Assembly (NCBI GenBank): GCA_009760885.1
Contig: CM019692.1
Span: 60,402,426 to 60,466,425 of the forward strand
Direction of reading: 5' to 3'
From: Achatina immaculata
Taxonomy: Eukaryota; Mollusca; Gastropoda; Stylommatophora; Achatinidae
DNA length: 64,000 bases
Shown: piece by piece, positions 1-64,000 of the stretch
Layout of the letters: every line of letters starts with the position of its first letter
Position numbering within the stretch: the stretch's first letter is position 1
Notes under the pieces: model-generated
What the model saw: the letters and a program-made list of their open reading frames with translations, nothing else
Databases searched by the model: none
Told to the model about the DNA's origin: nothing
Program-made: the position numbers and the translations under genes

Positions 1-103
1 GCAAAATATACTTAACGAAGACCCCTCCCTCAGTTCCGTTGGTACCTCCAGTAACAGGGCTAGCCTGGCTGAAGAGGCAGGGGTCGCTGCATTCCCCACG
101 GTG

Positions 104-203
104 NNNNNNNNNNNNNNNNNNNNNNNNNNNNNNNNNNNNNNNNNNNNNNNNNNNNNNNNNNNNNNNNNNNNNNNNNNNNNNNNNNNNNNNNNNNNNNNNN
201 NNN
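104..203. other. Assembly gap (100 N)
   Basis: A run of exactly 100 N, a scaffold gap of unknown true size. The 103 bases before it show no recognisable feature. Confidence 0.98.
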
Positions 204-345
204 GGCACATTGTAGAATGTGTGACAATAATGTTTGACATTTACCTATTGCAAAATTTGACAGTTCAAGTAGCGCTGAATGTACCATGTGATTCTAGCTC
301 TAAATTGCATCTTACAAATTACATCCTTCACATGCCATTAAATGT

Positions 346-462
346 CACATAGGGCTGGCATGGTACTTCACCAAGTTTTCCTGTTTTATGCAAACTTTTC
401 AACCTCATCAAGGGAGTTTATGCCTACTAATTTAGCCTCTCTTAACAATGTCCTTTTTATTT
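346..462 (-). mobile_element. LINE-D 3' fragment
   Basis: About 115 bp match, with several substitutions, the last coding part of the LINE-D copies at 39540-39660 and 38270-38370: the segment after the RGRPRETLKRTLL motif down to the stop. It is a 5'-truncated relic. Confidence 0.7.
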
Positions 463-737
463 AGCACTAAATAATTTCTGAAAATTTAGAATCTTAAAAC
501 TTGACAAATTAGACACCTTATGTATTGTTAGTCAGTTCTTGTATTTTCTGTAATGAAGCTAAGTTATTTTGTTTCATCTCTCTGTTTTTGTACACATATT
601 CCTGTCTATTGCAAATTGATAATTAAACCACTGTTGACTGTAATAATTTAAAATATTTCTGAAACACGAACATCTATTTCAAAGTGTTATTTCAAAACTG
701 AAACAGTGTTATATCACTCAGGAACAGCGTTATGATA

Positions 738-885
738 TCAGTGCTTGAAATTGAATGTACACCCAATATGTTTGGCCAAAGCTTTGATGGTGTGACCGTA
801 CACAGAACTTGTAAAGTCTGCAGCTTTATGAGAGCACGTTTTCTGTACGTTCAGCTGGACACACTTCAACAGGCTGTCAAACACC
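738..885 (-). CDS. Terminal exon 5 of the 12-Cys secreted protein
   Basis: Acceptor TTTTCAG precedes 885. The exon encodes VFDSLLKCVQLNVQKTC and then the C-terminus GCTFNFKH with TGA at 740-738. It carries the last three cysteines. Confidence 0.75.
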
Positions 886-1022
886 CTGAAAATAATTAGA
901 ATGAAACATTGAAATATGGCTTTTAAATACATGAGTATAAATCAGGTACGTGAGCTAGCAATAGTGGTCAGGGCAACGAGAGAATTTTTTATAAGTGGGT
1001 GCTAAAACACACACACACACAT

Positions 1023-1060
<38 letters not shown>

Positions 1061-4000
1061 CCTATTGATTAGCCATTCTGTTTTCATCCACTGCGGGCTC
1101 CCTCCTCCTAAAACAGATGAAGTCCTCTGGAGCAATGGACCAAAATCTCACTGGCCTTGTTAGTAGAAGTAGTAGTAGTTGAATTCATGTCAAACTAAAG
1201 AGCAGTGACTTTTTGAGCCTAGGCCACCGCGCATTTTGGTATTTTCGCTGTGGTTTTCCCTGATAGAATTTCCCTTCGTGCTTTCTAATTCGATATCCCA
1301 GCAGAGTTTCCGCTTACAGTGATCGTCAGTATAGTCCTGTCTGGACATTTGGACCCGTGTTCGGTAGCTTCGTGTCGCTTTATTCCATGTCCAGCAGCTT
1401 GTGTACGCTTATCTGACTGTATATTTGGCGTTCATCTGTCCTGTCAGGAGACAATCGCCAGTCTTCTTCTTCTTCGTTCGCTTCTACCACCAAAAACCGC
1501 ACTGTGGTCCTACTGAATTCATGCCTGTGGTCCTCGTTAGGTCCCGTGGTCCCCTGTGTGGTCCCCGAAAAGACCACACGAGATCCACGAGAGGACCACA
1601 AGGGGTTCAGAGTATCACAGGGCTTTAGCCTGTATTCTTGGTGGGTCTCGGAAGCGGGATTGCGTGACACCGTGGTTTTCATTGCACCAGTTTAGTCTAG
1701 GGTTGGACTTTCTCACCGGAAGACCTCGACGTGTTTAGGATATCAGTGCATCCCCGCTGGGTGAGAGGCGGTAGCCCACCCAGGCCAGAGTTGGACTTTC
1801 TCACCGGAAAACCTCGACGTGTTTTGAGATACTTGTGTATCACCGCCGGGTGAGAGGTGGTTGTCCATCCAGTCCAGGGTTGGACTTTCTCACTGGAAAA
1901 CCTCAGCGTGATTAGGATACGCAAACATCCCCGCCGGGTGAGAGGTGGTTGCCTATTTAGACTTCCCTGGTCCAGTGTCTCCGACTTCAGCATTTTGCGG
2001 TCGTGGCCGCTACCCTTCCTAGTTGTGACCAGGATGGAGCTTTTGTCCAGGAGGACGAATCCTTGCCACTAGTGACTTCTACCCCTGGGTTGAGCCGGTT
2101 TAGGCATTATCCCAGTATGGGCATGTTTGGGACGGGACCGACCTCTAGGGCAGAGGTACTGTGACATGCATAGCCTTCAAGATTCACCTCTGGTATGAGC
2201 CGGTTTAGGCAAAATTCACCTGTATGGGTGTTTATCAGGCGTTACCGACCTCTAGAGCGGAGGTGGCATGACATGTCTAGCCATCAAGTTCCACCCCTGG
2301 TGTGTGCCGGTTTAGGCATATTTCACCAGTCTAGGTGTATTTCGGACGTGGGCGGCCTCTAGAGCAGAGGTGCCGTGGTATAGCTCTCGTAGCGATACTA
2401 CTGGACATACCGGTTAAACTTCACTTTCCACCACCTTTTCACGTCGGCTCCGCACAGCAACCTTTATTTCTTTTCCGCATTTACTTCCTTAACCGGGAGG
2501 AGCTTCACTCCACGCAAGGCATTTGAAGAGTCTCGCCAGCAGTGTCTTAACCTGTGGGACAAACCGGTTCATGCATTTCACCCGATATGACTGCACTCAG
2601 GACGTGGCCGACCTCCAGACCAGAGGTGCCGTGATTTGATTGTTTGCTTCTCTTTATCCTTTCTACCACCTTTTCCGCAGTGATGCTGCTCGGCAATCTC
2701 ATTTGCAAATTTCTTCATTGGCCGGGAGGAGCACCGCTCCACGCACGGCAGCTGAAGCTCTCGCCAACAGCGGTTTTGAACTAATAAAAGCGCTCTTTCC
2801 GCGAGGGTCGGAGCTTGGTAAGCATGTATTAGCTCTAGAATTGCCACAGTTATCCAAGTAGGATCGTGTCATCTAAGGAACCTCGACTGATTTAATGAGC
2901 CTTTCGCGGTTTCACCGTGAGACAGTGTGAACTTAGACATGCATGGCTTAATCTTTGAGACAAGCATATGACTACTGGCAGGATCAACCAGATAGCTTTC
3001 TTCACCTAACCTTTGTCGGATATCTGCCGACAGACCGACGCGGGGCAAGGGAGACAGCGCTCTGCTCAGAGCGGATCCCTTTCAACCCCGGCGGCGTTTC
3101 AATTCCTTTAACCGGCGGGGGCGGCTCTCTCTGCTCTAACGAGCGGATAAGAAAGCCTGGCCACCCACAAATAACACACATTACATACTGCAGACCCGAT
3201 ACTCTGTGCGAGAGATTGGCCAATTTCGAGACCATCGGTCGACAAAACCGTACTACATCGTTAGCACGAACCTGGGTGGCTAGCCGTTTACATGCTTCGC
3301 TCGACGGACAAACCACTTGCTTCTGCATCGAAACACCTTAACTCTCGCCGTCCGGGAAGGGAGCGAAAGCCTGTCTCCCCACGCACGGAACTCGAGAGCG
3401 CTTTTTCGCCAAAAGAACAATCGCCAGTAAAAGTGCCCTTTTTCAGAACGGTTTGTGTACGAGAAACAGTCGAGAGCTAAAATTGTTCAATAACAACAGT
3501 AATGAAAAAGGAAACTTCATACTTGATGTAATCTTAAACTTCATACTTGATGTAATCTTAAACTTCATACTTGATGTATTCTTAAACTCCATACTTGATG
3601 TAATCTTAAACTTTATACTTGATGTAATCTTAAACTTCATACTTGACATAATCTTACGTGCAAAAACTGGTGCTGTCAGAAATTCCTGAGTGTATCTGCA
3701 AGGCAGCAATGTCTGTCTCCAGCTTCATGACCCTCGAGCACTGATATATGCCCCATTCAAAATCATCTCTAGAGAAGCAGCTTGCCTCTGACAACAAAAC
3801 TAAGGCCAAGGAGTTAAGAATCAATTAGGAACCAAAATAAACACACACACACAAAATAAATAAATAACATCATTCACACAAATAAAAAACGTTTATCTTG
3901 TCTCCGATCTTTGGTTTATATTATATTTCAATGGCTTTGATTTTCTTTTTCCATTTTGTTTTTGTTTTAAGGATTTATGCACTGAAGAGTGTTTTAGGGA

Positions 4001-4446
4001 TTTATGCACTGTAGAGTGTTTTAGGGATTTATGCACTGTAGAGAATCGTGGATTACACCCACATGGCAGTTCTCAACCTTGAGTCAAGATGGGCATGGAT
4101 GCCATTAGTTTCTGTACCTACAGGATCTGAGACTGCTCGGAGGGTATAAAACTCTAACAAAGACTGAAATTGGAGGAGAACGTTGATGAGGTGACTGGAA
4201 CCATGTAGGAGTACTAACAAGTTGTAAGATAAAAATTGCAGATCCTACAACCAAATATTTACGCTTAACGAAGTAGATGTGTATAACGACTGACATCTAT
4301 GAAAGATCAAAAGAATTGTTTTGACATGACATTTTAGCTAAATATACTGTGATAACAAAGATTTAGCAGCAAGAAGATTCTTCTCCACATATTTGTCTTT
4401 TATGACATGACAAGATATAACTCTTATTAACGACCTCATTTATATC

Positions 4447-4502
<56 letters not shown>

Positions 4503-7500
4503 ATTGATTGATATTTATTTCAAAAGGGTTAAGAAGATGTATTTCTACCTATCTCTACCTATAGACAGACAGACAGACAGATAGAGAAACAGAGAGAGAG
4601 AGAGAGAGAGAGAAAAATGTGCTGAACATTTTCTTTTTCACAGCATATTTTATGGTTTTCTGAAAGATTTACAAAACAAGCTGAAGTATGTTTACGCTTA
4701 TGTAAAGGTACATGAATTTATCGTAAACAAAACTTCACCCTTAACATATGTCGTTACCTGGAAGCTTATTATAGACCTTACCGTCTCTGCCTGCGCCACA
4801 GATGTACGCCAGAACGTCCCGCGTTGCACGTCCGGTGTAAGAGTGTTCAAACACAGAACAGGAAGTCTGGGCCAGGCATGTTTTCAGTTCTTCTAGTTTG
4901 CTGTCAGCACAAGCAACAGCATGTCAGGCAAAGGAAACGAACAAGCACAATACATCTAATCAACTTGTGCACAAATCTGCGTGAAAACAGTTAAAACAAC
5001 TTCGAACCATTCATAAAAAAATCTGCTTGAAAACAGTTAAAACAACTTCGAACCATTCATCATAAAATCTGCGTGAAAACAGTTAAAACAACTTCGAACC
5101 ATTCATCATAAAATCTGCGTGAAAACAGTTAAAACAACTTCGAACCATTCATAAAAAAATCTGCTTGAAAACAGTTAAACAACTTCGAACCATTCATCAT
5201 AAAATCTGTGTGAAAACAGTTAAAACAACTTCGAACCATTCATCATAAAATCTGGAATGAGGCAGAACTGTATACTATCCTTCTTACTGGTCATAACAGG
5301 CATGGACAACATCTGCAAAGAAGCCATAGTAAATACGAAACTACACAAAATGTGGACCATAAATGAACTTCTTTTTTTTTTTTTTGCTGATGACCATGCA
5401 CCTAAGCCACACCAGAGAAAGACCTACACCATTAGAACATGGACAACTTAGCAAGGGGACGTAAAAACCAGGACATTATAATCATAATATAAATAAAATA
5501 ATAAAATAAAATAATATAAATAAAATAAATAAAAACAAATTATGATCATCACCAGAGGGGAAATCCTAACAAAATTCAAAAGTGCTCACGAGGATTTTTG
5601 AGTTGAGAGATGTTATTCAGTAGCTAATGGCAGCAAAAAGCAAGCTAATACCAGAATTCTACGATCTTAAGTGGTTGGCCGGTTTTCCCTTTTCATGAAC
5701 GTTTCAGACGAATGAGTAAAAATTTAAGTTTTACTTTAAAAAAATCGATTGGTGCATGTTCTGGGTAAAGAAATCAAAATTTTGAGATGAAATTCGAACG
5801 CTTCGGACAGAATTTAACACATGAAACTCGAACTCTTCGGACAGAATTTAACACATGAAACTCGAACTCTTCGGACAGAATTTAACACATGAAACTCGAA
5901 CTCTTCGGACAGAATTTAACACATGAAACTCGAACTCTTCGGACAGAATTTAACACCCTTCCAAGAAATGTGGAAATTGCAGAGAAGCTCCTCAACATGT
6001 GGCTGCATTATATCAGATCCAGACCGAGTTTCACGAGGTATCCTAAGATTTCCGAACTCAAGAAAAGATCTGAACTTTGTAGCTAATTTCTTTTCTGTAA
6101 ATATGACAGGGACTCCAGAGGACATCACAATGGATAATCACTGACCTTCAGTGTGAGTGAAAATCAAGTTTGATGAAGTATCTGTCCTAGAATTTTACCA
6201 AATATATGTAGAGCTAGGGGGAAACAATTGCCAATTTATCAATGTATACAGCAAGAATTGTCACTCTTTGGAAACACGAACTTGTATGAACATGTTTTCC
6301 AGAATGAACCACAGAAAGTTAAAAATTAGCATAAAATTTATTGATCTTATGTGAAGCAATGTTCCATATTTAGCTACCACAAAAATAGTTCCTGAAACTA
6401 AATTGTTACTTTAAAAAAAATGAAGAGAGTCCATTTTCCTATTAACTGAACTGTTCATTGCTGTGTATTGTATTGATATACAGAGCTTAGAGAAGCAGTA
6501 TCTTTCTTTTAAGCGACTCCAAGTTGCACAAAACAAAGTGATTATCTGAGGTTCAACAACTCAGAAAATAAATACAGTATTTTGAAGTTAAAATTGTTTT
6601 TTTTTAATCACACTGTAATAAAATGCGTGAAACAACACTGCAGTTAGTTTCAACTGTTTTTTTTTTATTCAATAAATTCTCCTTTTAGTTTCAACTGTTT
6701 TTATTCAACAAATTCTCCTTTTAGTTTCACATGTTTTTTTATTCAACAAATTCTCCTTTTAGTTTCACATGTTTTTTTATTCAACAAATTCTCCTTTTAG
6801 TTTCACATGTTTTTTTATTCAACAAATTCTCCCTCAGGTGTTGCTGCTGAGACAGAACATAAATGTCTATTGTGGGGGCGCCGACGTGGACCAAAGTTTC
6901 GAAGTGGTCCGTGACAAAAGACCGAGCACCTCAGCTCCAGGTCAGCCAGCTTTGCACAGACTCACACTTAACACGGATTTTTGTCGTAAACTTGTCAGAA
7001 CATTCCTCCCTTTTCGACTTTCTAAAGTTCCCGATTTATTTTTCTACATAAAACTCCTCAATATATACTCATGTGTGTGTGTGTGTATATATATAATGTG
7101 TGTGCGCACGCGAGTGTGTGTGTATTTGTTTGTTTGTTTTACTGTTAAATGAACAAGATGAAAGTTTTGAGCTAACGATCAACACGGAAGTGTGTGTACA
7201 TCCATTAGACTCTTTCAACCCAAAAGAACATTGCCAGGGTTGACAGATCTTGCACACCACGCAACTCAACGCTTAGACTGATATTTAAGCAAAGTCTAAA
7301 TAACATGAAAAGTCCAACATTTATAACCCAACCCGTGCATTTAAATCATCGAATAACTTCCTTCCCGTCACTTTCCGCCAAAATTTCTAATTTAAATGTA
7401 TTCCGACAGAGTTTGGAAATTAATTCAGGAATGAAAGAGTAAAAAGAAAGATAAAAAATTACCAGCCGGTGTTTGTTTCATTTGTGTGGCTACAAAGTTG

Positions 7501-10500
7501 GTTTAAATGTCTGAAAGTTGGCGGAACAAAACAAGACAATTTCATGAGGCAAATACGACAATAAAAACTTTGAAGACAAAGATGAAACTTTCATCTAGAC
7601 AATGTTGAAGCTACCAACCAACACATCACGTAGTGGGAGTTACGTGTGTATGCGCGCGCACAGCCACACACAAACTCACACACTTCGTTATACTCGCACG
7701 CACGCACGCACACACTGGGGTTAAATCTGTTTACCAAGAGTGGTAACCTTCTGGCTCTGGATGATTTCATACATTTATTTATCTACATCAGTGTTTCCCA
7801 AGCTTTTATTTTATCATGCCCCACCTCAACGTCTCAAAAATTACGGCGCCCCCCGCCCCCAGCATAATATTCAATAAAGTTCTGAAAAAGTACCTTACAT
7901 TCTAATTGACTCTCCCCCCCCCCCCCAAAAAAAAATGCGAAATACTTTTTTTTTCTTTTTTTTTAATCTATTCACTCTCGAGTTTTGTCACACTAATTAG
8001 TATATAAGTATACAACTATATACGAAGCAGTAAAGCTGTGATACCAAAATGTATAAACTAGGGGAAAAAAAGTAGGAACAGTTTTATTATTTTGTAATCG
8101 TTAAGTAATAAAGATGTTCCTACTTTTTTTCCTAGTTTATTCATTCGAGTTTTCTCAGAACAGAGTTATTTATTTTTCATAAAAGTGTAATACACTATTT
8201 TCTCAGAAAAAAAATGAGAGAGAGAGAGAGAGAGAGGAAGAGAGCAGGAGAGAGAGAGAGAGAGATATTAGAAGAAGAAAAGTTACCAACCTGCAAACCT
8301 GGGTGAGCAGTACATCGTAGGTCAAGGTCGCTAGAGCCCCGGCCTTGTCCTTCTCGATGAGGTCAACTAGCATTGGAAAATGTCTGAGACATTGTTTGAC
8401 CTCCGAGCATGATCTCTTCACACGGGTCACTGCGCTACCTGAATGTCGTAAAATATTGCTCATTGTTTAAAACATAGATCGCCAGCCTGTGTGGTGCTTG
8501 CAAACCCTAAGTTATGTCCTTATGTGTTTTTTTTTTTTACATTTTCCTTGAATTTTTGAAAGTACATATCAACAGTTTAAAATATATATATATAAATTCA
8601 AAGTTTGTAAATTTATTTTCCACTCTGGAAAGAAGACAATGCCTGTGAGACCTGGACACTTAACAAAACAGCTGAGAAACACATAAATGCCTTTGATTGT
8701 AAATGCTACAGAAGAGTTCTTCAAGTATCATGGACACAAAAAGAACAAATATATATATATATTAGAACTTAATATTGAAGAACGCTGGCTAGCAAAGAGG
8801 ATTAAATAGAGAAAACTTAAATATTTTGGACATATTAAGTGTCATGACAATTTAGAAAATGGAAGGGTACATAATGGGAAAAAGAAAGAGAAGATGGCTG
8901 CAAGACATCGTTGATGATCTGTGAATGGACTAATCAACCGAGAGGCTTACAGAAGAGCTGCTAGGGAGGCAAAGTTCCTCAAGGGGCATGCAAATGAATG
9001 ACTGACTGGGAATACGCTATTGAGGAAAAGGAAAAGGAAGGGGGAGGGGTACTGAAGCTGACTGGGAAAGCGGTCAGCGACACGTAGCTGACTACTTGAG
9101 TCAGGTTTGGCGAATCACAGCTGGCCAAGACCATGTATATCATACCCAACCCCCCCCCCCCCCCCCCCGAGTCGCTGGTAGTTGCTAAACTGTGTCATAA
9201 TCCCAAGAGAAAGTTTGAAAACCACTGTTTTCACACAATAAAACAACTAAAAACACGAGATAAGTTAGTTATTACCGAAAAAAAAACTGAAACAAAGAAC
9301 TTCGAATTCTAAAAATTACAGCAATGAAACACACAAGAAGTAGAGCATGAGAGAGATTTACAAGGGAAGGAAGCTACGTGTCCCATATTTTTTTTAATAT
9401 GAAAAGAAAAATTCGTTATAAGCCTAAGAAAACTCATGTGTTGATAGAAAGCTTTGGACTATGCACGAGCATTTAGTTCCAAATGATTGACAGCTGTGTG
9501 ACAGTGTGAGCGACAATAAGAGATTAAACTAAAGTTCCCTCGTGGGAATGCTGGTCTACAGGTGTAGAACAGCACGAATATCCATGTCAGGATTTCTTAT
9601 CCAGTTTTATAAGAAAATACCATGTCTCAAAATCCAAGCTTTTCGACAATTCCCCCCCCACCCCCCCCCCCCCCCCCCCCCCCATTTTGAGATAGAAAAG
9701 GAGCAATGGACTTGTGATTTTAAACCTTTCAGTGATTTGGAAAAGCAGTTCCGGAAATGTTACCTACATAATTTAAGAAACAGTTCAAAGTTTATTACCA
9801 TTTATTTATTGTTGTTATTTGTTTGTTTGTTGTAAAAAAGTAACAAAAAAGATTTGTTATTTAACTTTAAAAGGTTAATTACAACAAGAGTAAGAAATTT
9901 CCAGCAAAAAATTGCCCCTAAATATGAGAATCGATAACATTATAAGGCACAGTAACATCGACAAATGTACCCCTAAAGAGGGGAGTGAGAAAAGAATTGG
10001 AATAGCAAGACATACATTCAACACCATGAAGACAGAGCTGCTACCCAGAAATCTGCCCATAGAAACAAAATTAAGATTTGTAAAATGTTATAACTACTCT
10101 GTCTTACTGTATGGACCAGACACCTGGACTCTATGCAAAAAGATGGAGAGAAATGTGGTTCTAGAAAAAACTAGAATTTCTCAAAGAAATAAAGGTGAAG
10201 AAAACAAAATACTCTGACCTTATCAAAAAGCATAACAGTATCCTGAAGACCACACTAGAAGGAAACGTGGAAAGAAAAAGAGCAAGAGGAAGACAGAGAT
10301 GTAGACGGGAAGATAACATAACAAGACTGGGCAGGGCACAGCCTGGCTGAGTGCACCATCCAGGGAGCCAGGGAGCGAGGGAGCTGGAGATTCATTACCG
10401 CCAACCTTCGTTCTGGTGAAGGCACATGATGATGATGATGATGATGGTTAAAATGCAGCACCATGTGGACATATACCACATGAAGATGGAGGTAAGCACA

Positions 10501-10950
10501 AATATCATTAGCGCTCCGGAAAACTTAGCTGTACTCTCTATGCAAAGAATTTCTGGGAAAAAAAATACTGTGATGAATAAAGATGTGAAGATTATTTGAG
10601 GGGAAAAAGCAAATATATATTTGGGCCTTACTGATATATATTGTGCTAAAGTGATCCACATATTTTTTTAAATGACCAAGAACTTTTAAAACGCTGTCTC
10701 AACAGAATGGAACGTAATACAAGTATTAAACGTTGTTCATAGTTAACTTTCTTACACTAAAATTCCTGCAAAAACTTAGAAGTAATTATCTTCCTTCTGG
10801 ATCGGTGATCCTGGCTGACATGGCATTAGTAGTATAAGCAATAATTTATCACAAACAAATGGATCTTATCTAAGCTTGTAAGAGTGGATACTTACGAGCC
10901 GTGAAAACAAATATGCAGATCACGTATAGATACACAGTTCTGGAGGCCAT
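738..10950 (-). CDS. Small secreted 12-cysteine protein, five exons, apparently complete
   Basis: I assembled this gene from splice signals. Coding exons in order are 10950-10896, 8438-8291, 4900-4782, 3787-3658 and 885-738. Each intron has GT-AG ends on the minus strand and the phases agree at every junction (1, 2, 1, 2). The total is 600 nt: 199 codons plus TGA. Residues 1 to about 18 (MASRTVYLYV then ICIFVFTA) form a signal peptide. RVKR at 24-27 is a furin-type site. The mature part has cysteines at 29, 35, 67, 76, 82, 102, 111, 124, 150, 159, 168 and 193, an even number suited to six disulfides, in a helix-like, Leu/Lys/Glu-rich context. The layout resembles small secreted Cys-rich helical proteins of invertebrates (DUF19-like), but I recognise no named family and infer only that it is extracellular. 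The introns carry an rDNA-headed retroposon and several minisatellites. Confidence 0.8.
894..1450. other. Intronic spacer with a dinucleotide repeat
   Basis: Part of the last intron of the 12-Cys gene. It holds an (AC)n(TC)n microsatellite at about 1009-1057 and then a GC-richer unique stretch up to the target duplication of the rDNA-headed retroposon. No coding signal is convincing. Confidence 0.6.
1463..3416 (-). mobile_element. Pre-rRNA-headed retroposon, copy 1
   Basis: The element is flanked by the 12-bp target duplication ACAATCGCCAGT at 1451-1462 and 3417-3428. Read on the minus strand it holds three parts. The first is 5' external transcribed spacer (3416-2995). The second is the first ~223 nt of 18S rRNA (2994-2772), recognisable from CTGGTTGATCCTGCCAGTAG. 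The third is a ~1.3-kb non-ribosomal tail (2771-1463) of repeated sub-units ending GCGAACGAA(GAA)n. Target duplication plus simple 3' tail shows LINE-type retroposition of RNA. No long ORF is present. The 5' end is ~66 bp shorter than copy 2. Confidence 0.85.
2772..2994 (-). pseudogene. 18S rRNA 5' fragment in retroposon copy 1
   Basis: About 223 nt from the mature 18S 5' end to the region around TTAGTTCAAAACC. Beyond this point normal 18S would continue AATCG, but here the sequence switches to the retroposon tail. Three bases (ACC) at the joint are common to both partners. It is not a functional rRNA gene. Confidence 0.9.
3510..3658. repeat. 24-bp minisatellite next to exon 4 donor
   Basis: About six copies of a 24-bp unit (ACTTGATGTAATCTTAAACT and four more bases). 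The last, diverged copy contains the minus-strand GTAAGA donor of exon 4, so the array begins at the splice site. Confidence 0.85.
3658..3787 (-). CDS. Exon 4 of the 12-Cys secreted protein
   Basis: Acceptor TTGTCAG and donor GTAAGA. It enters in phase 1 and leaves in phase 2, exactly what is needed to join exons 3 and 5. It encodes ASCFSRDDFEWGIYQCS and ends SFCT. The donor lies at the edge of the 24-bp minisatellite that fills the adjoining intron end. Confidence 0.75.
3789..4440. other. Intron sequence, short repeats only
   Basis: AT-rich intron of the 12-Cys gene. A short ~28-bp repeat (GGGATTTATGCACTG) occurs three times at about 3970-4045. Nothing else is recognised. Confidence 0.5.
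4449..4615. repeat. (GT)n/(GA)n microsatellites
   Basis: Long GT then GA runs at ~4449-4498, and CAGA/GATA/GA runs at ~4563-4613. Confidence 0.9.
4782..4900 (-). CDS. Exon 3 of the 12-Cys secreted protein
   Basis: Acceptor GACAG and donor GTAAGG bound an open segment starting KLEELKTCLAQTSC and ending YICGAGRD. Only one of its three frames is open. It contributes three cysteines. Confidence 0.75.
4980..5255. repeat. 46-bp tandem repeat, about six copies
   Basis: The unit contains AAATCTGCGTGAAAACAG and AACAACTTCGAACCATTC, with few substitutions between copies. It lies in the intron between exons 2 and 3 of the 12-Cys gene. Confidence 0.9.
5815..5955. repeat. 34-bp tandem repeat, about four copies
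   Basis: Near-identical units of GAAACTCGAACTCTTCGGAC followed by AGAATTTAACACAT. The high identity suggests recent expansion. Confidence 0.9.
6650..6838. repeat. 38-bp tandem repeat, about five copies
   Basis: The unit contains TTTTAGTTTCACATG and TTATTCAACAAATTCTCC. Copies lengthen toward the right. Confidence 0.88.
6840..7790. other. Intron spacer without recognised gene
   Basis: Contains (GT)n runs near 7072-7125 and CA-rich runs near 7660-7710. No splice-flanked open segment was found. Confidence 0.5.
7985..8150. mobile_element. Penelope-like terminal-repeat fragments
   Basis: CACTAATTAG...AAGCAGTAAAGCTGTGATACC and then AAGTAATAAAGATGTTCCTAC match the terminal repeats of the Penelope-like copies at 43379-44587 and 56758-57202. 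The two parts face each other, so this is a deleted remnant of an inverted pair. Confidence 0.7.
8213..8267. repeat. (GA)n microsatellite
   Basis: Interrupted GA repeat immediately downstream of exon 2 of the 12-Cys gene. Confidence 0.9.
8291..8438 (-). CDS. Exon 2 of the 12-Cys secreted protein
   Basis: Acceptor TTCAG precedes 8438. The exon encodes RVKRSCSEVKQC and then a leucine-rich segment ending LLTQVC. Of three possible donors, GTTGGT after 8291 is chosen because it alone gives phase 2, which matches exon 3. Confidence 0.75.
8636..9003 (+). mobile_element. LINE-A 3' fragment
   Basis: Matches the end of the LINE-A ORF (CETWTLNKTAEKHINAF region) and its short 3' UTR, ending in the ATGAATGA-type tail also seen at ~22630 and ~25960. 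It is 5' truncated with several indels and frameshifts. Confidence 0.8.
9240..9904. other. Spacer with poly-C runs
   Basis: Pure C runs occur at about 9150-9168 and 9651-9683. The rest is AT-rich with no recognised gene. Confidence 0.5.
9905..10447 (+). mobile_element. LINE 3' fragment with (ATG)n tail
   Basis: Broken reading frames encode the post-RT part of a LINE (KLRFVKCYNYSVLLYGPDTW, with the conserved VLLYG..TW signature). It ends GGCACATGATGATG..., the same terminus as LINE-B at ~51475, so it is probably a relative of LINE-B. Confidence 0.7.
10896..10950 (-). CDS. Exon 1 of the 12-Cys secreted protein (signal peptide)
   Basis: ATG at 10950-10948 opens a hydrophobic leader. The exon ends with one base of an Arg codon before donor GTAAGT. 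The frame before the ATG is short and AT-rich, so this start is favoured. Confidence 0.75.
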
Positions 10951-11600
10951 AATTTCATTTGTTTTAAAAACAAAATAGCTTTTGCAGAATCTGAGTTTTC
11001 CAAGACACGCTACAGGTTTTTACGAAGACAGCTTATACCTGGTGCTATACCACGCACGTAGTTACCTCGTTGAGACTACAATGACCGACTTGTTGAAACG
11101 AGGAGTAGCGCATCCGGTTAGCTACAACTCGTTTTCTATAACAATGGCGCGATATTGTTATCATAAAGCCGCAGTCAAGTAAGAGTATTATGTATGACTT
11201 TCAGTCTGAGTGCCGTGAAAGGCTCCATCACACTGAGGTGGGTTTGATTTTACAAGCTGGTATATCTAGAGGATTTTGTTAGGAAAAAAACGACAGCCAT
11301 TTTGTCTTAGATCCAACACAAGAATATGAAGTATTCTTAGACTGGAAAAGGATTTCAAAGTGCTGAAGTAACATTGAAGAATAAAGGGATATGATAGTTT
11401 TGTATCCTAAAAAACTGAGTGATAACAACAAACATACACACAAACACATACACAGAGAGAGAGAAAGAGAGAGAGATAGAAAGAGAGAGAGAAAGAGAGG
11501 AAGAAAGACAGGGATGGCCTCTAGAATGATAACATGGCTATCGGGGTTTGCTAAAGAAAGCTGGGTAAATAATTCTATAATATTAAATAGTTCAGAATAA
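10951..11600. other. Upstream region of the 12-Cys gene
   Basis: Should contain the minus-strand promoter and 5' UTR of the secreted-protein gene. I cannot pick a TATA box or start with confidence. A GA/CA microsatellite lies at ~11430-11505. Confidence 0.4.
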
Positions 11601-11874
11601 TTCTGAAGCTTCTAATAACAAGATGAGTTTTGATAACGGGCATGGCTGGCAGTGGTAGACGATACCGCCGATAAAATTAATGATTTAGTCCATGGCTGGT
11701 CTGCAAGCAAATCGTCTGACTCACTCTCTGTCCGACATGATGCCAATGTGTGACATCGACTGCAATGGCAAACAGTTCGCAGCTCAAGGAGATGAGAAGA
11801 AGAAGAAGAAAGATAAAACATTGAGAAAAGTACTGTAGGAATAACAGCTCCCCTGTGTGTTAAATACTTCTCTA

Positions 11875-11974
11875 NNNNNNNNNNNNNNNNNNNNNNNNNN
11901 NNNNNNNNNNNNNNNNNNNNNNNNNNNNNNNNNNNNNNNNNNNNNNNNNNNNNNNNNNNNNNNNNNNNNNNNNN
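11875..11974. other. Assembly gap (100 N)
   Basis: 100 N. It hides the outer end of the left arm of the inverted repeat that starts at 11975. Confidence 0.98.
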
Positions 11975-13508
11975 ATTATGAGAAAATTGGGAACACAAAA
12001 TATAAGAAGTTTATACAGACAATTGGATTTTTTCTGGTACAAACCTAAAAAACGCCCATGGGGTGACCCAGCCTCTAAAAATGGGTGCCAGAGAAATCTG
12101 GGAAGGTAAAGCGGCCAGGCGTGATACTGACCACATCACACTTTCATGTGCCGAAGGTCATGGAAAATTCGGGCCCAACACCGTATTCCCCTATATACCA
12201 TATGACATGGAAACGGGAAATTTAGTTTATCTTTTTACATTGTGTGTGGTACTTTTGTTTTGTTGTTCATGTCATTCAACCATACATTTCTTGATGTTCT
12301 TTTCTTTATGACTACCTCTCTGCAGACTTCATCGAACCAGTTCTTCTTTTTTAGTTATGGTCTTGACTCCCAGGCATTTTTCCTCTGTGTTCTTTATAAT
12401 GATTTTTATATCTTCCCATCTATCATCAATGCTTTTATTTTCTTCATTTCATCTTGTGTTTATCTCATGATCTAGCTCATTACTGAATGTTTCTTTAATG
12501 GCTTCCCTTTTCAAAGTATCTCTTTACTGAGCTTTTATTTAATTTACTATAACCATTTTTCTTCAGTCTGAATTTTAATTTAGCCCCAACAAGATAAAGC
12601 TCGGTCCTGCATTCAGCCCCTCTGTAACTTCTGATCTGAAGTATATTTGTTGTATGCTTGGTATCATGTTAGATTATCGGGGGATTTCCATGTCTATTTA
12701 TGGATCTTTTATTTTGAAAACGTGTGCTACTTATTCTCATTTCAAAAGCTTCTGCCATATTTATTAGTCTCCATCCATTATCATTAGATGTTTCATGCAG
12801 ACTTTCTTTCCTGTGATATGTCTGTGCAACTCCTCATTTCCTATCTTTGCATTGAAGTCTCCTAGTATTATGAGTATATCATGTTTCTGGGTCGTTTCTA
12901 TTATTCTCTCTAATGTATTGTAAAGTTCGTCTTTGACTTCATCCTCTGTATCTTCTGCTGTCGCACGCACATTAATCATTGTTATATTTTTCTTTGTTCC
13001 CTTGATGCGGAGGCTGCTGATTCTTTGATTAGTGGCACTGAAGTCCATCACTAAGTCCCGTACTTTTCTCTTGACAGCAAAACCTGTCCCAAATTCATAT
13101 CTTCCATGTGTAATAGCTCAGTATACCTGTACCATTTGTCCTATGACTGTTATATCTTCTCCAAGCCACCTGGTTTCCCGTAATGCTGTAACATCCATGT
13201 CATACCTACTTAGTTATCTGCTAATTCTTTAGTTGCCTTTTGTATGTATAAAAAAGGGAAAAAGCCCGTTTCCACGCCATTAAAGCATATTGGGGAATAT
13301 GGTGCTAGGCCCGAATTTTCCATGACCTTCGGCACATGAAAGTGTGACGTGGTCAGTATCACGCCTGGCCGCTTTACCTTCCCAGATTTCTCTGGTACCC
13401 ATTTTTAGAGGCTGGGTCACCCCATGGGCGTTTTTTAGGTTTGTACCAGAAAAAATCCAATTGTCTGTATAAACTTCTTATATTTTGTGTTCCCAATTTT
13501 CTCATAAT
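11975..13508. mobile_element. Inverted-repeat (fold-back) element carrying a LINE endonuclease fragment
   Basis: The left arm (11975 to about 12221) is repeated in reverse complement at about 13260-13508. The arms include GGGTGACCCAGCCTCTAAAA and CACTTTCATGTGCCGAAGGT and differ by only a few substitutions. They enclose ~1 kb containing a minus-strand LINE fragment. The left arm runs into the N gap, so true termini and target duplication cannot be seen. It may be a non-autonomous DNA transposon with long terminal inverted repeats, or an inverted duplication. Confidence 0.75.
12560..13225 (-). pseudogene. LINE APE-type endonuclease fragment inside the inverted repeat
   Basis: Open in pieces on the minus strand. 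ALRETRWLGED corresponds to the QE(T/A)RW motif. Next come the INVRATAEDTEDEVKDELY segment and LIILGDFNAKIG (the GDFNAK motif), followed by loss of frame. The RT domain is absent. Confidence 0.75.
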
Positions 13509-13654
13509 ATTTTTGACGTTCCAAGGTGGTAATCCATTTTTACCAATTTCGAGGCTTCTCTATCTGTTCCATAACACTAAAATCTTTTTTTACGGGGATG
13601 GGGTCGTTGGGCCCATGCTCCAACCCCCACCCTGGAGGACCAGGGTGCACGTTT

Positions 13655-13945
13655 CGTCTGACCCCTACCCCCGCAGACCTTCCCAGCTTTGTTGGACCTG
13701 ACACCCACCCCAGCAGACCTTCCCAGCTTGGTTGGACCTGACACCCACCCCCGCAGACCTTCCCAGCTTGGTTGGACCTGACACCCACCCCCGCAGACCT
13801 TCCCAGCTTGGTTGGACCTGACACCCACCCCAGCAGATCTTCCCAGCTTGGTTGGACCTGACACCCACCCCAGCAGACCTTCCCAGCTTGGTTGGACCTG
13901 AAACCCAGCCCCCGCAGACCTTCCGAGCTTGGTTGGACCTGACAT
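13655..13945. repeat. 40-bp GC-rich minisatellite, about seven copies
   Basis: The unit reads CAGACCTTCCCAGCTTGGTT, then GGACCTGACACCCACCCC plus two variable bases. Copies are nearly identical. Open frames across it in several frames are a by-product of the repeat. Confidence 0.92.
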
Positions 13946-14765
13946 CAGAAAAGGGAAAGAAAAAAAGCAGTATAGAAGAGCAAGCTAAAATATTAGCATA
14001 CATTGATGACATCGACTTAAGGGGGGGGGGGAGGGAACTATGCAAGAAGTCATCAATATCTGCATACACCTGAGAGATGTAACACTAAATGTGGGCTTGA
14101 CCATTAACCAAGATAAGACAGAGAGTATATGAAGATATCAAGAGACCAGAGGCAGGATGATCATGATTATATAAATGTTGGAGAGATGATTATTAGGAAA
14201 GCAGAAACATACAAATATCTAGGCACAACCTTCAACACAAGCAACACAGTAAGCGAGGACATTAAAAGCAGAGTACATACAGGGAAAAATATACTTTGTC
14301 TTGCAACACCTGTTAAAATCCAAAATCCTATCATAAAACACCAAAATAATCTACAAAACTATAATAAGACCAGCCGTCATATATGGATCGAAACGTGGAG
14401 TAAACCAAAGAAAGTAGAACACCAATTGCAGATCTTTGAGAACAAGATCCTAAGAAGAATCTTTGGGCCAATAAAGGATACCAAGAGTGGGGAATGGGCA
14501 GCTAGAAAGAACACTGAACTGAGCAGCTTATTTAAATCCCAACCAATTATAAATGTCTTGAAACTGAAAGACAACGCTGGCTTGGGCATGTAGAGAGAAT
14601 GAAAGAGAATAGACAAACACAATTATATATGCACAAGAGATGAGGGAAACAGACCAATCGGTAGACCAAGACAGAGATGGAAAAACAATATAGATGATAT
14701 AAAAGAAATTGGTGTAATCAGTTGGAGAGAGAAGATTGGGAATAGAGAAGAATAAAGGCCAACAT
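13946..14765 (+). mobile_element. LINE RT 3' part, degenerate
   Basis: Begins inside the RT palm (ILAYIDDIDL, an altered Y-x-D-D box) and continues with the thumb/connection region (AETYKYLGTTFN, NKILRRIFGPIKDTKSGEW) to DRLEREDWE-like remains. It has several stops and frameshifts. The 5' end abuts the 40-bp minisatellite directly. Confidence 0.75.
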
Positions 14766-16040
14766 TATCTGCAGCAATGAGCCTTAATTGCTCGGAAAGG
14801 TCCTGTTTTTGTCACAACTCAGTATCAAAACATCTGAAATATTGTATACAATGTGAATATTTTTGTATCTCATCTTTTTCTTCTATGCTATTTTTGTGTA
14901 GCTTCATAACATGGTTAGTTATAAATTATGTTTTATTTTGAAAAGCGAATAGAACGACAGATCTTATCTACTTATACAAGATGTTATCGATTTTGTTTTG
15001 TTAGCGAATGTATAATTTTTATCGGAGAATCGCAGTGATATAGTACTTCTTGAGGATGGACTAGAAATATTGTTATTATGTAACTTTGACTGTGAACATC
15101 GTGGACAAAAAGCCACAGACAAAATAGACTCATTTACTCTTTGAAAATCTGTTTTCATGAAAACAGTCACGATTCTAAAACGCTAGCAAAATTGTGTCAA
15201 ACATCGTCATCAGATCTTTCAGATAAGTTTTAAAACATTACTCCTATTCACTTTTGCCTAAACAATGTTAGTCTCACAGTAGTTAATACTGTTTCGTCTC
15301 TAAGTCTAATTCTGAGAAGATCTCAGGGTTTGTCATGATTTATTCTAGAATAATCACGAATATATCTACGTTATACGTTAAGATACGTGCAGGAGTTTCA
15401 TCCATACTTTTCTTTATAGACTGAAACGATACTGTAGAGGTCCTACTTCATGGTATTCAAGGCAATCTAGAAATGTTGATATTGAATCTTCGGCTTTTAG
15501 CATTGTTCTACAGAAATTATTTTCTGTGATATTCAAACTTTAAAAAAATTTTTTTCAGCTACAAACTGAAAAGAATAATCAGTTAATGGGGTGAACTAGA
15601 AAAGAACTGTTGGTGAGTAGAGAGATCAAAACAAGCACACAACTCCTTAGATCACATCAAATATGGCTGTACATGTGTACACGAGGCCAGTGTAAGAACG
15701 TATTTGACAAGTTAGAATATCCAGCTTCAGTAGCCTGCTAAGTACAGGCAGAAATGCTAACACGAGTTTGCTGATGGCAGGGTAATGGCATCATTACTTA
15801 AGGATATAAAGGCGGCTACGAACTCTTTCACTTCAAAGCAACACTGACAGTGCTGGCAGATCTTGCACGCCTATGCTCACGAGTACTTGGAGCGATATTT
15901 AGGCAGTCTATCACCTGAAGAGTAACATCTGCTGAAGCAGCATGGAGAAAGAACAACATTCCAGCTCATAATTAACACCCGGAACAGAGAATTCTGGGAA
16001 AGCATGAGTGCTAACAAATGTCAGTATTCTGACTGGTTAG
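14766..16040. other. Unique AT-rich spacer
   Basis: No ORF, splice-flanked exon or repeat family recognised. Confidence 0.5.
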
Positions 16041-16312
16041 AAAGAAAGTTTAAATATGTGTACTGTATATTTTGATAAATGAAAGTTTAAATATATGTAC
16101 TATATGTTTTGATAAAATAAAGTTTAAACATGTGTACTATATGTTTTGATAAAAGAAATTTTAAAAATGTGTATTGTACGTTTTGATAAAAGAACGTTTA
16201 AATGTTGATAAAAGAAAGTTGAAATATATGTACTATATGTTTTGATAAAAGAAAGCTTAAACATGTGTAATACATGTTTTGATAATATAAAGTTTAAATA
16301 TGTGTACTATAT
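16040..16312. repeat. 37-bp minisatellite, about seven copies
   Basis: The unit contains GTTTAAATATGTGTACTATA and TGTTTTGATAAAAGAAA. The array is interrupted after 16312 and resumes at about 16711-16780, so the sequence between is an insertion. Confidence 0.85.
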
Positions 16313-16710
16313 GCAGGAAACTCTCTACCGTAGAGAGCGGAACAACAACACAACTCCTTCAGATCATCAGAGGAAGTACCCACCCTCAGACAAGTGTTTC
16401 GGCCCTTTAAACTCCTGACACTCTAGGGGGGTGGGCCCCTCTGGGTCATGACTCCCAGAGGCCTTGTGAGTTGTTGCTTTTTTCCGGTTCCGGGATTGAA
16501 CCCATGATCTTCCAGTTGCCACTGCATTTTTTAAGTGCGTCTTTAGCGATTTAGCTACAGAGGACTGGTATTGGTTGTGGCAAATGAAATTACTTATGTT
16601 CCCAATGCTTGTTTCGCATAATCCACAGCCAGCATGAGGCATTTTCTGCTGTTTCTGAAAGGCTTCTCAATGCTTTGCTCTTGCTTGTCCCTTTATGCCC
16701 AGTTGCTTAC
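16313..16710 (-). mobile_element. tRNA-related SINE-like insertion
   Basis: It interrupts the 37-bp array. On the minus strand GTAGCTAAATCGCTAAAGAC resembles a pol III A box, and GGTTCAATCCC ~50 nt later is a near-perfect B box, with a possible anticodon-stem remnant between. The 3' body (AAAGGGCCGAAACACTTGTC) recurs on the plus strand at ~36875-36975. The ~150 bp upstream of the A box may belong to another element. Confidence 0.6.
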
Positions 16711-16785
16711 ATAGGTCGTATATGTTTTGATAAAAGAAAGTTTAAATATATACACTATACATTTTGATAAAAGAAAGTATAATAT
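16711..16785. repeat. Resumed 37-bp minisatellite
   Basis: Two further units of the array at 16040-16312 on the far side of the SINE-like insertion. Confidence 0.8.
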
Positions 16786-17084
16786 ACGAGGGGTGATTGA
16801 TACGTTCTTGGCATAAGGTACAAATACATGAAACACACAGCTGATATTAGGTGCATTTGTAGATCAGGTTAATGTAAGATTAAATACAAAGTTTGAATAA
16901 ATTAATTGAAATCAAATTTTTTACAGGCTATTGTTGTTGGTTATGGTCATCATTCTATGATGGTAGGCAGATGATCTCAATGTAGGGACAATGGCTACGA
17001 TCACTGACTACTACAGTCACTGCCCGGAAGGAAAGCAATGGTAAACTATCTTCTGGAAATATACCAAGAAACCCAAACAGCAAC

Positions 17085-18998
17085 ATGGAAAGTCAAATAG
17101 GAAAAACATCTGGTGGTGACGCCCTCAGCCCAGATAGATCTAATTTTAACACTGGGGAAGAGTGTGAGACAGAGGTCAGTACTAGTAATTGTGATGATGG
17201 AAAAAATCCTGACGGTGTTACCAAGGAAAACCCCTGTATCAAACTAAAAAGAAAAATAAGAGTAGGAACATGGAATGTAAGAAGTATGTATGAGGGAAGT
17301 ATCAAATAATAAGTGATGAGATGAAAAGAACGGGGATACACATTTTGGGAATCTGCGAACATCGATGGAAAGGATCAGGACACTTCAAGAGCGAGAATGG
17401 TAATATCTGTATATACTCTGGTGGAGAATTAGGATAAAGAATGGAGTGGCTTTTTACTTGGACAAATCAACATCAAAATCATTACTAGGTTACAATCCAG
17501 TAAATGATAGGATCCTCAGAATCAGACTTAAGGGCATTCCTAGAAATGTAACAATCATCCAGATATATGCACCTACGTTAGCAGTAGAAGAAAAGGAAGT
17601 AGAATACATTATAACACGCTGCAAAGAACGATAGACCAGGTACGGAAAAAAATTGTATTAATAATGGGGGATTTCAATGCAAAGATTGGTACAGAAAGAA
17701 CAGAAGATGAAGGACATGTTGTAGTGAAATTTAGTATAGGACATAGAAATGAAGCAGGTGACAGTCTAATGGCTCTTTGCAAGGAAAATGAGCAAATGAT
17801 TAATAACACACTTTTTAAACAACATCCAAGAAGACTTTACACATGGACATCACCAGATGGGAAACCCAAGAATCAAATAGATTACATTTTAATGAAAAGA
17901 AGGTGGAGGTCAAGTATAACATCAGCACAGAGTTTACCAGTTGCTGACTGCGACATGGACCATGAGTTATTAATAGCAGACATGAAGATAAAGAAAAAAA
18001 AAGACATTTACGGGATCAAGACTACTCCGCTTTGATCTTACAAAAATAAAAGAACAATACGGTATAGAAGTGAAGAACCGTTTCGAAATCCTGATAGCTG
18101 TACAGGAAGAGATGACACCAAACGATTTGGCTACAAAGGGCAGAGATATCTTAATAACAAAAGCTAAAGACATGGTTCCAGTAAAGAAAACACAAAAGAA
18201 AAGATGGATTACAGCAGGCACACTAGAACTGATAAAACAACTTAGAGAAATGAAGACGCAATGGAAAGTGACAAACAACACAGAGAAATATAAATCTTTA
18301 ACAAAAGAAGTACGAAGAAACATACGAAAAGACAAAAAACAATACATACAAGATTGTTGTGAAAAGATAGAAGGATATCAGAAGTGTGGAGGAGATAGTG
18401 AAATGTTTAAAGAAATGAAGACATTGATGAGAAATGTCACACATAAGCTAAATGCAATTTGTGATGAGATGGGGAATGCCTTGACAGAGACAGAGGAAAT
18501 TCTAGAAAGATGGAAGGAATATTGCAGAGGAATGTATGAAACAACCGACTGTGAAAGCAGAAATCAACAGTGTGAATTATTATTGGAGGGGAAAGAACCC
18601 AAATCGACAATAGAATAAGTTTTATGGGCAATAAAGAATCTGAAAAATGGTAAATCACCAGGATGTGATGAGATAACAACTGAATTTATTAAAGCAGAAG
18701 GAAAGGAATGTGCAACAATCTATCACGTACTATGTAAAAAGATATGGCATTCAGATATTTGGCCAAAAGAATGGAAAAGAATTGTATTCAAACCACTACC
18801 ATAAAACGATAACCTGAAATTATGCACACACTACAGAACTGTTGCCCTGATTAGTCATATCAGTAAAATTCTGTTAAAATCATAATGGGTAGACTTCGAA
18901 AGAAAATAGAAGAAGAAGTCAATATGGTCCAAGCTAATTTTGGACAAGGAAGATGACCAAGAGATCATATATTCAATACAAGATTAATAATAGAGAAA
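17085..18998 (+). pseudogene. LINE-A ORF, 5' half (endonuclease and RT N-part)
   Basis: Fragments in at least two frames cover the APE-like endonuclease and the RT fingers. Stops lie at ~17309, ~17634 and ~18618, with frame changes at ~17310-17440 and ~18010. The ORF would act in target-primed reverse transcription if intact. Confidence 0.8.
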
Positions 18999-21535
18999 CG
19001 TCAGCCGCGCAGAGCTGCGCCGACCTGCACAGCGCGGGCGGTTGCTGTTGCGCAGGCCGACCGTTCTTTTGGCGAAAAAGCGCTCTCGAGTTCCGTGCGT
19101 GGGGAGACAGGCTTTCGCTCCCTTCCCGGACGGCGAGAGTTAAGGTGTTTCGATGCAGAAGCAGGTGGTTTGTCCGTCGAGCGAAGCATGTAAACGGCTA
19201 GCCAGCCAGGTTCGTGATAACGATGTAGTACGGTTTTGTCGACCGATGGTCTCGAAATTGGCCCATCTCTCGCAAAGAGTATCGGGTCTGCAGTATGTAA
19301 CGTGTGTTGTTTGTGGGTGGCCAGGCTTTCTTTTCCGCTCGTTAGAGCAGAGAGAGCCGCCCCCGCCGGTTAAAGGAAATGAAACGCCGCCGGGGTCGAA
19401 AGGGATCCGCTCTGAGCAGAGCGCTGTCTCCCTTGCCCCGCGTCGGTCTGTCGGCAGATATCCGACAAAGGTTCGGTGAAGAAAGCTATCTGGTTGATCC
19501 TGCCAGTAGTCATATGCTTGTCTCAAAGATTAAGCCATGCATGTCTAAGTTCACACTGTCTCACGGTGAAACCGCGAATGGCTCATTAAATCAGTCGAGG
19601 TTCCTTAGATGACACGATCCTACTTGGATAACTGTGGCAATTCTAGAGCTAATACATGCTTACCAAGCTCCGACCCTCGTGGAAAGAGCGCTTTTATTAG
19701 TTCAAAACCAATCGTCGTTGTCCTTCGCGGGGCGCGGCGTCCCAACTGGTGACTCTGGATAACTTTGTGCTGATCGCATGGCCTTCTGTGCCGGCGACGC
19801 ATCTTTCAAATGTCTGCCCTATCAAATGTCGATGGTACGTGACATGCCTACCATGTTTGTAACGGGTAACGGGGAATCAGGGTTCGATTCCGGAGAGGGA
19901 GCATGAGAAACGGCTACCACATCCAAGGAAGGCAGCAGGCGCGCAACTTACCCACTCCCGGCACGGGGAGTAGTGACGAAAAATAACAATACGGGACTCT
20001 TTCGAGGCCCCGTAATTGGAATGAGTACACTTTAAACCCTTTAACGAGGATCTATTGGAGGGCAAGTCTGGTGCCAGCAGCCGCGGTAATTCCAGCTCCA
20101 ATAGCGTATATTAAAGTTGTTGCAGTTAAAAGCTCGTAGTTGGATCTCAGGCGCAGGCGGGCGGTCCGGCTCGCGCCGGTTCACTGCCCGTTGTCTCCTG
20201 CCCTACCGTCTGCCGGCTCTCTCCCGCGGGTGCTCTTCGCTGAGCGTCCCGGGTGGCCGGCGCGTTTACTTTGAAAAAATTAGAGTGTTCAAAGCAGGCC
20301 CCAGCTGCCTGAATAATGGTGCATGGAATAATGGAATAGGACCTCGGTTCTATTTTGTTGGTTTTCGGAACTGGAGGTAATGATTAACAGGGACAAACGG
20401 GGGCATTCGTATTGCGGCGTTATGCATGAACCGGCTTGTCCCAGAGGTTAAGTCACTGCTGGCTTGACTCTTCAAATGCCGCGCGTGGAGTGAAGCTCCT
20501 CCCGGTTAAGGAAGTAAATGCGGAAATAAAGGTTGCTGTGCGGCGCCGATGGGAAAAGGTGGTGGAAAGTGAAGTTTAACCTGGTATGTCCAGTAGTATC
20601 GCTACGAGAGCTATACCACGGCGCCTCTGCTCTAGAGGCCGCCTACGTCCGAAATACACCTACACTGGTGAAATATGCCTAAACCGGCATACACCAGGGT
20701 TGGAACTCGATGGCTAGACATGTCATGCCACCTCCGCTCTAGAGGTCGGTAACGCCTGATAAACACCCATACTGGTGAATTTTGCCTAAACCGGCTCATA
20801 CCAGGGGTGAATCTTGAAGGCTATGAATGTCACAGTACCTCTGCCCCAGAGGTCGGTCCCGTCCCAAACACGCCCATACTGGGAAATGCCTAAACCGGCT
20901 CAACCCAGGGGTAGAAGTCACTAGTGGCGAGGATTCGTCCTCCTGGACAAAAGCTCCATCCTGGTCACAACTAGGAAGGGTAGCGGCCACGACCGCAAAA
21001 TGCTGAAGTCGGAGACACTGGACCAGGGAAGTCTAGATAGGCAACCACCTCTCACCCGGCGGGGATGTCTGCGTATCCTAATCACGCTGAGGTTTTCCGG
21101 TGAGAAAGTCCAACCCTGGACTGGATGGGCAACCACCTCTCACCCGGCGGTGATACACGGGTATCTCAAAACACGTCGAGGTTTTCCGGTGAGAAAGTCC
21201 AACTCTGGCCTGGGTGGGCTTACGCCTCTCACCCAGCGGGGATGCACTGATATTCCAAACACGTCGAGGTCTTCCGGTGAGAAAGTCCAACCCTAGACCA
21301 AACTGGTGCAATGAAAACCACAGTGTCACGCAATCCCGCTTCCGAGACCCACCAAGAATACAGGCTAAAGCACGGTGATACTCTGAACCCCTTGTGGTCC
21401 TTTCGTGGAACTCGTGTGGTCTATTTTGGACCACACAGGGGACCACGGGACCTAACGAGGACCACATGCGTGAATTCAGTAGGTTCACAGTGCGGTTTTT
21501 GGTGGTAGAAGTGAACGAAGAAGAAGAAGAAGAAG
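18999..21535 (+). mobile_element. Pre-rRNA-headed retroposon, copy 2
   Basis: Target duplication AATAGAGAAA at 18989-18998 and 21536-21545. Removing the element and one duplication restores the LINE-A frame exactly. Parts are 5' external transcribed spacer 18999-19486, the 5' half of 18S 19487-20422, and a tail 20423-21535. The tail has four ~100-bp sub-units (each with CTCTAGAGG-like palindromes and CCTAAACCGGC) and three ~88-bp sub-units (ACCTCTCACCCGGCGG ... CCGGTGAGAAAGTCCAAC), ending GTGAACGAA(GAA)n. No protein is encoded. Copy 1 has the same order but a different 18S/tail joint. Confidence 0.92.
19487..20422 (+). pseudogene. 18S rRNA 5' half (~936 nt) inside retroposon copy 2
   Basis: Clear 18S from CTGGTTGATCCTGCCAGTAG through GCCAGCAGCCGCGGTAATTC to GGCATTCGTATTGCGGCGTT. 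Normal 18S would continue AGAGGTGAAATTC, but here it joins TGCATGAACCGG of the tail. Preceded by spacer and missing the 3' half, 5.8S and 28S, it is a retroposed fragment, not an rDNA unit. Confidence 0.95.
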
Positions 21536-21545
21536 AATAGAGAAA

Positions 21546-22352
21546 TGCAGAGAGTTTAATGTGAATCTATATTTATCCTTTATAGACTACTCAAAGGCAT
21601 TTGTACAACACCAGAAACTTTGGGGAATAAGGACAAAAATGGGATTCCCAACACATTTGATACAATTAACATCAATGCTGTATCTAGACCAACAAGCAGC
21701 AGTAAGAATATATAGTGAAACAACAACTTGGTTTGACATGAAACAAGGGTTCCGTCAGGGGTGCCTTACTTATTTAAATTGTATACTGAAAATATAATGA
21801 GGAATATTAGAGAATATTACCATGCCATAACAATTGGAGGTTATGAAATACCAGAGATTAGATATGCTGGTGACACAGTATTACTGTCCACAACACAAAA
21901 AGGAATGGAAAAACTAATTATGTCAGTACGTAGGAATTGTGAAGAGCAAAGCCTCTATCATAACGCAAAGAAAACTAAATTGATGACAACTGACAAAACA
22001 AACAAGGCAACTGATATTTGTATCAATGAGGTAAAACTGGAAGAAGTGGAGAGTTTTGAATATCTTGGATCACTACTAACTAATAATAGAAATACAATGA
22101 TGGAAATTAAAAGTAGGACATCTATTGCTCTTCAGAAATTAAAGCAACAAAAGAATCCGTGGAGAGTAACAGATAGAACTACAGATATACGATTGTTAAG
22201 GGCGTGCATCTTTCCCATCGCAACATGTGCCTGTGAGACCTGGACACTTAACAAAACTGCTGAGAAACACATAAATGCCTTTGAATACTACAGAAGAGTT
22301 CTTCAAATACCATGGACACAAAAAAGAACAGATATATCTATACTACAATAAC
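21546..22352 (+). pseudogene. LINE-A ORF, 3' half (RT palm to C-terminus)
   Basis: LYLSFIDYSKAF is RT motif A, RQGCLTYLN is a broken QGC.LSP motif, RYAGDTVLL replaces YADD, and VESFEYLGSLLTNN is the thumb. It ends with CETWTLNKTAEKH. One frameshift lies near 21770. Confidence 0.82.
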
Positions 22353-22667
22353 TTAATATTGAAGAAGGCTGGCTAGTAAAGAGGATTAAAGAGAGAAAAC
22401 TTAAATAATATGGACACATTAAACGTCATCATAATCTAGATAAAACTGTCTTGGAAGGGTGCATAATGGGGAAATGAAAAAGGGTAAGAGCAAGGTGAAG
22501 ATGGCTGCAAGACATCGTTGATGATCTGCAAATGGATGCATCAACAGCAGGGTAACTTGCTCACAACCGAGAGGCCTACAGAAGTGCTGTTAAGGAGGCG
22601 AAGTTCCGCAAGGGACATGGACATGAATGAATGAAATCAATCTCGTCGTGATGTATGATTTCTAGTT

Positions 22668-23035
22668 TGTTTTCCGTTTAACTCAGTCCGTCTTATCTCT
22701 TTTAAATCCGTCCATCTTATCTCTTTTAAGTCAGTCCGTCTTATCTCTTTTAAGTCGGTCCGTCTTATCTATTTTAAGTCAGTCCGTCTTATCTCTTTTA
22801 AATCCGTCCATCTTATCTCTTTTAAGTCAGTCCGTCTTATCTCTTTTAAGTCAGTCCGTCTTATCTCTTTTAAATCCGTCCATCTTATCTCTTTTAAGTC
22901 AGTCCGTCTTATCTATTTTAAGTCAGTCCGTCTTATCTATTTTAAGTCAGTCCGTCTTATCTATTTTAAGTCAGTCCGTCTTATCTATTTTAAGTCAGTC
23001 CGTCTTATCTATTTTAAGTCAGTTCGTCTTATCTC
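22668..23035. repeat. 24-bp minisatellite, about fifteen copies
   Basis: The unit is GTCAGTCCGTCTTATCTCTT plus TTAA, with two sub-variants (CTCTTTTAAATCCGTCCATC and CTATTTTAAGTCAGTCCGTC) in blocks. It starts ~35 bp beyond the LINE-A tail. Confidence 0.92.
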
Positions 23036-23325
23036 TTTATTGAATTTGTAACAAAAGAAATTCCACTGTCAGTTCCCCCCCCCCCCAGTTCTCCGGTGAA
23101 CCTCGAGGTTGTGTTGGATGTTGTTCGTGCTGGCTTGGTAGTGGGTTTCGGCGGCTGTATTTACAACTCCCTTGGTGTAGCTAAACAGCAGGGTTTGAGG
23201 AATGCTTCTTAGGTAAATTCAACATTCACTGGAGTTATGGCGATCATTACAGGTCTGATACTACACCAACGGAAAGAGTCTTGGAAAACTGTGTTTCACA
23301 AATCTCTCGCTCCCCTCTCCAGTGT
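23036..23325. other. Spacer between two minisatellites
   Basis: Contains a short poly-C run and GC-balanced unique sequence. No recognised feature. Confidence 0.5.
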
Positions 23326-25147
23326 CAGCTATACTTGACATACATGTAGCCCTCATCTCAGTCATGTTTGACAAACATGTAGCCCTCATCTCAGTCATGT
23401 TTGACAAACATGTAGCCCTCATCTCAGTCATGTTTGACAAACATGTAGCCCTCATCTCAGTCATGTTTGACAAACATGTAGCCCTCATCTCAGTCATGTT
23501 TGACAAACTTGTAGCCCTCATCTCAGTCATGTTTGACAAACTTGTAGCCCTCATCTCAGTCATGTTTGACAAACTTGTAGCCCTCATCTCAGTCATGTTT
23601 GACAAACTTGTAGCCCTCATCTCAGTCATGTTTGACAAACATGTAGCCCTCATCTCAGTCATGTTTGACAAACATGTAGCCCTCATCTCAGTCATGTTTG
23701 ACAAACATGTAGCCCTCATCTCAGTCATGTTTGACAAACATGTAGCCCTCATCTCAGTCATGTTTGACAAACTTGTAGCCCTCATCTCAGTCATGTTTGA
23801 CAAACATGTAGCCCTCATCTCAGTCATGTTTGACAAACATGTAGCCCTCATCTCAGTCATGTTTGACAAACCTGTAGCCCTCATATCAGCCATGTTTGAC
23901 AGACCTGCAGCCCTCATGTCAGCTATGTTTGAAAAACCGGTAGCTCTCTTGTCAGACATATTTGACAAACATGTAGCCCTCATATCAGCCAAGTTTGACA
24001 GACCGGTAGCTCTCTTGTCAGACATGTTTTACAAAATTGTAGCCCTCATGTCAGATATGTTTGATAAAACTGCAGTCCTCATGTCAGTTATGTTTGATAA
24101 AATTGTAACCCTTATGTCAGCATGTTTGATAAAACTGTAACCCTCATGTCAGAATGTTTGATAAAACTATAGCCCTCATGTCAGCATGTTTGACAAACCT
24201 GTAGCCCTCATGTCAGCCATGTTTGACAGACCTGCAGCCCTCATATCAACCATGTTTGACAAACCTGCAGCTGTCATATCAGCCATGTTTGACAGACCTG
24301 AAGCCCTCATGTCAGCCATGTTTGACAAACCTGTAGGTCTCTTGTCATACATGTTTTACAAACCTGAAGCCTTCATATCACCTATGTTTGATAAAACTGC
24401 ACCCATCATGTCAGCTATGTTTGATAACACTGCACCCCTCACGTCAGCTATGTTTGATAAAATTGTAGCCCTCATGTCAACATTTTTGATAAAACTGTAA
24501 CCCTCATATCAGCATGTTTGATAAAACTGTAGCCCTCATATCAGCAATGTTTGATAAAACTGTAACCCTCATGTTAGTTACGTTTGATAACATTGTAGCC
24601 CTCATGTCAGCATGTTTGATACAATTGTAGCCCTCATGTCAGCAAGTTCGTTAAAACTGTAGCCCTCATTTCAGCATGTTTGATAAAATTATACCACTCA
24701 TGTCAGATATGTTTGATAAAATTGTAGCCCTCATGTCAGCATGTTTGATAAAACTATAGCCCTCATGTCAGCATGTTTGACAAACCAGTAACCCTCATAT
24801 CAGCCATGTTTGACAGTCCTGTAGTCCTCATGTCAGCCATGTTCGACAAACCTGCACTCCCCATATCAGCCATATTTGACCTACCTGCAGTCCTCATGTC
24901 AGCTGTGTTTGACACACATGTAGCTCTCTTGTCAGACACGTTTGACAGACCTGTAGCACTCATGTCAGCCATGTTTGACAAACCTGTAACTCTCTTGTCA
25001 GACATGTTTTACAAACCTGTAGCAATCATGTCAGTTCTGTTTACTAAAATTGTAGTCCTCATATCAGCATGTTTGATAAAACTATAGTCCTCATGTCAGC
25101 TATGTTTGATAAAATTGTAGCCATCATGTCAGCATGTTTGATAAAAC
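23326..25147. repeat. 33-bp satellite, about 55 copies, running into a gap
   Basis: The left half is a nearly perfect 33-bp unit (GTAGCCCTCATCTCAGTCAT and GTTTGACAAACAT). The right half is degenerate with units of 30-33 bp. Because 33 is divisible by three, both strands stay open for over 250 codons (VALISVMFDKH on plus, SNMTEMRATCL on minus). I see no splice sites or start context that favour either as a protein. Confidence 0.92.
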
Positions 25148-25247
25148 NNNNNNNNNNNNNNNNNNNNNNNNNNNNNNNNNNNNNNNNNNNNNNNNNNNNN
25201 NNNNNNNNNNNNNNNNNNNNNNNNNNNNNNNNNNNNNNNNNNNNNNN
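25148..25247. other. Assembly gap (100 N)
   Basis: 100 N at the end of the satellite. The array may be longer than shown. Confidence 0.98.
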
Positions 25248-25970
25248 GTCCGTAAGAATAGTGGAGAGCAGAACCTCTATCTTAATGCAAAGAAAACTAA
25301 ATTGATGACAACTGACAAAACAAACAAGGCAGCTGAAATATATATCGATGAGGAAAAATTGGAAGAAGTGGAGAGTTTTGAATATCTTGGATCACTACTA
25401 ACTAATAATGGAGATACAAGAGGGAAATTAAAAGGAGGACATCCATCGCTCTTCAGAAAGTAAAACAAATAAAGAATCTATGGAGAGGAGCAGACAGAAC
25501 TACAAACATAAGATTTTTAAGGGCATGCATCTTTCCCATCACAACATATGCCTGTGAGACCTGGACACTTAACAAAACAGCTGAGAAACACATAAATGCC
25601 TTTGAATGTAAATGCTACAGAAGAGTTCTCCAAATATCGTGGACACAAAAAAGAAGAAATATATCTATACTACAAGAGCTTAATATTGAAGAAGGCTGGC
25701 TAGTAAAGAGGATTAAAGAGTGAAAACTTAAATATTTTGGACACATTAAACGTCATGATAATTTAGAGAAGACCGTATTGGTAGGATACATAATGGGAAA
25801 AAGAAAAAGAGGAAGACCAAAATGAAGATGGCCGCAAGACATCGTTGATGATCTGGAAATGGATGCCGCAGCAGCAGGCCATCTTGCTCACAACCGACAG
25901 GCCTACAGGAGTGCTGTTTGGGAGGCAAAGTTCCACAAGGGACATGCAAATGAATGAATGAATGAATGAG
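25248..25970 (+). mobile_element. LINE-A 3' part
   Basis: Starts in the RT thumb just after the catalytic region (SGEQNLYLNAKKTKLMTTD) and runs through VESFEYLGSLLTNN and CETWTLNKTAEKH to the ATGAATGA tail at ~25945-25970. It has frameshifts at ~25440 and ~25540. The 5' side is hidden by the gap. Confidence 0.82.
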
Positions 25971-27190
25971 CAGTTCTTAAGTACTAGGTGCCTTCTGTCA
26001 TCAGCGTGACATTTTTTTGATGGCTGTTCCCAGAAAATCAGATTTGCCTCTGTGGTTGGGGCCTTTGAAATGATTAGGGACTGGTTTCAAAGCATTGCTG
26101 GGTGATATTGTAATCTCAGATTATGTGACTGCATACAGAAACACCTGAATCTCGCCAAGACAGTCCAACCAATGTTTTAGCCATGGATCTTGTAGAAGCA
26201 AGGGAGAAATGGGCTGAAATTTAAAAATGTACCATGGATGCTGCATCATGACAACAACTCATGCTTCTCATGTGGTTTAACAGATTTTGGTGGAGAAAAA
26301 AGTCACCCTAATGTCCCAGCCATAATGAAATCAGTTTCACCAGTTTTCTTCTTAATTTAAATACATGCCAGTTCCAGGTCTTTTATCATCTTCAGCATTT
26401 TGTAAAGTGTAAAATGTTTATCTGAAATTAATTTCTATGAATCTTTAACTAAAACTTGGATGCAGGACTACTGGTGCAGCTCAGCCATGTTGTCATGTCT
26501 TCCAGATACACACATCATGAATAGTACACTGGGTTTTATCTTATTAACAGTGTGCTGAAATAGCATGTTCTTCTAGATTTAAGCCAAGTTCACCCAACCA
26601 AAATTCTCTACTGAAGTGAAGCATGTAATATTAACAGTATGACCCACTAAGTCTATCATGGAGATGGTTAGAAATTAATACAAATAAATAAGTGTGACTG
26701 TTTTTTTTTCTCATTGTTCTACAAATGAAATAGAATAGGTCACAGCATTTAAGTTTCTCCTATTATTTTCATTTATGTATGTGCTTTTATTTCATTAATG
26801 CTGTGGTCCCAGCAATGTGTATCCAAATCTACTCTCTTGTTTTAGCAAGGCAACACAATTATCAGAGTTTTGGATTACATTTTTGGGTATAAAGTTTTAT
26901 AATTTGTTTCAGTGTCATTCATAGTTTACTATAAATTATTTTGATCAAAAACTGATAAGTAATCATTTTACTTACCAATAATAAAAACAACACGTATAAG
27001 ACACTCATTATACTTTAATGCCCTTTGAGGCAATCTAACCTTTTTTTAATCTCACTTTTTTTTCTCCATTTTCTATAATCATAAGAGTAAATATACTAAG
27101 TTTAGTTTCATTACATTTGTACCAAAGAAGAAAGTTTATATTTAAAATGATGACACTTTGTCCCATTTTCTTTTGTTCTTCTTTCATATC
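25971..27190. other. AT-rich spacer upstream of the receptor exons
   Basis: No repeat or ORF recognised. The region 26000-26600 is less AT-rich but shows no clear splice-flanked exon. Confidence 0.5.
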
Positions 27191-27194
27191 AGAT

Positions 27195-27775
27195 AAATAA
27201 ACTACCAGTAAAATAAGGAAGTTAGGATCAGAATTGCAAAAGCAGCATCAATCTTCAAGAATCTTGAGAACATATGGAACTCAACGGTTATAAGCACAAA
27301 AACCAAGTTAAGACTATTCAATTCAAATGTAATATCCACCCTCATTTATGCATGCAAAAGCTGGAAAACACCTAAAGAAATAGAAAAGAAATTAGACTCT
27401 TTTGAAAACAAATGCCTAAGGAAAATACTGGGCATCAAGTGGAATGAATTCAAGAACAATGCAGAGATAAGACAGATGACTGAACAACAACCAGTCTCAT
27501 GGGTGATCAGGAAAAGGAGATGGACATATGGTGGTCACTTGATGAGAAGAAATGATCAGAGAATCCCAAAACAAGCTATCAAGTGGAACACAACAGGCCG
27601 AAGAAAAAGAGGCAGACCGCGTGAAACTCTGAAGAGGACATTATTAAGAGAGGCCAAATTAACAGGCATAAAATACTTTGATGAGGTTGAAAGACTCACC
27701 GAAGACAGGAAAAATTGGCGAACTACTTTGCAAGCCCTATGTGACGTTTAACGGCACGGGAAGGATATAAGATAT
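27195..27775 (+). mobile_element. LINE-D 3' part
   Basis: Encodes RIRIAKAASIFKNLENIWNS and continues to GRRKRGRPRETLKRTLLRE, with a stop just after ALCDV and a GATATAAG-type tail. It is close to the minus-strand copies at 38225-41770 and ends 100 bp before the first receptor exon. Confidence 0.85.
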
Positions 27776-27873
27776 AAGATAAGAAAATATTCTGTGTTTT
27801 TTCTGATAACCTTGTATTTACTTAAGTTCATGTTTATAATGAGAATAAAAATATATTTTCTTCTAATTAACAG

Positions 27874-28026
27874 AACGCAACTATTCTGAATCATGTAGTG
27901 GAACCAGTCTAGAAGAGTGCTGGGAGACCAGTACTGTGTGTAAAGATAACAACAAGACATCAGCATCAAAAATGTGCTTGTGTGATCAGTCTACCTACAG
28001 AACAGACAATAATACATGTATTTCTA
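27874..28026 (+). CDS. EB-like Cys-rich exon
   Basis: 51 codons, phase 1-1, after acceptor AATTAACAG and before GTAAGT. The spacing of Cys in SCSGTSLEECWETSTVC, MCLC and NNTC matches an EB/EGF-like module. Confidence 0.75.
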
Positions 28027-31000
28027 GTAAGTATTATATGAGTTTTATACAGTGCATTAGTTTTGTATACTTAATATGTAATAAGCTTTTTCTTTTCTAT
28101 AAAAACAAAAACAAAAATGTTTTTTACTGTGTAGTTATCAGCCTCTCTTCTTCACACATATGCTTATACATATGTGTGCTGTACCAAATATTTGTATTTG
28201 GCCAAATACAATTCCCCAAAAGTTTTCTTATTTAATATTTTCAAATCATGGGTATCTGAAACTGCAGATATGGGAGGATTACCTTCCATCTCTCTCTATC
28301 TTCTGCGTGTGTGCGTGTGTTTGTCTGTGTGTTTGTGTATGTGGAGAGTGAGTGTGTGACACAGGTATTCAGTCAGTTATATCATACTTTATTACCTCAC
28401 ATTGTAAGTATTGTGCAAGAATGTGATCAACTCACATTATAAATGCCATATTCTTACATACTGAACTTGTCTTATATTATTCTCTGTATTACACAGGAGA
28501 CTATTTGATAGTTGGTAGTATTAGTCATACCAGTCAGACAACACAAGTGTCCTTACATTGGGAAGACAGGTCTCAGAGAGGTAATGTGAGCTACAAGATT
28601 ACATGGACTAGCAGTGGAAAAAGTATATCATCTATATCTGCCAGTAGAACTGGAGGAAATGTAACTAACCTTGAACCTGGAACTCAGTACATCTTTACTG
28701 TCATTGGATCTCTACCAAGTGATGATTATTATGAAAAAACAGAAATGCAGTCGTCACAATATACAGCATGGACATGTGAGTATTTTCCTATAACAAACAG
28801 AAGTACTTTAGTTGTGTGGCAGAATGAATTAAACTGTACTATTCTTCTTCATAAAAGTTACTGAGCTTGAAAGCTATTCTTCTAGATAAAGGTTACTGAG
28901 CTTGAAAGCTATTCTTCTAGATAAAAGTTACTGAGCTTGGAACCTATTCTTCTTCATAAAAGTTACTGAGCTTGAAAGCTATTCTTCTTCATAAAAGTTA
29001 CTGAGCTTGAAAGCTATTCTTCTTGATAAAAGTTACTGAGCTTGGAAACTATTCTTCTTGATAAAAGTTACTGAGCTTAAAAACTATTCTTCTAGATAAA
29101 AGTTACTGAGCTTGAAAGCTATTCTTCTAGATAAAAATTACTGAGCTTGAAAGCTATTCTTCTAGATAAAAGTTACTTAGCTTAAAAGCTATTCTTCTAC
29201 ATAAAAGTTACTGAGCTTGAAAGCTATTCTTCTAGATAAAAGTTACTGAGCTTGAAAACTATTCTTCTTGATAAAAGTTACTGAGCTTGAAATTTTTCTT
29301 CCAAATAAAAGTTACTGAGCTTAGCTAAGCTATTCTTCTAGATAAAAGTTACTGAGCTTGAAATTTTTCTTCCAGATAAAAGTTACTGAGCTTGAAAACT
29401 ATTCTTCTTGATAAAAGTTACTGAGCTTGAAAACTATTCTTCTAGATAAAAATTACTGAGCTTGAAAGCTATTCTTCTAGATAAAAGTTACTGAGCTTGA
29501 AAACTATTCTTCTAGATAAAAATTACTGAGCTTGAAAGCTATTCTTCTAGATAAAAGTTACTTAGCTTGAAAACTATTCTTCTAGATAAAAGTTACTGAG
29601 CTTAAAAAATATTCTTCTAGATAAAAGTTACTGAGTTTGAAAACTCTTCTTCTTCTTCTTCGTTCGCATTGTCTGTCTATACCTGCAGTCCTGTCTCTTG
29701 GATAAATTTCACTGTTTTTTGTAATTCATGTATGGAACCATAGAGCTTATCTTCTTTAGTGGTTTCACTGGGCCAGTAATTATTTCTCAGTGTTTCATAG
29801 TTGGTGCAGTTCTGGAGGATATGTTCCACAGTTTGGGGCTCCTGGGCACATGTACATAGATTAATAGTACCAACCTTAAACTTTGTATACATATGACTTC
29901 GGAGTCGGGTGTGTCCTGTTCGGAGACGGAAGATGGTGACTTGTTCCTTTCTGTTTAGCATGTGATAGTCATCATGTGGTGGCGTTTGTGGCTTCCTGTA
30001 GGTTTTTATCATGCTTTTCTTCTGATTATAGGTAATTGGTATGTCTGGTTGCTCCATTTCAGTGCCCTCTTTGGCCAGATGGTCAGCTTTCTCATTGCCT
30101 GGTATCCTACAGTGGGAGGGAATCCATTGCAAAGTGACTCCATGTTGTAAGCCAATTTTTGACAAGGCATCCTTAAGGTCTGGTAGTTTGTTGCACTGAA
30201 GAGCTTCCAGTACTGATCTTGCATCTGTGAGAATTACTACAGGACATGTATCAATTCTGGAGTCTGATAGTTTTTCAACTGCAGCAATAATTGCCCTAAC
30301 TTCTGCATCAAAGTTGTTGCAGTATTTTCCAGTGGGTATGGAAATCTTGTCAGTGGTGTTGTTTGGATATTCATTATGTGCTCCTGCCCCTCCATTCTTT
30401 ATGGCATTGTGTGCAGATCCATCTGTATACACACATATCCAGGTGTCACATGGATATTTGTCATCTAGAACACTAAGTGTGGCTTACAAGGCTGCTTTGC
30501 ATCTCACCATTCTGCACACCTTTCACTTCAGTCTGAATAGTTATTTGTGTATAATCTGCTTCTTTCCACGGTGTATGCACTGGTACAGATGATAATGGAG
30601 CGACTACAGTTGGAAGGTCAGGTATCAGTTTACACATACGCTTGGCCTGGTGAATGAAGCTGCTTCTTTTAAGCCATCTTAATGCCAAGTTATTGAATCT
30701 CTCCTTCAGGGGATGGCTTACAGAGCTAAGGAATTTCTCTCCCATGGTCATGACCTTTGTGTCTCTACGTTCCTTTAGCGCTTGAACACCAACTATTTTC
30801 TGCATTTCTGCTATTGGTGTGGACCTCATGGCACCTGTGATAATCCATAGTGACTGATTTTGAACCTTTTCTAGATTATGCAGCGTAGTGTTTGATGCTG
30901 TGCACCAAGATGTTGAGCCATATTCTAAATGTGGTAGAATACTTTGCTGATATACATTCTTGAGGATTCTTTCACTAGCTTCCCATGTGGTTCCACTTAA

Positions 31001-34000
31001 TTTTCTTAATATGGCTAGTTTTCTTCTGGCTTTTGCTTCTGCACTGTTGATGTGTTGCATCCAAGTCAGTTTTGAGTCAAGAGTCACTCCTAAGTAAGTG
31101 GGTTGGTTGTCCATCCTTAAGGATATTTCATTTACAAAGATCTTACCTGCTTTCTGTTTAGATGAGAGAGTGAACAGAGTGGTACTTGATTTCTCTGTGT
31201 TGATACTTACACACCATTTGTTTGTCCATGATGTCAAGATGTCTGCTGCTCTTTGGAGTCTCTGTGTAGCAACTGTCGCATATTCATCTGTACACCACAT
31301 GACCAGATCATCTGCATACAATGCCGCTTTGATTCCATAGGGAAGTTCCTTGACCAGGTCATTAATGAATACAAGGAATAGTGTAGGCGAAAGGACTCCT
31401 CCTTGTGGTACACCGTGTCACAGAAGTACTTTCTGGCTTTTGTGTCCATCCATTACTAATCTAGCTCTACTATTGTGTAAATAGGACTTTATCCAGTTGT
31501 ACAGTCTTCCATTCACATTGCAGTTTCTTAGTTTCCACAGCAGACCTTTTTTCCATACTTTATCAAAGGCTTTCTTTAGGTCTATCCACACTGCTAGTAC
31601 AAGGTTTTTCTCTTGGAATGCATCCTCAATCTCTTGAGAGAGATAGGTCACTTGATCTTCCGTACTGTAGTACTGCCTAAATCCTGCTTGTTGTGGAACG
31701 AGAAGGTTTTCACTTACTAGGTACCATTTTAGCCTCAGGTCAATGATGCGTTCCATCGTTTTGCATAGGCAGCTAGTGAGACTGATTGGCCTGTAGCTGG
31801 AGGCAGTATCACTGTTTTTCCCTGGCTTTAGCAGTGGTACCATGCTTGCTTCCTTCCAGATTTGAGGTAACATACCCGTGCTCCAGCACATATTGAAAAT
31901 ATCCAACAGCTTTCCTATTGCTGCCATTCCCAGGTTCTTGATCATTTCATTTGACACTCCATCTGGTCCTGGTGATTTCCTTGGTTTCAGTTTACTGACT
32001 GCTAGGTCTAACTCGCTGCGTGTGATTGGTGCATCCATGACCTCCACTTTTCTGACTTGTTCCTCTTCTTTCTGTGGGTCAGTGCGCACTGCACGCTCTT
32101 TCTCTGGATGGATATCAATGTTGCAGTCCTGTGCAAACATGCGAGCAAAGTGATCTGCTACCTGCTTACCTGTAAGAGTATTCCCATCCTCTATTAGTGT
32201 AATCTTTGTACTTCTTCCAGTACTCTCATCAGTTAACTGTTTGATTAGTTTCCACAGTTTCCTTCCATCCTTTTCAAAGTTTAGGGACTCTGTTTTCTCT
32301 CTCCAACTTTCCCGTCTGGCTTGCAGCTTGGCTCTCTGAAATTTGGCCTTAGAATGTTGGTAATTATTGTGGTGTTCTTGGCATGGTCTATTTTCTGCTT
32401 GCTTTCGAGCTGCTTCCACATCATCATGGAGTTTTCCCAGCTCACTAGACCAGTATGGTTTATAGTCCCTGCGAGCTCCTCTGGGAATGGTTTCATGATC
32501 GGCCTGAAGGATACAAGCATTGAATTCCTTCACTATGCTGTTAATATCCTTACCTTCTATTGACAGCTGTCCCACCAGGATACCTGTACAATGTCTGTAC
32601 ATTGTCCAGTTTGCTTTTTTATAGTTCCATCCGAGGATAGGGCTACTGGTGTTAAGGAATTCATTTTCTATTGTCAAGAAGACTGGTCGATGGTCGCTAC
32701 CTCCAAGTTGTTTTCCAACTTCACGTGTAATGTTCCACTTCAGATCTGGAGAGTGGAATGCCAGATCTGGTGTTGAGGTTGTACGCCAAGCTCTTGAGTA
32801 AAATGTTGGGGGATCCATTAGCTGGTTGATCAGGAGAAGTCCATTATCATCCTACCAGCTCTCAACTTCCTCTCCTCTCTTGTCTATGTGGTCATAGCCC
32901 CAGCTCTGGGAATGGCTGTTAAAATCGCCACAGTCTCTCTTTGTGTGGGATTGTTTCTAAAGCAAGTGGGCGGTCATTAGGACAGTAATAGTTAAGGAGG
33001 TGGAAATCTGTATTACTGCTTTTTAGATGGATCATCTGATATTCGGCTCCTTCCATGAACACTCCCACCGACATGCGCTGATGTTATTCTTAACAAGTGT
33101 GAGTACTCCTCCTTTTCTTCTGTCCTGTCGGTCTGATCTAAAACATTGATAGCCTCTGATTTTAAAGGCAGCATCTTTGGTTAGGTGTGTCTCCTGTATG
33201 CAGCATATACTTACCTGCTCTGCAAAAAGTATGTTCTCTAGTTCCACCTTTTTGCTATAGCCGTCTCTAACACTGCTGACACCCCCAGCATTCCACTGCA
33301 TTATTTTAAGTTCTTGCTTTTTGGCTGTTTTCTTCTGTTGTATTTTTTGGCCAGTAGCTCTACTCTCATGTCTCCTGACTCCACAAGATGAACTGAGTGG
33401 ACTTCCAGTAGCATTGGGTGGACACTTTCAAGGCAGGGGGCCTGCCACTGGACCTGCCTGGTTAGTCTTCACAGGGCGAGCACCATGTTTGAATGCTGCA
33501 GATAGAGACATTTCATTAGCGATAATGCGTGTTACCCTGATTTTTGTGATGCGCCTTTTGGCTGGGTAACTCCAACTTCAGCACCTTTCCTTCCTAGGGC
33601 AGACTGTGGTCTTGCTCGGACTACCATGAAGATAGGGTGGCTGGCCTGGCCAAAACTTTGTTTTCCAGCCTCTGGTGGCTGTATGTAAGTCCTTTCTACA
33701 TGCAGATGGTTTGGAGACAGTTCCACAAAGACACTCTGACTTTGAGATGAGGGACCTGATGAGTGCTTCAATGATATTCATTCCCTGCCACCTATAGTCT
33801 GCTGGCTCTGTTTCGTTTACATCATTCTGATAGCCATTGTTGTAAAGACCTATAGGCTTGTCACGTCCTGGATTCATTGGTTTCACACCAGACTTCCCTC
33901 ATCCCCGCCAGAGATCTCCATGTCCCCATCTGTCCACCTATCTGACATTACATTTTACAAAAATAACAGTTACAATTAGTGTTGATTGCTACAAGTTTCT

Positions 34001-37000
34001 GGACTACAGAAGTAGGTCAGAGTTTTTAAGCAAACAGATCTATGTTCCCTGTCTCACAAACATTATGTTAAGATAAGTGTGCTCTTAACACAGTTGTTCC
34101 CAGGGGGAGCTTGAAAGCTATTCTTCTAGATAAAAGTTACTGAGCTTGAAAACTATTCTTCTAGATAAAAATTACTGAGCTTGGAACCTAATCTTCTAGA
34201 TAAAAATTACTGAGCTTGAAAGCTATTCTTCTAGATAAAAGTTACTGAGTTGAAAGCTATTTTTCTTGATAAAAGTTGCATATCTTGAAAGTTATTCTTT
34301 TAAATATAAGTTATGAGCTGGAAAAAAACTATGTACAAAGTGTCAGTGAATTATGAGGGTCTGGAGGAATCATTGTTTTAATGTTCAGGCTGAGGTTGAT
34401 TGTTTAACCACCAGAGACCGTGAACTTGTGGTCTCTGCAATCAAACCTATGATGACCAGCCAGGGTGGGATTAATTTACACTAGCTTGTTTCAAGTTATA
34501 ACAAACTAACAGAAAGGGAAAGAATGTTCACTGTAGCAGACTACCCATAGGAAGCAGGTGATACATATATAGTATATCTTTCTGGGCAAAAAAGCAGTTT
34601 GAAGGTATGTGAGAGTACATACCCACTCGTACAGACCATTGTCAAGAATCTTGCTATCATGACTTACATGCTTGAAAGCACTTAGGTGGGAAGTAGCGTT
34701 GTTCAGAATCTTGCTATCATGACTTACACGCTTGAAAGCACTTAGGTGGGAAGTTGCATTATCCAGAATCTTGCTATCATGACTTACACACTTGAAAGCT
34801 CTGAGATGGGAAGTTGCATTGTCCAGAATCTTGCTATCATGACTTACATGCTTGAAAGCACTTAGGTGGGAAGTTGCATTATCCAGAATCTTGCTATCAT
34901 GACTTACACACTTGAAAGCTCTGAGATGGGAAGTTGCATTGTCCAGAATCTTGCTATCATGACTTACATGCTTGAAAGCACTTAGGTGGGAAGTTGCATT
35001 ATCCAGAATCTTGCTATCATGACTTACACACTTGAAAGCTCTGAGATGGGAAGTTGCATTGTCCAGAATCTTGCTATCATGACTTACATGCTTATCAACA
35101 CTGAGGTGGGAAGTTGCATTGTCCAGAATCATGCTATCATGACTTACATGCTTATCAGCACTTAGGTGGGAAGTTGCATTATCCAGAATCTTGCTATCAT
35201 GACTTACACGCTTATCAGCACTTAGGTGGGAAGTTGCATTGTCCAGAATCTTGCTATCATGACTTACACATTCATCAACACTGAGGTAGGCAATAGCATT
35301 GTCCAAAATCAACAGCCTTTACTTCTTCTGCTGGAAGTATTAGGACATCTTCCAGATATTTCCACACAGCAGAGATGAAGTGTATGAAGAACCAGTCACA
35401 GAATATCTGCACATTAAACCACACTTTCTTAGAGTGATAATGCACTGGGAGTCACTTCATAATATCTTTCCTAATCTGTGGTCCACATGACCACTAATTT
35501 TGGCTGATGCATCCTATCTGCTTTAGCATAGAAACACTGAAAGAAATTGCTCCTTACTTTGTTTATTGTCAGCTATCAACCCTTCATGTCTGAATGCCTG
35601 TGTTGTTCTTAAAAAGAGCCCAGTCCTTATCCATGTTGTATGTTGGGAATCTAACAGGTTCTTTTTTTTTATCAAATAATTTAACTTTTGTCTGTATGAC
35701 CCCACCTCATCCATCACTGAACTACTAGTCTCACCATATGTTATCTTATTACTAATTCCATAGTGATTTCTAAACCTCCGTAGCCACCCATTTCTGAGCT
35801 ACTAGTCTCACCATGTGTTATCTTATTACTAATTCCATAGTGATTTCTAAACCTCCGTAGCCAGCCATCACTGAACTACTAGTCTCACCATATGTTATCT
35901 TATTACTAATTCCATAGTGATTTCTAAACCTCCGTAGCCACCCATCACTGAACTACTAGTCTCACCATATGTTATCTTATTACTAATTCCATAGTGATTT
36001 CTAAACCTCCGTAGCCACCCATCACTGAACTACTAGTCTCACTATGTGTTAATCTTATTAGTAATTCTCCTAAACCCATGATTGATCTGTACAAGAAAAG
36101 CCTTGCATACTCTGCAGTACAGCTCTGGAACACCCTACCCTACCATTTAAAATCCATTAGTAGTACTTCATCCTTTAACTCAAACCTGTTTCATTATTTA
36201 CCTGCTTGTAATTATATGCCTCCATAGAATAACCAGCACTCTCTCAACCTATGACTCACCAGCCATCAAGTACTAAAATGACATACTGGTTTGAAAAGTA
36301 ACTTGTTAGATATTGTTAGAAATTATTTTAATGTTTGTTAAAAACATATGTTAGAAAATCTGTACTGAAAATGTATTTTTGTTTATGTATATGTCTTTGT
36401 GTGTATGCGTGTGTGAGTGTTATTTTCTTAGGTTAATTATTTCCTCTCTTTTACTTTGAATGTGATAGTTTAATCTTACACTATTTGATATGTTGTTTCC
36501 AAATGTAATTTGTATACTTCTATTAAATCAAGTGTGTGGGAAGAATGAAAGATTGAGTGATGAAGGGCAGAATGTAAGACGGGTCTGCATGCCCAATTCT
36601 TTACCCTTTAAAAATAAAGTTCATTCATTCATTCCTGCTGTAATTTCTAAACCTCCATACCACACATGAAGTTTCCTGTGCCCACATGCTGGATGAGTTT
36701 GGTTACAACATTTAGAATTTCCACACCACGGACATTTACACTTATAAGAAAATGTATTGAAATTCAGCAAACAAACAGCAAGGAACTCTGGTAAGCTACA
36801 GATGTGAACATCTGCATGGTACCTTCAGCCTCATGAACCAGTTATAAACCAACAACTTGCAGACTTCAAGAAGTCATGACTCATAGGAGCCTACCTTCTT
36901 TAGAAAGTCAGAAGTTTAAAGGGCCGAAACATTTGCCTGAGGGGGAGTACCTCTCTCATGATCTGAGGAATTATGTTGATGTTTTACTTTCTACAAGAGT

Positions 37001-40000
37001 TTCCTGCCGCTGCATGGATTTTTTTTTTATCTACACTAATTGTAAACTGTGTCCCAAGATTTTTATCTTGGACCATTCACATATATTTTATACCAATAAC
37101 TCAAGATTTTTATCTTGGACCATTCACATATATTTTATACCAATAACTCAAGATTTTTCTCTTGGACCATTCACATATATTTTATACCAGTAACTCAAGA
37201 TTTTTATCTTGGACCATTCACATATATTTTACACCACTAACTGAGACACTCTAAGACATAGACTCAACACTGAACATTAACAAAAATTTGTTCTGCTTGT
37301 CATTACATGTATCTCAAACCATTTATTATACTCCTCACATACCTTCATTACTCCAGGTTCATCAGAAGCTGAATTGTTTGCCTAACAGTTAGGCTGACTT
37401 GCTTTCTTTTCTCTCCACATTGTTTTCATTGTTCTTGACTGGCCACGGTAATATAGATGATAAAAAGGAACAAATATGCAGACAATCTTAAAACTGTGAT
37501 TAAATGTGTACGCACTGATGCCTTCAGTCAGACTGTCAAGAGACAATATGGTGGTCAGAGTCTTCAGATGCTGGCTTGCTGACTAGCCTGATGCATGTTT
37601 GTATGGCCATGCTCTGTGGCGTGAAGTCTTAGTCTAGACAGTTTACAAAAGAAATATTAGTGATTAATTATATACAAATATACACCAGAACAATGTAGTA
37701 AAGCTGTGATATAAAGATGAAAATAGAAATGTTACAACTGAGTCTCATTAATGTATAAAGCTGTTCCTACATTTCTTTTATCTGAATCTCTCTATATTAT
37801 AAATATTCATAATAATGCCTTGAGGATCTACTGATATTTCTTTTGCTACCCTCTTTCATGTTATTCATGCCTTTTTTTATGACTCTTTTTTTTATTGAGT
37901 ATGCTTTCCTGTTCTCTGGTTTGTTCTTTAAAAGTTAGGCTGCCCATAAAAAGGTGGTTCATTAGTACTTGTATGTTTGATTTTGAGGGATGTTCTTAAA
38001 CGTAATGTGATAACCTGTATATGTTATGATTCTCAATATTTAATATTAGGGACTGGAGTTAGATATGTAAAATGTGCATAGTTGAGAACTGTGACTTCAT
38101 CATCAGTGATTTAGAGCAATCACAAAGTAGTTTATGCATTCTAAATTAATGAATACAATATTACATGTCACTGTGGTGCAAAAAAAGCCAAAAACAAAAA
38201 AAAATGTCTTAAGACACTTGAGATAAGTTATCTTACATCCTTTCTGTGCTGTTAAACATCACATAGTACTCGCTTAGTTGTTTGCCAAGTTTTTCTGTTC
38301 CTGGCGAGTCTTTCAACTTCATCAAGGGATGTTATGCCCACTAAACTGGCTTCTCTTAACAATGTCCTCTTTATAGTTTCACATGGTCGACCTCTTTTTC
38401 TTAGGCCTGTTGTGTTCCACTTGATAGCTTGTTTGGGGATTCTCTGATCATTTCTTCTCATCACATGGCCTACATATGTCCATCTTCTTTTTCTGATCAC
38501 CCATGAGACAGGTTGTTTGCTCATCTGTCTTATCTCTGCATTGTTCTTGAATTCATTCCACTTTATGCCAAGTATTTTCCGTAGGCATTTGTTTTCAAAA
38601 GAGTCTAATTTCTTGTCTATTTCTTTAGTTGATTTCCAGCTTTCACATGCATAAATGAGGGTAGATATCACATTTGAATTGAATAATCAGAACTTGGTTT
38701 TGTGTTTAACTTTGAATTCCAAATGTTCTCAAGATTTTTGAAGGACAATGCTGCTTTTTCAATTCTAATTCTAACTTCCTTCCTGGTGTCACCATCCTGG
38801 TCTATGTAGCTGCCAAGGTATGCAAATTGATTTACTTCATCAACAACTGTTCCTTCTACATATATTTTTCCTTCTTGATTAATGAGAAGTTTCATAATTT
38901 TTGTTTTGTCTTTGTTAATTTCAAGACCTATGTTGCTAGCCAAGGAAGACAGGGAATCTGTTTTTTCCTGCATCAATTTCACATTGTCACTGATAAGAAT
39001 TATGTCATCAGCAAAATCAAGATGTTCTATTTGGGTCCCATGTACCCAGTCAGTGCCAGTTTTACCTGTACAGCATGTTTTCATTATAAAGTCTATGTCA
39101 ATTCCAAAAAGCAATGGAGATAATATACATCCTTGTTTCATGTTTGTTTCAATCTGAAACCATTTGCTCATTCCTTCTTCTGTCTTGACTGCGCAAACAT
39201 ATCTGTTGTAAAGATCTCTAATGATGTTGACAATTTTAGATAGTATTCCATATAGTCTTAAAATTCTCCACAATGAATCTATATGTATGCTATCAAATGC
39301 TTTTTTAAAGTCTATGAAGTTCAGGATTAATGGTTTATCTTTTTCAATATGTTCTTCAAGTATTATTCTGAGAGTAAAGATCTGGTCAAGACAGCTTCTC
39401 CCTTTTTGAAATCAAGATAAGTTATATACTTATCTTAAAGATACTTGAGGTAAGTTATACACTCAAAGACTCTTGGATGACATGGTATGTTTATGCCCAC
39501 AAATATCGTATATATCGTATATCCTTCCCATGCCGTTAATCGTCACATAGGGCTCGTAAAGTAGTTCGCCAATTTTTCCTGTCTTCGGCGAGTCTTTCAA
39601 CCTCATCAAAGGATTTTATGCCTGTTAATTTGGCCTCTCTTAACAATGTCCTCTTCAGAGTTTCACGCGGTCTGCCTCTTTTTCTTCGGCCTGTAGTGTT
39701 CCACTTTATAGCTTGTTTTGGGATTCTCTGATCATTTCTTCTCATTAAGTGACCAACATATGTCCATCTCCTTTTCCTGATCACCCATGAGACTGGTTGT
39801 TGTTCAGTCATCTGTCTTATCTCTGCATTGTTCTTGAATTCATTCCACTTGATGCTGAGTATTTTCCTTAGGCATTTGTTTTCAAAAGAGTCTAATTTCT
39901 TGTCTATTTCTTTAGTTGATTTCCAGCTTTCACATGCATAAATGAGGGTAGATATCACATTTGAATTGAATAATCAGAACTTGGTTTTTGTGCTTATAAC

Positions 40001-43000
40001 TTTTGAATTCCAAATGTTCTCAAGATTTTTGAAGGACAATGCTGCTTTTTCAATTCTAATTCTAACTTCCTTCCTGGTGTCACCATCCTGGTCTATGTAG
40101 CTGCCAAGGTATGCAAATTGGTTTACTTCATCAACAACTGTTCCTTCTACATATATTTTTCCTTCTTGATTAATGAGAAGTTTCATAATTTTTGTTTTGT
40201 CCTTGTTAATTTCAAGTCCTATTTTGCTAGCCATTGAAGAAGACAGGATATCTGTTTTTTCTTGCATGAAATTCACATTATTACTGATAAGAGTTATGTC
40301 ATCAGCAAAATCAAGATCTTCTAGTTGGTTCCCATGTACCCAGTCAATACCTGTGTTACCTGTGCAGCATTTTTTAATTATGAAATCTATTGTAATCCCA
40401 AAAAGTAAAGGAGACAGTATACATCCTTGTTTCACACCTGTTTCAATCTGGAACCATTCACTCATCCCTTCTTCTGTCTTGACTGCACAACCATATCCAT
40501 TGTATAAGTCCTTAATGATGTTGACAATTTTAGATGGTATTCCATATATACTTAAAGTTCTCCATAATGAATCTCTGTGTATCAAATGCCTTTTTAAAAT
40601 CTATGAAGTTCAGTATTAATGGTTTCTGCTTTTCAATATGTTCTTCAAGTATTATTCTGAGAGTAAAGATCTGGTCGAGACAGCTTCTCCCTTTTCAAAA
40701 TCCTGCTTGTTCTTCTCTCATTGCAGTATCCACTATATCTTTGAGTCTATTCAAAATGACCTTGCAAAATACTTTTGACACAACTGATATTAAGGTTACT
40801 CCTCTCCAGTTGTTACAGTCACTAAGGTTGCCCTTTTTTGGTATTTTGACAATGATTCCTTTCTTCCAATTAGAAGGGACCTTTTCTTCTTTCCAAATCT
40901 TGTTAAACATTCTCTGTAGTTGTCTCATGTTGTCACTATTGATAGCTTTTAGCATTTCGGCTGTTATTTCATCTTCACCTGCGGCTTTGTTGTTAGCCAT
41001 TAAATTCACTGCTGTTTCAATTTCATGCAATTTAATTTCATCTAGGTTGACATTTAGTTGTGGGGTTGGTAAGTCAGTTTCAAGGTTTAATAATTCTTTT
41101 GGGTGTGGTAGATTGAGTATTTCTTGGAATTGTTCAGCCCATCTTTGCTTTTGGTCTTGATTTGATGTTAATAGTGGTACAGTTTTGCTAAGGATTGGTC
41201 TTTCTTTAGATGTAATAGTACCTGTTAGCCTCTTTTGTATGTTATTAAAGTTTTGCTGTCTCCTGTTTTTGCTGCTTTTTCTGCCTCTTTCGCCATATTG
41301 TCTATGTATTCTCTTTTACCCCTTCTAGCTGAACTTTTTACTTTCTTGTCTATTTCTTTGTATTTTGCTTTTGCCAAATCTCTTTCATGATCTGTTTTTG
41401 CATTCAACATGTCTAATTTGACTGCTCGTCTTTCATGTATATACTTCCATGTTTTATCTGATATCCATGCTTTTCTATTTGGTTTTTCCAGTCCAGCGCT
41501 TACTTTTGCTGCTGTGATTATGGCTGTGCTGTAAGAATTCCATAACTCATCTATACTATCTCCTCAACTTTACTAGGTGTTTTGGAATGATTGGCAAGTT
41601 CCTGATTGAAATTAATGTTTGTATTTTCTTCTTGTAGGCTGTGGATGTTTATCTTTCTGTGTACTGATTTCTTGTGTTGACTTTTCAATTTTAGTTTTAT
41701 TTTCCCTATGCACAGGTTGTGATCGCTGTTGACATCTGCACCCCTATAAGCCCTTACATCCATGAGAGATATTCTGTATTGCTTTCTAATACAAATATGC
41801 CAAAAAGAAAAAAAAAATTACACACATTGTTGAAAAGCTTTGGAGAATAACTTAAATATTTTTTTTAATGGCAAGAACAAACTTTACCTACGGAAATAAG
41901 AAAAACAGTAAAATATTTCAGCTTTTGTCATTTTCAACAACAAGAAGCAGTAGCAAATATTATCCCAGTGTTTTTCCTATTAGTACATTAATTTGGGTAA
42001 AAAAGAAAAAATACCTTAAATTTATAAATTTTCATATGAAAGACAGTTTTTCCTTTTAGACATTCGATCAAATTTTTCATTAGAAAAGCTTAGTAAAACG
42101 TGTTCGTCAGTCTTTGAGGTCAAAGTTTATATTCCAATTATTAAAAAGTTCCTGTCTAAAAATATGTTCTTGTGATTGTGATAGGTAAATTAAAAATCTA
42201 AACATTTACAGTTTTAGTGTGAAAAAAATATATCATGGGTGCTAGCACTATAATTTTGCCCACTAATCATTGTTATTTTTCACAACTGTTTTCTCAGTGT
42301 AACATGGCATAGTAAACTCAGTCCAGAAACTCTGTGAGCTTTGGTTTACATCTCAAACATACTAGGTGTATCACTAGAGAATCCTTTCAGTAATCATGTG
42401 ATCTATATAATCATGAACATAAAAGAACAGAATGTAGCATAACATAACATAATGCAAGCCATACATGCTGAGCTGTGCAGTATTAACAAATATACAACTT
42501 TTCCCTTCAGTCTATACAGGAGTTAGGAAGAAAATTAAACTTCAGTGCAGTTATATCTTAACTTAGTTGCCAGGTTACTGAAAATGCAAACTAACATGGT
42601 CTTACATTTTGATAACTGGCCAACAGAAGATCCTGACACAGCTCATCTCCATGGTAATATTTTGTTGACCACTTCAAAAAATAAACCCAAAATAAAAATA
42701 TCCAGACATGTCTATTCTTTCCAGACTAAATGTTTATGAAGAATTAGAAAAATACTTTGACCAAACACCATAAGAAAAAACATCTTGTTGGCAGAAATGC
42801 AGATGAAGCCACTGACAGCAAATATTGAGGAAAGATGCTGGCAGTAGTTGGGACATGTGCTCCAGTTGACTGACAACTCACTACCAAAAATAGCACTAAA
42901 AGAGACATGGAGAAGAACAGCAGAAAGAATGTTGAGCAATAGAGGGCTCCCTTGGGTAAGAGCATAAAAAAAGGCAAAGGACAGGCATTTGTGGAAAACC

Positions 43001-46000
43001 CTTGTGAAAGCCCCATGTGGCCTGGGCACTTAAGGTTCAGAGAGAGAGAGAGAGAGAGAGAGATGTCTATTCATTTATTTTCATACTCATATTTAAACTA
43101 CTATTTGCTAATAAATAAAAATGAAATGTAATATGTACTATATTTACCTAAAACTAAAGCATATACAAATATGTGGTACAGCTCTACATAATGTCATAAT
43201 TTGTCCAGAATAAAAATACACCCTTGACATGCTTCAGGCAGTGAAAATGATAAAGGTCAGGACTGATTTAAAATCCCTCACCTTGTTTCAGAATTACACA
43301 AACCATCCAAAGAATATGCAATGTAGCAGTTTATTTTGTGGTAACATGCACATACATTAATGGTTACACATGGACCATGTATAACATAGGAAAAAGTAGG
43401 AGCAGCTTTATTACTTAACGACTACAAAGTTGTGACGTTTCGGCATGAGCCTTAATCATACAAAAACATACAGGATGAAGAAATAGAGAGAGGAGATAAA
43501 GTATGGATTCACATGAATACTATTAAAAAAAAAAAAAATTTTTTTTTTTAAAGAGTACTTAGCTGTAAATTGTAAGGTGTGACTTGTCCGGTGGTGTGTG
43601 TCAGGAATGGATTTAGTAGAACGTGGAGACTGTTTAAATAGAGACCTGTGATATGTGGTCAGTGGGTTGTAACTGGGGGTGGTGGATGGGGAACCAGGGA
43701 GGGGAGAGAGAGTGATACAATATGGACCTAGCTAGGAGAAGTTGAAACAGATGATTGGGGAAGAGAGGTTGCAGAGTGATGCTGTGAGGAGGTTTGAAAA
43801 GTAAGAAGGGTGGACTTAGTGGAGAGGTACTATAATGATTGAAGAGAATGTTAAGTGTAGCTAAACAGCGAGTTTAACGTCTTCGCCGCATATGTCAGGA
43901 TAATTTGGACTTTATAGATCAGTCCAACAAGTTATTAGAATTTTTCTGTCATCGCCACTACCCAGAAAAGGTCCTTCGTGAAGCTTTCAACCATATCCAA
44001 CTAGTGAGCCACAAAGAAGTATTCAGGAAAAAGCCTGTTACTCCATCTGACAGAGTTAAATTAGTACTGCCTTTCCACCCGCACGGTCAGATGGTTAAGA
44101 AAATTCTTTATCGTCATCTGTCACTAATCCAACTCAACTCCGACACTCGCGACATTTTCTCTGATCCACCCCTATTGGCATACAAACGTGAGCCAAACCT
44201 TAAGGACATCCTCGTCCACAGCCACAAGCAGAGCCTTACATATGTTGCACCAGAAAATGTAACCGCCCCTGCTGCGTTACCTGCCCGGTAGTCTGGGAAA
44301 CGAAAACAATCACCTTTCCCAAAACTATCCTCACTCTTCATGAGGGATTCACATGCGAGTCCCATAATGTGATATATGTCATCGTTTGCAAAAGATGCAG
44401 GATAACATATATTGGTGAGACTGGCCTCAGATTAGAGGACCGCATGCAAAAACATCTGTATGACATCGCCCAGCATGCTTAAGTAATAAAGCTGCTCCTG
44501 CTTTTTCCTATTTTATACATTCTGGTATCACAGCTTTACTGCAGTGCTTCGTGTATAGTTATATACTTATACACTAATTATTGTGTGACACATGGACCAT
44601 ATAATGCTTGTCTGAAGACAACAGTCAGAAAATAGTGTAAAATAAGGCAACATTTTGGATAGTTCTTTATCTGCATTAGTGTTTGGCTTTAGCTGGTGGA
44701 AAAAAAATCCATTTCTTGGCAACATGTAATGTTTGAAAAGATTCAATGACTTTTACTGAATAGTTTGGTTTATTGTTTCATTTATTTTCTCATGTGTCAT
44801 GCAGAAATAAAAACATGTGCTATGTTTTTTTTTTAATTATGTCTTTCTTTATGGAGTGTCATATAGTCCAGTAATTCTTTTTCTTGTTTTTTTTTCTGTT
44901 GTTACAGATCCAGCCAAACCTGGTTCAGTGGTGCAAGTTCTTCTTATTAGTGAAGCCCCAAATGTAATATACAATATTACTTTTGGAAAGTCAAATGGGA
45001 CTGTGTCATACTACAAGATGGTGACATGGGTTGAAGGAAATATCACTAGTAAAGAAGAAAATAAAAGCAGTGGTCCAACAGAAACAATAACATTCTATGG
45101 TCTTAAGCCTGGACAATGGTACAACTATAACATAACAGCTTACAATGGAAATGGAAGCTCAAGTGACATAGTTTCAGGGTCATTTAGGACAAAAGCCAAT
45201 GGTAAAGTAAAAATGTATTATTCTTTTAGACTATAGAGAGCACATGTCATTTGTATTTTGGCTCTTTAGGACAAAAAGTAGCCTTTCAGTATTTGTAGAA
45301 TACAGTGGTGCTAATTAATTGGCTAATCTAAACAGTGGCTAATTGTCAAATAGAGCTCAATGGTATAAAGATGTTTTTTTTTTTAGTTTCTATCATTTGT
45401 TGTCATATAGATAAAATTTTGAATTGATAGAACACAAAAATTTGTACATATTTAAACTCCTTTTTGTCTGTGAGGCTATGGGGCCTGGATGTAAATCTGG
45501 GGGGAGGGGGGAAGGGTATTAAGAACTCAGCCTCTGTTACTTCCTGTGCATGTTGTAAGAGATGATGAAGGAGGAGGGTGCATGAGACCAGTGACCCCTT
45601 CCCATGAAAAAGATTGACAGCCACAGAAAGTGATGTGAGAGAAATCTAAAATGTAGGTTAGAGGAGCGAAGTTAGCCAGAAAACTGGATCCATGAAGGAT
45701 GTTGATGAAAGCTTGCTAAAGTCAGCAGCTGACAACAGAACTCCAGACACCAAACATACCATACAGTGACATAGTAACACTAAAGACATCTCAACTGGAA
45801 ACTTTAATGTTAGAACCCTGAACCAGATAGAGATACTGGAGGAAATAAGAGAAATCAAACAATACAACCTGGACATACTGGTAGTCCAAGAAGCATAAAA
45901 ACAGGGCAGGGAAAGAAGATCAGTAAACAGACAAGAATGAGAAGAGACCATGTTAAGGTCAGGAAGATAAAATAACTACCAGGAAGAAATAGCATTAATC

Positions 46001-49000
46001 ATAAACCAAAAAGCATCTGAAACACAAATAAAATGAAAACCAGTAGATAGAAGAATACTTTATGCTAGAATAGAAACCAGTAGATGGAAGAATGCTTTAT
46101 GCTAGAATAGAAACCAGTAGATGGAAGAATGCTTTATGCTAGAATAGAAACCAGTAGATGGAAGAATGTTTTATTCTAGAGAATTAGAAACCAGTAGATG
46201 TAAGAATGTTTTATTCTAGAGAATTAGAAACCAGTAGATGAAAGAATGCTTTATTCTAGAGAATTAGAAACCAGTAGATGGAAGAATGCTTATTCTAGGA
46301 ATTAGAAACCAGTAGATGGAAGAATGCTTTATTCTAGAGAATTAAAACCAGTAGATGGAAGAATGCTTTATTCTAGAGAATTAGAAACCAGTAGATGGAA
46401 GAATGTTTTATTCTAGAGAATTAGAAACCAGTAGAGGGAAGAATGCTTTATTCTAGAGAATTAGAAACCAGTAGAATGAAGAATGCTTTATTCTAGAGAA
46501 TTAGAAACCAATAGATGGAAGAAATTTATTCTAGAGAATTAGAAACCAGTAGATGGAAGAATTTTATTCTAGAGAATTAGAAACCAGTAGATGGAAGAAT
46601 GCTTTATTCTAGAGAATTAGAAACCAGTAGATGGGAGAATGTTTTATTCTAGAGAATTAGAAACCAGTAGATGGAAGAATGCTTTATTCTAGAGAATTAG
46701 AAACCAGTAGAGGGAAGAATGCTTTATTCTAGAGAATTAGAAACCAGTAGAATGAAGAATGCTTTATTCTAGAGAATTAGAAACCAATAGATGGAAGAAT
46801 GCTTTATTCTAGAGAATTAGAAACCAGTAGATGGAAGAATGTTTTATTCTAGAGAATTAAAACCAGTAGATGGAAGAATGCTTTATTCTAGAGAATTAGA
46901 ACCAGTAGATGGGAGAATGTTTTATTCTAGAGAATTAGAAACCAGTAGATGGAAGATGCTTTATCTAGAGAATTAGAAACCAGTAGAGGGAAGAATGCTT
47001 TATTCTAGAGAATTAGAAACCGTAGAATGAAGAATGCTTTATTCTAGAGAATTAGAACCAATAGATGGAAGAATGCTTTATTCTAGAGAATTAGAAACCA
47101 GTAGATGGAAGAATGCTTTATTCTAGAGAATTAGAAACCAGTAGATGGAAGAATGCTTTATTCTAGAGAATTAGAAACCAGTAGATGGAAGAATGTTTTA
47201 TTCTAGAGATTAGAAACCAGTAGATGGAAGAATGCTTTATTCTAGAGAATTAGAAACCAGTAGAGGGAAGAATGCTTTATTCTAGAGAATTAGAAACCAG
47301 TAGAATGAGAATGCTTTATTCTAGAGAATTAGAAACCAATAGATGAAGAATGCTTTATTCTAGAGAATTAGAAACCAGTAGATGGAAAATGCTTTATTCT
47401 AGAGAATTAGAAACCAGTAGATGGAAGAATGCTTTATTCAGAGAATTAGAAACCAGTAGATGGAAGATGTTTTATTCTAGAGAATTAGAAACCATAGATG
47501 GAAGAATGCTTTATTCTAGAGAATTAGAACCAGTAGAGGGAAGAATGCTTTATTCTAGAGAATTAGAAACCAGTAGAATGAAGAATGCTTTATTCTAGAG
47601 AATTAGAAACCAATAGATGAAGAATGCTTTATTCTAGAGAATTAGAAACCAGTAGAATGAAGAATGCTTTATTCTAGAGAATTAGAAACCAATAGATGGA
47701 AGAATGCTTTATTCTAGAGAATTAGAAACCAGTAGATGGAAGAATGCTTTATTCTAGAGAATTAGAAACCAGTAGATGGAAGAATGCTTTATTCTAGAGA
47801 ATTAGAAACCAGTAGATGGAAGAATGTTTTATTCTAGAGAATTAGAAACCAGTAGATGGAAGAATGCTTTATTCTAGAGAATTAGAAACCAGTAGAGGGA
47901 AGAATGCTTTATTCTAGAGAATTAGAAACCAGTAGAATGAAGAATGCTTTATTCTAGAGAATTAGAAACCAATAGATGGAAGAATGCTTTATTCTAGAGA
48001 ATTAGAAACCAGTAGATGGAAGAATGCTTTATTCTAGAGAATTAGAAACCAGTAGATGGAAGAATGCTTTATTCTAGAGAATTAGAAACCAGTAGATGGA
48101 AGAATGTTTTATTCTAGAGAATTAGAAACCAGTAGATGGAAGAATGCTTTATTCTAGAGAATTAGAAACCAGTAGATGGAGGGTAAAGCTGGGGCGACCA
48201 CCCTCAACCCAGCATGTCACAGGTGGCGGATGGTGAAAGTCCTCCAGATATGGAGGATCCCTGTGAATAAGGAGTTGTCCAAATAAGCAGGCGCGGACCA
48301 ACTGGCGGTAGACTCAGAGAGCAAGGTGGGGTAGTAGGTGGCTCTACTACTCCTATAAAGTGCCTCAGGTGCTCAGTGAAGGGAATACCAGGCGGGTCAG
48401 AGGCGCCTTAAAACCTCTCGCTCCCGCTGCCTTGCGGGTAGGACAGGGAGTCCAAAGGCTAGCGGAGAGTCCGTACACAAACCGACAGAAGGCAGCGGGA
48501 AACCACTGTTGTAGTTCCCAAGAATAGTTATGCTTGAACAGAATAATTGATTCATCATGAACGATGTTAATGGATGTTCCTCTGGAACAGCCTCGTCCGG
48601 TAGGGCAGCTCATGAGCCGCAGGTGAGGCCAGATCGTCATCAAACTACTGGTGGCAAAACTAACAAGTTCAAAATAGCAACATGGAATGTTAGAACTTTA
48701 TTCCAGGCTGGAAAATTAGAAAATGTAAAGATGGAAATGGGAAGGATGAAGATCAACATATTAGGAATGAGTGAAGTTAGATGGACAGGTGCAGGGAAGA
48801 TAAAATCAGATAAATATACAATAATATATTCAGGAAGTGAGAAACATTAACGAGGAGTAGGAATTATATTTGATGAACAAACGGCAAGGACAATTGTAGG
48901 ATATTTGAACATCTCGGACCGAGTCCTGCTAGCCCAACTGAAAGGACAACCAATAAACATAAATATTATACAAGTGTACACTCCAACATCTGAAAGTTCT

Positions 49001-52000
49001 GAAGAAGATGTACAGCTATTTTATAATGACATAGAGACAGCACTAAAACACACAAAGTCACATGAAGTTACCATAGTCATGGGAGATTTTAATGCCAAAG
49101 TTGGTAAAGGAAGAACTTCAGACATCGTTGGTGACTATGGACTGGGGGAGAGGAATGACAGAGGTTATAAATTAATTGAATGGGCAAGAATACACAGCAT
49201 GGTTGTAGGAAACACCTGGTTTAAACAACATCCTTGAAGACTGGCAACGTGGTGCAGCCCAGACAAAAAGACTTTTAACCAGATAGACTACATATTAATC
49301 AACAAACGATTCCGCAATGCATTACTGACAACAAAAACCATGCCAGAAGCTGACTTCAATAGTGACCATGATCCACTCTGTGGAAAAGTTAGAATAAAAA
49401 AAAGAAAGCAGGCAGAAAAGTGAGAAACATCAAACTGAATATAGAACTTCTTAAAAATGACCAAGAACTGCAAGAACAATACAAAGTTATTATAACAAAT
49501 AGATACAATGCAATAGCAAAGATAAATAGTATAGATGAACAATGGGAAATGTTAAGAGATTCTATCCACCAAACTGTTAAGGAGATATTACCACCAAAAA
49601 AAGAAGCTTCTAAAAATAAATGGATGACAGACGACATCTTAGGACTGATGGACAAGAGGAGGAGGAGTAAAAATAACGAGGAAAAATATAGCAAGATAAA
49701 TAAAGAAATAAGACGCAAATGCAGAGAAGCAAAGGAAGTGTGGTTAAATGAGCAGTGCAGACAGACAGAGGACTCTCATATTAAAGACAGCAAAAACATG
49801 AACAAACAAATTAATGAACTCACAGGCAGGAAAACAAAATATACCACAGGATGCCTGAAATCGAAAGAAGGTAAAATGTTAATGGGAAAAGAAGACATTG
49901 TGGACAGGTGGACAGAGTATATCGGTGAGCTATATGGAGGAGAAAGACCAGAATTAATACCAGATACTGAAAACTGTGAGGGACCACCAATACTTGAAGA
50001 TGAAATCATAGATGCCATCAAACACATGAAGAAAGGAAAAGCGACTGGGTCAGATAATATAACAATAGAAGAAATAGTAGCACTAGAGGAGACAGGAATA
50101 AAAATAATAACCAAGTTACTGAATGACATTTACAACAGTGGTTATATTCCCAGTGACCTGATTATTTCCACGTTTATAGCACTACCAAAGAAACCAAGTG
50201 CAAAGGAATGTGACGACCACCGGACTATCAGCCTCTCATGTCACATAACGAAGCTACTTCTGAGAATAATTATGAGAAGAACAAGGAAAAAGATAAAAAT
50301 GGAAATAGCTGATGAACAGTTTGGATTTGTTGAAGGAAAGGGAGCACACAATGCCATTTATGCTTTACGAACACTAACAGAAAGAGCTTTAGAAGTACAG
50401 AAAGATCTCTACCTATGCTTCATTGATTACACCAAGGCATTTGACAAGGTGAAACATAAAATGAAATTATTAAAATGCTTGAAGACATCAATATAGATGG
50501 CAAAGACCTGAGGATTGCAAAACATCTATACTGGCAGCAAGAAGCGGCAATTCGAGTTGAAAATAGAACTGGAAAATATCAACCTATAAAACAAGGGGTG
50601 CGACGAGGATGTGTACTATCTCCAGACCTTTTTTCTCTGTATAGCGAGAATATTATAACAGCAATCATCACAGAACCAGGCATAAAAATTGGAGGATACA
50701 ATATTAACAACCTTCAATATGCTGACGACACAGTACTGATAGCTGAGAACCAACAAGACCTACAAAATCTCTTGGATAAAGTCACCAAAGAAAGTGAACA
50801 GAAAGGCCTTACTTTGAACATCAAAAAGACAGAGACCATGGTTATATCTAAGAAACAAAATCCACCAGCATGCAGTATAAAATTAAATGGAACTATTCTA
50901 AAGCAGGTGCAGAAATTCAAATACCTTGGAGCAGTAATAACTTCAGATGGGAAATGCAGAACAGAAGTTAGGAACAGAATAGGCCAAGCAAAGACTGCAT
51001 TTCAGAGAATAAGTAACATATTAGCTAACACATCTTTATCAATGAATGTTAGAAAATGAGTCCTAAAATGCTATATTGAACTTATCTTGTTATATGGAAG
51101 TGAATCATGGACAATAGGCAAATCTGCACAAAAATCAATGGAAGCAGCAGAAATGTGGTTTATTAGAAGAATGTTGCAAATCTCCTGGACAACAAAAATA
51201 ACTAATGAAGAATGTATGAGAAGAGCTTGAGAGACAAAAAAACCTTGTCAAAAAGATAAGAGAGAGACAATGTACTTTCATAGGACATGCAATGAGAAGA
51301 GGGGGCATTGAAAATATTATAACAACAGGAAAAATAGAAGGAAGAAGACCAAGAGAAATGATACTGGACAGTCTGACGGGATGGTGTGAGAGGAGATCAC
51401 CAACTGAACTGATGGCCTGCATGAAGGATCGGGTACTCTGGAGAAGCATAATAGCCAATGCCAGTTGGCACGGCACATGATGATGATGAGATGGAAGAAT
51501 GCTTTATTCTAGAGAATTAGAAACCAGTAGATGGAAGAATGTTTTATTCTAGAGAATTAAAAACCAGTGATGGAAGAATGTTTTATTCTAGAGAATTAGA
51601 AACCAGTAGATGAAAGAATGCTTTATTCTAGAGAATTAGAAACCAGCAGATGGAAGAATGCTTTATTCTAGAGAATTAGAAACCAGTAGATGGAAGAATG
51701 CTTTATTCTAGAGAATTAAAAACCAGTAGATGGAAGAATGCTTTATTCTAGAGAATTAGAAACCAGTAGATGGAAGAATGCTTTATTCTAGAGAATTAGA
51801 AACCAGTAGAGGGAAGAATGCTTTATTCTAGAGAATTAGAAACCTAGAAGAGAAGCTTTATTCTAGAGAATTAGAAACCAATAGATGGAAGAATGCTTTA
51901 TTCTAGAGAATTAGAAACCAGTAGATGAATGCTTATTCTAGAGAATTAGAAACCAATAGATGGAAGAATGCTTTATTCTAGAGAATTAGAAACCAGTAGA

Positions 52001-55000
52001 TGGAAGAATGCTTTATTCTAGAGAATTAGAAACCAGTAGATGGCAGAATGCTTTATTCTAGAGAATTAGAAACCAGTAGATGGAAGAATGCTTTATTCTA
52101 GAGAATTAGAAACCAGTAGATGGAAGAATGCTTTATTCTAGAGAATTAGAAACCAATAGATGGAAGAATGCTTTATTCTAGAGAATTAGAAACCAATAGA
52201 TGGAAGAATGCTTTACTCTAGAGAATTAGAAACCAGTAGATGGAAGAATGCTTTATGCTAGAATAGAAACCAGTAGATAGAAGAATGCTTTATGCTAGAA
52301 TAGAAAACAGTAGATGGAAGAATGCTTTATGCTAGAATTGAAACCAGTAGATGGAAGAATGCTTTATGCTAGAATGGAAACCAGTAGATGGAAGAATGCT
52401 TTATGCTAAAATTGAAACCAGTAGATGGAAGAATGCTTTATGCTAGAATAGAAACCAGTAGATGGAAGAATGCTTTATGCTAGAATAGAAACCAGTAGAT
52501 GGAAGAATGCTTTATGCTAGAATGGAGACCAGTAGATGGAAGAGGTTCAAATACTGCTATTATCGGAGGTGGGGTGGAGAATTCGATCTCCACTCCAACG
52601 GCGTGCATCTCCAACAGCCTCTGGCAGTCAAGTCCAGCTCTTGGCCTTCCCGTGGCAGAACTGTTTAAACTGACAGGAGAAGGGGCGAAGGCGAATATCT
52701 GGCGCCTGAAAACAAGATACTTAGGGTAGATGAGTGGCACGTTTGGTAGCTCATCTACCGCTGCTGGCGAGTTTCTTCAACTGCCGTGCGTGGAGCGGTG
52801 CTCCTCCCAGCCAATGAAGAAAGGAGCAAATGGGGTGGCCACGCAGCACCACTGCGGAAAAGGTGATAGAAAGGATAAAGCATAGCAAACAGTCAAATCA
52901 CGGCACCTTCTGGTCTGGAGGTCAGCCATGTCCTGACTGCAGTCATATTGGGTGAAATGCATGAGCCATCTTATCCCAGAGGTTAAGACACTGCTGGCTA
53001 GACTCTTCGAATGCCGCGCGTGGAGTGAAGCTCCTCCCGGTCAAGGAAGAAAATGCGGAAAAGAAATAAAGGTTGCTGTGCAGCGCCAATGTGAAAAGGT
53101 GAAGGAAAGGATAAAGTGAAGTTTAATCGGTATGTCCAGTAGTATCGCTGCAAGAGCTACACATACCACGGCACTTCTGTTCTAGAGGCCGGCCACGTCC
53201 GAAATACACCTACACTGGTGAAATATGCCTAAACTGGCACACACCAGAGGTGGAACTTGATGGCTAGACATGTCATGCCACCTCCGCTCTAGAGGTCGGT
53301 CACGCCTGATATACACCCATACTGGTGAATTTTGCCTAAACCGGCTCACACCAGGGGTGAATCTTGAAGGCTATGCATGTCACAGTACCTCTGCTCTAGA
53401 GGTCGATCACGTCCCAAACACGCCCATACTGGGATAATATGCCTAAATCCAGCTCAACCCATGGGTGGAAGTCACTAGTGGCGAGGATTCGTCCTCCTGG
53501 ATAAAAGCTCCATCCTGGTCACAACTAGGAAGGGTAGCGGCCATGACCACAAAATGCTGAAGTCGGAGACACTGGACCAGGGCAGTCTAGATAGGCAACT
53601 ACCTCTCACCCGGCGGGGATGTTTGCATATCCTAATCACGAGGAGGTCTTCCGGTGAGAAAGTCCAACTCTCTCACCCAGCGGTGATACACGGGTATCTC
53701 AAAACACGTCAAGGTTTTCCGGTGAGAAGGTCCAACTCTGGCCTGGGTGGGCTGCCACCTCTCACTCAGTGGGGATTCACTGATACCCTAAACACGTCGA
53801 GGTCTTCCGGTGAGAAAGTCCAACTCTAGACTAAACTGGTGCAACGAAAACCACGGTGTCACGCAATCCGCTTCAGAGACCCACCAAGAATACAAGCTAA
53901 AGCCCTGTGATACTCTGAACCTCTTGTGGTCCTCTCGGGGATCTCGTGTGGTCCTTTTGGGGACCACATAGGAGACCATGGGACCTAACGAGGACCACAG
54001 GCATAAATTAGGTAGGATCACAGTGCGGTCTTGGTGGTAGAAGCGAACGAAGAAGAAGAAGAGTAGATGGAAGAATGCTTTATGCTAGAATGAAGACCAG
54101 TGGATGGAAGAATGCTTTATGCTAGAATGAAGACCAGTGGATGGAAGAATGCTTTATTCTAGAATGAAGACCAGTAGATGGAAGAATGCTTTATGCTAGA
54201 ATAGAAACCAGTAGATGGAAGAATGCTTTATGCTAGAATAGAAAACAGTAGATGGAAGAATGCTTTATGCTAGAATAGAAACCAGTAGATGGAAGAATGC
54301 TTTATGCTAGAATAGAAAACAGTAGATGGAAGAATGCTTTATGCTAGAATAGAAACCAGTAGATGGAAGATTGCTTTATGCTAGAATAGAAACCAGTAGA
54401 TGGAAGAATGCTTTATGCTAGAATAGAAAACAGTAGATGGAAGAATGCTTTATGCTAGAATAGAAACCAGTAGATGGAAGAATGATTTATGCTAGAATAG
54501 AAAATAGTAGATGGAAGAATGCTTTATGCTAGAATGAAGACCAGTAGATGGAAGAATGCTTTATGCTAGAATAGAAAACAGTAGATAGAAGAATGCTTTA
54601 TGCTAGAATAGAAAACAGTAGATGGAAGAATGCTTTATGCTAGAATAGAAAACAGTAGATGGAAGAATGCTTTATGCTAGAATGAAATCATGATTCACAA
54701 ACCTGTGAGTCAAAGAATGCTACTCACCAACAGAAAATACAGTGGAAGAATCTAGAGAGAACTTTTATTTCATTCTGCAGAAAACAATGGATAAAGTTCC
54801 TAGACATGACATACTGCTAGACTTAGGTAAATTCAATACAGAAGTTGCCCACAATAACAAACATTGTGAAAATGTAATGGACAGTGAAGGTATGGGGGAG
54901 GTAAACTCAGATCCAGAGAAACTTTGTAGTTTCTGTGAAGAAAATAAATTAGCCTTAGAAGGAATGATATTTCAGTAGACAGATTCATAAAATGACATGG

Positions 55001-58000
55001 AGGTCCCCCATACAAACAACATTGATTGTATAAACAGCAGATAGAGAAGATCTCTACAGGATGTTATCATCAGAAGAGGAGCTGGTGTAGAAAGTGACCA
55101 CAACCTCATCTCATAGTGGTCAAATTAAAGCTCTAGAAAACAGAACTAGGAGAAAGAAGGAACCTACATTTTGACACAAAACAGCTGAAGGGCAGCCACA
55201 TAAGGGGAAAAGTTTTCCATAGAATTAAAAAATCACTTTAGTGCCCTGCAAGATAGTAAAGAAGAGACTATAGCACTCTTTAACATCGCATTGAGAGAAA
55301 CAGCAGAGATTTTAGGATACTGTACAAAGAAGAAAAAAAAGAAGAATGGAATAGTAAAATCACATGGGACAGCACTGAGCAAAGAAGAAAACTATAAGGA
55401 AAGCTACTAAATGCAAAATCATAATGATTGAAAGAACAGTCCTATGCCCAAAAATTGGTGCACAAAACTAAAAATGTCATGTTGACAAGACAGATGAAAT
55501 TTTTATGAGCCATCAGCAGAAAAGCAGAAGCAGCTGCATGCATTAATAACTTGAGGCTGAGGCTTTACATAATCCAAGATGGCCCACTGAAGATACAAGA
55601 TAAAACAAATAAATGGAGAATTGAAACATGGAAAGAATATTTTAGCAGTGTACTAAATAGACCTCAGCCTCAATTTATAGGAGATATGCCACCAGCAATA
55701 GAAGTAATTAAGATAAACACAGGACCTATATCATTAGAAGAGGTCAGGACAGCAATAAACAAGCTAAAAGCCAGCAAAGTGCCAGGTGAAGGAAGACAGT
55801 AAGTTCAGAAGTGCTGAAAGAAGAAAACTGAAATACCAAAGTATCTGCAAAAGCACTGGGGACAATGAAAAATCCCCAGAGAAATGTAAGAGCAGGTTAA
55901 TAGTCAAACTACCCAAGGAAGGAGATCCAGGCATGTGTGAACATTGGGAAGGCATTACTTTCCTCTCACTCACAACAGTTTTTTAGTTGTATTGTCCTAA
56001 GTAGAATCATGATAGTGGTAGAAAATAGAACCAAAAAAGAACAAAGAGGCTTCAGGAAAAACAAATCCTGCATAGATCAGATCTTCTCCCAGAGACAGAT
56101 ATTAGAACAGTCCAGTAAGTGGAATAACTCACTGCATGCACTTTTCATAGACTTTGAAAAGACATTTGACAGCATAGATGGAAATGCTCTGTGGATAATC
56201 CTCAGGTGGCAGTTTTTCCCATAAAATATTGTTGATGTTATTAAAGTTATATGAAGGATTCCACTGCATCTCTCAGACCCCTTTTATGTCCAGACTGGGG
56301 TGAGACAATGAGCATTCTGTTGCCAGCACTGTTCATCCCTGTTACTTATTAGATGATGACAGAAACAATAGCAGACCAGCACAAAGACATCCAGTGATCA
56401 TTAACATCAACACTACAATACTTCTTTGACATTGTGGATGATGTAACATTATTCTCAAACAGACACAAGGACATGCAGGAAAAGATAGATAGGCTGACAA
56501 CAGAAGCAAGCAGTATTGAACTATGTGTGAACACAAAGAAGACCAAACTGTTAACATAAAATGCTGAAATCATTAGATCAATCGCAGTGAACCATTTGCC
56601 AGTTGAAGAAGACAAGGAACTCACATAGCTCAGTATTATGGTAACAGCAGATGGAGATAGTAGTAAAGAATTTGAAGTAAGAAAAATAAAAGCCAGACAA
56701 TCTTGGGCTGCACTCAGCCATATCCAGAGGTCCAAAGAGACAAGCTGTAAAACCAAAATGTATAAACTAGGAAAAAAGTAGGAACAGTTTTATTACTTAA
56801 TGATTACAAAGTAGTGATGTTTCGGTGTTAACCTTAATCATACAAACACAAACAGTATAAAGAAATAGAGAGAGGAGATAAAATATAGATTCACATGAAT
56901 CCTAAATTCTAAAGTTTAGAATGAAGAAATAGAGAGAGGAGATAAAGCATAGATTCACTTTAGAATTTAGGATTTCTAAACTTTAGAATTTAGGATTCAT
57001 GTGAATCTATACTTTATCTCCTCTCTCTAGTTCTTCATCCTGCTTGTGTTTGTATGATTAAGGCTAATGCCGAAATGTCACTACTTTGTAATCATTAAGT
57101 AATAAAGCTGTTCCTACTTTTTTTCCTAGTTTATATATTTTGGTATCACACCTTTACTGCAGTGCCTCATGTATAGTTGTATATTTATACACTAATTATT
57201 GTAAGCTCTAAAACCAAACTGTAGAATATTCAAACGCAGTGTTTTATGTGTCTTACTGTATGGGAATGAATACTGGAAAATGACACAGGCAGCAACACAA
57301 ACATTTGACACCTTCCAAACCAAGTGTCTACGTAAGATAAAAGGAGTGCTCAGGCTAAATACTATAAGTAATGACCTCTTGTTAAGAGAGACAGACATGA
57401 CACCACTGTCAGCAGTGACTGAAAGGAGAAGGTGGTAATGGACTAGCCACATTGTGAGAATGACAGACGAATCCTTACCATCAACAGTTTTTATGTGGAC
57501 TCAGTGGGGTAAAAGAAGCTTGGGACAACACAAAGAGACATAGGGACATAAAGCAGAGATAATGCTGGTAAACAAAGGACTGATGTGGGAGACAGCCAAG
57601 AAAATAATGACGGACATACAGAAGTGGACACTGTAGGGACAAGAGAGAGAATCTTCTTTTACAGTGTAAATCTTCTTTTTATGGTGTACTGGACCATGCT
57701 TTGAGCCACTCTTTTAGTCCATCATATGTATTTGTCTTCCTCAGTCCCTTTTCCCTCCAGTTTTCCTGTTTGCCTCTTCTCAAAACTTGTCCTACAAATC
57801 TGGACTGTTATGTTCTGAATTCTCCCATAATTTCTATCTTTTGTCCAGCCTCACTTAGAACCTCTTCATTTGTTTTCTTGGCTGTTGATGATATTCTCAT
57901 CATTCTTCTTATGAACTACATCTCTGCTGCTTCCAGTAGATTCTAAGTGCATTTGGTTACTGTTCACTCTTATATTTGCTCATTTAAAAAAAAAAAAAAA

Positions 58001-61000
58001 AAAAGAGATCAGACAAGAATGCATGGTACACCATAGATGTACCTCAGAAAAACAACTTACATGAACAGTTAAAAAGTCAAAATAAATTTACCATTAGAGC
58101 AGCCAGCATGGCTGATGGTTACAATGACTGGAAATAAACAGTTCTTATTCAGAGGTTGTAATGAAAGAATATAAATGTTAGAAGACAAATCATTTTACCT
58201 GTATGGTCATCAGGTAAATAGAATGTAATAAGTGAAGAAGGTAAGCACAAAGTGGTAATGGTGGTTATTCTGGCTGTCAAGCACTGAAAGCCAGTAGCAA
58301 ATCTATGAAAGAAAATGAATCATGAGACACTGTGAAAGTACACAGTCTTCTTTTTTTTTCTGCATTTTAAAGAAGCTTTTAGATGCTAATCGTGAAAATA
58401 CAACTAAATATGTCTCTAGTAGTTTATCAGAAGAAAAGCTAACTTCAGCATGGGCTAGTGTTCTGTGTAGTGTGGGCTGTCGACCTGTGTTTCTTTTAAT
58501 CTTATCAGAAAAAAAAAAATTAGAGAATTAAAAAAGTGTAGATAAAGTTTAGAAAGAAAAGAAAAACTAATTCTCACAAAATCTGCTTTTTCTTAATTAC
58601 AGCACCAGGACAAGTTCAGCAGCTCAATGTGACTGCACTGGATTATAAAGCAAATGTATCTTGGGTGACTCCAGCAGATCCTAATGGTAAAATCACTGGT
58701 TACTTGGTTGAAGTGAAAGAAGTGAATGGAAGCTGTCTGTACATGATATGGATTCCATGCAGTGACTGTGCTCAAAAAAGCGTAAGTTCATGTGAAGTAA
58801 ACTATAATGTTTACTATCAGTCTCATTAAACATTCTCTGTTCAGTACTTTCTAGATGTATTTTTTTGTTATCAATTAACATAAATGATCATTTCCATTTT
58901 GGTTTTATCCTTTTATTAATTCATAATTTGGTTTCATTATTTCTTTGTTATCAGTTAGCATAAATGATAATTTCCATTTCATTTTTATCCTTTTATTAAT
59001 TCATAACTTGGTTTCATTATTTCTTTGTTTTCATTTAACATAAATGATCATTTCCCTTATGTCTTTTAGCTCTTCCCCTGTCAGCGTATTCATATGAACA
59101 CTTCCGGTTTGTCAAGTTTCTGCCAATGTACTTATATGTGCACTAGCTTTGTTTCATTAAAAACCTGGTGTAACTATTGATTGTAAACAGTTTAGTGCGC
59201 ATGTATAGTGACCTATGTCGCCATTTTGAATGCGTTCTTAACAACAGGGGTCAAATGTTTTGATCGAACGAAAAAATATAAATTTTTTTTTTGTAACTTC
59301 AGAGGTAAACATGTTCTTCTATGGCTAGACCACTGTTCATGAATTTACCCCAAGTAGATTTAGACTATTAGATAGACTGGAGAAGTAGTTAGATAATAAA
59401 TAAATTACATTTAGAAGGTTATTTCAGACATTATTTTAGTATGCCACACAACAAGTTTAGATACAAGTCAATCTAGGCATCGCCATTGGACAGTAGTCCA
59501 CAAATATCAGCTAAAATCTCTCTCTCTCTGGACCTTAAGTGCCCAGGGCACATGGGGCTTCCGCAAGGGTTTTCCACAAATGCCTGTCTTTCGCCTTTTT
59601 TTCTGCTCTTGCCCAGGTGAGCCCTCTATTGCTCAACATCCTTTCTGTTGTTCTTCTCCATGTCTCTTTTGGTCTACCCTTACTTCTGCCCCTGTGGTGT
59701 CCATCTTAGTGCTATTTTTGGTAGTGAGTTGTCAGTCGGAGCACATGTCCCAACCATCGCCAGCGTCTTTCCTCAATAATGTTGTCAGTGGTTTCATCTG
59801 CATTTCTGCCAATAAGATGTTATTTCTTATGGTGTTTGGCCAAAATATTTTTTTAATTCTACGTAAACATTTAGTCTGGAAAGAATTCAACTTGTTTTCT
59901 ATGGTTTTGGTGATTTTCCAGCATTCACTTCCATAGAGTAGTACACTTAGAACATTACTCTTAAATATCCTGATTTTCATATTATGCTTAGTTTATTTGA
60001 TTTCCATATATTCTGTAGCATTGCAAAAGCCTGGTTTGCTCTAGTAAGTCTGCTGTTGATGTCCTCTGTGCTGTCTCCATTTTCTACTACTCTGCTGCCA
60101 AGGTATACAAATTCGTTGACCTCCTCCACTAACTTGTTATCTACTCTGAGTACATTTCTGTTGTTCACATTTTGCTTCATTAACTTTGTCTTTCCTACGT
60201 TGATCTTTAGTCCTACGTTGTTTGCATTCTGGGTTAACTTGTTTATTTTATCTTGCATATCTTTGTGACTGCTTGATAATAGACAAATGTCGTCCGCAAA
60301 GTCAAGGTCCTCCAGCACTGTGTTAAGGGTCCATTGTAATCCTCTGCGTTTGTCTGATGTTGCCTCCTTCATTAACCAGTCTACTGCCAAGATAAATAAT
60401 GTTGGTGATAGTACACATCCCTGTTTCACTCCTGTTTGTACCCTAAAGCTGCTGGAGGTATGTTCTCCACAGATAACTTTGCACTGAAAACCCTCGTATA
60501 GGGCTTTGATTACATTAACTATTTTATGGGGGAGGCCATGCCATCTTAGGATTTTCCACAGTGCATCTCTGTTGACACTGTCAAAGGCTTTCTCAAAATC
60601 TATGAATAATGCATATGTTGTGCTATGCCATCATTTGCCTGTTCTAATATTTGTCTAAGTACAAATATGGTCTATGCATGATCTTCCTTTCCTAAATCCT
60701 GCCTGCTCTTTCCGAAGTTTTTCCTCAAGTGTTGGTACAATTCTGTTGATGATTATTCTGCAAAATACTTTACTAGTGAGTGGCAGTAGGGTAATGCCTC
60801 TCCAGTTCCCGCAATCTCTGAGGTCACCCTTCTTTGGTAGTTTTACTATAAGACCAGTTTTCCACTCCTCTGGGGCTTTTTCTAAATCCCAAATTTGTTG
60901 TAATATCCGGCAAAGTTGTTTTGGTGTTTCTGTTTCTTCTGCTTTCAACATCTCAGCAGTCACTTCATCTTCACCTGGTGCCCTGTCTGATTTTAGCATC

Positions 61001-62640
61001 TTTATCGCCTCTTTACTTCATTTATTGTTATTGGTCCTGTATTGATGTTTAGTTCCGCTTTTGCTTCAGGTATATCTATTGCTTGTGCTGCTTGTGTTCT
61101 GTTTAGTAGGGTGTTAAAGTGTTCCCTCCATCTTTCATTTATTTTTTCTCTTTCTCCACTGACCAGTTGTCCATTTTGTGTTCTTACTGCACTTTCACAT
61201 CTGTATTGAAGTTACCTGTCATCTGCTTTGTGATTTTATATATGGTTTCATGTCATTTGTATATGCTGCTTTCTCTGCTGTCTCTGCTAAGTTGTCATAA
61301 TACTGACGTTTATCTTGACGGCATGATTCCTTCACTTCTTTGTCTTTTTGTGCATAACAAACTATAATAGACAGCTTCGTGAATCTTGAGTTGAAACGTG
61401 CATATAATAATCTCTCATTTATTGGGGTCCATTTCAGCAATGCTCTTGATGCTTCTTTTGTTATAATCAATGCTACTCCTCCTTCATGAAGATCTTCTTT
61501 ACCTGACCATATTATTGTATCTTCTGTGTGCTGTGTTGTTAATTTCCTTCTGCCTTGTCCTGTCCATCTTGCTTCTTGTATTCCTAGTATGTCTAGTTTG
61601 TATCTGTGCATTTCCTTGATGGTTTGTGCTAGTTTTCCAGTCTGGTTTAGTGTTCTTACATTCCAGCTGCCTATTTGCATCTTTTGTTTAGGTTCCAGGA
61701 GGTCTGCAGTCGGGCTGGGGACTTCCAGTGGCTGGCTTTCATCCACAACCTTCATGGGCTCAGTTTCCTGATACGCATTTCTCCTTCCACCTGCATTTGC
61801 TTTTTCCCTTGCTTCTGTTTCTGTAGCAGTCTGATTGTTTTTTACCAGATAGGGTTGCTGGCCCTATGCTGAACCCTCCTTAGTCGCCTTTTACGATCAT
61901 GCATGGTAGGGTACAGTGGTCCTATTCTTTGCAGATCCCGGGTACCACACGGGGCAGCTAAAATCATCACACTACATATTTTTTCCTAAAAAAAACTTCG
62001 TTTATGAAATCTTCTTACATTTACAGATATTGTGATGCATAATACGTATACATAATACGTAGAAATAATTTGTTAATTCACTTTTACAACTATACCCCCT
62101 ATACTTATCAAGACCTGTGCTTTTTGTCTGGCCAGATCGGAACGTCCGTGTTTTTACACGGAAAGAGTCATGGGAAAACAGAAAAAAAAAATGTGACATA
62201 TCTTAATGTTTTTTTTTATCCTCCTTAAAAAAAAAATCTTTCATTCATCCATTGTCATTCTGCTGGCAAGAACTGTCCACTTGACTTGAGCAGCCACAAA
62301 CTATCACGGTACCAAAGTGCTGGCTGTCAAATACTGTGAGGATAGTGTGGCTGGCATCTTTCTTCTGGTGATTATGGTGTGCGTACTTCATAACAGTGTG
62401 GAGACCATGAAAGTTATACCATGTAATCACTGTCTTTATTCTTTTAGAACTTCAGTCATGAGGGTTGTGATGTGGAAAACAGCACAAGCTACGCTTCAGC
62501 AGAATTACAGAATAGAAATCAAAGATTTGTTCTGGAACTTACCAAGCTGAAGGCTTACCATAATTATACTGTGGAAGTGACAGTAATCAATGAGGTTAAC
62601 ACAAGTAAAAGTTCTTACTCATTTAGAACTGAGGCAGCAG
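27874..62640 (+). CDS. Partial receptor ectodomain: EB-like module plus three FN3 domains (probable receptor-type tyrosine phosphatase)
   Basis: Exons 27874-28026, 28497-28775, 44908-45201, 58603-58781 and 62448-62640 have GT-AG borders and compatible phases (1-1, 1-1, 1-1, 1-0, 0-1). Each complete module is therefore a symmetric phase-1 unit, the classic arrangement for exon-shuffled extracellular domains. Domain order is a Cys-rich EB-like module, FN3, FN3, and an FN3 with a four-Cys insertion. Many N-glycosylation sequons support an extracellular location. Molluscan receptor tyrosine phosphatases combine these modules, but no transmembrane or phosphatase exon is in view. The 5' end and 3' end are outside the recognisable exons. 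Confidence 0.72.
28497..28775 (+). CDS. FN3 exon 1
   Basis: 93 codons, phase 1-1, donor GTGAGT. It shows the FN3 core: VSLHWED with the B-strand Trp, VSYKITW, and LEPGTQYIFTV with the conserved Leu and Tyr. Confidence 0.85.
28836..29645. repeat. 35-bp minisatellite, left part
   Basis: About 23 copies of GATAAAAGTTACTGAGCTTG plus AAAGCTATTCTTCTA. It is interrupted by the I-type LINE and resumes at 34108. Confidence 0.93.
29646..34107 (-). mobile_element. I-type LINE with RNase H
   Basis: A 4.46-kb element inserted in the 35-bp minisatellite. The two sides of the target are AGTTTGAAAACT (29634-29645) and AGCTTGAAAGCT (34108-34119), a 12-bp duplication with two differences. On the minus strand it holds a degraded ORF1 remnant (~33940-33330, no zinc knuckles visible), then endonuclease, RT and RNase H, then an almost absent 3' UTR, and terminus GCGAACGAA(GAA)n. 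RNase H after RT places it in the I group of non-LTR elements. Confidence 0.88.
29677..33301 (-). pseudogene. I-type LINE ORF2: endonuclease, RT, RNase H
   Basis: The endonuclease starts LKIMQWNAGGVS and has IQETHL, GDFNSHSQSWGY and SDHRPVFLT. The RT has KPRKSPGPDGVSNEMIKN, WIDLKKAFDKVW, GVPQGGVLSPTLF and an intact YADD box. RNase H has YTDGSA, FDAEVRA, LTDARSVLEAL and IPGNEKADHLAKEG, so all four acidic positions remain. Lesions are stops between 33032 and 32820, one TGA at 31420-31418 in otherwise continuous RT frame, and a frameshift at ~30475-30432. With so few breaks it is a fairly recent copy. Confidence 0.88.
34108..34310. repeat. 35-bp minisatellite, right part
   Basis: Five to six diverging copies of the 28836-29645 unit beyond the LINE insertion. 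Confidence 0.9.
34620..35310. repeat. 60-bp satellite with 120-bp higher-order structure
   Basis: About 11.5 copies of a 60-bp unit (AATCTTGCTATCATGACTTA ... GGGAAGTTGCATT). From ~34740 to ~35090 two variants alternate (CATGCTTGAAAGCACTTAGG and CACACTTGAAAGCTCTGAGA), giving a 120-bp higher-order repeat. The 60-bp length keeps a 268-codon minus frame open, which I regard as accidental. Confidence 0.92.
35726..36045. repeat. 77-bp tandem repeat, about four copies
   Basis: The unit starts CTACTAGTCTCACCATATGT and ends CCGTAGCCACCCATCACTGA. It lies directly before a CR1-like 3' end and may be an expansion inside that element. Confidence 0.88.
36050..36640 (+). mobile_element. CR1/L2-like LINE 3' end
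   Basis: KKSLAYSAVQLWNTLPYHLK is the typical C-terminal SYSAPxLWNSLP motif of CR1/L2/jockey-type ORF2. It is followed by ~400 bp of 3' UTR and a terminal ATTC repeat at ~36625-36640. Confidence 0.75.
36875..36985 (+). mobile_element. Fragment of the SINE-like family seen at 16313
   Basis: AGAAGTTTAAAGGGCCGAAA and the following GAGGGGGAGTACCTCTCTCA correspond to the 3' body of the minus-strand copy at 16370-16440, about 80% alike. Only the 3' body is present. Confidence 0.6.
37060..37240. repeat. 47-bp tandem repeat, about four copies
   Basis: The unit CTCAAGATTTTTATCTTGGA / CCATTCACATATATTTTATA has an internal palindrome CAAGATTTTTATCTTG, so each copy can form a hairpin. Confidence 0.9.
37670..37795. 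mobile_element. Old Penelope-like terminal-repeat fragment
   Basis: AGTAAAGCTGTGATA followed by ATAAAGCTGTTCCTACATTT echoes the terminal repeats at 57060-57190. It is diverged. Confidence 0.5.
38225..39415 (-). mobile_element. LINE-D, 5'-truncated copy
   Basis: Carries RT from just after motif A (LWRILRLYGILSKIVNIIRD), MKQGCILSPLLFGI, LDFADDIILIS (F-A-D-D box), the thumb FAYLGSYIDQDGDTR, and the C-terminal RGRPCETIKRTLLREA segment. One stop/frame change lies at ~38668. It is a second, closely similar copy immediately 3' (in plus coordinates, left) of the copy at 39500-41770. Confidence 0.85.
39500..41770 (-). mobile_element. LINE-D, longer copy
   Basis: Begins in the endonuclease end (VNSDHNLCIGKIKLKL, the SDH motif), then the linker, RT (NNKAAGEDEITAEMLKA, NWRGVTLISVVSKVFCKVIL, LNFIDFKKAFDS, GVKQGCILSPLLFGI, FADD) and the C-terminus, with a GATATA-type tail at ~39505-39535. 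It has several frameshifts (~40600, ~40690, ~41030-41220). It has no RNase H. Confidence 0.86.
41771..42700. other. AT-rich intron sequence
   Basis: No repeat family, ORF or exon recognised in this part of the receptor intron. Confidence 0.5.
42710..43064 (+). mobile_element. LINE-C 3' fragment
   Basis: SFQTKCL then LLAEMQMKPL and a GLG end region, matching the end of the minus-strand LINE-C at 59519. It terminates CTTAAGGTTC(AG)n at 43030-43064. It is 5' truncated with stops. Confidence 0.8.
43379..44587 (+). mobile_element. Penelope-like element, internally deleted, with GIY-YIG
   Basis: A 13-bp target duplication ACACATGGACCAT (43366-43378 and 44588-44600) frames the element. The left end is an inverted terminal repeat (TAGGAAAAAGTAGGAGCAGC), and the right end repeats the same sequence in direct sense (AAGTAATAAAGCTGCTCCTG). 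Between them ~580 bp encode the C-terminal part of the polyprotein. The RT domain is missing. Confidence 0.87.
43905..44480 (+). pseudogene. Penelope-like polyprotein C-terminus with GIY-YIG endonuclease
   Basis: FHPHGQMVKKILYRHL and the following linker precede a frameshift or stop at ~44290. The endonuclease follows: NVIYVIVCKRC, ITYIGETGLRLEDRMQKHL. The paired I-Y and Y-I-G signatures and the downstream Arg are those of the GIY-YIG nicking endonuclease of Penelope-like elements. The frame ends abruptly at 44480, where the terminal repeat begins. Confidence 0.85.
44908..45201 (+). CDS. FN3 exon 2
   Basis: 98 codons, phase 1-1, acceptor TTACAG and donor GTAAAG. It starts PAKPGSVVQVLLI, has YNITF in place of the usual Trp strand, and the typical end GLKPGQWYNYNITAYNGNG. 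Confidence 0.85.
46036..48180. repeat. 37/40-bp LINE-derived satellite, left block
   Basis: The first ~4 units are a 37-bp form (AAACCAGTAGATGGAAGAAT + GCTTTATGCTAGAATAG). The rest are a 40-bp form in which TATGCTAGAATAG has become TATTCTAGAGAATTAG. The 37-bp unit is the endonuclease segment PVDRRxLYARI of the surrounding LINE-C. Confidence 0.93.
48181..51488 (+). mobile_element. LINE-B, near full length, inserted in the satellite
   Basis: A 3.3-kb element bounded by AGATGGA on both sides (up to 7 bp duplicated, ambiguous because the target is repetitive). It has a 5' UTR of ~375 bp, then endonuclease (KIATWNVRTLFQAGK, MGDFNAKVGKG, FNSDHDPL), RT (KGKATGSDNITIEEI, CFIDYTKAFDKV, GVRRGCVLSPDLFSLY, YADD at 50718-50729) and a C-terminal region, ending GGCACATGATGATGATGAG. 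It has no RNase H. Confidence 0.88.
48557..51060 (+). pseudogene. LINE-B ORF (endonuclease-RT)
   Basis: Long open pieces at 48557-48850, 48905-49237, 49420-50496 and 50475-51059 are separated by only three or four stops/frameshifts (48848, 49235, ~49420, ~50480). The catalytic YADD is intact. It is one of the younger LINEs here. Confidence 0.82.
51489..52542. repeat. 37/40-bp LINE-derived satellite, middle block
   Basis: 40-bp units continue to about 52230 and then change to the 37-bp form, mirroring the left end. Confidence 0.93.
52543..54061 (+). mobile_element. rDNA-retroposon family, copy 3 (no 18S head)
   Basis: Target duplication AGTAGATGGAAG at 52531-52542 and 54062-54073. From ~52757 on it matches the tail of copy 1 (GCCGTGCGTGGAGCGGTGCT onward), including the CTCTAGAGG and ACCTCTCACCCGGCGG sub-units, one of which is partly deleted near 53665, and ends AGCGAACGAAGAAGAAGAAG. 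The first ~210 bp are not rDNA and are of unknown origin. They may be the native 5' part of the family. Confidence 0.88.
54062..54684. repeat. 37/40-bp LINE-derived satellite, right block
   Basis: 37-bp form only (GCTTTATGCTAGAATAG/GAAGA variants). The last unit runs directly into the continuing LINE-C endonuclease sequence. Confidence 0.92.
56758..57202. mobile_element. Head-to-head pair of Penelope-like terminal repeats
   Basis: AAGCTGTAAAACCAAA (56742-56757) and AAGCTCTAAAACCAAA (57203-57218) flank it, 15 of 16 matching. Inside are two inverted copies of the terminal repeat, meeting near 56920-56990, with AAGTAATAAAGCTGTTCCTA on the right arm. No coding region is left. It interrupts the LINE-C host copy. 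Confidence 0.82.
57690..58003 (-). mobile_element. LINE-B-like 3' fragment
   Basis: On the minus strand it resembles the SMEAAEMWFIRRML region and following C-terminus of LINE-B, with many stops. An 18-bp A run at 57986-58003 lies at its upstream side. Confidence 0.6.
58603..58781 (+). CDS. FN3 exon 3a
   Basis: 179 nt, phase 1-0, donor GTAAGT. APGQVQQLNVT, ANVSWVTPADPNGKITGYLV and then CSDC. The second half of the domain is on the next exon. Confidence 0.85.
58865..59062. repeat. 82-bp tandem repeat, about 2.4 copies
   Basis: The unit contains TTTATCCTTTTATTAATTCA and TTGGTTTCATTATTTCTTTG. It lies just downstream of FN3 exon 3a. Confidence 0.85.
59063..59507. other. Intron spacer
   Basis: No recognised element or exon. 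Confidence 0.5.
59519..61954 (-). mobile_element. LINE-C, full-length ends with internal deletion
   Basis: 11-bp duplication CAGCTAAAATC at 59508-59518 and 61955-61965. On the minus strand it has a leader with GGTACCCGGGATCTGC, an ORF from 61755 (IGSWNVRTLNQTGKLAQ, LGIQEARWTGQG, ERLLYARFNSRFTKLSIIVC), a deletion that removes the GDFN-to-SDH part of the endonuclease, then RT (KSDRAPGEDEVTAEMLKA, LDFADDICLLS) and the C-terminus, ending GGTCC(AG)n. Several frameshifts. It is the intact reference for the segment that became the satellite at 46036. Confidence 0.88.
61966..62447. other. End of intron before FN3 exon 3b
   Basis: AT-rich with no recognised element. Confidence 0.5.
62448..62640 (+). 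CDS. FN3 exon 3b
   Basis: 193 nt, phase 0-1, acceptor TTTTAG and donor GTAATG. NFSHEGCDVENSTSY completes the Cys-containing insertion, and LTKLKAYHNYTVEVTVIN is the FN3 F/G-strand region. Confidence 0.82.
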
Positions 62641-62741
62641 GTAATGATCAAGTAAAAACCACATAAACCTTTTTTTTTTTTGTTTTATAATTTACTGAAA
62701 TACATATGTAACATTAGGCTGAACTGTTTATGTGTCTAAAA

Positions 62742-64000
62742 TACACTCATGGAAAAAAGTAAGTGTGCAGTGATATCAAGCGCACCAGTCACGTTGTTAA
62801 GAGTGAAATAAAATCATATTTGGCACAAAGTTTTGTCCAAGTGCTGTCCACTTCTGCTCAAAGTTGATCGCACTATTCATGGGGAGATAACCACAGCTCC
62901 AGTGAAATCACATGCAGTGATCCATGATTGGTTACTGACCACATATAAAATGAGGGTAAGTGTGTAATTCTGTTCTCACAGATCTCTTCACATAATCGTT
63001 GAAGAAAGGAGTAGTGATAAAAATCTTTTTTCATCATGCCAAGATCGAATGAACATCAGTGAGAAATAGCTGTTGGGATGTTAATTGCTGGATCAATAGT
63101 AGCAGCAGTATCTCAATATTTTAATGTTCACAGAAACACAATGTCACACCTTCAGTGTCGTTTTAACCAAAATGGTTCTGTTGCTGACCGCCATAAAAGC
63201 AGTAGACCATGAGTTACCACCCTTGCACAAGACCGCTACATCCACCTCACGCACCTTCATAACAGGTTTCTCCAGGCAACATGGACTGCCAGCAACATTC
63301 CAGGTTTAAGATATATGTCGGGCAGGACAGTGTGGAACAGACTCAGAAAGGTAAATCTCCTACCTCATAGCCCTGCAGTTAGACCAGTACTGACAGTTCG
63401 CCACAGACAAACCTGTTTGACCTGGACCAGGAACCACATGGCATGGCCCTATCATCAATGGAGACGCATCCTATTCGCTGATGAGTCCAGATTCTGTCTG
63501 CAAGGCCATGATGGGCGTGCTTTAGTGTGCAGACGAAGAGGAGAATGCTTTGCGAATAATTGTGTGCTAGAGGTGGAGAGGAGGCAGCGTAATGGTATGG
63601 GGAGGAATTTCCTATGCTGGCCGAACAAACCTAGTCTTCCACAGTGACAACCTTACAGGTTTACGATATAGGGATGAAATCATTACACGCCACGTAATGC
63701 CTTTTCTGGATGCTAATGGACAAGGCTTGATACTGCAGTAGGATAACGCTCGTCCACATGTCGCACGTGTGGTCAGGGACCACTTTCAGCAGCATCAGAT
63801 TACTGTCTTGCCATGGCCAGCAGTTTCACCCGACCTGTCACCTATCAAGCACATTTGGGATGAACTGAACCACAGGTTGCAAAGACGAAACAATTGTCCT
63901 GGAAACCGCCAAGAATTAGCCCAATCGTTGCAAGAAGAATGAAATAATGTGCCTCAACAATTGATACAACTTGTCATTGGTTCCATGAGAAGGCAGTGTC
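62742..64000 (+). mobile_element. Tc1/mariner element, 3' end beyond the window
   Basis: TA at 62742-62743 precedes CACTCATGGAAAAAAGTAAG, a Tc1-type terminal inverted repeat start (the usual form is TACAGTCATGG-like). A transposase pseudogene follows ~290 bp later. The right inverted repeat is not in view. It lies in the intron after FN3 exon 3b. Confidence 0.82.
63036..64000 (+). pseudogene. Tc1-like DDE transposase, inactivated
   Basis: The N-part is a helix-turn-helix (VGMLIAGSIVAAVSQYFNVH), then TVWNRLRKVNLL. The catalytic region has ILFADESRFCL (first D), VWGGISYAGRTNLVF and DNARPHVARVVRDHF (second D), and LPWPAVSPDLSPIKHIWDEL, where the Tc1 third acidic residue falls. Stops lie near 63060, 63208 and 63738 and a frameshift near 63590. 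The ORF is cut by the window end. Confidence 0.88.

Follow-up and report, generated by a model that had tools for sequence, protein, structure and literature searches.

A dispersed Achatina retroposon with pre-rRNA heads best read as 5′ transductions from rDNA-inserted copies

The retroposed copy at positions 18999–21535 of the window (the whole 64,000-nt stretch of Achatina immaculata DNA analysed here) carries a head of pre-rRNA. Such heads recur in dispersed copies of the same family and are best read as 5′ transductions from copies inserted in rDNA, whose RNA would have started at the rDNA start. What the sequence shows is the family with its target duplications, heads that repeatedly derive from the same 5′ end of the rRNA, and joints that bear an endonuclease signature. 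To the whole account, that of a LINE-mobilised, non-autonomous retroposon with rDNA-resident donors in which ribozyme-less copies carry the heads, we assign a probability of roughly 0.83.

The copy in the window and its family

The original prediction that the element is retroposed RNA was confirmed by its 10-bp target duplication, its (GAA)n tail and the restoration of an interrupted LINE frame. Joining the flanks as an empty site gives a frame that stays open from 14 codons ahead of the joint to at least 60 behind it and reads the RT motif FIDYSKAF; the host of the insertion is an old LINE. The head was likewise predicted to be unprocessed pre-rRNA, and it indeed consists of 5′ ETS contiguous with 18S and has the same 5′ end in dispersed loci. 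The 18S part starts at about element base 489, with GC-rich spacer directly upstream, and matches Rfam SSU_rRNA_eukarya at 19490–20112 and 20252–20469; base 18999 is an additional C that is present in some copies. At 20422 the 18S ends within GCGTTA and the tail begins, 1 nt being common to both. The nick motif described below lies 13 nt upstream of this joint, and the putative donor of the window copy is an element inserted after 18S nucleotide ~936.

Table 1. Retroposon copies and associated features in the window.
Feature	Position	Strand	Remarks
Retroposed copy	18999–21535	+	pre-rRNA head and 1.1-kb tail, ending (GAA)n
5′ target-site duplication, 10 bp	18989–18998	+	AATAGAGAAA
3′ target-site duplication	21536–21545	+	repeats AATAGAGAAA
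5′ external transcribed spacer (5′ ETS)	19000–19486	+	from about the pre-rRNA start, G at 19000
GC-rich hairpin, 5′ end of ETS	19000–19061	+	element 1–70 folds at −36 kcal/mol
18S rRNA, first ~936 nt	19487–20422	+	Rfam RF01960; end read at joint
Putative former rDNA-donor target duplication	20409–20421	+	GCATTC|GTATTGCGGCGTT|A; deduced from endonuclease motif
Tail	20422–21535	+	5′-truncated at full-length position 370; ends (GAA)n
Host LINE carrying the insertion	17500–22640	+	bounds approximate
Second copy	1462–3418	−	ETS from element 65, 18S to element 711, tail; target duplication ACAATCGCCAGT
Third copy, older, headless	52613–54058	+	from full-length position 28
Candidate helper LINE	29645–34105	−	bounds approximate; RT and RNase H pieces, frames broken

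A genome search with the tail, which had been proposed as a check, uncovered a dispersed family: all 40 scored places match at 99–100% identity, out of 2310 first-look candidates. The size of the family is given by loose first-look counts (2310 for the tail, 2058 for the ETS). Full-length members measure 1474 nt and run from GGTTCTAAGG to (GAA)n. Tail copies are dispersed on many contigs, with no site-specific insertion in rDNA. Our sample of 54 tail copies combines 28 loci from a first listing with 30 from a second, which held 40 places, minus four duplicates; it includes the window's own copy, leaving 53 others, and represents copies with sequence from about position 390 on, as the tail queries required. 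Dropped from the counts were L009, L046 and L047, which are the same copies as L001, L015 and L017, and also L056, which holds two full-length copies, one of them scored. L056 and L044 (C11:22.46 and 22.37 Mb), ~90 kb apart, have an identical target duplication, and their likeness is probably due to a segmental duplication containing the element.

Target duplications of the family are ~12 nt long, and the insertion sites follow a loose TTY|A. Duplications of at least 9 nt were found in 62 of the 65 copies tested, with shuffled pairings averaging 1.2 and reaching at most 4; the three misses (L003, L013 and L018) have duplications under a looser rule. This count excludes L040, the head of which runs off the stretch, L011 and W3, for which none was found, L059, and L071–L097 except L078 and L090, which were fetched without 3′ ends. 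For the third window copy a target duplication was sought and not found. With target duplications and a simple 3′ repeat in common with a LINE, the family has the traits of LINE-mobilised elements. A Pol III-type head gave no match in a comparison of L034 with Rfam, nor was a tRNA found in L001, L006, L007 and L034.

The 5′ ends of the tails are discrete. Among 43 headless copies (42 sampled loci and the third window copy), 19 start at position 1–2, 21 at 171–175 and 3 elsewhere, and the tail of the second window copy, which differs from the first in its joint, starts at full-length position 173–175. The tail folds into a stable hairpin at 140–174, position 174 being its base. A strong hairpin also occurs in the ETS (element 2–63), and three tail-found heads begin at 62–65. 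Both hairpins look like reverse-transcriptase stops, a reading that replaced an earlier one of a second promoter at 173.

Pre-rRNA heads and their joints

A 491-bp ETS piece gave 40 full matches at ~100% identity among the best 40 of 2058 candidates, and all 40 begin at base 1 or 2 of the piece. In this list of best-scoring candidates, 38 of 38 other loci continue into the tail; by selection, these are copies with a full ETS. Among the other sampled tail copies 11 of 53 are headed and 42 headless. Altogether 51 headed copies were examined, including the window's two, which excludes that the structure occurs only here. The recurrence looked for by the original prediction thus holds for the headed structure, but not for the exact 18S/tail joint of the window copy, which was found at one of the 40 scored places only.

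The ETS/18S heads sit 5′ of the element, between the target duplications of the new copy. For the 13 heads found via the tail or in the window, the start lies at element 1–2 in seven, at 62–65 in three, at 30 and at 124 in one each, and off the stretch in one. None of the 12 heads with a readable start in this set begins at the mature 18S 5′ end (element 489). No rRNA part among the heads read extends more than ~2.15 kb from the start or runs on into 28S, and their joints lie only in ETS or 18S; the 28S is normally a larger target than ETS and 18S. A target duplication within 5 nt of where the tail begins was located in 41 of the 43 headless copies, and therefore no other type of head was seen.

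Five of the 51 headed copies (L040, L058, L059, L083 and L091) are double-headed and would record two passages through rDNA. L059, taken with L063 (C26:19853600–19861220), forms the chain [1-1380][2-498][326-1380][2-1725][tail 172-653][394-1725][tail 172-...], which can be read as a double-headed copy that later underwent two tandem duplications.

The 51 headed copies contain 56 joints with 48 distinct joint strings, 1-nt differences counted and recurrent joints within the L059 duplications counted once. Because 56 joints give 48 joint sequences, the head is, on this evidence, not an inherited module but separately acquired. Together with the 42 headless copies among the 53 others sampled, this speaks against the SINE-like class defined by an rDNA head that had been suggested. 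The strings AAAACC|CGCTG and AAAACC|CCGCTG occur four and three times, respectively, and three others twice. The joints cluster at 711, 926, 1155, 892–894, 640 and 1380 and vary in detail at each of these, as in repeated independent insertions. All 55 joint strings checked were verified verbatim in the loci. Outside this check is L073, where a 14-nt filler (GGATGGCGCTAGAT) stands between pre-rRNA 643 and tail 174. At the inner joint of L083, ETS and tail have ~10 nt (CCGTGCGTGG) in common, a pattern suggestive of recombination or template switching; of all joints it is the one that most resembles homology-driven switching. Microhomology at the joints was considered as well and, by hand count, looks no higher than chance.

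Our nick motif is the first-strand nick TTY|A that opens the ~12-nt target duplication, and was built from 49 genomic insertions, with L011, L018, L019, L039, L040, L048 and W3 left out. At the pre-rRNA joints it scores a mean of 1.23 against a background of −1.78, with 0 of 5000 controls as high, and the offset profile peaks 11–12 nt upstream of the joints (local control, 0/20000). A prespecified retest used 15 further loci with nine new sites and a motif from 38 headless copies only, near-identical joints (710–712, 892–894, 1155–1156 and 512–513) being collapsed. The mean best score at the nine sites was +2.52 versus −1.68 in local controls, of which 0 of 20000 were as high. This remained 0/20000 without site 544, which lies 3 nt from an earlier site, and became 1/20000 when the inner joint of L083 was also removed. 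For the earlier joint sets the motif from the 38 headless copies gave P values of 0.002 and 0.007. TT or TC precedes the cut at 11–13 nt in 6 of the 9 new sites and 21 of the 30 distinct rDNA joint sites overall, compared to 32% in the background. The outer joints of the double-headed L040 (TTGATT|ACGTCCCTGCC) and L059 (GTTTTC|GGAACTGGAGGT) also fit the motif. Scores are weak at joints 130, 509, 512, 894 and 1027, and the offset peak is broad at the nine new sites (best at 13, then 10). As the nick motif lies 10–13 nt upstream, the joints appear to mark former insertion sites. Of the two sources originally proposed for the head, read-through of an element sitting in 18S is supported by this test; template switching is disfavoured, given that the joints lie at endonuclease-like rDNA sites.

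A predicted 5′ ribozyme and the headless copies

Full-length copies start exactly at the first nucleotide of a predicted HDV-like fold. P1 (GGTTCT/AGAACT) has a G.U at the cleavage site, P2 is formed by CTCCTG/CAGGAG, P3 (GCC/GGC) encloses the L3 sequence TTCCCGT, and CTGA lies ahead of the second strand of P2. The nested pseudoknot P1-P2-P3, the U and G in L3 and the catalytic C before P2′ of HDV-like ribozymes are all present in the predicted fold, and the U and G of L3 are given as HDV-like features in PMC3774820 (in part). Helix P4 is nearly absent, with only 7 nt (GTTTAAA) between P1′ and CTGA.

A rule-set scan of 700994 positions, covering both strands of the window and the loci, yielded 27 hits, 26 of them at the family start or one base before, for a rule set that was written after the fold had been seen by eye and loci that share the family sequence. 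No match was found in 3000 shuffles. Rfam reported no HDV ribozyme in L034 at E values up to 5, and an earlier HDV scan with a shorter J1/2 limit missed the fold.

Of the 51 headed copies, 41 have their innermost tail start at 172–176 and 9 have it at other places; only L034 starts at position 1. An intact 5′ end is thus found in 1 of 51 headed versus 19 of 43 headless copies (P = 3e-7), and in the tail-sampled copies alone in 1 of 12 versus 19 of 42 (P = 0.02). If the hairpin stopped half of the full-length RNAs, 13 intact headed copies would be expected, compared to the one observed (P = 3e-6). Since intact 5′ ends are scarce in headed relative to headless copies, it seems that a copy with its first 172 nt is kept from acquiring a head; full-length copies probably excise themselves by the HDV-like ribozyme.

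Origin of the heads and related systems

We infer rDNA-resident donors, Pol I transcription, ribozyme cleavage and the identity of the helper, in the following scheme. A non-autonomous, LINE-mobilised retroposon would insert at loose TTY|A sites throughout the genome, rDNA included, and its rDNA-resident copies would be transcribed within pre-rRNA from the rDNA start; Pol I origin would follow from such read-through. Full-length copies would be cut out at their first nucleotide by the HDV-like ribozyme and move without a head. Ribozyme-less copies, mostly starting at 173–175 after a reverse-transcriptase stop at hairpin 140–174, could not be excised. The LINE machinery would then reverse-transcribe the fused RNA, consisting of 5′ ETS, 18S up to the insertion site and the element, from (GAA)n and insert it at another place, creating a fresh target duplication of ~12 nt; the window copy would be one product. 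Predicted donor sites include 18S ~223 (TTTATT|AGTTCAAAACC), ~438, ~667 and ~892. The 3′ junction that an rDNA-resident copy would have at 711, the site used most often, was searched for and has no exact match in the assembly; for this one junction the absence carries little weight, since assemblies often collapse or lack rDNA arrays. No rDNA unit was recognisable among the 39 loci listed for the ETS (best of 2058 candidates). We regard as less likely than not the extension that all productive transcripts, headless ones included, come from rDNA copies by Pol I and are ribozyme-excised, with headed copies as a by-product of ribozyme-less donors. Under this extension rDNA would be a common launch pad for the dispersed family, and the genome would hold the record of several hundred earlier insertions into rDNA (rough Chao1 estimate from the joint strings, 356).

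Template switching or jumping onto pre-rRNA was our initial reading, based on the discrete RNA 5′ ends and an untemplated T, and was dropped when the nick motif at the joints indicated insertion sites instead. Several joints do have an untemplated T or A and adjoin discrete tail 5′ ends, chains with two heads exist, and both R2 and L1 are reported to switch with small RNAs (PMC3414825 and PMC13174262, in part). Switching, however, gives no reason for the endonuclease motif that is present 10–13 nt upstream of the joints, and no RNA other than pre-rRNA was seen as a head. Although mature 18S greatly outnumbers pre-rRNA, none of the 12 tail-found heads with a readable start begins at its 5′ end; we consider switching improbable. 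Ligation of a 5′-OH element RNA to cleaved pre-rRNA, followed by reverse transcription, would suit the 5′-OH that ribozyme cleavage would leave. A YpA excess at the joints, noticed before it was tested, agreed with ligation in an initial set of 18 sites (7 with YpA, P = 0.002), but was weak among 8 new sites, of which 2 had it, and we judge the preference mostly a by-product. Moreover, inner heads of double-headed copies mostly begin at the transcription start, ligation leaves the nick motif unaccounted for, and the heads sit on copies without the ribozyme end, which makes this route extremely improbable.

The spread of a headed subfamily as a unit with its pre-rRNA head would explain why a few joint strings recur and why headed copies show some clustering on a tail tree (a degree reached by 2 of 500 shuffles, for headed and headless copies partly sampled by different queries). 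Yet 48 of 56 joint strings differ, 1-nt differences counted, and the tree, with 22 headed among 60 copies, needs 13 state changes, of which at least 7 are forced by well-supported branches, so that such a subfamily is highly improbable as the source. rDNA is prone to misassembly, and chimeras of the assembly, or rDNA fragments inserted in some other way, might be suspected. Target duplications in 62 of 65 copies, the frame open across the empty site and the 5′ end common to dispersed loci render this scarcely credible. The proposal that the junctions are assembly joins is very unlikely because many loci have their own target duplications.

Transduction from rDNA-resident donors fits an R2-like life cycle without site specificity. 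An HDV-like ribozyme frees R2 from rRNA co-transcripts, and the SIDEs of R2 in Drosophila are non-autonomous elements that keep the 5′ ribozyme and the 3′ end; the Achatina family would resemble them in its putative transcription from rRNA genes and in a predicted 5′ HDV-like fold with a large J1/2 loop (PMC3414825 and PMC3774820, in part). Many R2s cleave up to 36 nt upstream in 28S and retain a little rRNA (same sources, in part), whereas leaders of 0.1–1.7 kb are carried to new places here. R2 is also site-specific in 28S; in contrast, the Achatina family is dispersed, and its putative rDNA sites are many and lie in ETS and 18S. Ribozymes of the HDV type near the 5′ end of dispersed elements, which free the RNA from co-transcripts, are known from the L1Tc/ingi clade of trypanosomatids (PMC4035085), in a source whose abstract makes no mention of carried rRNA leaders. 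The Pr77 region of these elements also activates transcription.

Mobilisation of the flank of an upstream-started transcript between target duplications is also seen in 5′ transduction by SVA and L1 (PMC12593883, in part), but the Achatina leaders seen all come from one transcription unit, the rDNA, via many separate donors. Chimeric L1 copies resemble the headed ones in having a sense RNA fragment (U6, 5S, 28S or other RNAs) 5′ of the retroelement and target duplications (PMC13174262, in part). They comprise few to 21 loci per new RNA type, with 18 for 28S and the term ‘18S’ absent from the main text, and are attributed to template switching or RNA ligation (PMC13174262, in part). In the Achatina family, by contrast, about one fifth of sampled copies carry heads, which consist of unprocessed pre-rRNA only and are joined at endonuclease-like sites. 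Non-autonomous elements with rRNA-derived heads further include the SINEs with 28S or 5S heads, SINE28 and SINE3. Their rRNA heads are modules of the family, whereas the Achatina heads appear individually acquired and include external spacer. None of the titles and abstract openings listed by searches of an open-access library, which lacks most subscription papers, describes dispersed elements with 5′ ETS and 18S heads.

In the preferred reading, two known phenomena, 5′ transduction and the R2-like use of rRNA genes for transcription, come together in an element that is dispersed and does not target rDNA. If this is true, chance insertion suffices for an element to use rDNA as a transcription site, and the heads are a genome-wide fossil record of rDNA insertions that the arrays may have purged. 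Their 5′ ends would mark where pre-rRNA begins and where reverse transcriptase is strongly stopped. The reading would also explain why long 5′ ETS/18S pieces are spread over the chromosomes, where they can cause errors in the mapping and assembly of rDNA and in identification by 18S.

The LINE at 29645–34105 is a candidate for the helper of the family. Its RT shows sequence kinship to L1 ORF2 and R2, and its endonuclease matches are weak, just under the Pfam cut-offs. The 3′ end reads ..GCGAAC(GAA)n compared to ..GTGAAC(GAA)n in the family tail, AAC(GAA)n being common to both. This LINE apparently sits in a tandem repeat, and a ~120-nt fragment of its 3′ end lies within the tail of L082 (~1345–1463), where it takes the place of a few bases and shows no obvious target duplication. 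Elsewhere in the window there are three apparent gaps of 100 bases (300 N in total), of which 104–203 was seen directly and 11875–11974 and 25148–25247 were placed from breaks in the self-comparison. A minisatellite of ~33 bp forms an array at 23335–25147, and the same ~40-bp minisatellite occupies two arrays, at 46032–48180 and 51489–52543.
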